NCBI RefSeq assembly: GCF_009389715.1
Contig: NC_052392.1
Span: 35,323,144 to 35,387,143, forward strand
Origin: Phoenix dactylifera
Taxonomy: Eukaryota; Streptophyta; Magnoliopsida; Arecales; Arecaceae
Reading direction: 5' to 3'
Length of the DNA stretch: 64,000 nt
Shown here: positions 1-64,000 of the stretch, piece by piece
Layout: each line of letters starts with the position of its first letter
Position numbering within the stretch: position 1 is the first letter of the stretch
Translations under genes and position numbers: made by a program
The notes under the pieces: model-generated
What the model was told of the DNA's origin: nothing
What the model saw: the letters and a program-made list of their open reading frames with translations, nothing else
Database searches by the model: none

Positions 1-2167
1 GCGGCGCTAGAGAGGGCGATTGCCAGAGGAGGCCGGTCGTCGGGGGAGCTTGACCGCCGGAGAAGAGGGCAATCGTGGGGGAAGGCGGCGGATTTCGCAA
101 GCCGGCAGGTCAAGGAGGAGGATCCCCACCAAACACACGAAGAGGCCTCGGATCCGTGGGTTTACTCACGGATTTCTCCACCGATTTCTTGCCGGAAGGG
201 CCGCCGGAGCATCCCGCCGGACCAAGGTAAGCCCTTGTGCTTTATTGATTGGTTTTTGGGTGGTGTTGGTGGAGTTTTGGCCGGTGAAGCTGTCGGAGAG
301 GGATCTGAAACAGGGTACCCCTGTTTCGGCCCCTTTCTTTCGGATTTCGCCGCCGCCGGCCGCCGGTTGGCCGGGATCCATGGCATATGGGGGGGTTGGA
401 CGGGACTGTGTTGGTTTGTAAGGGATTTTTAGGGCTCTGTTGGGGATGGGAAGTGGTGAACCGAGGTCTTCTCCTCGTGGTTCCACCTTCTTCCCCTCTT
501 CCTCTCGTCGGTTGGCCGCCGGCCGGCGACGACGGAGAGGTGGCTGCCGTCGGGTGGGGGGGGAGAGGCCGAGCCACCATGAGGAGGGCCTCCGACTGAT
601 GAAGGGAGAAGAAGAGGAGAGGACTTCGGTTGACAATGGAGGAAGGGGGAGGAGGCAGTGTTGGTTTGGGGGAAGAAGAAGAAACAGGAGAAGAAAATTC
701 TTCTCTCCCTCTCTTGGTCGGCCACCATCGCCGGTGACAGCAACAGTGGCGGCCGGCGACGGTCCGACCAGTGGTGGCCGAGGGTTGGGCAGGTGGCGGC
801 TGCTGCCCTTGGACCAAAGAAAATGGAAAAGGGAAGATGTATTCCCAACCATGAAGAGAGAGAGGATTCATCCCTTCTTTTGGTCTCTTCACCGGGACCG
901 GCCACCGTCGCCGGCATGGCGGCGGCCATGGCTGGCGACGACATAGGCCGGTGGTACAAGGGTGGGAGTCGGGCCACCCCGACTGCCCTAGATTTTGAGG
1001 GATTGAGATGTTTGGGGACCTGATGATGGACCCCATAGTAGATGTGAATTATGGTTTAGAATATTTAAATATTAAATAATTTAGTTGTGATTTATAATTG
1101 ATGTTGTAGAGGAAGAGTCGGCGGTGCCAGGAGATTTTGATCAGGGGACTCAGCACCCCAGTGCGTAGGTTGTGATTCGGATCCGTATTTGAGTCAGTCT
1201 ATAATCTCTGTAAGAATTTCTACATCTGAGCACCTATATTTATGCATTTGTTGGATTTATCGTTGGATATATTTTTATAATTATGTTGTTGTTTGTTTTA
1301 TGAGCTGATATGACACATATGAGATGTGCATTTTGTTATGAAAATATTGAAATAAATAAACTGGGAAGAATTGACATATTTTTGAGAATTTAAGAAAATA
1401 TGTGATGTGATTGGAATTTGATTAAACATGTAAAACTAGACATGTAGAATGGGTTGGACTAACCTCGTCATGAGATAGCCTCTACGAGCTTATGCGTAGG
1501 ATAGCTGCCACGAGCTGATGCGTGGGATAGTCTCCACGGGCTTACGCGTGGGATAGCCTCTACGAGCTTATACGTAGGATAGCCTCCACGGGCTTAGCGT
1601 GGGATAGCTGCCACGAGCTTATGCATGGGATTTGTGCAGTCTTGTACTGGGACATGAACTTGGTTAGTCCAAAGCCAGAAGTGAAAAGTCTGAAAACTTG
1701 AGAATCAGAGTAATACGGGAATGGATCACATAATGTGAAAAAGGATTTGACTTGTTGTTTGTTGAGCTTTTGAAAAGATGAAATGACATTTATTTGATGT
1801 TTTGATTATTTTATTATTATTACTGTGTATGGCTGTTGGGATTCTTACTGGGCTGGAAAAGCTCATACTACACTTACCTTTTTTTTCAGAGGCACTGGAT
1901 TCATAGAATCTGTCGGGTGGGACAAGAAGTGAGCTCGATCTGGAGTCAGACTGTTGGATAGATAGAAGTTAATCTATCTTTTATTTATGGACATTTGAAA
2001 TTATGTAATAAATCAGTACATTTTAGTTGGTTTGTTTTAAATACATTAATTATGGATTTATTGGAATTGTTGTTTATCTTAGGCTTTGCATGATCTTTAG
2101 GGCACTGCTCTAGGGCTCATGCGGCCGGTCACATACCGGACCCGGGTGATGGGTTCGGGGCGTGACA
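1..2167 (+). mobile_element. 3' part of a long LTR-like repeat (window starts inside it)
   Basis: The first kilobase is GC-rich, purine-rich and full of overlapping open frames on both strands, with none that looks like a protein. The second kilobase is AT-rich. The block ends with a CTCTAGGGCTCATGCGG-like stretch and then GGGGCGTGACA at 2157-2167. The same order (GC-rich leader, AT-rich middle, a minisatellite, a GGGATTCTTACTGGGCTG-like motif, a closing GTGACA) is seen at 10.3-12.5, 37.0-38.3 and 53.1-55.3 kb. Downstream sequence from 2172 matches the flank at about 19670, so 2167 is a real element boundary. A long gypsy-type solo LTR fits, but the left end is outside the window and no internal domain is present. 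Confidence 0.6.
1470..1632 (+). repeat. Minisatellite, about 29-bp units inside the LTR-like repeat
   Basis: Five to six imperfect units alternate between forms such as GATAGCCTCTACGAGCTTAT and GATAGCTGCCACGAGC, each ending GCGTRGG. The tandem repeats at 11.58-11.85, 37.40-37.66 and 54.39-54.67 kb sit at a similar place in their LTR-like elements but have a different unit sequence. Confidence 0.8.
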
Positions 2168-2752
2168 AGAAGAATCTCAAACGCACTCAACATCGACATG
2201 AGACAAAAATCTCAATTATTATTGTTTGGGCATGAGGATATCAAATTTAGTCTAAGCTTCCTCTTGTTTATTTACTAGTAGTGTGTTTGATTCCTAACAT
2301 AAAAGTTATAAGTGACATGATCCGGACTTTATTTCTTTCAAGACTTGACCAAATGCTAGATGATGCCATATGTATGAAGCGTGGAGCATCACAAAATTGT
2401 GATTTATTTTAAAAATCTTTAAAGTTTATCTATCTTTGGAGTTAATTCTCATTTTATTTTTAATTTCTGATGATTAAAAATTTTATTTCCATCCCCATTT
2501 TTTAATGACCTTTTCTTCTTTGCTGAGCAGAGATTTTGATAACCATTTTATATTTAGTCCCATGCTATGTATACTTATGCATTATTATGTAGTGTGTGTG
2601 TGTATATATATATAAACATCACTAACTATTAAATGGATGATTTGTCGATAAGACTAGACAAAAAATGGTATATTATGTAAAAGCTGAGTGCCGAATAATA
2701 GTCAAACAAAGAACGGGATGTTTAAGCTTCATTCAAAAGCTACATGGCCTGT

Positions 2753-4640
2753 GCATATCTTTCAATGGACATCCATTAAAAAGTAAGGGACAAAAAAACA
2801 AGTTAAGTTGCATCACCAAATTAAATTTGGTATTTAACTTTTTCTCAGTAACCAATTAGCTAAATTGGGGAAACTATAAGTAATTTGTGTTGCAAAGTTT
2901 ATCGTGAATCACGTTGTATGGGCCAATCTAACATCCATATCATGCCTTCTCCTTTTCAAGAAAATTGTGACCACAATCACCTCATTAGTCACCATCTAAT
3001 AAGTTTAGAAATAATGAGATGGGGCCCACAAATTGAGATCCCCTGCCTCCCACACCATTCAGAAGGGCATAGATTCCCAAGATGAATTGGCTCATTGATA
3101 ATTTCTTCAACTAGTTGTGATCTAAATCAGCTCCAATTATTATTAGAATCTCACCATTGCCATGCTATATTTATGTCAAGCTAATTCCACTCCATATTTA
3201 AAAAGTATGAATGTTAGTAGTGTGTGCATATCTCTCAATGGACATCTATTAAAATTCAAGACATAAAAAAAGAAATTAAGTTGCATCACCAAATTAAATT
3301 TGGTATTTAACTTTTTCTCAGTAACCAATTAACTAAATTGGGGCATCCATAAGTAATTTTTATTGCAAAGTTTATTATGAATCACGTTGCATGGGCCAAT
3401 CTAACATCTATATCCGGCCTTCTCCTTTTCAAAATAATTGTGACCACAATCACCTCATTAAACATCATCCAATTAGATAAGAAATAATGAGATGGAGCCT
3501 ACAAATTGAGATCCCCTGCCTCCCACACCATTCAGAAAGATGTAGGTTCCCATGATCAGTTTGCTTATTGATAATATCTTCAACTAGTTGTGATCTAAAT
3601 CAGCTCCAATTGTCATTAGGATCTCACCATTGTCATGCTAAATTTATGTCGAGCTAATTCCACCCCATATTTTAAAAGTATGAATGTTAGTAATGTGTGC
3701 ATATCTTTCAATGGACATCTATTAAAATTCAAGGGATAAAAAAAGAAGTTAAGTTACATCACCAAATTAAATTTGGTATTTAACTTCTTCTCAGTAACCA
3801 CTTAACTAAATTGGGGAAACCATAAGTAATTTGTGTTGCAAAGTTTATCATGAATCACGTTGTGCGGGCCAATCTAACATTCATATCCTGTCTTCTCCTT
3901 TTCAAGAAAATTGTGACCACAGTCACCTCATTAGTCATCATCCAATAAGGTAAGAAATAATGAGATGGAGCCTACAAATTGAGATCCCTTGCCTCCCGCA
4001 CAATTCAAAAGGGCATAGATTCCCAAGATGAATTCACTCATTGATAATAACTTCAACTAGTTGTGATCTAAATCAGCTCCAATTATTATTAGAATCTCAC
4101 CATTGCCATGCTATATTTATGTCAAGCTAATTCCACTCCATATTTAAAAAGTATGAATGTTAGTAGTGTGTGCATATCTCTCAATGGACATCTATTAAAA
4201 TTCAAGACATAAAAAAAGAAATTAAGTTGCATCACCAAATTAAATTTGGTATTTAACTTTTTCTCAGTAACCAATTAACTAAATTGGGGCATCCATAAGT
4301 AATTTTTATTGCAAAGTTTATTATGAATCACGTTGCATGGGCCAATCTAACATCTATATCTGGCCTTCTCCTTTTCAAGAAAATTGGGACCACAATCACC
4401 CATTAGTCATCATCCAATTAGGTAAGAAATAATGAGATGGAGCCTACAAATTGAGATCCCCTGCCTCCCACACCATTCAGAAAGATGTAGGTTCCCATGA
4501 TCAGTTTGCTCATTGATAATATCTTCAACTAGTTGGGATCTAAATTAGCTCCAATTATCATTAGGATCTCACCATTGTCATGCTGAATTTATATCGAGCT
4601 AATTCGACTCCATATTTTAAAAGCATGAATGCTACAATTG
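2753..4640. repeat. Four tandem copies of a 473-bp unit
   Basis: The marker GCATATCT.TCAATGGACATC starts at 2753, 3226, 3699 and 4172, giving three spacings of exactly 473 bp. Each unit contains ACCAAATTAAATTTGG, GCAAAGTTTATYRTGAATCACG and GAGATCCCYTGCCTCCC. The paralogous block at 20.76-21.2 kb has only one unit. No coding potential is seen. Confidence 0.92.
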
Positions 4641-5065
4641 CAAAACATCCTAACCCCCAAACCATATCCATAAACTCTTTTGACATTGTGATTTTACAAA
4701 TTAATAGCTGCTCAACTGATGTATCGTATATGATCTACCAATCAAGTCAGCCCTAAGGTTGATACGTCATATTCATAGCTTTTAAAATATACAAATTAAC
4801 TAGTGGCCCTTGCTGACACAGTAACATATGTAGACATTAAAATGCTGATTTTTGCTCAACAGTTATGAGGGTTCTACATATGCATCCAAGGATTCTTACA
4901 ACTAAAATATATTAATAAATAGAAATTTGTTTACATATTTGTTTACATATTTAATAACATTTAATGTAGACGTATAGATATTTGTTTACATGTTTAAAAT
5001 TAAAATATTATTAAATTTGTTTCATTCTTTAGAGATTTGCAATGGATTTGTTGAAATATGAATCC

Positions 5066-5067
<2 letters not shown>

Positions 5068-5118
<51 letters not shown>
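5068..5118. repeat. (TA)n microsatellite
   Basis: An uninterrupted AT dinucleotide run of about 50 bp. Its counterpart in the paralogous block, at 21569-21628, is longer. Confidence 0.95.
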
Positions 5119-5121
<3 letters not shown>

Positions 5122-7399
5122 AAAACATTGCAATTTTTTATTATTTTTTAGATTTTTTTACTATTATTTTTAGTTCAAGAAAATTATTACTAGCTTAGAT
5201 GTTAATTTGATTTCCAAATTAAGCAGTTTGATGGTAAGTTAATGAAGATATAAGTCTTCCACAACTTTTATTTAAAAAATCTATTGCAAAAATACTGTAG
5301 CAATGGTTTGCATTTTTATTAATTAATTTATGACGAATTGCAAATTTTCCTCTAAATAATTCATCTCCAAATTTTTTTCCTTAGTTAGTATAAAATTTAA
5401 TTTAAAAATTATAATTTTTGCCACTATCTCAATTGGCCCATTAACAATGGAAGTAAGATTTATGATTTAATATTTTTTAAAAAAATGGAGTGATTTAATG
5501 TTGTCATTCTTTATAGGTGACATTGCAATTTGAGCTCAATTTGTTGAGTAGACCTACTGTGTAAGATATTTTTAGTGATCCTAGCATAATAGTCTTGCTT
5601 ATTGGTGTCTACGCTATGATTCGATGTTCGTGCTAATAAAAAATAGTTGTAAGTTTGTATTTTGATGGAGCCATTCTCAATTTATTGTTTGCATTAGAAT
5701 AAGGAGAGAAAAAATGAAGATTGTTGGATTTATTTTCAAATAGATGGTTAGAGCCGTTTTTCTATAAATATTTGATATTTCTCTTGATTATAATCGTAGA
5801 AATGTACATTGTGGAAATTTCATCAAAAAGAAATTTGGAAGAAATTAATGAACTAATAGTATGCCATACATTGCTTATTTTGTTTATTAATCTTTCTTTG
5901 CTACTTATATTGTTTTATTTGCACGTATATTTTAACTATTATTTTTAATAAATCCTACCAATGGTGGTCAAGCTACAAATTGGTTAACTGTTATTTTTCT
6001 GTACAAGGAACCCAAATCAAATTACATAAAATGAAAAATATAGCTTTCATCATATTTATTTAATTTTTTTCTCATCAATACTGAATAATCTTCTCCATCT
6101 TTTTATTTCTTTTTTCGTGCATAACAAGGATGAGACAGGAGAAGCAACATACAAAGAAAGATTCCAGCATTTTCCTCAACCAAGGTAAAAAAAAAAAAAA
6201 AAACAAATAGAGTTCTTTGTATACAAGAAAGTCTTGATTGTAATTGTATTTTTGTGAGAAAAAACAACTTCTATATCTAGATACCATCTAGATTTTGATA
6301 TAATAGCAATTTTTCATGAAACAGTCATCCCAGAATTTTATACAGCATCTAATGTTTAATTCAACTATAACTTTTGCTTATCGCTAATTTTTCTGTTATT
6401 CAACTTAATTCCGCCGCATTGCATTGCGTGGGTAATATTTCAGGCTTGGATCGGCCCGGCCCGTTTGGCTCAAAATCCAAGTCCATGGCCATTTGACTGG
6501 TTTTGAACTTGAGTGGGCTGAGCGTTCCATCCAGCCCGTGAACAGATCTTCTTAACACAATGTTTTGTATGATTTGTAATTTGGATGCACTCAAATCTAT
6601 AGAATAATTATTGATTTTTGTTTTCTTTACATCAATTATAATATGTGGAAAAAACTTGATGTGTTTTTTTTCTATTTTCTTTTTTTTAGCATAAACCAAG
6701 ACAACACAACACGTTCTTCTCACTAGAGACTTTAAGATGATGGTGAGTTCAACAAAAGAAAAGTAGACCATACACAACATCTGTTATGCGTTCTAGTTGC
6801 ATTGGGAAGTCAGTTTGCAAGTATTGTTGGATACCTTTGAATGTGATGAATTAATATAGTCCATAAGATTTTGTATATAGTTTTGTTTTGGTTTAGAAAG
6901 TCAGCCAAGACTAGGGTGCTAGGGTGCAGCTGACGTCCCTCGTGAAGCGAAGATTCATGTTCCCGCCTCATGTTATCCCATAATGCATTCCCACCTCGAG
7001 TAGGATATATGGAATTAAAAAAAAAATAGCACCATTTTTTTTCCCAAAAAGTTAATACCGTTGTTCTATAAAAAGATTCATCTCTCTTCGCATGAATCTA
7101 TTATTGGATCATCTCCGCTAGATCTATGCCAATGGATGAACAACCAAGTTCCAATTTGGAGATCTGTGCAATGAGTGATCCAATGGTGGTTTTGCATGAA
7201 AGATACAACCCCGTCGCGCCATTGATCTGATAGCTAGTACTATCAAGCATTCACACAAAGGAAAAACTTATAAGATGGAACTAGGGTAAAATCATCGTGA
7301 TATATAAAGAGGACATGTCCTGCATCCGTGAGATTTTAAAATCCATCTGTAAGCTTTTAAACTCTTTGGTACCCAACTTCCGGAGTTGGCCATTAAAAT

Positions 7400-7612
7400 C
7401 TAGGAAAGAAGACTTTTTCCCTTCCCAAATTGAGCTAATTTTGCAATATTAGCCTGTAAAGATGATGGGCTGAAAGAGCCATCATAAATCAATTTAACAA
7501 ATCCATCAGCAGGATATATCCAAGTAACAGCTTGAATTGTGTTTTGTTGGATTTGAAAGACTTGGAAGCCTTCTCTTCTAGCAGAGCTACGATCGATGGT
7601 ATTCATGACCAT
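7400..7612 (-). pseudogene. Fragment resembling the start of a plant RNase H-like domain
   Basis: The 70-codon minus-strand frame contains WIYPADGFVKLIYDGSFSPS. This resembles the W-x-P-x-x-G-x-x-K-x-N-x-D-G-S opening of the RVT_3/RNase H-like domains of plant LINEs and their domesticated relatives; the LINE at 35.6 kb has PPSFLKVNFDGSVLNGG. The rest of the domain is missing, the asparagine before D-G-S is replaced by tyrosine, and no in-frame continuation was found on either side. It is most simply a decayed retroelement scrap. An exon of a domesticated RNase H-like gene is possible but unsupported. Confidence 0.4.
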
Positions 7613-8114
7613 ATGCTCTATTATGTAGAAATCAAGTATTCATGAGAACGATTAATAGCTTACTTTATAATTTGGTATGAAGGCTCCCTTACGTCAGAGA
7701 AATGATAAGAGTACTGATTTTTCCAAGACCAACAAAAAAACAACAAAAGCTGCAATAGCTCAATGGATCTGCTTAGTGACTAGACCCAAACCAAAAATAT
7801 AACTCAAGCATAAACTGCACCTAGTCGCCTCTTAGCAAGTTAAGCATGAAATTCAAGAGAATGACTACTTTTTTGTTTTTTTTTTTTAAATTTTATGCAT
7901 GCAATATTTGGAAGAGGCAAAGAAAGGCCTAAGTTCCACATGAATATTGAATAGCATTTTTTCCCAAGCACAAGTGTTGTCATGCTGAGGACTCATATGC
8001 CTATAATTCACTATCACAGAAATGAAATAAAGCCTGTTCTTTCTTTTCAGAAAAAAGAAAAAGAAAATAAAAGAAAAGAAAAGTGCTGATTATTCCGCTG
8101 CCCAATCATCCTAA
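7613..8114. other. Unassigned AT-rich intergenic sequence
   Basis: Nothing recognisable. It includes short homopolymer runs (T-run near 7876, A/G-rich 8041-8085) and no frame with a known motif. Confidence 0.5.
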
Positions 8115-8769
8115 TTGGCCATGAAACATGGATCTTCATCATCACCATCAGTACTCAAATCCGATGGTGCCAAATCCTATATCAGTTTGGTTGTCTCCTC
8201 TAGAAAGAAGTCTTCTCTGACCGGGTCAACAAGCGACCTCCCAGTGTCTCAAGACCTGAGGATCTCGAGTAGGGTCGACGTGAGATATTTCATTGAAGAT
8301 TATCAGGTACGTGTCAGCTGTTCGTTTGCTAGAAAGCCTGTCCTCTCTATGCCAGGCTTGAGCAGAACACGGGTCATTAGCTTCAACGCAAACCAAGCCG
8401 ACGGTAGAGGGAGAAATTATACTCTAAACTTCGTGCACCACGTGCCGTGCTTCCGCCAAGCTCGGCATCTGGAACTGGTGACTCCCTTTTTTTGCATTTT
8501 TTTGGGACTTTTTGGGTTAAAAAAATCGATCTTTAATGCTTAAGCCTAGACGTTTTCTGGGTAAAAGTTGTGATTTTTTTTTGAAATATTTCTGGGTTAC
8601 AGGTTCTTATCGGTCGAGAAGAACCGATACACGTACATTCGGCTCTTCCCGGAGCCATGCCGGATCTCAAAGGAGCAGGCCCCCATGGCTCGGTTCGTGC
8701 TTCGGGTCTCCAAACCCAGGCCTGGCCGCCGGCCCTATATCTCGCCTGGTACTCTCGCTGCTGCCTTAA
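8115..8769 (+). pseudogene. Unrecognised gene fragment with plausible splice sites
   Basis: I do not recognise the protein. A frame starting at ATG 8115 runs 142 codons. After about 64 codons (ending SRVDVRYFIEDYQ) it meets a strong donor, CAG/GTACGT, at 8306/8307. Around 8600-8755 another frame reads NRYTYIRLFPEPCRISKEQ, then a block of hydrophobic and basic residues, ending in a stop near 8767. An acceptor TTACAG lies at 8597-8602 and a weaker TCGAG further on. The weaker one would join the two stretches in frame as ...EDYQ-KNRYTY.... The GC-richer, protein-like composition stands out from the AT-rich surroundings. No further exon was found downstream, so this looks like the 5' part of a gene cut off or decayed, or a captured fragment. 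A real short gene cannot be excluded. Confidence 0.35.
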
Positions 8770-10265
8770 CTTGATTTGATTTTTGGTCAGCAATATTGTT
8801 TTATTAACATTAGTAAATTTTTATTTGAATTCCTGCTTTTTTAGTGTAATTGCTTATTAAAGATGGGATTTTTTAGTGTTCTAAGGATTCATCTCGACGA
8901 ATTTTCCATGTTAAAGCGGTTTTGGTTTTATTGGACAAGAAAACGTCATTAGAAAATGTGTAAGAACCCTGAAGGCGTTGTAAAAGAGCAATAAAGAGAG
9001 GGGAGAGAGATGTAGGATCTCCCCCTCTCTCTCTCTCTCTCTATGTGTGTGTGTGTGTATGTCTGCGTGTCCTATCGAAGCTTGGTCAATAAGAACCTTT
9101 TAAAGAAGTCCGACTCGTGGGTTGACAGTGAGAAAGACAAAGGAAGATTATGCTTGCAGATGGCATCTCCAGCTTGGATTGCATAGTTTGGAGGAATGAG
9201 GCTCTTGATAATTTCTCATTCATACATCAATAATTGATACTGTTTTATGGGAAAAAAGTGTTTGTGGGTGTTATCTACAGCTTGATAAAGAATACCATGA
9301 TTCATTGGGCTCCAATGGCAACTTTGGAAATTAGAAAGTACTGATGGGAACCATCTGGAGATCTTCAAGAGAGTATAGGTCATGCTGTTATTCATTGAAG
9401 TTGATTTGACTTTATGGAGTGCCGATGTTAGTGACAATGAAATTTACAATGTTGGCAACTAATGGTTTGCTGGATATATTATGGATTACGGAGGTTGCAA
9501 TGGATGCATATATTGATGAAAACAATGGTGATTTATTCTAAACTTCAGGATGTCCATCACTTGACATGTCAATAACCATGTTTCACATAGGTAAGCTCAA
9601 ACTACTTGCAATACATAATTAAGCGATGTGGTCATTAAGTTTTATATTATCACATCACAGTGCATTTTAGGCACCATATAGTCACGTACCTTAGGCATAT
9701 GTAGACACTGTACGTAGTAAGAACTAGGAAAACTATATAGAAAATGGTCCAATTAGAGTAATGCTTGCTTACTGGCTATTGTTATGGTGTTATGAAAAGT
9801 TACAGTTAAGGTCGGTAATAGAGCTAGCCAGCTTGGTTCTAGCCATTGTGACATTTAATGAATGGGTTTGAGCTCAACAAATTTGAGGTTTGAGCTTGGC
9901 CCGCTATGCACCAACCTTGGCCCCCGTTCTAACCTTAAATTACCTACAACATAACATAGTATGCTATTACATAATAGAGTTTTGCTTTGACAATTCTCTC
10001 ATTTTTTCAGTTGTTTTTAAGGTCTAATTGTAGCCCTTGATTTGCTAAAGGGTAGAAGAGTAACTTTCAAGTTTGATTGGGTCAGTCGGCTAGCGAATAG
10101 GGATCCATGTGAGACTAAGCAAAAATACTTCTATCTATTCTATATTGTGCTTCCTCCTGTGAGCTCAGGGAACAAACAAGGGCCCCTCTCCCAAACACAG
10201 TGGAAAGAGAAGAACAATGGAATTTGGGCAAGCTTGTTAGAGCACTAGATGTTGCCCCCCTTTCA
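8770..10265. other. Intergenic sequence without recognisable genes
   Basis: AT-rich and unique as far as I can see within the window. It contains a CT run followed by a GT run at 9022-9058. The short open frames show no family motif. Confidence 0.5.
9022..9058. repeat. Compound (CT)n/(TG)n microsatellite
   Basis: CTCTCT run followed by TGTGTG run, about 37 bp. Confidence 0.85.
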
Positions 10266-10445
10266 TCTCACTTAGCTATTTTGTCCCTTTTGTAAGAATC
10301 AGGCAAGCAGGGCCCGACCTGGACCAAAGTCGGCAGGCCCAAACGGCTTTGTTTCAATCTCATAAAAAAAAAAAAAAAAAAAAAGAGCAAAGAACGGAAG
10401 ATGTGGATCGAAACAGAGGATCCAGCGACCCTCTGTTTTTCCCTT

Positions 10446-10482
10446 TGGGGGGGGGGGGGGGCGGGGGGTGGGGGGGGGGGCT
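10446..10482 (+). repeat. G-run (about 35 nearly uninterrupted G)
   Basis: TTT is followed by 16 or more G, then C and T interruptions, and another run of 11 G. It lies in the GC-rich leader part of the LTR-like repeat, is quadruplex-prone, and is also a likely place for assembly error. Confidence 0.85.
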
Positions 10483-11577
10483 CTCCCTTGCGGCATCTGA
10501 TTGAGTTTACTGTACTCTGCCAGTGCCGCCGAGGGATCGGGAGCGCAGCACCTCGCCGGAGTGAGGTAAGGACTTCCGGCACCTACTCACTCCCTCCTCT
10601 GCCTTCCCCTCCTTTAGATCTACCGGCAATGGCCGGATCCGGCAAAGGGCCGGGATGTAGGAAGAGCACAGAAAAAGAGGAAGAAGAGGGTAGGACCCTG
10701 CGGCCGCCGCAGGCCCCCGGCCGCGGTCACCACAGATCTGGCACGAGGGCGCAGGAAGAAGAAGAAAACAAGGTTGCCCTCCACACATTTACATCAGCTT
10801 CACGTGTGCTTGCCCTCCTCTAGATCTCTGGATTTCGCCCCATTTCTTCAGCACATCCCCTTCGTGCATATATTGTGGAGCTACTTTGCAGAGAAGGTGA
10901 GCAGCATGGTGCAATGAAAGTTTTCTTTCTTTAATTAGAGTTCAGCATGTCATATATATACATTAGCCTACACATAATTGAGTGTGAAGAAGCATCAGAA
11001 CACAAAATAAATTTTGGACCGAAGCATGCCTCTTATTTGATAATATGATCACAACATAACCATGGTGTCTCCGCTTCTATCACTGAATCGTATCACCATG
11101 AAAGATGTTACCATATGGTGCACTCACTTTTGTTTTCACACCATATCTAGCAACCACTTCAAGCCCAAAAACCAAATCAGTGCAAATTCTGATCAGGATA
11201 GTACTCTGCATCCCAGCTCGTCGGGTTTAGTCAGTCATCGATAGCGGTAAAAAGTCATGTACACGATCATCTTTATAAATAATATATATTTTGTAATATA
11301 TATTGATGATTTTAGGGTTTCCATCATTTTCTATATGATTGCTTAATGATTTCTGGCATATATATTTTATTAATATATGGAGATATCAAATATCGATGAT
11401 TATGGCTATTTGGATTATGGTTTTGGTTGCTGGCATACGATGCTGGTTATTTTAGAATTTGAGCATGACATATAATATGAAATTATATTTTTTATGGTAT
11501 GGATGAAATTGAATAATTTGATTAATGAACAAAAAAATTTGGACTAGACATGTTATGGATCACTGTTACGGATCGAA

Positions 11578-11850
11578 TCGTGACACATTGTTTGCCACTG
11601 CGGGCCGAAGCGTAGTTATTTTGGATTGCCACTGTAGGCCAAAGTGCAGTTATTTTGGCTTCCCACTATGGATCGAAGTGCGGATATTCTGGTTTGCCAC
11701 TGTGGGTCAAGTGCAGTTATCTTCGATTGCCACTGCGGGCCGAAGCGCACTTGTCTTGGTTTGCCACCGCGGGCTGAAATGTTGATATTTTCATTTGCCA
11801 AAGCAAGCTGAAACACAGATGTTTTGGTTTGCCAGTTGCGGGCCGAAGCA
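11578..11850 (+). repeat. Minisatellite, about 35-38-bp units (GCCACTGCGGGCCGAAG core)
   Basis: Seven to eight imperfect units of the form TTTGCCACTGCGGGCCGAAG followed by YGCRGWTATYTTGG. The same array is found at 37.40-37.66 and 54.39-54.67 kb in the other two LTR-like copies. It is not a CRISPR array: units are contiguous and diverged with no unique spacers, and the host is a plant. Confidence 0.9.
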
Positions 11851-12689
11851 TGACCATGAATAGTCCAAATTAGAAAAATAATGATTGATGAAAAATCTGG
11901 ATAAAAATAGAAGATTAAAAGTAATGAAACCACTGCATGATAATATCTTACATGTTTTCTGTAATAGGTTATATGTTTGACGATATACATTTATGGATGC
12001 ATATTTATATATATTTTATTGAGCTATGTTGAATAATCGGTATAAGGCGTTATAATTTTGTTTGCATGTTGATGAGGTTTGTAGTTAATCCTTATTTTAA
12101 ATTTACTATATTTACATTGGTGTGAGTGTATGGGATTCTTACTGGGCTGTAAAGCTCACACCACCTCTTTTCTTCTTCTTTTAGGGCGCAAGATGCATAG
12201 TTTTGGATGGGTTGGGCATAAAGTCCGAGCATTAGAGTTTTAAGTTAGTTAGTTAGTTTATTTTTTAATACCGAGAAACATTTGAAGATTTTGTAACTGT
12301 ACCAGTTGGATTATTTGAATATGATGGATTTATGTTTTTGGATTATTCGGCTATTCATTATTGAGTTATTGGATATTTGCTCACTTTAGGCCTTGCATAA
12401 TCTCTAGGGCATCGCTTTAGGGCTCATGCAGCCGTGCTACATGCTCGAAGCTAGATGTTTGATTCGGGGCAGGACACAACAATATTAGATCCAATAGCTA
12501 ACTTTGAAGAAAATTACAAACCAACCATGATGCATAGCAGCAAATTATTTTTTATGAGGTCAACAATATAGCCAACCGCATTTATCTATACTACCTAACA
12601 ACCACAGTTAATCGCCTAGTTTATATTCTCCCTAGATAAACGAAAAATTCTCCGGTATCCATGTTTGGAGGGAATCCTTTCTCATCCAC

Positions 12690-14354
12690 TCACCCTTTCT
12701 GTAAAGGTTGAACATAGGACATTGCAGAAAATATTGCCTGCTCGACGGTCAGCAAGAGAAGAAAGGCCGCTGCCAACACTGAAATTGTAGCCCATGGGCT
12801 GCTACAATAGTCTCGCCTCAAAGCAGCAACCCTTTTGTGACATGTGACTTCATAAAAGCTGTTCACTTCCTCAATCTGATTTAAAAGGTAGTTCTTTTCC
12901 GGAAAATGGTGGATCTTACTGCGCAACTGATTGATGAGGTCTGCCACTGTTTGATCATTGCTTAGCCCATGTTCCAGTATGCCTCTCAAGTAGAGCAACT
13001 GCACGTCCTCAGCCTGGTCGATGATGCAATCCATAAAGAGTGCGTATATCGTAATGTACATCTCAGTGTCAAAATAGCACTGTTCGAAAGCTATGAGGTT
13101 TCGGAAGAGAGGACCGGTATAGTCATAGATTTGCAGTGGTGGTATCTCCATCCGCCCACTCCTAAGCATTAAAAACAACTTCCCGAGGCATAGCGGTGGT
13201 GGTATCTTCCTTTTCTGGAATTTTATGTTCAAGAAACTGTCTGCCTGTTCCTTCCTCTCGAACTTTATTCCAGCCCTGTCGAGCTCCGTCGCACTGGGAA
13301 ACCACTTGGGTGCAGTTGTCGGAGACCTTCGTGGAGGATCAACTTCTGCTTTCCTCCACTTCACGAGTTCAATACATCCTGGTATAGATTTCGAAGTCGG
13401 TGCAGATGTCGAAGCCCCTTGTGAAGGAGCAGCTTCCCCTGGTGCAGATGTAGACTCTACTGGCTTTTCTGAAGGGATCCGAGATGAATAAAATAGATGG
13501 AGCAGATGATGGTATTCACCGGGGGACTTCTTCTTGAATGATATGGATTCCTTGGGATGGATGCCCCCGAAAAGCCGAAGAGCAAGGTCAACAAGATTAA
13601 TCTGTCCATCCTCGCATACTTTGAGATGATCAAATAGCAATTGGATGATGAAGAAAGGAATTTGGTTCTCAAGCTTCAGCAAATCATAAACCACTACATC
13701 CATAGTGAACAGCCCTGCCACAGTTGGGCTGTCAAGCAGTTCATCCTTCTCATCGATATTTAAAACAACCTCCCCTTCCCTCGCCTCGCCTGCCAACTTT
13801 TCTATCTCCTTTGCAATCCCCTTCTCCTTTGTTCTCTCCTTCTTGATCAATGATTCCTTCCTGGGACACATTTTTAGCATGAGATAAATGATGAAGCACC
13901 CATCAAGCAACATGATCAATGCCATTTCTTGGGTACTCAGGCATAATGCCTCAGAGTAGCAGCTCCGGACATTGTTATCCTGTTTCTTCAACTCCAACAA
14001 GCACTGGTTCAACAATTGACTCGCATGCTCCGGACTTGGATGACGCGATAGAAGGTGCCGGACACACTGCCACTTGTGGCACTCCATGAAGGAACACCCT
14101 AGTTTGCCGTTGTGAAAAGGTCCGAGGGAAACAATCAGTGGTTCGTAGGCTTCACGATCCAACCGTCGGATGTGCTCGGGGACCCTGAAGATGGTGCATG
14201 ATCTCTTGGGATGGTGCATAGATTGTACTAAATTTACACGAGCCCTCACGTCATTGATCCACTCCCCGTCGATTTGGCAGCTACTGGTGGAAGCCATTTC
14301 TCTGCTTGCGTAAGACGCTATCGGTCTTGGTAGCTCAAGGGCTGCTTCGTCCAT
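12690..14354 (-). CDS. DUF247 (UPF0481) family protein, gene 1, intact
   Basis: Single-exon 554-codon frame. Family signatures in order: CTIFRVPEHIRRLDREAYEP followed by LGPFH (residues about 53-81); DMALIML-type block MALIMLLDGCFIIYL (144-158); DLLKLENQIPFFIIQLLFD (224-242); a block LDRAGIKFE (about 358-366) at the start of the C-terminal conserved half; and one hydrophobic segment near the C-terminus (SVLAAAFLLLLTVEQAIF, about 520-545). Together these predict a membrane-anchored protein with most of the chain on one side. Length is usual for the family. Residues about 296-350 (Ser/Ala/Pro/Thr-rich) differ strongly between the three paralogs. The molecular function of DUF247 proteins is largely unknown; members in grasses are tied to the S and Z self-incompatibility loci, but nothing here shows that role. 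The first ATG is kept because all paralogs share it, though a TATAAAT lies only 11 nt upstream and Met20 is an alternative. Confidence 0.93.
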   Translation of the reverse strand: MDEAALELPRPIASYASREMASTSSCQIDGEWINDVRARVNLVQSMHHPKRSCTIFRVPEHIRRLDREAYEPLIVSLGPFHNGKLGCSFMECHKWQCVRHLLSRHPSPEHASQLLNQCLLELKKQDNNVRSCYSEALCLSTQEMALIMLLDGCFIIYLMLKMCPRKESLIKKERTKEKGIAKEIEKLAGEAREGEVVLNIDEKDELLDSPTVAGLFTMDVVVYDLLKLENQIPFFIIQLLFDHLKVCEDGQINLVDLALRLFGGIHPKESISFKKKSPGEYHHLLHLFYSSRIPSEKPVESTSAPGEAAPSQGASTSAPTSKSIPGCIELVKWRKAEVDPPRRSPTTAPKWFPSATELDRAGIKFERKEQADSFLNIKFQKRKIPPPLCLGKLFLMLRSGRMEIPPLQIYDYTGPLFRNLIAFEQCYFDTEMYITIYALFMDCIIDQAEDVQLLYLRGILEHGLSNDQTVADLINQLRSKIHHFPEKNYLLNQIEEVNSFYEVTCHKRVAALRRDYCSSPWATISVLAAAFLLLLTVEQAIFSAMSYVQPLQKG

Positions 14355-15190
14355 GTTGCGACCGGATTTATAGAGTACGCGACCAAGTGAGTTACTATAA
14401 CTTCTAAGAGAAATTATCTAACAGTCATTTAGTTCAAAAATTAAAATAATTGGTTTTCCATGCGAAAATTCTTCAGTTGCTCCCAGCGAGCTACTTTTAT
14501 TATACGATATCTTGAACATGGTCCCAACAAAATTTGACAGAATGCCTTTTGTATTTAAATTATGCAAGTGACGGTATGCAAGTAATCTCTAGAATTTAAT
14601 TATTTCTCATGCAGAAATAAGCAAAAATTTCAGAATTAAGAGATCTAGCTAGACATCTGCTAGGAATAAAGATTTTTTGTGATTCGTTTAAAACCATATC
14701 ACATCCATGATCCAAGAACTCCAAAAGAAATTATTAGAAAGCAACCATTTAAAAACAAAAAAAGTTTATAGTATTTGACCACAATTTGAAAAAGATAAAT
14801 TACAGGTAAATCCTGAAACCTAGAAAGCAAAATGAAATAAGTAAGAAAAGAGAAATAAAATTTGAATTATCGCTTATGTAGAAAATAAAAGATAAACGGA
14901 ATGTAAAGAACTTATATTATGTCATCGAGTGGGCTAACTTCTAATTAGTAAAACATAATATTTAAAAAATTACGTTGAGAATATGATAATATGTATGATA
15001 ATCATAAAATTATGATTAGTTGAGGTTTTCTATTTTTTTAAATTTATGAAATCTTTATTTTATTGTAGAAACAAAAAGTCACCCCTTCTAGCTTCACATG
15101 CTAACAATTAAATATAAAAACAAAAGTTATGTGCCCCAAAAAAGCTGTGCCGCTTGTTATATAACAAATTTCAATCATTGTTATATATAT
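14355..15190 (-). promoter_or_regulatory. Conserved upstream block of DUF247 gene 1
   Basis: Reading away from the gene, this block matches 40073-40788, 48.43-49.2, 57026-57660 and 59.66-60.2 kb. It keeps TATAAAT (14366-14372), ATTATCTAACAG.CATTTAG, TTGCTCCCAGCGAGC-like and TTTTATTATACRATATCTTGAAC motifs. Conservation of five upstream blocks while two coding regions have vanished is visible directly. Which parts regulate transcription is inference. The CACTA target-site equivalent (CTTCTAGCTTCACATG) lies at 15085-15100. Confidence 0.55.
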
Positions 15191-15532
15191 ATATATAACC
15201 ATTTGGCGTTTCTCAAGGGAAAAGTACCCAGAATTTGTAGCCAACTATAATAATTATGCAGGCTGACAGAGAGGATGCCCAGGCATTTATATCAGGTATG
15301 ATACTTTTTGCAGAAAGAAAAACCAAAAGGTCATAGTGAATTTCACTAAAATATTCCATATAAATATTAATTTTGCGAAAAAAGTCATATAAATATTTTT
15401 TTATAAAATCATACATATTTAGATGTTAGATGTTGGTATACCGAGTCTGGATTGGGCGCCCATGATGGGCCGGGCCAACCCTCGTTTTTAAAATTTGAAG
15501 GAAAGAGGGAGGGTACCTCTTGACTCTTTTAA

Positions 15533-15565
<33 letters not shown>

Positions 15566-17180
15566 GAAAACTCTCTTCTTATGTACAGATTCAACAAGAG
15601 TCTCTCTCTCTCCGCGCGGGCGCTTGCGCCTTTTCTTCATTCCACGGTTCAAAATACAAAGAAAATGGTTTGTCAAGAGATTTTTCTGCACAAAATGATC
15701 CACCATCATTGTTTTGGTGAAGCATGGCATTTGATCCACACACGACCAGCTGGCCTGGTGATGATGAATTTACGCACATTAAATGATCCAGAGGATCCTG
15801 GATTATTTGTATTTTGGTCTCAATAAGATAAGTTTGTCTAACTTTATTCTTATCCAAATTTTTGTTCTACACTAGATAACTTTTTATGGATCGTGAGAGC
15901 AGGCAATAATCTAAAAAAATGTATGCTTTATATTCAAAATCTATATATGTATTGGACATTAAATAAATATATACAGAGCATCCACTAATGTGTATTGCTT
16001 ATTCCGTACCTAGATCCACAAATAAAAATATCAAGAAACCTTAAATGTATATATCTATGTATATCATGATACAAAGAAAGTAAATCTAATTTTTACTGAA
16101 AATCAACAATTAAGTAAGTTTTTTTGTACGATTCAGAAGATCGTAAATAAGAACTCAGCTGAAGTTGTAAGAAATAGAAAGAAAAGAATGTCGTAACACC
16201 AAACCTGAAATTATATATGAAACACACACTTTTGAGCGACCCTGGTGTATTCAATAGTCTAGCATCTCAAACGGACAAATTAATTGATGTGCTGGAAAGT
16301 TACCTTGCACAAAAGAACACTGAATTTGAGCACGCGCGCGCCCACGCTCGCACACAAAATGTACTGTTAGGTATTACAGCAAGGCTTGAACTCAACCGCG
16401 TACGGACGGTTGGCTCTCGGTGGAAGTTATCGTCCCTCCTATGAATTCTCTTTCCTCGCCCTGCCTCGTTACTTTTTGGTTTCTGATTCCGAAATCTATC
16501 CATAATATATAAGCACGGCTTCGCGCCCCTCCAGGGTTTTTTTGGCCAACCAGGCGGTGAAGCCGCTCCATGTTGATAGACAACTTGTGCGGTTTGGCAC
16601 TAGTCTCGATTTTTTTATCATTAGCAGGCTGTCTGCCCTGTGCATTCCGTCATTAGCAGGCTGTCTGCCATGTGCTACGAGCATCTCGTGATGCTTACAG
16701 TCTGTTTAGTCGTACGGAAAAAATTTTCCTTCGGCCTTTTCATTATTTTGAATAATGTAAAATATTTGCAAATAGATATATTTATGTAGCAATGACTCGA
16801 CGTTGTAGTTGTTCAAAACCGATAATCCCTGCAGCCACAAAAGGAGTAATTCGGATTCAAATTGGGTCTTTGGACAAATGGTTCAAAATTGATTCAAAAA
16901 ATAATGGATTAGATTGAATTGGCTCGAGATTCAGTAAATTTAGACCCAAACTAAAAAATAGAACGGGTCCAATTTGAGCCTCAACTCGGCCCCACGGTCC
17001 TTGATAATAGGTTGGATCGGGTCTAAAGAGTCGGGTTGGGTTGGGTCACGGGTCAACCCAACCCATTTGCAGCCTTACAGCTATGAGGATCTCACGTGTT
17101 TCCTACATAAGTGAGACTCGAGGACGACAAGCTGTTTTCTATCTGGATTATATATGGAGTGCGCAAAAGATGATTCTTGA
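15191..17180. repeat. Duplicated decayed block, copy 1 (partner about 61.47-63.54 kb)
   Basis: No gene is visible. Landmarks shared with 61.47-63.54 kb include CCCAGAATTTGTAGCCA, AATGCCCAGGCATTTATATCAGG, GCTATACCGAGTCTGGATTGGGCGCCC-like, CAAGAGATTTTTCTGCACAAAA, TTTGAGCGACCCTGG, GAGCACGCGCGCGCCCACGC and CGCGTACGGACGGTTGGCTCTCGG. A poly-A of about 25 bp lies at 15541-15565. The stretch 16.8-17.08 kb is rich in GGGTYGGRTYGGG-type words of the kind found in small plant hAT-like elements, but I could not fix its ends. Confidence 0.65.
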
Positions 17181-17262
17181 AAGAATGTTAGAAGGCGACT
17201 CGGCTACAGTGGTTGGCTAGATTTGGAGTCGAGTTAAGAAGGTTCACATCTAAAGTCCCTAT
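17180..17262 (+). pseudogene. LINE RNase H remnant
   Basis: The DNA reads TTAGAAGGCGACTCGGCTAC, which gives LEGDSATV, then an isoleucine-tryptophan step broken by a stop. This is the LEGDSATVISWIQ motif of the RNase H-like domain in the LINE at 35.8 kb. Only about 80 bp remain. Confidence 0.6.
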
Positions 17263-17966
17263 GTGGTCTTGTCCATTTCAAGGACATGGTGACCATAATC
17301 GGCTAATCGGTCATTATCCAATTAGGTAAGAAATGCTATTCAAGTAAAAGCACTATCGAACCGTGGCATCGGTGTTAGAATAAGTATCAGGGCCTACAAA
17401 TCAGGGCTAAACAAGTTGCCAATAGTGGGATAGGGCCTACAAATTGAGATCCCCTGTCTTCCACAATATTCAGAAGGGCGTAGCTTCCCAAGATCAGTTC
17501 GCTTATTGATAATATCTTCAACTACTTATGATCTAAATTGGCTCTAATTGTCATTGGGACCCATCATTGTCACACTAAACTCATGTCTAGCTAATTCCAC
17601 TCCATGCTCCTATAGTTCATAGCTGCAATTAGTTATAACTTAATCAAATTGGTCACAAAGTGCCAGCCATGTAGAGGTGCAAATGGGTCGGATCGGACTA
17701 AGTAATGAGTGACCCCAACCCAATCTAATTCCTTATTCAAATTCTAATTTTAGACTCAGATCCAACTCAATAGAAAATTGGATTTGGTTGGATTAGGTCC
17801 ACGGCTATAATTTTTGATCTAATGGATCATTTAGATTGGTCGGACCTATATATAATTTGGATTCAACCTAAAAAATTAGGGTTCGGCCCAGAACTAGGTC
17901 GGGTCATACTCCATCTAAAAATCATTGTTATGCTAAAAAAAAAACTGATACCTCGGGCTCCGCGGC
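17262..17966. other. Decayed sequence, with a stretch related to the hAT flank at 24.3 kb
   Basis: 17320-17668 resembles 24330-24685 (TTAGGTAAGAAATGCTAT, GATCTAAATYGGCTC, CAAATTGGTCACAAAGTGCCAGCCAT). The two copies part exactly at CCAGCCAT. Here the sequence continues with GTAGAGGTGCAAATGGGTCGGATCGG, and there with the hAT element. No gene is visible. Confidence 0.55.
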
Positions 17967-18330
17967 AGGGCTCCGTGGTAGCAACAAACAATGCCTCGTG
18001 CCTCGAAAGGGTCAAGGTCTCCCTAAAAGAACCCACGCCATCTTATATAAGAGACAAACAAAGGAGACCGCACATCGCGAAAGGCAAGTTGGTGGTGTCA
18101 GCCCCCACGCGGTGGCAACAAAGAAAGCCTCGGGCCTTCTTAAAATAACCCAGAGACAAGCAAAGGAGACTGCGTCCCTTGCGGTGACATCGCGAAACGT
18201 GCGGCACATTGGTGTTGTCAGCCCCCGCCAACCTTTCACTCCCTTCTGTTGCGAGCCCCATCTGGACATCCGTGCATCTCTTCGTGGATGGTTGCCGCAA
18301 TGCCATGTGCATTCCTCGGGGTAAAGGTAG
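17967..18330. repeat. GC-richer insert with degenerate tandem units of about 135 bp
   Basis: Two to two-and-a-half imperfect units: GGTAGCAACAAACAATGCCTC at 17977 and GGTGGCAACAAAGAAAGCCTC at 18110, each followed later by AGACAARCAAAGGAGAC and GTTGTCAGCCCCC-like words. It interrupts the block whose other copy, at 62.8 kb, lacks it. Possibly part of a small LTR-type element. The two 108-codon frames across it have no recognisable motif. Confidence 0.5.
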
Positions 18331-19060
18331 AGTAGATCAAAGAATTGATGTTTGAAGTAAGAATAAACAATTCCTTGATCTGAAGTTACACCACACAGCC
18401 CAGACTTCAAATTACAGTTTATCAAGATTTTCATCTATAAAAGAATTAAAAATTATGAAGTAACAACTGGCAGTCCTAGCTTTAAATTAATATAAACCAA
18501 GTTGATTTCTTAACATCAATTAGAACTTCACCAGGAAGAATTTATGCTGCAACTTGAGATAGAAATGAAGTATTAATACTTCAAAACTGTGCCGTCTTTG
18601 CGGTCATTAACCATTAGATCTAAAACATGTCTATTGTTCTTCATTGAAAAATGGAAAGTATATTTCAGAATATTTCACTAGAAATTAGCGCAGAGACAAA
18701 ATCATCAAAATACTATCAACTTCTTGTCCCAGTATACAGACTCTCACAAAGAATTCTTGAAAACAAATTCAAAATATACAGCCTCGGCCCTGATGCAGTC
18801 GTTGGTTGCTGTCAGGCTACGTGCTTCTCGCGAAATTTACAGACTGTTTAATCGTACGGGAAGGACTCTCCTTTAGCCTTTCCATTATTTTGAATAATGT
18901 AAATTATTTGCAAATCGATATATTTATGTAGCAATGATTGTATCCTATAGTCTGCAGGCCTAAAATGGATAATTCGGATTCGGATCAGGTCACTGGATAA
19001 ATGACCTAAAAACAACAAGCCAAGTCGGCCAGGTTCGAGTTTCAGTAAATCCAGACCCGA
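18331..19060. other. Decayed intergenic DNA
   Basis: The part from about 18783 repeats words also seen at 16.70 and 63.06 kb (CCATTATTTTGAATAATGTAAA, GATATATTTATGTAGCAATGA). No gene is visible. Confidence 0.5.
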
Positions 19061-19402
19061 ATCAGAAAATAGAACAAGTATTGGAAGGCGAGTCGAAAGA
19101 GTGTTGGAAGGTGACTCGGCCACTGTGATTAGCTGGATTCAGATTCGAGTTATGGATGTTCGCATCCATCCCTTGCTGCGGGACGTCTGGAGCTTGGTAA
19201 GAGGGTGCGTCTCCTTCGGGGCAAGGCATATCTATTATGAGGCGAACAGGATGACATCCTTTGTGGTTGATCACTCTGGTGGGTCCTTTGGACCTATGAG
19301 GCACAATTGCCTAAAACTTTACAAGATCTGTTGTTTTCTAATTTTGTTGGATGTATTAATATCAAATTAATGTAAATGTTTCGTTATAGCCAAAAAAAAA
19401 AG
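19060..19402 (+). pseudogene. 5'-truncated LINE 3' end (RNase H-like domain) with poly-A
   Basis: The frame reads VLEGDSATVISWIQIRVMDV, then HPLLRDVW, a phenylalanine-glycine-alanine-arginine-histidine block and YYEAN. This matches the last third of the RNase H-like domain of the LINE at 35.8-36.1 kb (LEGDSATVISWIQ, HPLVQDIG, HVFREANGAADW). It ends in a hydrophobic tail with stop near 19370 and an A-run at 19391-19400. The catalytic first half of the domain is absent. Confidence 0.75.
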
Positions 19403-19526
19403 TTATTCCTTTAGGCTCCATATTGATCGATAACTTATGCAGGTTGGCAATGGTCATCATATTTCTATCATTAGCAGACTCTCTGCTATCTTATCAAGTT
19501 AACAAAAATTCTAAATCTTAGGTACA

Positions 19527-20300
19527 TGCATTGGTTGGCACCTCACGTTAGGAGCTTATTGCCTTTCAGCAGATCAAAGCATCAAATATTATTTTTTTTG
19601 AAAAAAAATAAATTGTATGGCGGATTTTGGTGAGTCAAGACAATTAGGATTAGGTTCTCCTTCTATTACGAAGAATCTCAAACAAGCTCAGCAACAACAT
19701 GAGACAAAAATTTCAATTATTGTTTTTTGGGCATGAGGATATCAAATCTAGTCTAACCTTCCTCTGGTTTTTTCACTCGTAGTGTGTGCATTGGTTGGCA
19801 CCTCACGTTAGGAGCTTATTGCCTTTCAGCAGATCAAAGCATCAAATATTATTTTTTTTGAAAAAAAATAAATTGTATGGCGGATTTTGGTGAGTCAAGA
19901 CAATTAGGATTAGGTTCTCCTTCTATTACGAAGAATCTCAAACAAGCTCAGCAACAACATAAGACAAAAATCTCAATTATTGTTTTTTGGGCATGAGGAT
20001 ATCAAATCTAGTCTAACCTTCCTCTTGTTTTTTCGCTCGTAGTGTGTGCATTGGTTGGCACCTCACGTTAGGAGCTTATTGCCTTTCAGCAGATCAAAGC
20101 ATCAAATATTATTTTTTAAAAAAAAATAAATTGTATGGCAGATTTTGGTGAGTCGACAATTAGGATTAGGTTCTCCTACTATTACGAAGAATCTCAAACA
20201 AGCTCAGCAACGACATGAGACAAAAATCTCAATTATTGTTTTTTGGGCATGAGGATATCAAATCTAGTCTAACCTTCCTCTTGTTTTTTCACTTATAGCG
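19527..20300. repeat. Three tandem copies of a 260-bp unit
   Basis: GCATTGGTTGGCACCTCACG begins at 19528, 19788 and 20048. Copies 1 and 2 are almost identical; copy 3 has lost a few bases in the A-run and at GAGTCGACAATTAGG. The unit contains ATCTCAAACAAGCTCAGCAAC, shared with 2172 and 48.09 kb. Confidence 0.92.
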
Positions 20301-21565
20301 TGTTTGGTTTCTAACATAAAGATTATAAGTGACATGATCTGGACTTCACTTCTTTCGAGACTTAACCAAATGCTAGATGATTGCATATGTAAGAAGAGTG
20401 GAGTGCCACAAAATTTATGTTTTAAAAATATTTAAAGTTTATCTATCTTTGGAATTAATTCTCATTTTATGTTTAATTTCTGATGATTAAAAATTTTATT
20501 TCCATCACTATCTTTTAATGACCTTTTCTTCTTTGCTGATCAGAGATTTTGATGACCATTTTATATTTAGTCCCATGCCATGTATACTTATGCATTATTT
20601 TATATATATATATATATATAAACATCACTAACTATTAAACGGATGATTTGTCGGTAAGACTACATATAAAATGCTATATTACGTAAAAGCTGAATGCAGA
20701 ATAATAGTCAAACAAAGAACATGATGTTTAAGCTTCATTCGAAGGCTATATAGTCTGTGCATATCTTTGAATGGACATCCATTAAAATGCAAGGGATAAA
20801 AAAAAATTAAGTTGCATCACCAAATTAAATTTGGTATTTAACATTTTCTCTGTAGCTATTTAGCCAAATTGGGGCATCCATAAGTAATTTGTGTTGCAAA
20901 GTTTATCGTGAATCACGTTGCATGGGCCAATCTAACATCCATATTTGACCTTCTCCTTTTCAATAAAATTGTGACCACAATCACCTCATTAGTCATCATC
21001 CAATAAGACATAATGAGATGGGGCCTACAAATTGAGATCCCCTGCCTTCCACACCATTCAGAAGGGCATAGGTGACTAAGTTCCCAAGATCAGTTCGCTC
21101 ATTGATAATATCTTCAACCAGTTGTGATCTAAATCAGCTCTAATTATCACTAGGATTTCACCATCGTCATGCTGAATTTATGTCGAGCTAATTCCACTAC
21201 ATACTTAAAAAGTATGAATGTTAAAATTGCAAAACATCGTGACCCCCACACAATATTCCATAAACTATTTTAACATAATGATTTTACAAATTAATAACTG
21301 CTCAACTGATGTATCATATATGATCTACCAATAAAGTCAGCCCTAAGGTTGATACATGATATTCATAGCTTTTAAAATGTACAAATTAACTAGTAGCCCT
21401 TGCTGACACAGTAAGATATTTAGACAATAAAATGCTGATTTTTGTCCAGCAGTTACGAGGGTTCTACATATGCATCCAGGGATTCTTACAACTAAAATAT
21501 GTTAACATATAGAAATTTGTTTCATTTTTTAGAGATTTTCAATTGACTTGTTGAAATATGAACCC

Positions 21566-21639
<74 letters not shown>

Positions 21640-22540
21640 CGCGCGCGCGCAATTTTTTCTAGTCTATAGAATAATAATATTTCAAGCTTGGACTGGCCCG
21701 GCCCGCTGGGCTTAAAATCTAAGCCCATGACTATTTGACTGGTTTTGAAACCATCCAGCCCCGTGAACAGATTTTCTTGATACAATGTTTTGTATAGTTT
21801 GTAATTTGGATGCGCTCAAATCTATAGAATAATTATTGATTTATGTTTTCTTTACATCTATTATAATATATGGAAAAAACTTCACAAGATATCTTTCTTT
21901 TTTCTTTTTTTTAGCATAAACCAAGACAACACAACATGTTCTTCTCACTAGAGACTTTAAGATGATGGTGAGAAAGTAGAGTCATAGACCATACACAACA
22001 TCTGTTCTGCATTGTAGTTGCATTGGGAAGTCAGTTTGCAAGTCTTTTTGGATACCTTTGAATGTGATGCATTAATACTGCCCATAAGATTCTGTATGTA
22101 GTTTTGTTCTGGTTTAGAAAGCCAGTCAAGACTAGGGTGTAGTTGAGGTCTCCCTTGAAGCGAAAACTCGTATTCCCCCTTCATGTTATTCCATAAGGCA
22201 TTCCCACCTCAAGTGGGATATAACGAATTAAAAAAAAAATAACGCCATTTTTTCCCCAAAAAGTTAATACCGTTGTTCTATAAAAGAATTCATCTCTCTT
22301 CGCATGAATCTATTATTGGAACATCTCCTGCTAGATCTATGCCAATGGATGAACAACCAAGTTCTAAGTGTTTGGAGATCTATGCAGTGGGTGATCCAAT
22401 GGTGGTTTTGCATGAAAGATACAACCCCATCGCACCATTGATCTAATAGCTAGTACTATCAATAGCATTCACACAAATGAAAAATTATAAGATGGACCCA
22501 GGGTAAAATCATCTTAGGTCCACGATGGCCATTAAAATCC
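20300..22540. repeat. Duplicated non-coding block, copy 2
   Basis: Counterpart of 2.3-7.4 kb in the same order, with only one of the 473-bp units (20756-21215). No gene is seen. The short frames here are shadows; one is an isoleucine-tyrosine translation of the TA tract. Confidence 0.75.
21569..21650. repeat. (TA)n(TG)n(CG)n compound microsatellite
   Basis: About 60 bp of AT, then GTGTGT, then about 16 bp of GC dinucleotides. The paralogous tract at 5068-5118 has only the AT part. Confidence 0.95.
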
Positions 22541-22692
22541 TATTCAGGCATTACGTGCTCAAGCCTAAAATCCTCCAATAAACTAGAGGGTGCAAACCAA
22601 ATTGTACCACCTGCCCTTCACAAAGATCAAGACAACAATTTTCCGACACCATTCGAAACAGGAAAAATATACATCCTTACGCGGGACATCAT

Positions 22693-22950
22693 CACTATAA
22701 CAAATATGGTTTTTGCCGACTCTATATTGCCGACGCTAGACAAAAGCGTCGGCGATTTTTTTTCTTGCGACAGTAACCGCCGACGCTTCTTAGAAGCATC
22801 GGTAAAAAACGTTCCGCCGACGCTTTTTTTTAGCGTCGGCGTATAGGGTCCATTACCGACGCTTATAAGTGTCGGAATATTTATTTCCGACGCTTATAAG
22901 CGTTGGCATAACGGAGAAATACGACGACACTTATAAGCGTCGTCGGACTT
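22693..22950 (+). mobile_element. Terminal and subterminal region of a CACTA-type element
   Basis: CACTATAACAAATATGG at 22693 is followed by many direct and inverted copies of a CCGACGCTTATAAGCGTCGG-like word (for example 22732-22755, 22856-22884 and 22891-22912). Such subterminal arrays are typical of CACTA/EnSpm termini. I did not find a matching right end (CATATTTGTTATAGTG) downstream, so the element is one-ended or its other end is unrecognisable. It lies just beyond the end of the duplicated block. Confidence 0.65.
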
Positions 22951-23640
22951 CATCCCTGCCACAACAAAATCTGATCGACCTTCTCCCTCCGCAGCCCTAT
23001 ATCCCTAGCTAGCTCACGCCGACCGACTCCCTCCCTCCTCAACCCTTTTCACCGATCTCAGCCATTTCCCTCCACCGAGCGACCCCAAATCGCGTTGCTC
23101 CGCCGCATCTCCTTCCCCTCCTCCTCCTCTCCGTTGGTCTCCTCTCCATGGACATCTTCCTCCTCCGCCGCAGAGCACTCATGCGGCAATTGAAGTTTGG
23201 AGCCGGCAAGGATAGGGACAAGGCCAGGTTTGGGATCTTCTTCTCTTACTTCGATCTTTAAATTCTGGATGTTTTGGATTTTCTTTTGTTTTTATAATCG
23301 GATTGTTTAGGAATTTTGTTCTAGTTTCTCTTGTTTCATGAATTTATAATCTGATCATTAAATTCATTTATCCGTTATAGGAGGAGTTTGTAAGATTCTA
23401 CTCTCCTGGAAAGGGGCCGATCCTCGCTACCGTACGATTACTTATTCCGGCCAATAGCTCAACTTGTTTGCCAAGGATAAATGGGGATAACCCCACATAT
23501 TTCCGATCTAAATGTTGTCTGACGGTTGTTCCTTCAGATTGCAACCAGAGACTGCTACTGGGCACCAACTTTTTCGCCAAGGCAAAACAAAAGAAGAAGA
23601 ATTACCATGAAATTGATGAACATACGTGGAGCCCTGAAAA
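22951..23640 (+). pseudogene. Gene-like 5' end next to the CACTA terminus, product unknown
   Basis: A pyrimidine-rich leader (22.97-23.14 kb) precedes ATG 23148. The short exon-like frame starts MDIFLLRRRALMRQLKFGAG and reaches a possible AG/GT donor near 23226. A T-rich intron-like stretch follows, then CCGTTATAG/GAGGAGTTTG near 23380. The following frame stays open for about 88 codons (VRFYSPGKGPILATVRLLIP is readable) to a stop near 23643. The structure looks like a promoter, leader, exon, intron and exon. I do not recognise the protein. Its place beside a CACTA end suggests captured cargo, but the element's other end is missing, so this is inference. Confidence 0.35.
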
Positions 23641-23644
23641 ATAG

Positions 23645-24681
23645 TAGAGGAGGAAAGTAGTAATATCTTAGAATTAACATTGGAAAGGAGAGAGGATCCA
23701 AGAGTGAAAAGCCATTAATTAGGCATGCATTTTAGTAAAATCATGATCTAGAAAACAAGTTAGTTCCTGTTTATCATTCATTAATGAGTGCATCAGATAG
23801 CTGGGCTCGTTGAATATAGACATCAAAAATACGGCAAAAATGCAGCGATAACATTCCGAGACGTGTCAATCAGATACTATAGATAGTAAACCTGTTTGCT
23901 GTGCGTTTCTCCATAAAAGAAAAACAACTCGATGATAAGGCATAGCTGCTAGCCAACTGCTCTTATTATTCTCCATACTTATCCACCGTCGAGTGAGAGA
24001 AATGAGCAGCGAATGGGGAGCCGAGATCGGTTGGAAGGTGGAAATTAACGATCTTGAGGCTGGCTCAGTGGAAGATCGGAACTGATGCTCTTATCCCCTT
24101 CCCTCCCTCCCTCGTTCTATGCCTTATTTTCACTCCCATGCCAATGTACATATATAATTACGCATTATTGTGTGGAAAATATATATAAAAAAACATTTCT
24201 AAGTGTTAAACGGATGATCTCTTTATTAGACTAGAAAGAAAATGCTAATTATGAAAGAGTGGAATGGTCAAAGAACATGCCGTTTAAGCTTCATTCAAAG
24301 GCCATTGTCGCCTCATTTTTCAACATCCAATTAGGTAAGAAATGCTATACAAGTGAAGAGCACCATCTAACCATGGCATCATTGCTAGGAAATGTATCAT
24401 AAAACAAGTCAGGGCAAAACAAGTTGCGAATAATGGATGATGCCTGCAAATCTTGTTCCCATGCCACCGACATAATTCACGAGGGCGTAGGTGCCCAAGA
24501 TCACTCCACTCATTGATAATATCTTCAACTAGTGGTGATCTAAATCGGCTCCAATTATCATTTATCATTGGGATCCCACCATTGTCATGCTGAACTTATG
24601 TCTAGCTGCTTCTGCTCCATGCTCCCATGGCTCATCTCTGCGACTAGTTGCAACTTAATCAAGTTGGTCACAAGCGCCAGC
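23645..24681. other. Intergenic DNA left of the hAT insertion
   Basis: AT-rich and without a recognisable gene. 24.33-24.68 kb is paralogous to 17.32-17.67 kb. Confidence 0.5.
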
Positions 24682-24689
24682 CATAAGGA
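24682..24689. repeat. Left 8-bp target-site duplication of the hAT element
   Basis: CATAAGGA, repeated exactly at 28168-28175. Confidence 0.95.
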
Positions 24690-24849
24690 TAGAGATGGGC
24701 ATCGAGCCGTGCCGGGCCCGGCCCGACCCAGGCCCACCGGGCCGCAGACTAACGGGCCGTGCCTGGCCCGGCCTGTTACTAGACGGGCCGTGCCAGGCAC
24801 GGCCCGCTTAGCCTAAAAGCTAAGCCCGGCTCGGCCCTAGGCACTTGGG

Positions 24850-25095
24850 GTGGCGGGCCGTGCCGGGCCCTGGCACGAGACTGGCCGTGCCTGGCACGGC
24901 CCGTATGGCAAAAAAAAAATAGCCGTTACGGGCCGTGCCAGGCACGAGACGGGCCGTGCCAGGCACGGCCCGTCTGGCTACCAAAAAATAGCCGTTACGG
25001 GCCGTGCCAGGCACGGCCCGTCTGGCTACCAAAAAATAGCCGTTATGGGCCGTGCCAGCACGGCCCGTCTGGCAAAAAAAAAAAAAGCCGTTGCC
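24850..25095. repeat. Left subterminal tandem repeat of the hAT element
   Basis: Four imperfect units of about 50-60 bp with GGGCCGTGCCAGGCACGGCC palindromes separated by CAAAAAATAGCCGTTAC. A comparable region on the right side (27848-28020) has 70-bp units. Such palindromic arrays are likely transposase binding sites, by analogy with other hAT elements. Confidence 0.85.
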
Positions 25096-25491
25096 ATAAC
25101 GGCTATTTTTGGTTTTTACCCAAAATACCCCTTCCAACAATCATAAAATGGCTAATTTGAGGGATATTTTAGGAAAAAATATATTTGGAGTCCTATAAAT
25201 ATCCTTTTCCTTCCTCATTCTCACCACACCAAACCAACTCTTCTCTCCTTCTCTACTACTACTATTTCTCTCTTCTAGCAATATTTAGCAAGTGCTCTTC
25301 TAGCAATTTAATTTTTAGTTTACATTTAGCAAGTGTTCAAGTGCTACACATGAGGAGGTTCTTGTTGAGAAGAGAAGAAGGTTCTTGTTGAGAGCACAAG
25401 AGGAAGCTCACAAATCTCGGCTCTACCTCTGGTCCTCTACTCAATTTCTTCTTGTGGTTAGTTTTTATTTTTTGCATTCGTCAATTTAGAT

Positions 25492-27505
25492 ATGTCATCT
25501 TTTGAGAAAAGTCATTTTGGCATTCCTCCTGTTTCTGAGGGAGAAGAAACTAATCTCCAACCCCATGTTCCTAGTTCCTCTAGAACTAGTGAATCGAGTG
25601 AAGATCAAACCTCTTCTTGTAAGAGGACTAGTGCTGTATGGAATGAATTTGATAGAATTATGGTTGATGGAGTCTGAAAAGCAAAATATAAAAAATGTGC
25701 CAAACTTTATAGTTGTAGTAGTAGTGGGGAAACAGGCCATTTAAAAAGACATCAAGAGAGTCATAGGATGCATGATTCTCGTCTTCAAAGTACCCTTAAT
25801 ATACAAGGGGATCACTTTTAGGTAATTTTGCATATAATCATGAAAATCAAAGAAAATCACTTGTAAAATGGATAGTTAAGGATGAATTACCTTTTAGTTT
25901 ATGTGAATCTTTTAATTTTGAAGAATATGTTCAATTAAACCTACAACCTGCTTACAAAAGAACTAGTAGGCGTATATTTAGAAGAGTAGCTATGACTAAC
26001 TTTTTAGCAATGAGATAAAGTTTAATTGAAACACTTCCTACTTTAAATGTAAAAGTTTCATTAACTTCTGATATTTGGTCAGCATCTGTAGGTAGTAATT
26101 GTTTTATTGCTATTACTGCTCGTTATATTGATAATGATTGGCAATTAAATAAACGTATTCTTGCTTTTCGTACTTTTGATTTTCCACATTCTAGGCAACA
26201 AATTTCAAATGCCATTTATCAAACTGCATGTTCATATAATATTAATGATAAAATTATGTCTATTACTTTTGATAATACATCTAATAATAATTCTGCTATT
26301 ACATTATTAAAGGACTCATTTCCATGTTAAATGGAAATTTATTGCATATTAGATGTGCATGTCATATCTTAAATCTTTCTGTTCAAGCTGGCATGGGCAT
26401 GATTCAAGATGTCATTTCAAAAATTAGAAATGCAGTTTCTTTTATTCATACTTCAAAATCAAGACTTCAAGAATTTAAGGAACTATGTATAAATTATGGT
26501 AAACATTTTAAAAAATTTAAACTTGATGTAATTACTCATTGGAACTCAACATATAGCATGATACATGATGCATACCCATATAAAAACTTATTAAGTGCAT
26601 ATATTAATGATCGTGGATTAGGCTTTACATTGACTGAAATTGATTGGAATAAAGAAAAAATTTTGGAAGATTTTTTGCTTAGTTTTTATAATGCTACTAA
26701 TGTTTTTTCTGGTATTTATTATCCAACTTTATGTTCATTTTTACAACAAGCATATATGATTAGTCAAACATTTGCAGAACATAGATATGATGATGTTTTA
26801 ATGCCTATTATTGAACAAATGGAATCTAAATGGAATGAGTATTGGGACAAGATATGTCCTATGCATAACTTAGCTGCTGTATTTGATCCAAGAGTTAAAT
26901 TGAATGGCGTACTAATTTTACTTGATGCATATTGTGAAAATATGATTCAAGATCCTGAACCTGCTAAAATTGAGGTAAAACAACTTCTTTATGATATTTA
27001 TGCTATATATGATGAAAAAATTCGTGGATCTAGATTCTTCGTACAAAGCTCTATTTCTTCTTCTAGTAGTTCTCATTCGTCATCTATTTTTTCATTCATT
27101 GCACAGAGAAAACACACACATGCTTCAAGTTCATCTTCATCTTCTTCATCTTTAAGTAGTGAACTAGAATTTAATTTACGAAATGATCTTCAGTCTGCAT
27201 ATGATGAAAATCAAATAGAGAGTCTAGATGTATTATCTTGGTGGAAGAGTGTTAAAAATCAATATCCTGTTATGTCTTCAATTGCACGCGATATTTTAGC
27301 TGTGCCGATGTCCACAGTAGCATCGGAATCCGCTTTTAGTGCAGGTCGGCGTGTTCTTGACGAAAAAAGAAGTAGGATGACTCGCGAAACGGTTGAGATG
27401 CTTCTCTGCTTCAAAGATTGGTTGGATGCTGAGGCAAGACTTCAAGATAAAGGTGGACATGATACAACATCCTCTGATGATGATGATACAAACACTACTG
27501 AATAG
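25492..27505 (+). pseudogene. hAT transposase, broken by stops and frameshifts
   Basis: Three frames make up one transposase. Frame one starts at ATG 25492 and carries a BED-type zinc-finger region (SAVWNEFDRIM, later TGHLKRHQESH) interrupted by TGA 25675-25677. Near 25805 the homology moves to a second frame (LVKWIVKDELPFS, then LTSDIWSASVGSN), interrupted by TAA 26016-26018. Near 26325 it moves to a third frame that stays open for 393 codons. That frame begins GNLLHIRCACHILNLSV and ends with the hAT C-terminal dimerisation region (WWKSVKNQYPVMSSIARDIL, then VPMSTVASESAFSAGRRVLD). A serine run (SSSSSSSSSLSS) precedes the C-terminal domain. At least two stops and two frameshifts mean no full-length protein is made. 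The domain order matches Ac/Tam3-like plant hAT proteins. Confidence 0.92.
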
Positions 27506-27847
27506 TGAATACTGATGATTAGTAAAATTTTGATCATTTATTTTATTTCTTAATTTTTTATAATTGTACATTTTTATTTTTTTAATTGTTAAAGTGAGTC
27601 ATCTCTATTTTTTCTCCTTTCTTATTGTATTCTAGAGGTCAGACCAAGGTCCAAACCTCTCTTCATGTACCATTTTGATTTAAATTAATAAACTGGTAGG
27701 GGTCTATGCCAAACCCCCCACCATTAAGGTGGCTTTATATTAATAAATCCTTAGTTCCCAATATTTATTAATTTATTAAAAAAAATTATTCTCATTTTAT
27801 TTTAAGGGGGACGAGCCGTGCCTGGCCCGGCCCAGGCCCGGTTCAGA

Positions 27848-28020
27848 CCCTTATGGGCCGTGCCGGGCTGGCTCGCGGGCCGTGCCGTGCTTGGCCCATG
27901 AATCGTGCCAGCCCAGGCCCTTATGGGCCGTGCCGGGCTGGCTCGCGGGCCGTGCCGTGCTTGGCCCACGAATCGTGCCAGCCCAGGCCCTTATGGGCCG
28001 TGCCGGGCTCGGCCCGCGGG
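27848..28020. repeat. Right subterminal 70-bp tandem repeat of the hAT element
   Basis: CCCTTATGGGCCGTGCCGGG recurs at 27848, 27918 and 27988 (period 70), with almost identical units. Confidence 0.9.
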
Positions 28021-28167
28021 CCAGGAATTCTTAACCCAGCCCGGCCCCCTTTTATGGGCCGTGCTAGGCACGACCCGTTACTGTAGCAAGCAGGCCGTGC
28101 CTGGCACGGCCCGCTTCGTGCCAGGCCGTGCTGGGCCATGGGCGGTCCGGCCCAATGCCCACCTCTA

Positions 28168-28175
28168 CATAAGGA
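28168..28175. repeat. Right 8-bp target-site duplication of the hAT element
   Basis: CATAAGGA, identical to 24682-24689. Confidence 0.95.
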
Positions 28176-28989
28176 TCCCACCATTTTCACAATATTTGTT
28201 TGCATGTAATCCAACTTCATGCCCTCAAGGCGCACTTCATTGCTAAATGTTTGAGTATTCGACCTAAGGTGTCGTTCTTTAATTATAGAAACCTCACCAA
28301 CTGTTGTACTGAATTATCTTCAGTCTAACCATATCAGATGCCCACGACCACCTAGAGGGATCCTTATCGAGGACTAAAATACTTCCCCTTCTTCTTTTGA
28401 AATTTCTAACCATTTTTAGCACATGATACAAGAACCATATGAATAAGATCATAACCCCATAGATTTATTTTGGAGCATGAAAAGTAATATTTTTTTGATG
28501 AACAACATGAAAAGCTAGGCCGTGCTTGGTATTATTGTCACTTTTCTTGTAAAACAATATAGAAACAAAAATTCTATTTCTATTTTTTTTTCAGATTTCT
28601 AACAACAAAAATCATGTTTGGTTCTCTTTCTCTCTCTTTTTACAATGAGGGCCGGCAATGAGAGAGACGGAGGCGGGATGGGGTTGGTGACATGATAAGG
28701 GAGAGCATGACATCGGGTGGAGAGGAAGTCGAGGGAGAGACGGATGAAAAGGAGATGGTGATGGGGCCGACGATGCGGCCCGAGGATGAGGGATAACTTA
28801 GCATTAGGCGAAGAGTTGGCCGACAAGATTTGAGAATCTGGTGTGGTTGGGTGGGGCAACGGGACTAAGGATGAGCTTGTGTAGAAAAAAAAGAGTGGTT
28901 AAGAGGAGAAGGGAGAAACTCGCTAGCAAAAAAAAATGAAAATGAAAATTTTTCGCTTTCACTTTTTGCAGAAATAATGAACGTTGTTT
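28176..28989. other. Intergenic DNA between the hAT element and unit A
   Basis: No gene is recognised. It includes a GA-rich/CT-rich stretch (28.62-28.75 kb) whose frames are low-complexity. Confidence 0.5.
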
Positions 28990-29640
28990 TAAAAGATAAA
29001 AACAGGATAACCAAATATATTTTCTGCATTGATTTTATTTTTTATTTTTTTAAAAAAAATTAGTACCAAATAGGAACAACTAATTTAATATGTTGAACAA
29101 CGATAATAAATAGAGAAAAATATTACAGATTGCCAGCCAAATGATCACTCTGATCGAGTCTCTTGTATTTAGGACAATAATTGGCAGAGCAATGTATGGA
29201 GTTAACTGACACGACATATCCCAAATACAGCACATGCCTAGAAAAATAAAGAAAAATAGAAAAATAGATTAGTATGCATTAAGTCAGACCTAATGGGGTC
29301 TAGAATTGGGTCTAATCCAAGATAAAGAAAAACAGAAAAACTATAAATTAGAAAGTATAATAATAGTGACATGAATTATAACAGCATAGATTAATGATAG
29401 CATTGGTGTGAATATTATTGTTTTTACGAAAAAGGTGCAGAGTTATTTCATTTTTTTAAAGAAAATGTGTCACCCAAAATATGGGGTATCAAAATTAAGT
29501 CAATACATTTTAAGGATTTGGCATTCAAATAAGATGTTATAAGAAAAAATTCTTAGATTTATCATTTAGTGGAGCTAGGATTAGACATGAGGAAGGCTGT
29601 ATGTGAGGGCGGATACACAGCGAGAGAAAAGTACCGGTGA
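28990..29640. repeat. Unit A left flank (paralog of 51.66-52.27 kb), up to the LINE insertion
   Basis: It aligns with 51655-52272 (AACCAAATATATTTTCTG, GATTGCCAGCCAAATGATC, GGACAATAATTGGCAGAGCAATG, GGAGCTAGGATTAGACATGAGG, GAGCGAGAGAAAAGTACCGG-like). It is non-coding and ends in the left LINE target duplication, 29627-29640. Confidence 0.9.
29627..29640. repeat. Left target-site duplication of the LINE
   Basis: AAAAGTACCGGTGA, repeated at 36142-36155. The A residues on the right copy merge with the poly-A tail, so the exact length is 10-14 bp. Confidence 0.93.
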
Positions 29641-30062
29641 GAATATGCAATTAAAGTCACCAACTACAACTGTCGGGACACCCTGGGCGGTAAGGCTAGT
29701 GATCTCCTGCCAGAGGACTCTCCTAATCCTGTAATCCGTGCTCGCATACACTCCACACAAAACCCACGGAGCAGCATCCGGTGCCGAGACAACCATAACT
29801 ACCTGTTGGGGGCAGTTGTGGAAGACATCAAAAGTCGCCACCCCTCGCCTCCACAGTAGCAGGATACCTCCCGACAGCCTCCGAGAATCGACTGCGTATA
29901 ACTCCTAGTCCCTCCCCAAGCGCCGTCTCAAACGTACAAGCCCCTCACCAGATAGCCGGGTCTCACTAATGAAGCAGATCTCCGGACAGTGAACTTGCAC
30001 TAACCGTTTGAAGGAAGACATGAAGGACGGCTTGGTCGCCCTCCTACAGTTCCGGGCTAGGA
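29641..30062 (-). pseudogene. LINE ORF2 start: AP-endonuclease N-terminal part (inverted segment)
   Basis: Reading leftward from about 30062: RNCRRATKPS followed by CPEICFISETRLSGEG, then a stop within GRD*ELYAV, then LLLWRRGVATFDVF, VVMVVSAPDAAPWVLCGVYA and VVVGDFNCIF, where the element ends at the target duplication. SETRLSG and GDFN are endonuclease motifs of plant LINE ORF2; the first motif, usually WNCRG, is RNCRR here. The continuation of this domain starts on the other strand at about 32470. One in-frame stop lies near 29909. The frame running on to 29581 encodes host flank after GDFNCIF. Confidence 0.88.
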
Positions 30063-30079
30063 CCCTCATGGATCACAGT

Positions 30080-32220
30080 CTACGTAGTCGGCCTCTGACC
30101 CATCCTCCCCTTGGGATGCAGGCCAGCCTCAAGCGCGCTACCTGGGCCCTCCCGCTGCTCAACAGATACGACCTGCATGACTGCCGCCCTGATATGCTGC
30201 ACAGCAGTCGTGTGGTCCGTGCCCCCTCCTATCATCAGCGGTACGGCCTGACACCCCTCCAGAAGCGGCATGAGGTGGTCCCTGGCCCCACTCCCACTGG
30301 AGGCAGCCTCCCCCTGCTCATCCCCAGCCGGAGGCCGAGGGCCAAACCGAAAGACTCCATCATGGTCGGTGCCCACCCGCACTTCCCATCGCTGAACCTC
30401 ATGCGTCACGCCCAAAGTGAGAAGGGCATGATCGTCGTGTACGGAGGAAACCAGCTCCAAATCTGCTCCCCGATGAGGAGGGCTGAACCGAAAAGGCCCA
30501 GCTGGTTCCTCGCTCTGGCCCTGCAACGCAAGTCCAGCACGACTCCCCAGGCCCGAATCTGAGTGGGCCTGTGGGCCTGCTGCAACTTGGCCCAAAGAGA
30601 CGACCGCGGGCTGGGCCTGAAGGCCCAGCGCCCGCGGTTCCTCAACCGACAGCGCGGCCCGTCGGCCGTGCACATCCTTGCATGGTCCCAGCGAAGCGTG
30701 GGCCCGCTCGATCCCATCACTGGGCGCGATCTCAGTGCCCGGGGCTTGGCGCACCGATGGCGCGTGGCGCGCCAACAGCGCTGGGTGCGCCGACGGCGTG
30801 GGTCGCGCCTCGGGCCGCCCCACCTGCCCGCGACCCCGGCGCCCAGCCTTGTGGGCCCGGTTACGCTGGGCCGGCCCAGTTGGGTTCTCTCGGTCCATAG
30901 GTGCAAGGGCCAGCTGGGCCCCCTGCCCAGGACCCCCAAGTGGGCGAAGGCCCACCTGCAGCCTGGGCCGCTTCTGGGTTTGGGCCCGGGCCGCGGCCGC
31001 CTGGCTGGGCTCAGGATCAGCCCGCACCGGGGCCTTGCTGAGTCGCCGACTCGGCCCTGGGTCCCCTGACTCGGCCAGGAGGTCAACGGCCGAGTCCACT
31101 TGGAGGGGGTCGAAGGGGGTTTCCGGGTGCCCGTCCCCCCCAACGGCTAACGAGGACCGGCGGCGAGCCACCTTTGCCGGCTTCTGCCAGCCGTCGGTGT
31201 CCGCCGGGGACGCCGGCGTAGTTGGGTGAGCCACCAAAAACGGCGGGCAGAGGACGACCCGGGTCCCGAGTGCGCCTCGGTCATCTCCCCCGACCGCGGC
31301 GGCCGATTCTCCCACGGGAGTCGCCGCCGTGTCGCCACCATCCAGGGACCGTAGATCGGTCCCTGTACGTCCTCCCCGACGCCTGGAGCCGGTTGAGCAG
31401 GCCCGCCCCCCGGGTCCACCGCCGCCGAACCCGAACCCCCCTCGGTGCTAGTGGTCGCCGGAAAGCGGCAAGCCGCTGCCTGGTGGCCCATCCGCCCACA
31501 CCGAGAGCACAAGGCCGGGGCATTTTCGAAGACGAAGGGCTACCATCTCACCTTCATCTTTTCTTGGATCAATACTCCCGGTAACAAGGGTTTGGTGGTG
31601 TCAACCACCACCTTCACCCGGGTGAATCCCATCGCCTGCCGCTGCTCTGTGAAGCCGTCCACAGCGATCGACCGGCCCGCCCGAGCGGCGATATGGAGGA
31701 TGGTCGACGTCGACCAGTATTCCGGTGGCAGACGAGGCAGGCGGAGCCACACCATTGCCGTCTGCACGGCCTCCTCCTCGGGTTCGAAATACGGAACCCA
31801 TGCGGTCATGGCGAGGAGTTGCCCGGCCACCACCCACGGGCCCTCGCTTAGTGCCCGGTCCCGGTCCTCCGTCGACCGGAACCTCAGGGCCAGGTAGCCG
31901 TCCGCGAGCGGGACGGCCACCACCTCTTTCAGGTTAGACAGGGCGGCGACATCCTTCGCCACCCACTCGGCTGGGACACGGCGGCCGAAGCTCCGGACCA
32001 CCGCCGCCCGTCCTTCCCACTCGAGCCAAGCCGCCTCAATCGGCTCCTTCGGAAGATGCAACACCTTCGGGAAGCAGCGGCTCAGCCGCTCCACCTCCGC
32101 GGCCGTGGGCCATTGAGTCACCCACGGCCCTGGCCTCGTCCAGGCTCCAAAACCCTTACCATTGCCACTCGCTGCTCCCTCCGTTGCTGTCCCCGTCGAT
32201 TGCTTCCCCTTCCGATCCAT
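30080..32220 (-). pseudogene. LINE ORF1: DUF4283-type domain plus CCHC knuckle (inverted segment)
   Basis: From ATG 32220 leftward, residues about 40-190 form a DUF4283-like RNA-binding region (LSRCFPKVLHLPKEPIEAAW, LRFRSTEDRDRALSEGPWVV, AMVWLRLPRLPPEYW). An in-frame TAG at 31540-31542 stands right before PFVFENAPALCSRCGRMGHQ, whose CX2CX4HX4C pattern (CSRCGRMGHQAAAC) is a zinc knuckle of the sort that ends this domain in plant LINE ORF1. The frame breaks again near 31200-31300, and a Pro/Ala/Arg-rich tail stays open in another frame to about 30080. The product would bind the LINE RNA. This copy has one stop and at least one shift and is non-functional. The several long frames on the opposite strand here are GC-driven shadows. 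Confidence 0.85.
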
Positions 32221-32460
32221 CGGGCGCCCTGCAAGGAAGAAGACGGTGAGTAGGGGGATTCCGTCGAGCTGTTTGCTTAGATTCCGTCGCTCGTCCCGCC
32301 ACCCGGATGGACGGCCGGCCTCCCGCGATGCCGGAGTACCACTTCACCTAGACCGGCGTTGACACCGCCGAACAGTTCTCCGAAAGGAAACTAGCCGTTA
32401 GGAGTTTCCCCAGAGCTCTGTTCCTCTCACTTGGTTCACTACCAGTTCAAATGAGACAGG
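32221..32460 (-). other. LINE 5' leader, inverted, ending at the inversion junction
   Basis: About 240 bp between the ORF1 start and the point near 32460-32475 where plus-strand endonuclease coding begins (SLVNLGFSGSQFTWCNNQ). I cannot fix the junction to the base. Confidence 0.6.
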
Positions 32461-32469
32461 AGGGAGTTT

Positions 32470-35400
32470 CGCTATTTTGTGTCGCGTACTAGCCTGGTGA
32501 ACTTAGGGTTCTCTGGATCTCAGTTTACTTGGTGCAATAATCAGCTCGGCAGTGCTAGGGTTTGGGAGCGTCTAGATAGGGCCTTTGCGTCCCCGGACTG
32601 GATCCTCCGTTTTCCTACCTGCAGGATTAGTCACTTACCTCGGATTGCCTCAGACCACTGCACCCTGCTGATCTCCACATCATCGGGACCTAATCATCAT
32701 AGCCCCTTCCGCTTTGAGAAGGTTTGGCTATCGTACCCCCAGTCCTGGGACATTGTCTGTGAGGCATGGCGCATCCCGGTGCGTGGAGATGCTATGCACC
32801 CGGTGTCGCACAAACTAGAATTGGCCAAGGGGCGTCTCCGACGGTGGAACCGTGAGGTTGTGGGCGATATCTTTCGGAGAGTAGAGGGGGTAGAGACTGC
32901 GATCTCTGAGTTGCAGCAGAAAGAAGATCTAGAAGGTGCGCTCTCGGTGGATGACATGGGTGACCTTCGGGGGCTTCTAGCGACCCACCACTCACTACTA
33001 CGGCAGCACGAGATCTTCTGGCGACAGAAATCTCAAGTTCAGTGGGTACGTGAGGGTGACCGCAATACTAGTTTCTTCCACTGGACTACGATTATCCGGA
33101 GGTAGCGGAGAACGATCCACTCGCTGCGAGACGGGTCTGGACATCGGGTGGAAGGTGAGCCTGCCATTCGTCAGGTCCTGCTGGATTTCTTCCGTGACAG
33201 ATGGATGGAGAATGAGGATTCCGGCGACAGAGGCCATCCCATGAGGATGGATGCGAGAATCAAGGATACTGAGAACGCAGCCCTGGTCCGACCAGTGTCG
33301 GCATAGGAGGTTCAGGAGGCAGTCTGGACTTTGGCTCCAGACAAGGCCCCGGGACCGGACGGGTTCCCCCCATTCTTTTTCCGACAGTACTGGGGTATCA
33401 TTCGGATAGCAGTGGTAGAGGCTATTCAGTGCTTCTTCTCTCAGGCGATGATGCCGGAAGATTGGAAGGCTACCTTCATCACGCTCATTCCGAAGCGTCA
33501 GGAGGCGGCGGGGCCCGGCCATTTCAGACCCATTAATTTGTGCACAACCTTGTATAAGGTTGTGGCCAAAATAATGGTCCGAAGGATGAAGCCCCTACTG
33601 CCCGGCATTATCAGTCAGGAGCAGGGGGCGTTTATAGCTGGCAGAAATTTCTCCCATAATATTCTGCTGGCCCAGGAGATTATGTGGGATCTGCAGCGAG
33701 CATCGAACCGACGTAGCTTGATGGCTATTAAGCTGGATATGGAGAGAGCTTACGACAGGATCAGATGGAGATTTCTTCAGCAGGCACTCGAGGCGTACGG
33801 TTTCACAGGCAGTGGATCGGCTGGGTCATGGGGTGTGTCAGGGGGCCAAAGTTTTCTATCTTGGTCAACGGCACACCTTCACCTTTCTTCGAGTCCACCA
33901 TGGGGCTGCATCAGGGATGCCCTCTATCACCTTATTTGTTTATTCTTTGTGCTGTCATTTTGTCTCGTGATTTGCAAAGGATGTGTGCCCGCAGGGAGCT
34001 GGAGGCCTATGTCCCCGCCCCGGGGGCTAGTCCTCTCTTCCAATTACTTTTTGCTGACGATTGTCTTCTTTTGGCCAGGGCGCGGGTTTCTGATGCACGG
34101 ATCCTTCGGAGGGTGGTGGCGGACTACTGCATGGCGTCAGGTCAGAGAGTTAATTTCCAAAAGTCAGCGGTTCACTTCAGCCCGAGCACGGAGAGCAGGG
34201 TCAGACAGGAGATCCGAGGGATTCTGCAGATACCTGAGCAGGAGGAGACATTGACCTACCTGAGTGTTCCTATCATAGGCCGCAAACTACGGGTGGCAGA
34301 GTGCTCCTACCTGGTGCAGCGGGTGGAGAGCAGGTTGGAGGATGGAGAGCGGCTTCCCTGTATATGATGGGGAGACTAACCTTGATCAGATCAGTGTTGG
34401 GGTCCATGCCAGTATACCTCATGGCCAACATCGTGGTTCCGAAGACGACCTTGCTGAGGGTCGAGCGACTGCTGTGATGAAACTGTAGGGGTCACACGGC
34501 AGAGGCCGCGGGGTGCATTTGGTGGCCTGGGAGCATGTCTGCCGACCTACCAATGAGGGCGGTCTCGGGGTGCAGTCCCTACTGGAGCGACGCGAGGTTT
34601 TCATTGCTTGGCATGCAGCTAGGTTCCTGCTGGAGCCACACAGGCTGTGGAGTCAGGTGATGGCGGCCAGATATGGCCGTGAGGGCTCAAAGGTGGCACG
34701 GAGAGGGCGGCAAGTCTCCTTCATGTGGCGTGAGATTGGGAGGTACTTGTCGACGATGTCGGCAAACACCAGGTGGCTGATTGGCGATGGGCGGAGTATT
34801 GATGTGACTGCGGACCTATGGGTGGATACCGTCCCACTGAGGTGCTGGCCGACCATGATCGATGCTGAGGCAGTGGAGGGGTTGCGGGTCTTCGATCTTC
34901 TTGCCCCAGGAGAGTCAGCATGGGATGACGCTAGGCTACGACAGTTGTTCGGAGGATACCTAGCTGAGAGGATCCGGTCCCCTCTGGTGCCAGGTTGTGG
35001 GGGGCCTGATGTCAGGGTTTGGGGCACCTCTTGCCGGTCCGGTGTCAGACTGGGAGACCTCGCTGGTGTTATCCAGCAGGAGCATGAGCCGGGGCAAGAC
35101 TACACTTGGATCTGGAGGTCAGGGCTTCACCCGAGGGCGGCACTCTTCCTATGGAAAGTGGCATGGGACCGCCTTCCGACGAGAGCAGTGCTGAGCAGGC
35201 GAGGTTGGAGGATCCCAACGGAGTGCGGGACATGCAGTGTTGAGGAGTCGGTTGACCACGTGCTCTTCCAGTGTACATGGGCGAGGTCGGCATGGCTGTG
35301 GGCAGGGTTCCCGCAGGGGGTTTGGTGTGGAAGGCTTCAGTTTTTACAAATGATGCAGCAGTGGTTGGCCCGGCCTCGGACATGTCAGGAAGCTATTCGA

Positions 35401-36114
35401 GCGACCTGCACAACACATCAGATCTGGCTGGCGAGGAACGCCCGCACTTTTGGTGAGCGCAGGGTGTCACCGAGGTTCGTTACAGAATTCGCGCGAGTAC
35501 AGGCATTGGAGATCAGACCTTCTTCGGATGGACCTCTGATAGCTCGAGACACCTGGGGTTCCCTCTCTGCTCCAGCAGCTCCTCAGCTGGTGTTCTTCAC
35601 CTGGAAACCCCCACCCCCGAGTTTTCTTAAGGTCAACTTCGACGGATCAGTCCTGAATGGAGGCACGCGAGGTGGTGCGGGTTTTGTGATACGGAACCTG
35701 CATTCCAGAGTGGTGGCAGTAGGTGGCTGTCAGTTGTTCGGTACGTCGGTTCCCAAGGCAGAGCTACGAGCTGCCTGGGCGGGTCTTCGATATGCGAGGC
35801 AGGTATTGCAGGCTGGCTCGATTGTCTTGGAGGGCGACTCGGCTACAGTTATCAGTTGGATCCAGGAGGGGCTGAGGGGTGAGGGCTCAGACCACCCCTT
35901 GGTTCAGGATATAGGGATGATGTGTGGGGTTGGGGTGGCCATCCAGGCCAAACATGTATTCAGAGAAGCTAATGGGGCAGCCGACTGGGTGGCTACCTTC
36001 GCGGCTCATCATTCAGGGTACATCTTTTGGGTGGGGGAGGGGGAGCTTCCACTGGCTCTCCGTGAGTTAGTATTTTTTAACTTTATTGGGTGTATTCGTA
36101 CACGTATTGTATGA
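32470..36114 (+). pseudogene. LINE ORF2 remainder: endonuclease C-part, reverse transcriptase, RNase H
   Basis: The endonuclease C-part reads NLGFSGSQFTWCNNQ, then RLDRAFASPDW and SDHCTLL. The RT follows: APDKAPGPDGFPPFFFRQYW, FITLIPKRQEA, FRPINLCTTLYKVVAKI, SQEQGAFIAGRNFSHNILLA, IKLDMERAYDRIRW, GLHQGCPLSPYLF and the catalytic FADD at about 34050-34061. The connecting region has the zf-RVT-like cluster (CGTCSVEESVDHVLFQCTWA). The RNase H-like domain starts LKVNFDGSVLNGGTRGGAG and continues LEGDSATVISWIQ and EANGAADW, with a stop at 36112-36114. Damage: TAG 33103-33105, TAG 33304-33306, a frameshift near 33800, and a stop at 34365 with a further frame change before 34513. The RT would be functional only in an undamaged relative. 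Confidence 0.93.
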
Positions 36115-36141
36115 GAATCCGTTTTCAGCACAAAAAAAAAA

Positions 36142-36155
36142 AAAAGTACCGGTGA
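36142..36155. repeat. Right target-site duplication of the LINE
   Basis: AAAAGTACCGGTGA directly after the poly-A tail, followed by CATCAAATTAGTTAGAGGG. In unit B the uninterrupted version of this sequence is at 52259-52272 and onward. Confidence 0.93.
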
Positions 36156-36990
36156 CATCAAATTAGTTAGAGGGGATGTTGAGATAGAGACCTCATGACA
36201 TGCCACTTGGAAGTCGTACCAAGGAGAAAGAGAGACCAAAACAGACCTTAAAACTCACAACCGCGTCCTAAGCTGATGCAATGGTAACAGTTTTTTGGAT
36301 ACAATCAGCAAGTGCATTCTCTAATATCCATCTATCTTTTCCAAAACAGAGCATCGTGTCGTTACAAAACTGAAAGAAATAGCTGCATTCTTTGAGTACT
36401 GGCAGAGTTGGGAGCTGTCCTTGCAGCTGGCTATTTTGAAATTAAATACATCTAAACAAAGCTTCAATCATTTTGATTTATTCTTGTAAGATAAATCCAA
36501 GAGCCTGCATTCTTTCTCATGGACATTCAATCCTTGCACTAGGCAAAACATTTTAAAGATTTATGATCACAGAACTCGATAAAAAAAAGTTTATATGACA
36601 TAAATCCGTAAATAAGTCAACACATGTTGTCGAGGAGTTTTTAGGGCATGGTCTTGGAACACCTGTTGCTTACTTTACTCAATGAAGTGCTCCTCATTTC
36701 ATTCATTATGTTGTAACTGTCCAAAACTTGTTCGACACAACTTTTAAAGGAACTGTAAAAAATCCACAATGCTACAATTTCTAGAAACCTATGTTTCTAA
36801 ATATTAGAGGGACAAATGAGGCAAAATCATAGATGCTGTGCACAATGCCCATTAAACAAATATAGTGTCAGTAAGTGTTCTTGAGTAAAATGTGTTTAAA
36901 ATATCATGATGAAACTTAACTGGATGCAGGGTAACCAAGAACAGAATTTAATTTCAATTTCATGCGCTAGAACCTTCATACAACCCGTAA
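36156..36990. repeat. Unit A flank right of the LINE (paralog of 52.27-53.10 kb)
   Basis: Near-identical to 52273-53097 over its length (GACCTCATGACATGCCACTT, GATACAATCAGCAAGTGCATTC, CCTGTTGCTTACTTTACTCAATG, GGATGCAGGGTAACCAAGAAC). A 69-codon frame in the B copy is interrupted here and carries no known motif. Non-coding. Confidence 0.88.
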
Positions 36991-38272
36991 GGGCCCGTTT
37001 TAAAATGGGCCTAAGCCGGAATATTCTGATTGGGGTGCTACTCTGCACCTCGCTTATAGATCATTGTATTTAGTCAATCATCAGTAGAGATAAGAAGTCT
37101 TGTACACAATCACCTTTATAAATAATATATATATTATAATATATGTAGATGATTTTAGGGTTCGCATCGTTTTGGTATGATTGCTTAATGATTTCTAACA
37201 TATATATTTCGTTAATATAAGGAGATATCAAATATCGGTGATTATGGCTGCTTGAATTATGGTTTTGGTTATTGGGATATGATGCTGATTATTTTGGAAT
37301 TTGGGCATAAAATATAATATAAAATTATATTTTTTCTGGTATGGACGAAATTGAATAATTTTTTTGGTAAATAAAAGGATTTGGATTAGACATATTATGG
37401 ATTGCCTCTCAGGGGCCGAATCATGACACATTGGTTTGCCATTGCGGGCCGAAGTGCAGTTAACTTGGATTGTCACCGCGAGTTGAATGGCGGATATTCA
37501 GGTTTGCCACTGCGGGCCGTAGCACAGTTATCTTGGATTGCCACTGTGAACCAAAGTGCAGTTATCTTGGTTTACCACTGTAGGCCGAGGCGCAAATATT
37601 TTAGTTTGCCACTGCGGGCCGAAGTACGGATAATTTGGTTTGCTAGTCACGGACCGAAACGTGACCATGAATAGTCCAAATCAAAAAGATAATTGGTTGA
37701 TGGAAAATCTAGATAAAAATAGAGGATTGAAAGTATAAAACCACTGCATGATAATATCTTACGTGTTTTCTGGAACGGGATATATGTTTGAGGACATACA
37801 TCTATGGATGCATATTTATATAGATTTTATTGAGCTATGTTGAATAATTGGTATAATGCTTTATGATTTTGTCTGCATTTTGATGAGGTTTGTAGTTAAT
37901 ATTTATTTTAAATTTACTATATTTATATTGGTGTGATGTGTGGGATTCTTATTCATTGTAAAACTCATACCACCTCTTCTCTTTCAGAATCACAGGATGC
38001 GTAGTTTCGGATGGGTTGGGCATAGAGTCCGAGCATTAAAGTTATGAGTTAGTTTACATTATGATACCAAGAAACATTTGAAGATTTTGTAACTAAAGCG
38101 GTTGGATTATTTGAATATGATGGATTTATTTATTTGGATTATTTGGCTATTCACCGTTGAGTTATTGAATATTTGTTCACCTTAGGCTTTGCATGATCTC
38201 TAGAGCTTTGCTCTAGGGCTCATGCAGTTGTGTTACGTGCTCGGGCCCAGATGTTTGATTTGGGACGTGACA
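36990..38272 (+). mobile_element. LTR-like repeat of unit A, internally deleted
   Basis: It begins ACAACCCGTAAGGGCCCG like unit B (ACAACCCGTAAGGACCTG). After TGGGCCTAAGCCGG it jumps to GATTGGGGTGCTACTCTGC, skipping about 860 bp that are present in unit B (53141-53996), including the GC-rich leader. The rest, with minisatellite and terminal CTCTAGGGCTCATGCAGTTG...GACGTGACA, matches units B and C. The solo or truncated state predates the duplications. Confidence 0.65.
37400..37665 (+). repeat. Minisatellite in the unit A LTR-like repeat
   Basis: Seven imperfect units with the TTTGCCACTGCGGGCCGAAG core, homologous to 11578-11850 and 54390-54670. Confidence 0.9.
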
Positions 38273-38515
38273 CAACAACATTAGATCTAATAGCTAACTT
38301 TGAAGAAAATTACAAACCAACAATGATACGTCCAAGCAAATTATTTTTTATGAGGTCAACAGCATAGCCAACCACATTTATCTATACTACCTAACAACCA
38401 CAGTTAACCGTCTAGTTTCTATTCTCCCCAGATAAACGAAAAATTCTCCAGTATCCATGTTTGGAGGGAATCCTTTCTTATCCACTGACCCTTCCATCAT
38501 ATCTGTCGCCTATTT

Positions 38516-40072
38516 TCACTTCGTAGGTGAAGAGTGAAAATAGGACAATGCAGAAAATACTGCCTGCTCGATGGTCAGCAAGAGGAGAAGGGCCGCTGCC
38601 AACACTGAAGTTGTAGCCCATGGGTTGCCAAAATAGTCTCGCCTCAAATCAGCAAGCCATTCGCGCCATTTGACTCCATAAAATCTGATCCATTTGGAGT
38701 CATAAAACCTATTTACTTTCAAAATCTGATTTGCAAGGTAGTTCTTTTCCCAAACATAGTGTATCTGACTGCCCTACTTATTGAAGAGGTCTACCACTTC
38801 TTGATCATTGCTTAGCTTAAGTTCCAGTATACCTTGCGAGTGGAGCAACCGCACGTCCTCAGCCTGGTCGATGATGGAGTTCATAAAGAGTGCGTATATC
38901 GTAATGTACATCTCAGTGTCGAAATAGCACTGCTCGAAAGCTATGAGGTTCCGAAAGAGAGGACCGGTATAGTCACAGATTTGCAGTCGTGGTATCTCCA
39001 TCCGCCCAATCCAAAGCGCTAAAAACAACTTCCAGAGGCATTGCAGTGGCGTGAGCTTCCTTTTCTGGAATTTTATGTTCAAAAAATTGGTTGCCTGTTC
39101 ATTTATCTCGAACTTCACCCCAGCCCTATCGAGCTTTGTCACACTAGGAATCCACTTGGGTGGATATGGCGGAAACCATTGTGAAAGATCGACTTTTGTT
39201 TTCTTCCACTTGCACTCCCTGAGTTCAGGAATACATCCTGATGCAAATGTAGACTCTCTTGGGTTTTCTGAAGGGATCCGAGATGAATAAAATAGATGGA
39301 GCAGATGATGGTATTCTTCGGGGGACTTCTTCTTGAATGATTTGGATTCGTTGGGTTGGATGCCCTTGAAAAGCCCGAGAGCAAGGTCAACAAGATTAAT
39401 CCGTCCATCCTCGCATGGTTTGAGATGATCAAATAGCAATTGGATGATGAAGAAAGGAATTTGGTTCTCAAGCTTCAGCAGATCAAAAACCACTGAACCA
39501 ATAGTGAACAGCCCTGCCACAGTTGGGCCCTCAAGCTGTTCATCCTTCTCGTTGGTATTTAAAACAACATCCCCTTCCCTCACCTCCATCATACACTCTA
39601 GTCTCCTTGGATTCAATGATTCCTTCCTGAGACACATGAGATAAATGATGAAGCACCCATCAAGCAACATGATCAATGCCATATCTGAGGCATTCAGTGC
39701 GGAGAATTCCTGAGAGTAGCGGCTTCGGACCTTCTCATCCTGTTTCTTCAACACCAACAAGCACTCTTTCAACAATTGGCTTGCATGCTCCGGGCTTCGA
39801 TGACGCGATAGAAGGTGCCGAACACACCGCAACTTGTGGTAGTTCATGGAGGAACTCCCAAGGCTGTTGTGGTGAAAAGGTCCGAGGAAAGCAATCACTG
39901 GTTCGTATGCTTTAGGATCCAACTGTCGGATATGCTCGGGGACCTTGAAGATGGTGCATCGTGCCTCGAGATGGTCCATACATTCTTCTAAATTTACTGT
40001 ACGTCTAACTAAATTGATCCACTCCTCATCGTTGGTTGAAACAAGGGATTCCTCGTCCAATTCTTCGTCCAT
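38516..40072 (-). pseudogene. DUF247 family, gene 2, one premature stop before the membrane anchor
   Basis: The frame from ATG 40072 runs 432 codons to TAG 38774-38776. The same frame then continues without further damage to 38516, ending in the family C-terminus (FGNPWATTSVLAAALLLLLT, then a short tail). All family signatures precede the stop: CTIFKVPEHIRQLDPKAYEP, LGPFHH, MALIMLLDGCFIIYLM, DLLKLENQIPFFIIQLLFDH and LDRAGVKFE. At the stop, paralog gene 3 reads FNQLGSQLHY and gene 2 reads FNK-stop-GSQIHY. Translation would give a protein lacking the single hydrophobic anchor: a pseudogene, or a soluble variant. The variable stretch after SSRIPSE is shorter than in genes 1 and 3. Near the C-terminus a short duplication gives YDSKWIRFYGVKW. 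It sits between the LTR-like repeat (downstream) and the CACTA element (upstream). Confidence 0.9.
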
Positions 40073-40785
40073 GTTGCGACCTGATTTATAGAGTACATGA
40101 CCAAGTTACTATAACTTCTAAGACAAATTATCTAACAGACATTTAGTTCAAAAATTAAAATAATTGATTTTTCATGCAAAAATTTCCAGTTGCTGCGAGC
40201 AAGCTACTTTTATTATACAATATCTTGAACATAGGCCCAAAAAATTTGACAGGATGCCTTTTGTATTTAAATTATGCAAGTGACAGTATGCAAGTATTCT
40301 CTAGGATTTAATTATTTTTCATGCAGAAACAAGCAAAAATTTCAAAATTAAGGGATCTAGACATTTGCTAGGAATAAGGATTTCCTGTGGTTCGTTCAAA
40401 ACCATATCACATCCATGATCCAAGAACTGTAAGAGAAATTATTGGAAAGCAACCATTTAAAAACAAAAAAGTTGACAATTTTGACCACAATTTGAAAAAG
40501 ATAAATGACAGATAAATCCTGAAACTTAGAAAACAAAATGAAATAAGTAAGAATAGAGAAATAAAACTTGAATTATCTCTCATGCAGAAAATAAAGATAA
40601 ATAGAATGTAAAGAATTTACATCATATCATCAGGAGTGCTAACTTTTAATTAGTAAAACATAATATTTAAGAATTATGTTGAGAATATGATAATATGTAT
40701 GACAATCATGAATTATTTAAAGTTTCTATTTTTTAAAATTTATGAGAACTTTATTTTATTGGAGAAACTCACAGCCGCCCTTTCC
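40073..40785 (-). promoter_or_regulatory. Conserved upstream block of DUF247 gene 2
   Basis: Homologous to the blocks upstream of genes 1 and 3, with TATAAAT at 40084-40090. It is cut at 40789 by the CACTA insertion, about 0.7 kb upstream of the ATG; the rest of the block continues at 46970. Confidence 0.55.
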
Positions 40786-40788
40786 AGC
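40786..40788. repeat. Left 3-bp target duplication of the CACTA element
   Basis: AGC, repeated at 46970-46972. The uninterrupted sequence is CTTCTAGCTTCACATG at about 15085 in unit C. Confidence 0.85.
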
Positions 40789-40799
40789 CACTACAAGAA

Positions 40800-41110
40800 A
40801 ATACATATTCAGCGACTAAAATTCTATTCGCCGAATAACCATATTTGGTCGCCGAAACCTTTTCGCGACTAGCATACTCTTCGTCGCCGAACCCTAGTCA
40901 CTGAAAGGTTTTGGCGACCAATATTGTGTGGTCACCTAAGATACACCAACAACGACCAACATTTGGTTGCCGAAGAAAATTTTCAGCGACCAAATCTGTT
41001 GTCGCTAATTTCAACGCCGACCAAATAGTTGGTCGTGGAATGTTTGTCTTCCGCTGCCAAAAAAGTGGTCACTGAATGTTTATCTTCCCCCACCAATAGT
41101 TTGGTCGCAG
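40800..41110. repeat. Left subterminal repeat array of the CACTA element
   Basis: Many short direct and inverted copies of GGTCGCCGAA, GCGACCAA and TTGGTCGYNGAA. They are mirrored at 46490-46960 and are expected to be TnpA-type binding sites by analogy with En/Spm. Confidence 0.85.
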
Positions 41111-41640
41111 AATATATTGGAATGCATTGGGCTTAATATTAACCTGTATTAACCTGTATTAACCTGTATTTAATTAACAATTCAAATTATAAGCTTAATA
41201 TTTAATTTTGGGCTCGTTCCAAATCCTGTACAACCAACACAGCCTATCCAATATCCATATTGCACAATACATTTGCTCATCCAAATAGAAGTATACACAA
41301 TGTTGGAGAATCCATAATCATTCATTATAAATATCATCATCTATAAGTCTAAAGTCAAGCATATCTATTAACCATACATCACAATGTTTCATCCATACCA
41401 TATGTTAAGGTGATAATCATCACCAAACACATCAAAATGTAAATTAAAAATCTCAAAATATCTGATCTTGCTATTCCTCCAAACAACCATCATGTAGACA
41501 AAAATATTCTTATACCAAAAACTGGATTCTGCTTGTAGACAACTCCACCATGATCATCTGAACAAAAGCTATCCATGTACCAAAAACTAGATTTCACATG
41601 CTCATAACTCCACGATGTATCTGAGAAAGCAAAAAAAATA
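41111..41640. other. CACTA interior, unassigned
   Basis: AT-rich. AACCTGTATT is tandemly repeated three times at 41142-41170. No coding motif. Confidence 0.5.
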
Positions 41641-41645
41641 CACAA

Positions 41646-41975
41646 TCAATAACCACATGTCAAAAATAATAAACTAAAATTCAAGTATAAGTTCACAATA
41701 ACATTTCGCTTAATTTGGTCAAAATCTCTAAATAACCTATGTAATATAAATGAGAATACATACCAACGAGTATTTGTACCACCAGTTGAATACATGGCCC
41801 CATCATGATGGATAGATGACTTGTGCGTTTGAGTCTTTTTCTTTAAGAACTTTGTCACCAAACTTGTAAGATGTGCAATTTGCTTCTGTTCTTCCTCTCG
41901 CTCTTTCCTTTCCTCCTCATGCTCTCTCCTCTCCTGCTCCAATTGCCTCCGCAGCTCCTCTCCTGTTAGTTACCG
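41646..41975 (-). pseudogene. Coiled-coil fragment inside the CACTA element, possibly transposon protein C-terminus
   Basis: The minus-strand frame reads EELRRQLEQERREHEEERKE followed by REEEQKQIAHLTSLVTKFLK, a strongly charged heptad-like helix. Glu/Arg/Gln-rich C-terminal helices of this type are common in the second gene of plant CACTA elements (Ptta/En/Spm-type proteins). A host origin is equally possible. No start or upstream domain was found. Confidence 0.4.
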
Positions 41976-42186
41976 GTATAGTTATTGTTGCAACAAATGA
42001 CTGAGATCCTGAACAATGATTGTACTCAAGCTTTTCTTTTTTGGAGTATTCAGCTGAGTACTTTGTCCGCCAGTTGATATTGGTCAGCTCACTCATGTTG
42101 AGCTTGTTTGGTGTTTGCTAGCACAAAGATGGAAGTAGTTTTCAGTCTATTTGGTTTCAACTGGGCTGTATGTAACTAACATGGAC

Positions 42187-42340
42187 TTAGAGTCCAACTT
42201 CATTGAGATTTTGGTTTGGATTAAGGACTTTGAGATGACCAACATAATCAAGTTTCAGGTTTGGGTGCACATTGAGTTGGTTAACTTTAAGTTTGTCTAA
42301 TCCATTTGCATATCCACTATTCCTGCTCTTAGGTGAGGCA
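42187..42340 (-). other. Short exon-like open stretch, origin unknown
   Basis: The minus-strand frame GFASPKSRNSGYANGLDKLK, continuing to a stop at 42187, has protein-like composition and lies just downstream of the CYP38 exon in the same orientation. I do not recognise it. Confidence 0.25.
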
Positions 42341-42711
42341 AATCCAATTATATTTATGAAAACATAATGTGATCGATACAAGCATGAAATGAAAACTAGT
42401 TTCTCTAGCATCTCGTAGAAGAAGCTATTTGACCTGTGCTTGTGTGAGCAGCACTTTTTATTAAGCATTATGAAAATCAGCTTCTTTCAAACTCATTCCT
42501 TTTTATTTTTAAGTTGAAGAATGGTGAAACTGCTTTTTGTAAAGCAAAGCCAAAGATGAGCACAATGTACTCATTTAAGAACATCATTTTACATGACATA
42601 CTGTACATGTATAATTCAGTAATTATAAAACAAAAATCACTTGAGTGACTGCAGAAGTTGTAAGGAATAGCAAATAAGATCTCAGAATAAGATTTTTTTA
42701 GTTATGCTTAC

Positions 42712-43002
42712 TCTCTCAACTAAATCCAATGCTCTAACCCCGGAGACGTTGAGACTGTCTGTGATATCCTCAAGAGGCTTTTGAACCTCCCGAATGGCTT
42801 TGTTATTGATTGGCAATGCATACCTCAACAAGGCACCAGGATCCTTAATAGGTGGTCCAGAAATTAGCACTGACAGATCAGGCAGCACAGGGCCTCAAGG
42901 GGATGCATGTGCAGGCCAGTCCAATGTAGGAACACCAGTGACCAATCCAATTGCCAATGCTATGGAAACTGCACATTCCTTTAGGTGAAATGAGTTCTTC
43001 TT
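42712..43002 (-). pseudogene. CYP38: Captured exon of CYP38 (thylakoid-lumen cyclophilin-like protein)
   Basis: A 291-bp exon with an acceptor (TTGGGCAG before 43002) and a donor (AGA/GTAAGC after 42712). The translation reads [19 protein letters not shown] (the lumenal targeting hydrophobic segment), then [40 protein letters not shown] and [17 protein letters not shown]. This is the N-terminal helical region of plant CYP38, a thylakoid-lumen immunophilin-family protein needed for photosystem II assembly. One in-frame TGA lies between AHASP and GPVLPDLS, so it no longer encodes a continuous peptide. The cyclophilin domain and all later exons are absent. It lies inside the CACTA element, so it is captured cargo and not the functional locus. 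Confidence 0.88.
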
Positions 43003-43707
43003 CTGCCCAAGAATTCAAAAGATATACAAACTGCTCTCAGCATTTACCAAAAGAAACTGTTTGTGGTTTTAATAAGAGAACACAAAAAAGTGACTGCCAC
43101 AGAGAATGATATTGAATTGGCAGAATTAATTCTATTCTCTCCAATAAGAAAAGAAAGAAATTCAACCTATATCTTATGAAAGAATCCATGTCAAGCACCA
43201 AGAAGGCAAGCCGATCTAATGGTACAAAAATATAAACGGACGTGGTTCGAAAATCGGAGCATACTTCAAGGAGCAATTTTGATAAGAATTATACTATGGA
43301 GATGGAAATTAATTTTTGTAATATAGAATAAAACTGTCCAATCTAACCAACAAACTCTGGAAGAAATGAATGAAAACAACTGATTATTCACCTGACCCAT
43401 GAAGAACTTCTCTCCCTCAAACACTTTGATCTTCTTAAAAGGAAGTATGGCCATATTGATTTACAGTTCATTGTAAGCATATCAGGTAGACAGGAGATCT
43501 ATCTTATGAGACCAAAAAAAAAAAGCAGGAGAAATATCTAACTGATTGGTTTTGCAGTTTTTTTCTTAACAACATACCATCTTAATCTAACTGAGACAGG
43601 AATGTGTATGTGCCTTGTTAATTGCAATATGCCATCTCATTCTAACTGGGACAGGAATGTATTCTCTGTTGTTCATATAAAATAAATAACGATTCATTAG
43701 TTAATAC
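43003..43707. other. CACTA interior between the two captured genes
   Basis: Mostly intron-like. A short minus-strand stretch ending PFKKIKVFEGEKFFMGQ before GTGAATAA (near 43396) could be another exon piece; its origin is not recognised. Confidence 0.4.
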
Positions 43708-44423
43708 CTTTTTTTGATGCTTCCACCAAGGTAACATGAAACTCTCTAAAGCATTCTGGTCCAAGAGCTCCATATAGAATAGCAACTGGACTGGCAATAC
43801 TTGAACCAAAATATATGTGATCAAAATCAAAAAGTTCAGCCTACTCAGCAGATCCCATAGCTCTGGTGAAATCCAAATAAACATATAACCTCACTATATA
43901 ACAAGGAGGCAAAAAAGATCAACAAGATTTGCAATAACAGAAATAGAAATACAACAAAAGCACAGAAAAGGTGGATATGACTTACAGTTTGGCTGAAGTG
44001 TCAAGCCATGAAAGAAGATCAGTAACATTGAACAGTAGTGCACTACCAGTATCTACCCAGCAACTACTTCCTCCAGGGCTTCACAGGTTTCTGCATATGA
44101 GAAAAGGTTCTGCCTTGACTATTGAAATTGGCTCTGACAAGTCTCCCATAACATGTTCTGAGTTGGTTTCGTCGTCAGAAGGATAAGAAGATAAAGAATC
44201 CTCCGCCAACTGCCAGTAGAGCACTAGTGTAGGAGATGCTAACCGAAGCATAAGAGAAAATTCAAAAACTGATCCCAAGGGTTCACTTAGAAGCAAGCGC
44301 CCATCATGGACAATTTTGTGAATGCAGCATTTGGCTGTCAAACAATCTGAGCCTTTATCTGGTTCTAACCAGAGATCAGTAAACTCCCAAAACAGGTTTT
44401 TCCGTTCCTTAGAGAGCAATTCT
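43708..44423 (-). pseudogene. UGGT: Captured exons of UDP-glucose:glycoprotein glucosyltransferase (UGGT/EBS1)
   Basis: Two exons. Exon a is 44423-43986 (438 bp; acceptor TATCAACAG, donor ACT/GTAAGT). It reads ELLSKERKNLFWEFTDLWLE, then LLLSEPLGSVFEFSLMLRLA, SPTLVLYWQLAEDSLSSYPS and, after a TGA at 44081-44083, CWVDTGSALLFNVTDLLSWL. Exon b is 43862-43708 (acceptor TTCACCAG, donor AAG/GTATTA). After a TAG it reads [20 protein letters not shown] and [20 protein letters not shown]. These are consecutive N-terminal exons of the plant ER folding sensor UGGT (EBS1), in its lumenal thioredoxin-like region. The catalytic glucosyltransferase domain is absent and two in-frame stops are present, so this is a dead capture inside the CACTA element. 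Confidence 0.88.
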
Positions 44424-45310
44424 CTGTTGATATATGTTGTAATAATTCTTTAGTAACCTATCAAACTGAAGTGCTCCTTAATCAAAGAAGGTATAAACTT
44501 AAAAGACAAATAACAAGCAAAATAATACTTCAATGCCAACAATGCGTCATACACCAGTGCCAACAATGCAACTATAAACTGAAAGCAGAAACAAAAATTA
44601 TCCTGCAAGAGAACAACACAGTCACTGATTTCTCAGTTACTCACACCTTTACTTACCACCAATAGACAGTTCTTGGCTAGGGCAAGCATCCAGATTCCAT
44701 CAGGCAAGCCTACTTTTGAATTTCTTTGGAATTTCATTTGTTCAGGAAGGGGAAAAGAATGCTAACTTTTGTGCACAACTTGCCTGATGGAATCTGGATG
44801 CTTGCCCTACAAGTCTCAGCATTCTTACCAAAGGGGGAACTATTTTACTAGAAAAAACAAGTTAACTTTACAAAGAAAACGAAATTAAAATTATGCAACT
44901 AATTCAACCATCTACGGTGCAAAAAGAGAGGATTTTCATCAAACCCATCCAGAATTAGTCTTTCTCTTTAGAAAATTCAATTTCTTGGTTAAGAAAAGCA
45001 CTATGCATTGCTGCAAAGGCCATACCAAACACAAAGAAGAAAATCTAATATAGTGGAGAAGAAAATCATGAGAAGTGATCCAAGAATCTCAGCCTTCTTA
45101 CCGAATGGAACTATTCAAAAGGATACAATTATAAAAAAATAATCCCATTTCCTCCAGTGAGGAAACAAATAGCATTAATTATCCAAAAAAGTGAATATTA
45201 ATCGAATTACTCATCCAATTCATTCAGATTATGACAGCTTCCCGATCGGATATATCTCTACATTGCTCATATTTCCATTTAAAAGTCTACTTGCATATAA
45301 ATAAGTGGAA
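44424..45310. other. CACTA interior upstream of the UGGT exons
   Basis: Intron-like and AT-rich. It contains the 31-bp inverted repeat listed separately. No frame with a known motif. Confidence 0.45.
44678..44809. repeat. Perfect 31-bp inverted repeat, hairpin with 70-bp loop
   Basis: Arm 1 (44678-44708) and arm 2 (44779-44809) are exact reverse complements across 31 bp (core GGCAAGCATCCAGATTCC). A transcript across it would fold into a long perfect stem. It may be a small-RNA source, or a by-product of the assembly of this composite element. Confidence 0.9.
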
Positions 45311-45314
45311 AATA

Positions 45315-45600
45315 ATCTAAAAACGCCTACGTTGGAAGAGAACTGGATCAACCGGTACCTCTCCCCATCCGGAATCGAGTTTGCAAAACCCCGATGGAGA
45401 AGAAGAGCAGCAGAACCCTAGGCGACGAAACCAGAGGGGTCTCCGGTGGCCATCGAAGCAGCTCCGCCTTGCCGAAATGGAGGATCTTGGGGCGGCAGCG
45501 GAGAAGCGGCGCTGGGACTGGGAGGATAGGAGGGCCGCCATGGGAGCTAGAGTTTCGAGAGGAGAGGGATTGGGGAAGCAAGGGTTTTGGAGTTAACGCA
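45315..45600 (-). pseudogene. Gene first-exon-like sequence in the CACTA element (possible transit-peptide exon)
   Basis: The minus-strand frame from ATG 45541 reads MAALLSSQSQRRFSAAAPRS, then SISARRSCFDGHRRP and RRLGFCCSSSP. It is Ser/Arg/Ala-rich with few acidic residues, like a plastid transit peptide, and is followed by possible AG/GT donors near 45355. CYP38 begins with a plastid transit peptide, so this may be its exon 1, with the UGGT exons lying between it and the CYP38 exon at 43.0 kb. Assignment to CYP38 is a guess from composition and orientation. Overlapping frames on both strands reflect high GC. Confidence 0.35.
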
Positions 45601-45990
45601 AAGGAGAGAGGATAAAATGGTGGTGAGAAGAAATAGTGGAAATCGGAGAGCCGCTAGATGTCCCCACGGTGTGGATAAGGCTGTCCGGAATCCGGACGGT
45701 CATCCCTGCTGTGGATGGCCTTCTGGTTAGGGATTTGTTGGATTTGGGTTAGGAAGGAGGAGGAGGGGTTAGGGATCGCGTGGGGAGAGGGGGGGATGGG
45801 TGGGTGCCGGGGCCACGGGTTGAGCGGCTGCAGGGGTTTTGGGAAGGGGGAGGGGGGAAATTTGGGCGGGGCGGCGGCACTTAGTTTCATTTTGTATTTT
45901 TCTCTTTCAATCTTTTTTTTTATTATAATTATTCAAAAATAATATTTTTAATATTTTTAGAATTAAAAATTAAATTTGGTGGCGAAAATT
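45601..45990 (-). promoter_or_regulatory. GC-rich, promoter-like region upstream of the captured first exon
   Basis: G/C-rich with CT-rich motifs on the minus strand (45.76-45.88 kb), then an AT-rich stretch. It resembles a captured 5' flank; no definite core promoter element is assigned. Confidence 0.3.
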
Positions 45991-46314
45991 TCTGCCAATA
46001 ATCCATCACTGCTAAAAATAATCTTTTAAAAATTTATAAATACTTGTGTTACGATTTTTATGATGGCTGAATTTGTCACTGTCTAGTTACAATTTCGGTT
46101 ACCAGTTTTGTGACAAATATCCCGTCACTACGGTGGTTACTAAGTTTTGTCGCCTACCCTACCTGCGTATTTTGTGACCGGTCTGTTATTAATCTGTCAC
46201 TAAGTTCACACCACGGTGACCAAATTTTTGTATATCATTAATCCGTCATAAATAGTGACAGATAACGGGCCGTTACTAGTTTTCCGTCACCATACGCTTA
46301 TTTTCTGGTAGTGA
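45991..46314 (-). mobile_element. Second CACTA-like terminus embedded near the right end
   Basis: The minus strand begins CACTACCAGAAAATAAGCGT at 46314 and is followed by its own subterminal words (GTGACGG, GTGACAGATTAATR), distinct from the GGTCGCC array of the host element. No matching opposite end was found inside the element. Confidence 0.5.
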
Positions 46315-46489
46315 AAGTTGTGGGATTGAGATTCAGCCGAAGAGACAAGGATATGCCTAAGTGAATTAAGGTGTTAAACGACACCGTTTGAAAATAAGCA
46401 GTTTTTTTTTTTTTGAACTTAGAAATTAACATCTTACAGGGGCTAGTACAACATCGTTCGGTTTTACGGGAACTTTTCACTACCAAAAG

Positions 46490-46969
46490 TTTGGTCACTA
46501 AAAAACTCAAACTTTCTGCCCAATTTTTTCATTGGAAAAAGGTGCCATTCGTAAAAGTTTTTCTGGACTAAATTTTTTTTAGTCGCTAAAGGTGAACCTT
46601 TAAGGACCAAAATTTAGTCGCCAAAAGTTTTACCTCCAGCTCGTGTGAAATATTGGACTCGTGCCAATTTGGTATTGCGTTTCCACGACCAAATATACAT
46701 TTAGTCGGTGTAGGACAATTATTCAGTAACTAACAAAAATGTTGGTCGCAGATAGCCTTATTTTCAGCGACCAAACTTTAGTCGCCAAACATTTTACCTC
46801 CACCCCGCCAACTTGGTTTTGATTTTCCGCGACCAAATATGCATTTAGTCGGTGTAGGACAATCATTCAGTAACTAACAAATATGTTGGTCGCAAATAGC
46901 CTTATTTGCAGTGACTACTATTCATTTAGTCGCCGAAAGTGGTCACTGAAAGTGTATTTTCTTGTAGTG
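46490..46969. repeat. Right subterminal repeat array and terminus of the CACTA element
   Basis: Repeats of TTTAGTCGCCAAA, GCGACCAAATATRCATTTAGTCGG (twice, 46687 and 46831) and GTTGGTCGCARATAGCCTTATT (twice), ending TTTTCTTGTAGTG at 46969. A CACTACCAAAAG-like start at 46478 suggests further layering. Confidence 0.85.
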
Positions 46970-47050
46970 AGCTTCACATGCCAATAAATTTAATATAAAA
47001 ACAAAAGCTATGTGCCCCAAAAAATTCCAACCACAACAAATTTCAGTCAT

Positions 47051-47106
<56 letters not shown>

Positions 47107-48385
47107 AAAAGGATTCAAATAACGTATTTAATAGTTGTTGTTTACACCATATCTTAATCTAAAATGGAGGTCTAAATATGGATTAGATGAGAGATAATTC
47201 ATTTTTGCAGATTTTGTAATTAGTGGCTAATACGTTAGTGAAGATTTTTGCTTTCCGTGGCAGAACCAGCCAACGGTGGAATAGGGTCTTGTAGCGCGAT
47301 GAAAGGCCGATGTGGGCCCAGAGCATACTTCATCCACTGTACTTGCTTGATATGCAAGGAGACATTCATAAGGAACAAGCAACATTGATATATATAACTT
47401 TCTAGAAAAGAAATGATTTAGAAATAAAAGAAACATTTATAATTCAAAAATAAAATAACTGATTTGCAAGGATAAATTTCTTAGTTTCTTCAAGAAAGTT
47501 GCTTTTGTTATATTTCTTGAATATGAGCCAAGAAAATTAACAAATACCTTAGAATATTTTAAAAAATATTTTTTAATTAAAAAACCTAAATCTAGAGCAA
47601 GCAAAGGTTATCACCGCTCCGTGGAATCTCTTTCCTAGTCCTGCCTTGTCACTTCCAATTCTCTTTGTTTCTGATTCGAGATTTATCTGTAATATATATA
47701 AATATAGCTTGGCATCAGTCTGGGCTTGACTTTTTATCTTCTCAGGTCGCTAAAAGGACTTGGAGGCTCCATAGCAGTTAATGGGTGAAAGTAGTAGGAA
47801 AAAACAATTCCACTTGGCTCATATTGATGACAAACTTGTCGTTGGTTGGCAGTATGCCTTGATATTTTTATCATTGGCAGACCCTCCACGATCTCATCAA
47901 GCTGATAGAATTTTAAATCTCAGTTACATTTAGTGGTTGGCACGTCACTCTAGGTGCTTGCCTTTCACTAAATTAAGGCTTCAAATATTGAAAAAAAAAA
48001 AAATTAAAAAAAAAAGGATCTTAAGTTATACGGTGGATTTGGATAAGTCAAAACAATTAAAATTGGATTCTCCTTCCATCATCTTGGAGAATCTCAAATA
48101 TGCTCAGCACTGACACAAGAGAAAAATCTAAATTATTAATTATTATTTGGGCATGAGGATATCAAATCAAGTCTAAACTTCTTTTTATTCTTTCACTAGA
48201 AGTTTGATTGGTTCCTAACATAAAAGTTATGACCGACATGATCTAGATTCCACTTCTTTGAAGACAACCAGATGATAGATGATGCCATATTTATGAATAC
48301 TGAAGTGTCAGAAGACTGTGATATGTTTTAAAAATTGTTAAACCTTACATATATTTAGAATTAATTCTCATTTTATGTTTAAAAT
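46970..48385. repeat. Decayed flank, paralog of 57.65-59.62 kb
   Basis: It resumes the DUF247 upstream block (AGCTTCACATGCCAATAAATT) after the CACTA element, then (TA)n at 47053-47101. After that come words shared with 57.86-59.62 kb (TAGTGGCTAATACGTTAGTGAAG, AAAGGCCGATGTGGG, TTGCAAGGATAAATTTCTTAGTTTCT, CTTTTTATCTTCTCAGGTCGC-like). No intact gene. Confidence 0.7.
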
Positions 48386-48394
48386 TTATCATAT

Positions 48395-49200
48395 CTCTTG
48401 GCGACATGCCGTCAAGGGATTCCTCATCTTTGTTACAACCTGATTTATAAAGTTCTTGGCTGAGTAAGGTACTATAATCTTAAGAAAAATTATCTAACAG
48501 ACATTTAGTTCAAAAATTAAAATAATTGAATTTTCATGAGAAATTCCTCAGTTGCTGCGGGCAAGCTACTTTTATTATATAGTATCTTGAACATGGGCTG
48601 AACAAATTTGACAAGATGCCTTGTGTATTTAAATTATGCAGTGATGGTAGGAAAGTAATCCCTGGGATTTAATTATTTCTCATGCACAAACAAGCAAAAA
48701 TTTCATAATTAAGAGATTTAGGCATGCGGTTCATTCAAAAACCATATCACTTACATGATCCAAGAACTCCAAGAGAAACTCGCTAGAAAGCAAGCACTAA
48801 AAAACAAAAAGAAAGTTGACAATATTTGACCACAATTTGAAAAAAATAAATAGAAGATAAATCTTGAAACCTAAAAAGTAAAATGAAATAAGTAAAAATA
48901 AAGAAATAAAATTCGAATTATCTCTCACATAGAAAATAAGAGATAAACTGTTATAAAGAATTTACAACATATCATCATAAGTGCCAACTTCCTAGTTAAT
49001 AAAAAATAACATTTAAGAATTATGTTGAGAATAAGATGATATGTATGATAATCATGAAATTATTATTTTTGGGGGCTTTTTATTTTTTTAAATTTATGAG
49101 GGCTATCTTTTATTGGAGAAACTCAAAAGTCAGCCTTTCCAGCTTTACCTGGCCCATAAATTATAAAAAAAGCTATGTGCCCCAAAAAAGTTATGCCCCT
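48395..49200 (-). pseudogene. DUF247 relic 1: upstream block plus first codons only
   Basis: Reading leftward from 49.2 kb, the sequence follows the DUF247 upstream block: CTTTCCAGCTTTACCTGG, TGACCACAATTTGAAAAA, TTATTATATAGTATCTTGAAC, ATTATCTAACAGACATTTAG and a TATAAAT variant near 48445. It then enters AACAAAGATGAGGAATCCCTTGACGGCATG (matching the DEESL start of genes 2 and 3) and stops resembling the gene after about ten codons near 48410. No DUF247 body follows on either strand. Confidence 0.7.
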
Positions 49201-51125
49201 TGTGATATTGGAGAAAAAAATTCAGCCATGGCAAATTTCACTCACTATTTAAAATATAAAGTTTAATTACTGGAGGATTCAAGTAAGGTATTTGATAGTT
49301 AGTGTTTATACCACATTCCAACCTATAGTGAGGGTCTAAAGGCTAGTTAGATGATGGCCACATGGCATTATAAGAGACTAAAAAATAATGAGAAATTGCT
49401 TTGGAGAGTCAACTCAAATTGAACGAAACACATGTGGAAGCCACGAACTAGGATATAGATATAGATCTGATATGATAGGGATACATAACAAGAGTTAAGA
49501 TTTGAATAATAATATTAGGCTGATCAAGTCCCCACTAGGTACTGCACAAGATAGACCGAGTGTTACCCGAGCCTCAGGTCGAGTTCCAGAGGTAGAAGGT
49601 ATAGGCCGTTTATAAGTATGGCATGTCAGAGTCAATCGTGCGTTATGTTAAGACATCACCCTAACGGATGAAGCCTCGGAGCAAGATGTGAGATGCAGAA
49701 GCAGTTGCTAACAGATTAAAACATGGAAAATTGAGTAAAAGGGTAAAACCAGCTATAGCAACTATCAAAAGGTGGATGAGTAGGGACAGGTGTTAATGCT
49801 GAAAAGAGATAGCTATCCAGTAGTTAGGAAAAATATATATATGTGTTCAATTGTAACTCTGAAAGGGCCCTGCAACCACCAATCGAATTGATTACCAAGT
49901 TTTTTTTATCAATTTTTCTTTCAAAATATCCTTAGCCTTTTTATTACTAGGCAATAGTTCATTTCTTGTAGATCCTTATCAGCACTTCCTCGAGAAGGTG
50001 GAACCTCGGTAGCAAAAATTATTGAAGGTCAAGACAATAGAACCCACTGTCATCTATTTTTTATCCTATTCAAATAATAATGGCATGCATGTGCGTTCAT
50101 CCAACCGAGTCCATTGGTTTATTTTTCTGTCTGCCTTATCTTGAGAGTGGGGAGAAAAGAGCACCAATAGTTGATTATAAAATCTTTTCTCATTGAAATA
50201 GTAGATACAGATATAGTTTTATGTGTTTTGGAGGCTCCTTTGACGTCCTATATATAGAATTTTAGGAGTGGATATCTTATATTGACTTTCGAATCTTTGA
50301 TGTGTAGGTATGAGGCGTAAGAATTTTGTACGCAAGTATTTTAGACCTTATAAAATACATCCAATGATTTCGATTAGTATTTTCAACCTCTATCATTGAA
50401 CTTGATAATGGATCTAAACTCTACACCTTTCATTTACTACAACTGCACCTTAAGAGAGTGAGTTGATATTCTAAACTTTTTACCATATGAAACTAATACG
50501 ACTATTAAGAAAAGACATGTAATATTTACATATTCTTATCAACTTTGCTTCTTTCTCACAACCATACTGAATATAGAATTCTCCATTTAAAACTGAAGAA
50601 ATTAAATACTTAAATTTCTTCAAGATTTTGCTTCACTAAGATATAGGTTTTTCGCCAAGCTTGTGAAATCATAACATTCAATATAAAAGCATGTCCAAAT
50701 TTGATGATGTACATAGATTAGAAAAATATGCTTAAGCAATAATGCAATAAATAAAAGGATATCCAAATCAAATTTCGACAACTGGAATAAATATCCAATC
50801 CTCTCGAGGGTAGATTTCTTCTTCGGTTATTCTACATAGGCTTTTTGGTCTTGTGACAGCAAACGTCCATCAAAAGATGTTCCTTTAAAGGATGGTTGTC
50901 ATCACGGGACGAAAAAGCCTATGGAGTATCATCGTCGTCGTAGCAGTAGTCCGATAGAATAACATAGAAAAAATCTATCCTGGTAGTGACAGTAGGACTA
51001 CTAGTAGCACTTCTCTTCTTTAATATCTTCTCCATATATAAACCCCTAATTTTACCATGTATTCTTATTTGTACTCTTTATTTTAATAAATATGACTGGG
51101 GAAGCATCCGGCTTACTCCATTTAT
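49201..51125. other. Intergenic DNA, partly paralogous to 60.2-61.26 kb
   Basis: 49.55-51 kb shares words with 60.23-61.25 kb (GAGTTCCAGAGGTAGAAGGT, GCAGTTGCTAASAGATYAAARCATGG, CCTTATCTTGAGAGTGGGGAGAAAA, TACATCCAATGATTT). No gene is recognised. A 100-codon frame at 50986 runs into the tandem repeat below and has no motif. Confidence 0.6.
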
Positions 51126-51655
51126 GCTTAAAAAAAAAAAAAGAGACAAACATCTTTTAAAGACCATTGCTATTGTATTACAGAAAATGCTCGGATTGCT
51201 TACTTGCATGTCCATGTTTCAATCACAGCTAAGCAGGATAATCATGACCAAGGCATGCCTTTGGGACATTCAGTATAATACAGTGTGATCCAGAAACCAT
51301 TTGGCTTAAAAAAAAAAAAGAGACAAACATCTTTTAAAGACCATTGCTATTGTATTACAGAAAATGCTCGGATTGCTTACTTGCATGTCCATGTTTCAAT
51401 CACAGCTAAGCAGGATAATCATGACCAAGGCATGCCTTTGGGACATTCAGTATAATACAGTGTGATCCAGAAACCATTTGGCTTAAAAAAAAAAAAGAGA
51501 CAAACATCTTTTAAAGACCATTGCTATTGTATTACAGAAAATGCTCGGATTGCTTACTTGCATGTCCATGTTTCAATCACAGCTAAGCAGGATAATCATG
51601 ACCAAGGCATGCCTTTGGGACATTCAGTATAATACAGTGTGATCCAGAAACCATT
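51126..51655. repeat. Three tandem copies of a 178-bp unit
   Basis: GCTTAAAAAAAAAAA starts at 51126, 51304 and 51481. The units (AAATGCTCGGATTGCTTACTTGC, TAAGCAGGATAATCATGACC) are identical apart from A-run length, so the duplication is recent or homogenised. One diverged unit is at 61264-61400. Confidence 0.95.
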
Positions 51656-53097
51656 TGTTTTTAAAAAATAAAAACAAGATAACCAAATATATTTTCTGTA
51701 TTGATTTTATTTTATTTTTTTAAAAAAAGGAAAAAATTAGTACCAAATAGGAACAGCTAATTTAATATATTGAACAAGGATAAATAGAGAAAAATAGTAC
51801 AGATTGCCAGCCAAATGATCCCTCAGATCTAGTCTCTTGTATTTAGGACAATAATTGGCAGAGCAATGCATGGAATTAACTAACACAACATATCCCAAAT
51901 ACAGCACATGCCTAGAAAAATAAAGAAAAATAGAAAAATAGATTAGTATGCATTTAAGTCAGGACCAAATGGAGTCTAGAATTGGGTCTAATCCAAAATA
52001 AAGAAAAACAGAAAAACTATAAATTAGAAAGTATAATATGTCACCCAAAATAAAGAAAAACAGAAAAACTATAAATTAGAAAGTTATTTCGTTTTTTTAA
52101 AGAAAATATGTCACCCAAAATATGGGGCATCAAAATTAAGTCAATACATGTTAAGGATTTGGCATTCAAATAAGATGTTATAAGAAAAATTCTTATTTTA
52201 GTGGAGCTAGGATTAGACATGAGGAAGGCTGTATGCGAGGGCGGATACAGAGCGAGAGAAAAGTACCGGTGAAATCAAATTAGTTAGAGGGAATGTTGAG
52301 ATAGAGACCTCATGACATGCCACTTAGAAGTCGTACCAAGGAGAAAGAGAGAGACCAAAACAGACCTTAAAACTCACAATTGCGTCCTAAGCTGATGCAA
52401 TGGTAACAGTTTTTTGGATACAATCAGCAAGTGCATTCTCTAATATCCATCTATCTTTTCCAAAACAGAGCATTGGTGTCGTTACAAAACTGAAAGAAAT
52501 AGCTGCATTTTTCGAGTATTGGCAGAGTTGGGAGCTGTCCTTGCAGCTGGCTATTTTGAAATTAAATACATCTAAACGAAGCTTCAGTCATTTTGATTTA
52601 TTCTTGTAAGATAAGTCCAAGAGCCTGCATTCTTTCTCATGGACATTCAATCCTTGCACTAGGCAAAACATTTTGAAGATTTATGATCGCAGAACTCGAT
52701 AAAAAAAAGTTTATATGACATAAATCCGTAAATAAGTCAACACATGCTGTCAAGGAGTTTTTAGGGCTTGGTCTTGGAACACCTGTTGCTTACTTTACTC
52801 AATGAAGTGCTCCTCATTTCATTCATTATGTTGTGACTGTCCAAAACTTGTTCGACACAACTTTTAAAGGAAATGTAAAAAATCCACAATGCTACAATTT
52901 CTAGAAAACTATGTTTCTAAATATTAGAGGGACAAATGAGGCAAAATCATAGATGCTGTGCACAATGCCCATTAAACAAATATATTGTCAATAAGTGTTC
53001 TTGAGTAAAATGTGTTTAAAATATCAAGATGAAACTTAACTGGATGCAGGGTAACCAAGAACAGAATTTAATTTCAATTCCATGCGCTGAAATCTTG
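51656..53097. repeat. Unit B flank, containing the LINE empty site
   Basis: Paralog of 28990-29640 joined to 36142-36990. The junction sequence GAGAGAAAAGTACCGGTGAAATCAAATTAG (52253-52282) is uninterrupted. A local duplication of TATAAATTAGAAAGT lies at 52019-52084. Non-coding. Confidence 0.9.
52259..52272. other. Pre-integration (empty) site equivalent of the LINE
   Basis: AAAAGTACCGGTGA occurs once here, between flanks that match both sides of the LINE in unit A. Confidence 0.93.
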
Positions 53098-55275
53098 ACA
53101 CAACCCGTAAGGACCTGTTTTAAAATGGGCCTGGGCCGGCCTGGGAGAGGACAGGGCTGGCCATTTGGGCCACAATGTGCGCCCGGCATGTGAGTCCGGG
53201 AGGAAGACTCCCAATGAGAGTCTTCTTCCTCCCCAAGTCCGGCAAGGAACCCGGGACTCGAAAGCTGTTGGACTCCGATGAGGACCTAGGGATTTCATCT
53301 ACAAAAGGGCTTCTTCTCCTCCGTTGAACCATCGCAAATCCCTCAAAACAAGCCGCCGATCCCAAATTTTTTTTATTCCGAGTTTTCTCCTCTGATTTTC
53401 ACCAGAAAGAGTCGTCGGATCTTCGTCGGATTGAGGTATGACCAAATCCATTCCTCTTCTTTTCTTCTCCAAGTCTTTTAGTCGTGATTCACTTCGATTT
53501 GAGTTGGCGAATCGCCAAAAAATCGTCTGAAACGAGGGTGCCCTGTTTTCATCTTCTTCTTCTGCGATTCCACTGCCACCGGCCGCCGAGTTTGGCCGGG
53601 TCTGTGGCCACATATGGCTTCCATCGAGTGGGGGCTGGGCCACCTTGGCTGCACGCCATTAGATCTATGGGGGGAAATGGGGAAAAGGAAAAAGAGAAGG
53701 AGAAGATGACTTCGCTGTTCATGAAGAGAGGGAGAAGAGAGAGGTTTCTCTCTCTTACCTCTCTCTTCTCCCCTCTTCTCTCTTTTCTCTCTCTTTCTCT
53801 CCTCTCTCTATTTCTCTCTAATTTCTCTCTTTTCCTTCTTACTTTTTTTTTCTCTCATGGTGTCTCTCTCTAGTTGACCCGGCTAGGTGGTAGTAAGGAC
53901 TCGACAGATCTTGTGATGGACCCCTGGTGGTCGCTGTTTGATTTTCTTTTGATCATTGAGTTCGAACCTTTAGAGGGAGAGTCATCTGCGCCAATTGATT
54001 GGGGTGCTACTCTGCACCTCACTCATAGATCGTTGTATTTAGTCGATCATCGGTAGAGGTAAGAAGTCCTGTGCACAATCACCTTTATAAATAATATATA
54101 TTGTAATATATGTTGATGGTTTTAGGGTTTGCATCATTTTGGTGTGATTGCTTAATGATTTCTAACATATATATTTCGTTAATATAAGGAGATATCAAAT
54201 ATCGATGATTATGGCTGCTTGAATTATGGTTTTGGTTGTTGGAATATAATGCTGATTATTTTGGAATTTAGGCATAAAATATAATATAAAATTATACTTT
54301 TTTTTGGTATGGATGAAATTGAATAATTTTATTAATAAACAAAAGAATTTGGATTAGACATATTATGGATTGCCTCTCATGAGCTGAATCGTGACACATT
54401 GGTTTGCCATTGCGGGCCAAAGCGTATTTATCTTGGATTGCCACGGCGAGCTGAAGCACGGATATTCTAGTTTGCCACGGCAGGCCGAAGTGCGGATATT
54501 CTGTTTTGCCACTGCAGGCCGAAATGCAGTTCTCTTGGTTTGCCACTGTGAACCGAAGTGCTGTTATCTTGGTTTGTCACTATAGGCCGAAGCATGGATA
54601 TTTTGGTTTGCCACCACAGGCCGAAGTGTGGATATTTTGGTTTGCTAGTCACGGGCCGAAGCGTGACCATGAATAGTCCAAATCAAAAAGATAATTGGTT
54701 GATGGAAAATCTGGATAAAAATAGAAGATTGAAAGTATAAAACCACTGCATGATAATATCTTTAGTATTTTCTGGAACGGGATATATGTTTGACGATATA
54801 CATCTATGGATGCATATTTATATAGATTTTATCGAGCTATGTTGAATAATTGGTATAAGGCTTTATGATTTTGTCTGCATTTTGATGAGGTTTGTAGTTA
54901 ATATTTATTTTAAATTTATTATATTTATATTGGTGTGAGTGTGTGGGATTCTTATTTGTTGTAAAACTCACACCACCTCTTCTCTTTCAGAGTCGCAGGC
55001 TGCATAGTTTCTGATGGGTTGGACATAGAGTCCGAGTATTAAAGTTATGAGTTAGTTTGTATTCTGATACCGAGAAATATTTGAAGATTTTGTAACTGAA
55101 GCGGTTGGATTATTTGAATATGATGGATTTATTTATTTGGATTATTTGGCTATTCACTGTTAAGTTATTGGATATTTGTTCATCTTAGGCCTTGCATGAT
55201 CTCTAAGGCATCGCTCTAGGGCTCATGCGGCCGTGTTACGTGCTCGGGCCCAGATGTTTGATTTGGGGCGTGACA
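53098..55275 (+). mobile_element. LTR-like repeat of unit B, most complete copy (about 2.18 kb)
   Basis: It starts near TGACACAACCCGTAAGG and ends GGGGCGTGACA at 55275. The GC-rich leader (53.14-53.65 kb) includes a TATA-like CTACAAAAGG, a splice-donor-like GATTGAGGTATG and GCCACCGGCCGCCGAG, resembling the promoter-leader part of long gypsy LTRs. A CT/GA-rich stretch (53.68-53.87 kb) and the AT-rich half with minisatellite follow. No internal coding region or second LTR is adjacent. Neither family nor exact borders are certain; I did not find a clear 5-bp duplication. Confidence 0.6.
54390..54672 (+). repeat. Minisatellite in the unit B LTR-like repeat
   Basis: About eight imperfect units with the TTTGCCACTGCRGGCCGAAG core. 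Confidence 0.9.
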
Positions 55276-55510
55276 CAACAACATTAGATCCAATAGCTAA
55301 CTTCGAAGAAAATTACAAACCAACAATGATCTGTCCAAGCAAATTATTTTTTATGAGGTCAACAGCATAGCCAACCACATTTATCAATACTACCTAACAA
55401 CCACAGTTAACCGTCTAGTTTCTATGCTCCCCAGATAAATGAAATTCTCCAGTATCCATGTTTGGAGGGAATCCTTTCTTATCCACTCACCCTTCCATAA
55501 TATCTGTCGC

Positions 55511-57025
55511 CTATTTTAACTTTGTAGATGGAGAGTGAACATAGGACAATACGGAAAATACTGTCTGCACGACGGTCAGCAAGAGAAGAAGGGCCGCTGC
55601 CAACACTGAAATTGTAGCCCATGGGTTGCCAAAATAGTCTCGCCTCAAATCAGCAAACCATTCGGGCCATTTGACTTCATAAAAGCTGTTTACTACCTCA
55701 ATCTCATTTGCAAGGTAGTTCTTTTCCCAAGCATAGTGTAGCTGACTGCCCAGCTGATTGAAGAGTTCTGCCACTGCTTGTTCATTGTTTAGCTTATGTT
55801 CCAGTATGCCTTCCAAGTGGAGCAACCGCACGTCCCCAGCCTGGTCGATGATGCAGTCCATAAAGAGTGCGTATATCGTAATGTACATCTCAGTGTCGAA
55901 ATAGCACTGTTCGAAAGCTATGAGGTTTCGGAAGAGAGGACGGGTATAGTCATGGATTTGCAGTGGTGGTATCTCCATCCGCCCACTCCTAATCCCACTC
56001 CTTATCTGGAATTTGATGTTCAAGAAACTGTCTGCTTGTTCCTTCCCCTCGAACTTCACCCCAGCCCTGTCGAGCTTCGTCGCACTAGGAATCCACTTGG
56101 GTGCAGATGTCGAAGACCCTCGTGAAGTCGGTGCAGATGTCGGAGACCCTTGTGAAGGAGCAACTTCCCCTGGTGCAGATGTATACTCCGCTGGCTTTTC
56201 TGAAGGGATCCGAGATGAATAAAATAGATGGAGCAGATGATGGTATTCACCGGGGGACTTCTTCTTGGACTTCTTGAATGATTCGGATTCCTCGGGATGG
56301 ATGCTCTTGAAAAGCTGGAGAGCAAGGTCAACAAGATTAATCTGTCCATCCTTGTATGCTTTGAGATGATCAAATAGCAATTGGATGACGAAGAAAGGAA
56401 TTTGGTTCTCAAGCTTTAGCAGATCAAAAACCACTAAACTAATAGTGAACAGCCCTGCCACAGTTGGGCCCTCAAGCTGTTCATCCTTCTCGCCGATATT
56501 TAAAGCAACCTCCCCTTCCCTCGTCTCCCTCATATTATCTAGTCTCCTTCTTGGCTTCAATGATTCCATCCTGGGACACATTTTTAGCATGAGATAAATG
56601 ATGAAGCACCCATCAAGCAACATGATCAATGCCATATCTGAGGCATTCAGTGCGGAGAATTCCTGAGAGTAGCAGCTCCGGACCTTCTCATCCTGTTGCT
56701 TCAACTCGAACAAGCACAGGTTCAACAATTGACTTGCATGCTCCGGGCTTCGGTGACGCGATAGAAGGTGCCGGACACACCGCAACTTGTGGTAGTTCAT
56801 GGAGGAACTCCCGTGGCTGTTGTGGTGAAAAGGTCCGAGGAAAGCAATCGCTGGTTCGTATGCTTTAGGATCCAACTGTCGGATGTGCTCGGGGACCTTG
56901 AAGATGGTGCATCGTCCCTCGAGATGGTCCATACATTCTGCTAAATTTACTGTACGTCTAACTAAATTGATCCACACATCGTCGTTGGTTGAAACGAGGG
57001 ATTCCTCGTCCGATTCTTTGTCCAT
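55511..57025 (-). CDS. DUF247 (UPF0481) family protein, gene 3, intact
   Basis: Single-exon 504-codon frame. Signatures: CTIFKVPEHIRQLDPKAYEP, LGPFHH, NASDMALIMLLDGCFIIYLM, DLLKLENQIPFFVIQLLFDH, LDRAGVKFE and a C-terminal hydrophobic segment (VLAAALLLLLTVVQTVFSVL, about residues 473-493) predicting one membrane anchor. It is closer to gene 2 than to gene 1; both share MDxExDEESLVSTND at the N-terminus. The Ser/Ala/Pro/Thr-rich variable stretch (about residues 290-325) contains a short internal duplication in the DNA (GTGCAGATGTCGGAGACCC-like at 56102 and 56132). Function is unknown for the family at large; some grass members act at self-incompatibility loci. The start is supported by conservation with gene 2. 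This is the best candidate for a functional gene together with gene 1. Confidence 0.93.
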   Translation of the reverse strand: MDKESDEESLVSTNDDVWINLVRRTVNLAECMDHLEGRCTIFKVPEHIRQLDPKAYEPAIAFLGPFHHNSHGSSSMNYHKLRCVRHLLSRHRSPEHASQLLNLCLFELKQQDEKVRSCYSQEFSALNASDMALIMLLDGCFIIYLMLKMCPRMESLKPRRRLDNMRETREGEVALNIGEKDEQLEGPTVAGLFTISLVVFDLLKLENQIPFFVIQLLFDHLKAYKDGQINLVDLALQLFKSIHPEESESFKKSKKKSPGEYHHLLHLFYSSRIPSEKPAEYTSAPGEVAPSQGSPTSAPTSRGSSTSAPKWIPSATKLDRAGVKFEGKEQADSFLNIKFQIRSGIRSGRMEIPPLQIHDYTRPLFRNLIAFEQCYFDTEMYITIYALFMDCIIDQAGDVRLLHLEGILEHKLNNEQAVAELFNQLGSQLHYAWEKNYLANEIEVVNSFYEVKWPEWFADLRRDYFGNPWATISVLAAALLLLLTVVQTVFSVLSYVHSPSTKLK

Positions 57026-57660
57026 GTTGCGACCTGATTTATAGAGTACATGACCAAGTTACTATAACTTCTAAGAGAAATTATCTAACAAACATTTAGT
57101 TCAAAGATTAAAATAATTGATTTTTCATGCAAAAATTTCCAGTTGTTGCGAGCAAGCTACTTTTATTATACAATATCTTGAACATGGGCCCTACAGATTT
57201 GACAGGATGCCTTTTGTATTTAAATTATGCAAGTGACGGTATGCAGGTATTCTCTAAGATTTAATTATTTCTCATGCAGAAATAAGCAAAAATTTCAAAA
57301 ATTAGGAATAAGGATTTTCTATGGTTCGTTCAAAACCATATCGCATCCATGATCCAAAAATTGTAAGAGAAATTATTAGAAAGCAACCATTTAAAAATAA
57401 AAAAGTTGACAATATTTGACCACAATTTGGAAAAGATAAATGACAGATAAATCCAGAAACCTAGAAAGCAAAATGCAATAAGTAAGAATAGAGGAATAAA
57501 ATTTGAATTATCTCTCATGCAGAAAATAAAGATAAATAGAATGTAAAAAATTTACATCATATCATCAAGTGTGCTAACTTCTAATTAGTAAAACATAATA
57601 TTTAAGAATTATGTTGAGAATATGATAATATGTTTGATAATCATGAAACAACTTCACATG
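57026..57660 (-). promoter_or_regulatory. Conserved upstream block of DUF247 gene 3
   Basis: Near-identical to 40073-40740 and homologous to 14355-15080. TATAAAT at 57037-57043 is 11 nt from the ATG. Unlike unit A there is no CACTA insertion; the sequence goes straight from the upstream block into CTTCACATGCCAACAAATTC at 57652. Confidence 0.55.
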
Positions 57661-57759
57661 CCAACAAATTCAATATAAAAACAAAAGCTATGTGCCCCAA
57701 AAAAGCTGTGCCGGACTCGAGGAAAAATGCCAACCACAACAAATTTCAGTCATTAATTG

Positions 57760-57760
<1 letters not shown>

Positions 57761-57852
<92 letters not shown>
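57761..57852. repeat. (TA)n microsatellite, about 92 bp
   Basis: The longest TA run in the window. Its counterpart at 47053-47101 is half as long. Confidence 0.95.
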
Positions 57853-57856
<4 letters not shown>

Positions 57857-59625
57857 TAAAAGGATTCAAATAATGTATTCGATAGTTGTTGTTTACACCG
57901 CATCTTAATCTATAGTGGATATCTAAATATAGATTAAATGTGAGATAATTCATCCTCGACGATTTTGTAATTAGTGGTTAATACGTTGGTGAAGATATTT
58001 GCTTTCCGTGGCGGGAACCAGCCAACGGTGGAAGAGGTAGAGGTACTAAAACTTCAAGGAGAAACTGGTGTACCACTTCTGGGTGTCGCTTTGGGCCTAT
58101 CGGGTGGCGCTTTGGGCCTATCGGATGGCAATCGTATGTTCACTGTCCTGCCTTCGGGATCATTTTCACGACCTGATGATATACAGGGAGGCATTGATAT
58201 TGAACAAGCAACATTGATATAACTTCTAGAAAAGAAATTATTTAGAAATAAAAGAGACATTTATAATTCAAAAATAAAATAACTGATTTGCAAGGATAAA
58301 TTTCTTAGTTTCTGCAAGAAAGTTGCTTTTGTTATATTTCTTGAATATGAGCCAAGCAAATTAACAAACACCTTAGAATATTTTAAAAAATGTTTTTTAA
58401 TTAAAAAAAAACAGATCTAGAGCAAGCCACTATGGCGGTACCAGTGCTGGATGCTCGTGATGGCAGTAAGGGCTGCAACTCCATTTCCGGTGCTGGGAAC
58501 CAGTCAGAAAGACTTGTATCGCAATGAAAGGCCGATGTGGGGCCGGGGCAGACTTCATCCACTGTCCTGCCTTAGAGACCCATGCCACGACCTAATGAGT
58601 ACAGGGAGACATTGATAATGAATAAGCAACATTGATATAACTTCTTGAAAAAAAAGGATTTAGAAATAAAAGAGATATTTATAATTTAAAAATAAAATAA
58701 CTGATTTGCAAGGATAAATTTCTTAGTTTCTGTCGCTTTTGTTATATTTCTTGATATGAGCCAAGCAAATTAACAAATACCTTAGAATATTTTGAAAAGT
58801 AATTTTTAATTAAAAAAACTAGATCTAGAGCAAGCAAAGAATATCACCACTCTGAGGAATCTCTTTCCTAGGCCTTTCTCGTCACTTCCAAATCTCTTTG
58901 TTTCTGATTCGAGATTTATTGGTAATATATATAAATATAGCTTGGCACCCGTCTCGGCTTGACTTTTTGCCAACTACAGAGTGGGGCCGCATTGCTTCAC
59001 GAAAAGATGGTCTTCTCATGTCGCTAAAAGGACTCGGAGGCTCCATCGAAGTTAATGGGGGAAAGTGATGGGAAAAAACAGTTCCACTTGGCTCCATATT
59101 GATGGCAAACTTGCCGTTGGTTGGCAGTTGCTTTGCTATTTCTATCTTTAGGAGACCCTCCACGATCTTATCAAGCTGAAAGAATTTTTAATCTCAGTTA
59201 TATTTATTGGTTGGCACCTCACTGTAGGAGCTCGCCTTTCAGCAAATTTAGGCTTCAAATATTGAATATTTTTAAAAAAAATAAGAATATTAAGTTATAC
59301 GGTGGATTTGGATAAGTCAAAAAGATCGAATTCTCCTTCCATTTAGGGGAATCAAAAATGTGCTCAGCTTATTTATTATTACGGCATGAGGATATCAAAT
59401 CAAGTCTAATCTTCTCTTATTCTTTCACTAATAGTTTGATTTGTTCCTAACATAAAAATTATGACCAACATGATCTAGATTTTACTTATTTGGAGACTTA
59501 ACCAAATGATAGATGATGCCTTATGTAAGAAGACTAGAGTGTTACAAAATTGTGATATATTTTCAAAGTTGTTAAACTTTATATATATATCTAGAATTGA
59601 TTCTCATTTTATGTTTAAAATTTAT
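57853..59625. other. Decayed flank; one short unexplained frame at 57974-58222
   Basis: Paralog of 47.1-48.39 kb. A local duplication brings CAAGGATAAATTTCTTAGTTTCTGC twice (58287 and 58709). The 82-codon plus-strand frame at 57974 contains a nearly repeated GVALGLSGGALGLSDG from a 24-bp duplication. It has no counterpart in the 47.2-kb paralog and no recognised motif. Confidence 0.5.
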
Positions 59626-59627
59626 CA

Positions 59628-60195
59628 TATGACTCAACGACATGCCGTCAAGAGATTCCTTGTCTATGTTACAATCTGATTTATAAAGTTCCTGACCAAG
59701 TAAGGTACTATAATTTCTAAAAAAAATTATCTAACAGACATTTAGTACAAAAATTAAAATAATTAATTTCTCATGAGAAAATCACCCAGTTGCCGCGAGC
59801 AAGCTACTTTTATTATATAATATCTCGAACATGGGCCGAACAAATTTGACAAGATGCCTTGTGTATTTAAATTATGTAAGTGATGGTAGGAAAAAAATTT
59901 CTAGGATTTAATTATTTCTCACGCACAGACAAGCAAAAATTTCAAATTTAAGATATCTAGGCATATACTAGGAACGAGGATTTTCTATGGTTCGTTCAAA
60001 ATCATATCACATACATGATCCAAGAACTCCAAGAGAAACTCACTAGAAAGCCAGCACTTAAAAACAAAAAGAAAGTTGACAATATTTGCCCATAATTTAA
60101 AAATAAATAAATAAAAGATAAATCCTGAAACCTGGAAAGTAAAATAAAATAAGTAAAAATAAAGAAATGAAATTTGAATCATCTCTCGCATAGAA
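59628..60195 (-). pseudogene. DUF247 relic 2: upstream block plus first codons only
   Basis: Same structure as relic 1. The upstream block (TTTATTATATAATATCTCGAAC, ATTATCTAACAGACATTTAG, CTGATTTATAAAGTTCCTGACC) ends in a short stretch corresponding to the DUF247 start (GACAAGGAATCTCTTGACGG on the minus strand near 59645-59665) and then diverges. No gene body. Confidence 0.68.
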
Positions 60196-61470
60196 AATAA
60201 AAGATAGATAGAGCCATGACCAAGAGGAATTAGTCGAACGAGACTGAGTGTTGCCCAAGGCTCAAGTTGAGTTCCAGAGGTAGAAGGTGCAGGCCAATTA
60301 TAAGTATGGCATGTTGGATATCACCCTAACAAGATGAAGCCTTGGAGGCAAGATGTGAGATGTAGAAGCAGTTGCTAAGAGATCAAAGCATGGAAAATAG
60401 AGTAAACGGTTAAAACCAGCCATAGCAACTATCAGTAGGTGAATGAAGTAGGGACAGGTGTTAATGCTGAAACGAGATAGCATCCAGTAGTTAGGAAAAA
60501 AAATACAAGAATTCAGTTGTAACTTTGAAAAGGCCCTGCAGCCACCAATCGAAAATACAAGAATTCATCCAACCGACTCCATTGGTTTATTTTTCCGTCA
60601 ACCTTATCTTGAGAGTGGGGAGAAAACAGCACCAATAGTTGGATTATAAAACCTTTTCTCATTGAAATAGTAGATACAGATATGGTTTTGTGTGTTTTAT
60701 TGGTTTCTTTCTTACACCTCAAGACCTCCTATGTATAGAATTTTAGGAGCAAATATCTTATATTGACTTCGGAATATTTGATGTGTAGGTAAGAGGCATA
60801 TGAATTTTTGTACACAAGTATTTCAGACATTGTGAAATACATCCAATGATTTTGATTAGTATTTTCAACCTCTATTATTGAACTTGATAATGGATATAAA
60901 CTCTACACCTTCCATGTACTACAACCGCACCTAAAGAGAGTGAGTAGATATCTTGAATTTCTTACCATATGAAACTAATACAACTACTAAGAAAAGAAAT
61001 GTAATTTTTACATATTCTTATCAACTTTGCTTCTTTCTCGCAACCACACTGAATATAGAATTCTCCATTTAAAACAGGAGAAATTAAATACTTAAATTTC
61101 TTCAAGATTTTGCTTCACTAAGATATAGGCTTTTCGCCGAGCTTGTGAAATCATAACATTCAATGTAGAAGCATGTCCAATTTTGATGATGTGCATAGAT
61201 TAGAAAAATATGCTTAAGCAATATAATGCAGTATATAAAAGGATAATCATGTTATTTTAAAAGGATTTTAAAGACCATTGTTATTTTATTACAGAAAATG
61301 CTCGGATTGTTTACTTGCATGTCCATGTTTCAATCACAGCTAAGCAGGATAATCATGACCAAGGCATGCCTTTAGGACATTAAGTTGAATACAGTGGATC
61401 CATGAATAGTCTGACGTCATTAACTAGAAGCAGTGTGTTTCAGCAAACCATCCATACGTGATCCAGAAAC
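60196..61470. other. Intergenic DNA, paralog of 49.55-51.3 kb
   Basis: No gene. It ends with one diverged copy of the 178-bp unit (61264-61400). Confidence 0.6.
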
Positions 61471-63540
61471 CCTTTGGCGTCGCTCAAAGGAGAAGTGCCC
61501 AGAATTTGTAGCCACACTATAATAATTATGCTGGCTGACAGAGAGAATGCCCAAGCATTTATATCAGGTATGATACTTTTTGCAGAAAGAGAAACCAATA
61601 TTATTCCATATAAATATTGATCTTGCGAGAAAAGTCATATAAATCTTGTTTTATAAAATCATATACATTTAGATGTTACTAGATGTTGCTATACCGAGTC
61701 TGGATTGGGCGCCCATGATGGGCCCTTGTTTTTCATATTTGAAGGAAAAGAGCGACGTACCCGTTGGGAGAAGCTAATTCGGTTCCCACCCCTCCCCCTT
61801 GCCTCTTAACTTCAATAAAAAAAAAACTCAAAGAATCTCTTTTCTTCATTCCACAGTTCAAAATACGAAGAAAATGATTTGTCAAGAGATTTTCTATGCA
61901 CAAAACGATCCACCATCATTGTTTTTGGTGAAGCATGGCATTTGATCCACACACGACGAGCTGGCTTGGTGGTGATGAATTTACACACATTAAATGATCC
62001 AAAGGGCCTTGGATTATTTGTATTTTGGTCTCAATAAGATAAGTTTGTCTAACTCTATTCTTATTGAATTATTTGTTCTACACTAGATAACAAATGTATG
62101 TTTTATATTCAAAATCTATATACGTATTGGACATTAAATAAATATATACGTACGGAGCATCCACTAATGTGTATTGCTTATTCTGTACCTAGATCCACAA
62201 GTAAAAATATCAAGAAACCTTAAATGTATACATATGTATATCATTATACAAAGAAGGTAAATCAAATTTTTACTGAAAATCAATAATTAAGTAAGTTTTT
62301 TGTACCATTCAGAAGATCATAAATAAGAACTCAGCTGAAGTTGTAAGAAAAGGAAAGAAAAGAATGCTGTGACACCAAACCAGATATTACATATGAAACA
62401 AGCACTTTTGAGCGACCCTGGTATATTCAATAGTCTAGCATCTCAAACTGACAAATTAATTGATGTGCTGGAAAGTTAATTACCTTGCACAAAAGAACAC
62501 CAAATTTGAGCACGCGCGCGCCCACGCTCGCACACAAAATGTACTGTTAGGTATTACAGCAAGAGTGGAACTCAACCGCGTACGGACGGTTGGCTCTCGG
62601 GGGAAGTTATCGTCCCTCCTCACCCTGCCTCGTTACTTTTTTGTTTGTCATTCCGAAATCTATCCGTAATATATAAGCACGGCTTCGTGCCCGTCTAGGC
62701 TTGAGTTCCTCCATATTGATAGACAACTTGCACGGTCTTCATATTTTTATCATTAACAGCTGTCCGCCATGTGCATTCCGTCATTAGCAGGCTGTCTGCC
62801 ATGTGCATTCCTTGGGGTGAAGATGGAGTAGATCAACTGCTACATTATTTGCAAATATAGTCTCCAGTAGAGTAACTATGCCGGAGCTCAAAAGGGTAAT
62901 AAGTCGGGCCCATGGATGAGAAGGATATAAGAAAAACCGACCGGGGTGCCCAATACACGATCATTTCTGCATGCATCGAACATTCTTCTGACGGGATGGA
63001 GGCTGTTATACAGGAGTTGGCTTGTCCCTTCCTCCCTCCTTTTTGTTTAACAAAAAAAAAAAAATGCGGCCCTGACGCAGACATTGGCTACGGAAAATAC
63101 TCTTCTTTGGCCTTCCATTATTTTGAATAATATAAATTATTTACAAATAGATATATTTATATAGCAATAATTGTAAGTTACGGTTGTTGTCCAAAATGGA
63201 TAATCCCTGCGGCCCCAAAATGAATAATTCAGATTCGGATTCGGATTGAGTTGTTGGATCAACGATTCAAAATTGATTCAAAAAACAATAGATCAGATCA
63301 GGTCGACTCAAAATTCAATAAATTCAGACCTAAAACAAAAAAATAGAACGGTTCCAATTTGAGCTCCGACCCGATCCTACAGTCCTTGAAAACGGATCAG
63401 ATGGGGTCTAAAGAGTCGGATCGGATTGGGTCATGGGCCAACCCAACCCATTTGCAGCCTTAAGGATCCCACGTATTTCCCACAAGAGTGGGACTTGGGG
63501 ACAACAAGCTGATTCCTATCTGGATTATACATGGAGTGTG
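61471..63540. repeat. Duplicated decayed block, copy 2 (partner 15.19-17.18 kb)
   Basis: Same landmark order as copy 1. The long GC-richer insert of 17.97-18.33 kb is absent. Frames such as 62912-63130 have no motif. Confidence 0.65.
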
Positions 63541-63544
63541 TAAA

Positions 63545-63872
63545 AGATGGTACTTGAAAGAGTGTTGGAAGGCGACTCAGTTACAGTGGTTGGCTGAATT
63601 TGGAGTCAAGTTAGAGAGGTTCACATCCAACCCTTCTTGCGAGATGTTTGAAACTTGGTAAGAGTGTGCGTCTTCTTCGGGGCGAGGTATGTCTACTAGG
63701 AGGCAAACGTGGCAGCGAATTGGATGACGTTCTTTGTGGATGATCACTTCAGTGGAGTCTTTTGGACCTGTAAGGTGCAGTTGCCTAAGATTTTATGAAA
63801 CTTGTAATTTTTTGATTTTGTTAGATGTTTTCATATCAGATTAGTATGAATCTTTCATTGCAGCAGAAAAAG
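63545..63872 (+). pseudogene. 5'-truncated LINE 3' end, RNase H-like remnant
   Basis: VLEGDSVTVVG is readable at 63560-63595, followed by a stop. Homology then continues through HPTLLARC-like and VCVFFGARYVY-like segments to an A-rich end at about 63868. It is parallel to 19060-19402 and more decayed. Confidence 0.65.
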
Positions 63873-64000
63873 AAATAAAATGTTATCCCTCTGGCCTCCA
63901 TATTGATAGATAACTTGTACGGTTTGGCAGTAGTCTTGATATTTCTATCATTAGCAGGCTCTCTGCTATCTTATTAAATTAACAAAAATTTAAATTGTAT
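63873..64000. other. Continuation of the decayed block to the window end
   Basis: Matches 19.40-19.51 kb (TATTGATAGATAACTTGTAC, TATTTCTATCATTAGCAGRCTCTCTGCTATCTTAT). Confidence 0.6.

Follow-up and report, generated by a model that had tools for sequence, protein, structure and literature searches.

A hybrid Pack-CACTA element in date palm carries UGGT DNA nested within an intron of a captured CYP38 gene piece

The window analysed here is a 64,000-nucleotide stretch of the date palm (Phoenix dactylifera) genome, and a 6,181-bp CACTA transposon, non-autonomous and of the Pack-CACTA kind, occupies positions 40789-46969. The terminus CACTACAAGAAAATACA is present at both ends, the first 28 nt of which are 89% complementary, and the flanks read as an AGC target-site duplication on either side (40786-40788 and 46970-46972). 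The unoccupied site is preserved in the window's own DUF247 repeat units. Homology to these units breaks exactly at 40788 and 46970, and the copies at about 15090 and 49140 have a single AGC at the empty site. An earlier note on this DNA had claimed matched CACTA ends with a 3-bp duplication, and both are borne out. GGTCGC/GCGACC and related motifs cluster at 40.79-41.12 and 46.48-46.97 kb; these subterminal repeats, together with the CACTA inverted termini and the 3-bp duplication, place the element among CACTA (En/Spm) transposons. A six-frame domain search of 41116-46470 found no transposase domain, which, along with captured host DNA and copies of the cargo at several sites, makes it a Pack-CACTA. 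A CACTACCAAAAG motif at 46478 was rejected as a separate short element, since its flank, TTT, differs from AGC.

Both ends of the element are of an abundant type, A. The left end (40789-42035, plus strand) bears the terminus and subterminal repeats to about 41115, and the right end, also with subterminal repeats, spans 46318-46969 on the same strand. In a homologue search of the whole 773-Mb genome, all 40 places scored for the left end, of 307 candidates, matched at 93% or more. These high-copy matches nearly always cover 40789-41960, and 41970-42035 is also matched in 11 places among those scored. This end also contains, on the minus strand at about 41.75-42.0 kb, a reading frame that is charged and coiled-coil-like; it gave no Pfam match above cut-off and may derive from a gene that the element itself once had. 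Further inside, a different CACTA type, B, is represented by its right end (45878-46313), with the terminus CACTACCAGAAAATAAGCG at 46313. Changes of the transition type are faster in this type B segment and at the element's right end, and may reflect methylation. The element is a hybrid, its type B right end enclosed within type A ends. A type B left end was sought in the window element and not found, and none of the hybrids compared holds the two B ends together between A ends. Intact type B elements on C34 and C505 carry CYP38 exon 1 and have ACT/ACT duplications. Movement of these CACTA elements is suggested by copies with target duplications of their own. Among ten two-ended type A copies, of which C70 and C404 occupy one common site, the duplications are identical at 3/3 nt in seven and at 2/3 in three; those of type B elements match in 2/2.

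The 5′ part of a gene for the chloroplast protein CYP38, on the minus strand, is carried at 42103-45690. It comprises 5′ untranslated or upstream DNA (45542-45690, the match to the CYP38 gene on C4 running to 45690), exon 1 (45359-45541; transit peptide, 61 codons, open, with a phase-0 donor), intron 1 in two portions (44810-45358 on the exon 1 side, 43003-43540 on the exon 2 side), exon 2 (42712-43002; 97 codons, phase 0-0, one in-frame stop) and part of intron 2 (42103-42711, 96.9% identical to the C4 gene). Exon 2 matches CYP38_PsbQ-like in a Pfam search (E 5e-16) and Arabidopsis CYP38 in PDB 3rfy (E 4e-27). At each of the two CYP38 genes, on C4 and C11, exon matches cover almost the entire protein, and the donor was probably of the C4 gene lineage. 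C11 was rejected as donor, its exon 2 being 91% identical (dS 0.34, dN 0.033) and C4 far closer. The low ratio against C11 recurs between the C4 and C11 genes (21 synonymous, 9 nonsynonymous changes), so it reflects constraint on the CYP38 genes themselves. The exon 2 stop is TTA in the C4 gene and TGA in the element, and it is the only one of the cargo's stops to have originated in the element lineage. Against a related element on C15, identity is 98.3% left of 45050 and drops to 94-96% on its right side, which may reflect exchange between element copies; if real, such exchange would blur the order of capture. A reading in which CYP38 was captured twice, with the join at 45050, was rejected, since intron 1 identity to the C4 gene is equal on either side (94-96%). 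Exon 1 (93.4%) and the upstream 149 bp (89.9%) both fall below intron 1 in identity to that gene.

Intron 1 is interrupted by 1,266 bp of UGGT DNA (43541-44806, minus strand). UGGT homology covers 43544-44759, followed by filler at 44760-44778 and then an inverted UGGT copy, 44779-44809 (plus strand) being a perfect 31-nt inverted copy of 44678-44708 and the scar of the UGGT insertion. CTA stands on both sides, at 43538-43540 and 44807-44809. The 31-nt hairpin was rejected as a microRNA gene, having no Rfam match at gathering thresholds and being inverted UGGT DNA. Two neighbouring UGGT exons lie in the insert on the minus strand, 43986-44423 upstream and then 43708-43862, the latter covering part of the first thioredoxin-like domain. 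They match Pfam Thioredoxin_12 at positions 10-120 (E 5e-16) and 124-172 (E 1e-12), respectively, and gave no match to PDB chains at E up to 1. Protein searches with the exon translations thus uphold the UGGT and CYP38 identities first proposed in the earlier note. Its reading of acceptor and donor sites at all three exons, of in-frame stops in each, and of two unrelated host genes in a single orientation within one CACTA element also stands; the acceptors are AG, the donors GT, and every one of the three exons has a single in-frame stop. It had, however, set the UGGT and CYP38 exons side by side, preceded by a possible transit-peptide exon at 45.3-45.6 kb. That exon does encode a transit peptide, but it is CYP38's own exon 1 (45541-45359). 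Consequently, the cargo is a CYP38 piece with UGGT inserted in its intron 1.

The genome search proposed in the same note returned donors and copies alike: CYP38 on C4 and C11, UGGT on contig C2, and three UGGT-bearing elements. The nearest non-element UGGT copy, at 1.547 Mb on C2, is 98.3% identical and already has both UGGT stops. In a UGGT tree, this copy and one on the unplaced contig C1954 are the nearest non-element sequences, with both stops common. The UGGT source is a stop-bearing duplicate on C2, and the UGGT stops were consequently inherited. UGGT was sought in intron 1 of both CYP38 genes and is absent. Elements on C15 and C108 lack exactly 43541-44806. The copies that bear it (window, C409 and C49) have the insert junctions in common and sit in different flanks, the target duplications of C409 and C49 matching at 2/3 nt. 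In an exon 1 tree these three group together as a clade, with C15 and C108 next to it (FastTree support 0.96 and 0.97). Because copies without UGGT persist in the same genome, the order of events is directly readable. Sister elements carry CYP38 exon 1 together with carnosine methyltransferase exons. Counting against the stepwise reading favoured below, the part of the C15 locus covered shows a single type A end, with CYP38 exon 3 some 12.5 kb away.

A discrete insert with CTA on both sides, whose pre-insertion site is clean in the C15 and C108 elements, might have been mobile in its own right: a small Pack-type or other element that landed in the CYP38 intron 1 of an already resident Pack-CACTA and duplicated 3 bp, CTA. 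We consider this unlikely. The insert's boundaries have no inverted repeat (at best 7/20 nt), its inverted arm is one-sided and only 31 nt long, and all 11 scored matches are confined to the three elements, seven C2 units and C1954, with no free-standing copy among them.

We instead favour, with good confidence, a hybrid Pack-CACTA assembled stepwise, its cargo moved by a transposase from elsewhere, presumably supplied in trans. A type B CACTA would have taken up 5′ CYP38 sequence, the present C4 gene being its probable source, and type A ends would then have enclosed the right-hand portion of such an element; this order of the two steps is suggested, not forced, by the copies. A lineage with CYP38 exon 1 to intron 2 would later have suffered a break in intron 1, whose repair would have copied about 1.2 kb from the stop-bearing C2 duplicate before a short inverted template switch sealed it. 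The UGGT-bearing element would then have moved to at least three places, this window being one. The inverted self-copy at the insert's end, together with the CTA flanks, suggests break repair from an unlinked template. Against this, CTA on both sides is also expected from a nested insertion with a 3-bp duplication, and the model leaves most of the 19-nt filler and the ACT at 43541-43543 unaccounted for. Both captures could alternatively have arisen by fusion of neighbouring CACTA insertions, through tandem insertion and remobilisation, a model set out for Pack-TYPE elements in the consulted sections of PMC8903248 and PMC13317346. The A/B hybrid structure is consistent with fusion. Nevertheless, we regard it as improbable: the UGGT insert is bordered on both sides by CYP38 intron, without CACTA ends, and no A- or B-type termini occur in the 3.4 kb covered around each of eight non-element UGGT copies.

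The mechanism by which DNA transposons acquire unlinked host genes is still debated, and a 2026 review, in the sections consulted (PMC13317346), allows that a route for taking up unlinked gene fragments may exist, yet undiscovered. We speculate, at about even chances, that stepwise assembly here involved a second capture route, in which a resident element breaks, an unlinked template is copied and an inverted snap-back switch follows. If true, the copying step could lengthen existing cargo without neighbouring elements fusing. With the closest donor, UGGT-less relatives, UGGT-bearing copies and base-level junctions in one genome, capture models become directly testable. Further, since a duplicate that already has stops can supply cargo, in-frame stops there need not signal decay after capture.

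The cargo keeps CYP38 upstream DNA, the ATG and a splice donor, and exon 1 retains its full length and an open frame in the 12 element copies compared. It might be a working chimeric gene or regulatory RNA source, driven by the captured CYP38 5′ region and possibly affecting the downstream, same-strand DUF247, and soybean Tgm-Express1 indicates, in the consulted part of PMC1947982, that splicing of such exons is possible. We find this very improbable. CYP38 and UGGT exon phases (0 into 2, and 1 into 0) are out of frame, the three other exons have one stop each, and exon 1 is disrupted in C404, C34 and C505; CYP38 exons 1 and 2, spliced without UGGT, would stay in frame as far as the exon 2 stop. 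The DUF247 frame (start 40072), 717 bp downstream of the insertion, is already shortened at its end when compared with its paralogue. Nonsynonymous changes are fewer than synonymous per site, though not significantly, in exon 1 (13 synonymous and 22 nonsynonymous variants over 46 and 137 sites in 12 copies; p 0.08) and in the longer UGGT exon against the C2 copy (4 and 4 over 97 and 338 sites; p 0.08). Exon 2, compared with C4 in three of four element copies (C49 was omitted for gaps), has 0-2 synonymous and 4-5 nonsynonymous changes per copy over 73 and 218 sites, with no synonymous excess in any. None of these three exons gives a significant sign of selection. An antisense role against the donor genes, also raised in the earlier note, is unsupported, as every captured exon has the same sense as the captured CYP38 start. 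The CYP38 and UGGT exons could still give a chimeric spliced RNA; protein function of the cargo is not likely. Matches to TBCC, CAF1A, DUF2924, BioT2, Tfb4 and LRR_4 were weak, under their respective cut-offs, and were rejected.

The element is of a known kind, but it holds an unusually clear record of stepwise capture. Among the listed titles and openings of abstracts on date palm CACTA elements and on UGGT, CYP38 and transposons, a set mostly outside the subscription literature, none concerns it. It resembles Pack-MULEs in having captured and shuffled host gene fragments, yet those belong to another superfamily; here there are CACTA ends and a 3-bp duplication, whereas Pack-MULEs have long TIRs and longer target duplications. 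Pack-CACTA elements of Arabidopsis and maize, as described in the consulted sections of PMC8903248, are likewise non-autonomous, enclose host-gene DNA between CACTA ends and gain it internally by steps, and several loci per element are reported there for maize, as here. In contrast to those accounts, the second piece here is nested within an intron of the first, its source already had stops, an inverted-copy scar marks it, and two CACTA types contributed to the ends and interior. Soybean Tgm-Express1 (PMC1947982, in the same consulted part), about 5.7 kb long, is similarly a CACTA element whose several host fragments keep their exon/intron structure. It has five fragments and proven chimeric splicing, whereas ours has two genes; the date palm element, unlike Tgm-Express1 as described there, has relatives in which its state prior to the second gain is preserved.

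The element at 40789-46969 is a non-autonomous Pack-CACTA, and its termini and 3-bp AGC duplication are as the earlier note on this DNA described, as are the pair of UGGT exons and the single CYP38 exon inside it. The strongest proof of insertion lies in the window's own related repeat units, which carry three DUF247 (Pfam PF03140) reading frames on the minus strand (12690-14417, 38774-40105 and 55511-57058). Between the occupied unit and that at 13438-15197, homology ends at 40788 and restarts at 46970. Two unoccupied units have a single AGC at the insertion point, and a third related unit, near 57650, has one side of this point deleted. The middle DUF247 frame ends early, at 38774, compared with the third, and further 5' partial units lie near 48.4 and 59.6 kb. 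Elsewhere, the window contains a ~178-bp tandem repeat in three copies (51118-51673) and one related copy 10 kb off (61266-61402), direct repeats at ~473-bp spacing with 88-95% identity (2750-4634), a hAT transposase remnant (26291-27505), and a G+C-rich LINE-like region (31540-36114) with zf-RVT and reverse transcriptase-like/RNase H (RVT_3) domains.

The protein search of the exon translations proposed beforehand returned two families. CYP38 exon 2 scores 59.6 bits against Pfam CYP38_PsbQ-like (cut-off 27) and matches PDB 3rfy at E 4e-27, while the UGGT exons score 59.5 and 48.5 bits against Thioredoxin_12 (cut-off 26.1) at consecutive profile positions. No other family exceeded its own cut-off in six frames of 41116-46470, with stops read as X. 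The suspected transit-peptide exon ahead of the captured exons is indeed an exon (45541-45359; ATG, 61 codons, phase 0 donor); its identity, first proposed from phase and order and then confirmed by genome matches, is CYP38's own exon 1.

Searches of the assembly (773,078,369 bases, 2,391 contigs), which the earlier note had proposed for finding intact donor genes, recovered CYP38 genes on contigs C4 and C11, each with exon matches covering nearly the whole Arabidopsis CYP38 protein, and a complete-looking UGGT gene on contig C2. Both CYP38 genes have exon 1, which in C11 lies ~1.4 kb upstream of exon 2. By sequence comparison, C4 is the closer gene to the captured piece: the element is 94-97% identical to it over introns 1 and 2, whereas dS for C11 exon 2 is 0.34. 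Identity to C4 is 93.4% over exon 1 and 89.9% over the 149 bp upstream, and intron 1 stretches of ~190 and ~280 bp present in C4 are missing from the element. The exon 2 stop differs from C4 by a single substitution and is shared by all four element copies with this exon (window, C409, C49 and C15).

The UGGT segment, at 43541-44806, lies within CYP38 intron 1. The C4 gene and the related C15 and C108 elements have nothing between the two flanks, and what precedes 43541 continues directly into what follows 44806; the C11 gene likewise lacks the insert. The inserted DNA retains an intron and is 98.3% identical to C2:1.547 Mb, one of seven UGGT N-terminal copies at C2:1.547-1.840 Mb. A strong match to the UGGT GT24 catalytic domain occurs at one place only, C2:1.870-1.873 Mb (5 of 13 listed stretches), and therefore the seven copies would represent one gene and six upstream partial duplicates. 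The remaining eight stretches pass the family threshold only weakly (E 4e-5 to 9e-4) and are probably other glycosyltransferases. Across C2:1.547-1.873 Mb, six copies of the 5' region precede the complete-looking gene at spacings of 38-48 kb, and 80 kb separates the last of them from the 5' region of the gene itself; several copies contain stops or frameshifts. Both insert stops are present in the C2:1.547 copy and on contig C1954, the second also at C2:1.588 and C2:1.682. In the UGGT tree, the three element copies group with C2:1.547 and C1954.

Insert junctions are the same in the C409 and C49 copies. UGGT homology stops at 44759, followed by a short filler whose start, by eye, looks like the right flank in reverse over 9 nt (AAGAATGCT, 44755-44763, against AGCATTCTT, 44818-44826), a resemblance that is suggestive only. 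Beyond the filler is a 31-nt inverted copy of 44678-44708, whose last letters, CTA, also occur in the pre-insertion site. No inverted repeat was found at the insert boundaries, nor any type A or B CACTA terminus in the 3.4 kb around each of eight non-element UGGT copies. Junctions of this kind are the expected outcome of break repair from a template, combined with a strand switch, but CTA on both sides of the insert could instead be a target duplication.

CYP38 exon 1 has at least 25 matches (overlap of about 100 nt or more) among the 45 matches listed for the 40 candidates scored out of 75. Two of these are the genes, and the window is one of the other 23. We surveyed the window and 17 of the 22 other non-gene loci, ~10 kb each (C409 as two stretches). 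Type B right ends occur together with type A right-end sequence at 15 of these 18 loci, and alone at three (C34, C8 and C505). Two-ended type A copies occupy 10 of 18 loci; seven of them have target duplications that match at 3 of 3 nt, and the other three match at 2 of 3. The C70 and C404 elements occupy one common site. On C34 and C505 the type B elements are intact, carry CYP38 exon 1 and are flanked by ACT/ACT duplications. Some hybrids retain type B interior present in these two, and others have different middles. The C34 element also carries carnosine N-methyltransferase exons (PF07942, 40.9 bits, cut-off 27), oriented as exon 1. All 12 of 12 scored matches to this stretch lie on 11 contigs, each except C16 also having an exon 1 match 0.9-5 kb off (~12 kb on C211). 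The two cargoes co-occur in type B and hybrid elements across C34 and ten other contigs, except that the match at C16:9944774 has no CYP38 match among those listed; it could represent the donor gene or a further element. About 5 kb of extra DNA splits the C409 copy (between L020:8191 and L021:4653, its two stretches); a repeat of ~6 bp marks the joints, and the extra DNA is probably a transposon that inserted later. At C15:2.755-2.773 Mb is a one-ended relative with A and B right ends and CYP38 exons 1 and 2, exon 3 lying ~12.5 kb beyond; its left end was not found within that stretch.

Divergence suggests an order for these events. The UGGT insert differs from C2:1.547 by 1.7%, and the CYP38 introns from C4 by about 3-6%. 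The window copy departs least from those on C49 and C409 in UGGT (0.4-0.6%), by about 1% across CYP38 exon 2 with its flanks, and most, by 2-5%, at the ends and in the type B segment. Transitions make up most of the changes at the right end and in type B sequence (e.g. 23/25), an excess that is possibly methylation-driven. On these figures CYP38 came first and UGGT later, with spread last. The original observation holds, and its interpretation requires these corrections; the element is of a known kind, and its record of cargo gain is unusually complete.

From the coordinates, the phase 0 end of CYP38 exon 1 meets a UGGT exon that needs phase 2, and the phase 1 end of the second UGGT exon meets CYP38 exon 2, which needs phase 0; skipping UGGT would put CYP38 exons 1 and 2 in frame up to the stop. 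Tests for selection in exon 1, exon 2 and the longer UGGT exon gave nothing significant on small counts, two of the three leaning to fewer nonsynonymous changes, and we expect no protein function. Because all captured exons lie downstream of the CYP38 start in sense orientation, transcripts from them are conceivable. In this the palm element would resemble soybean Tgm-Express1 (PMC1947982), which shows that captured exons can be spliced.
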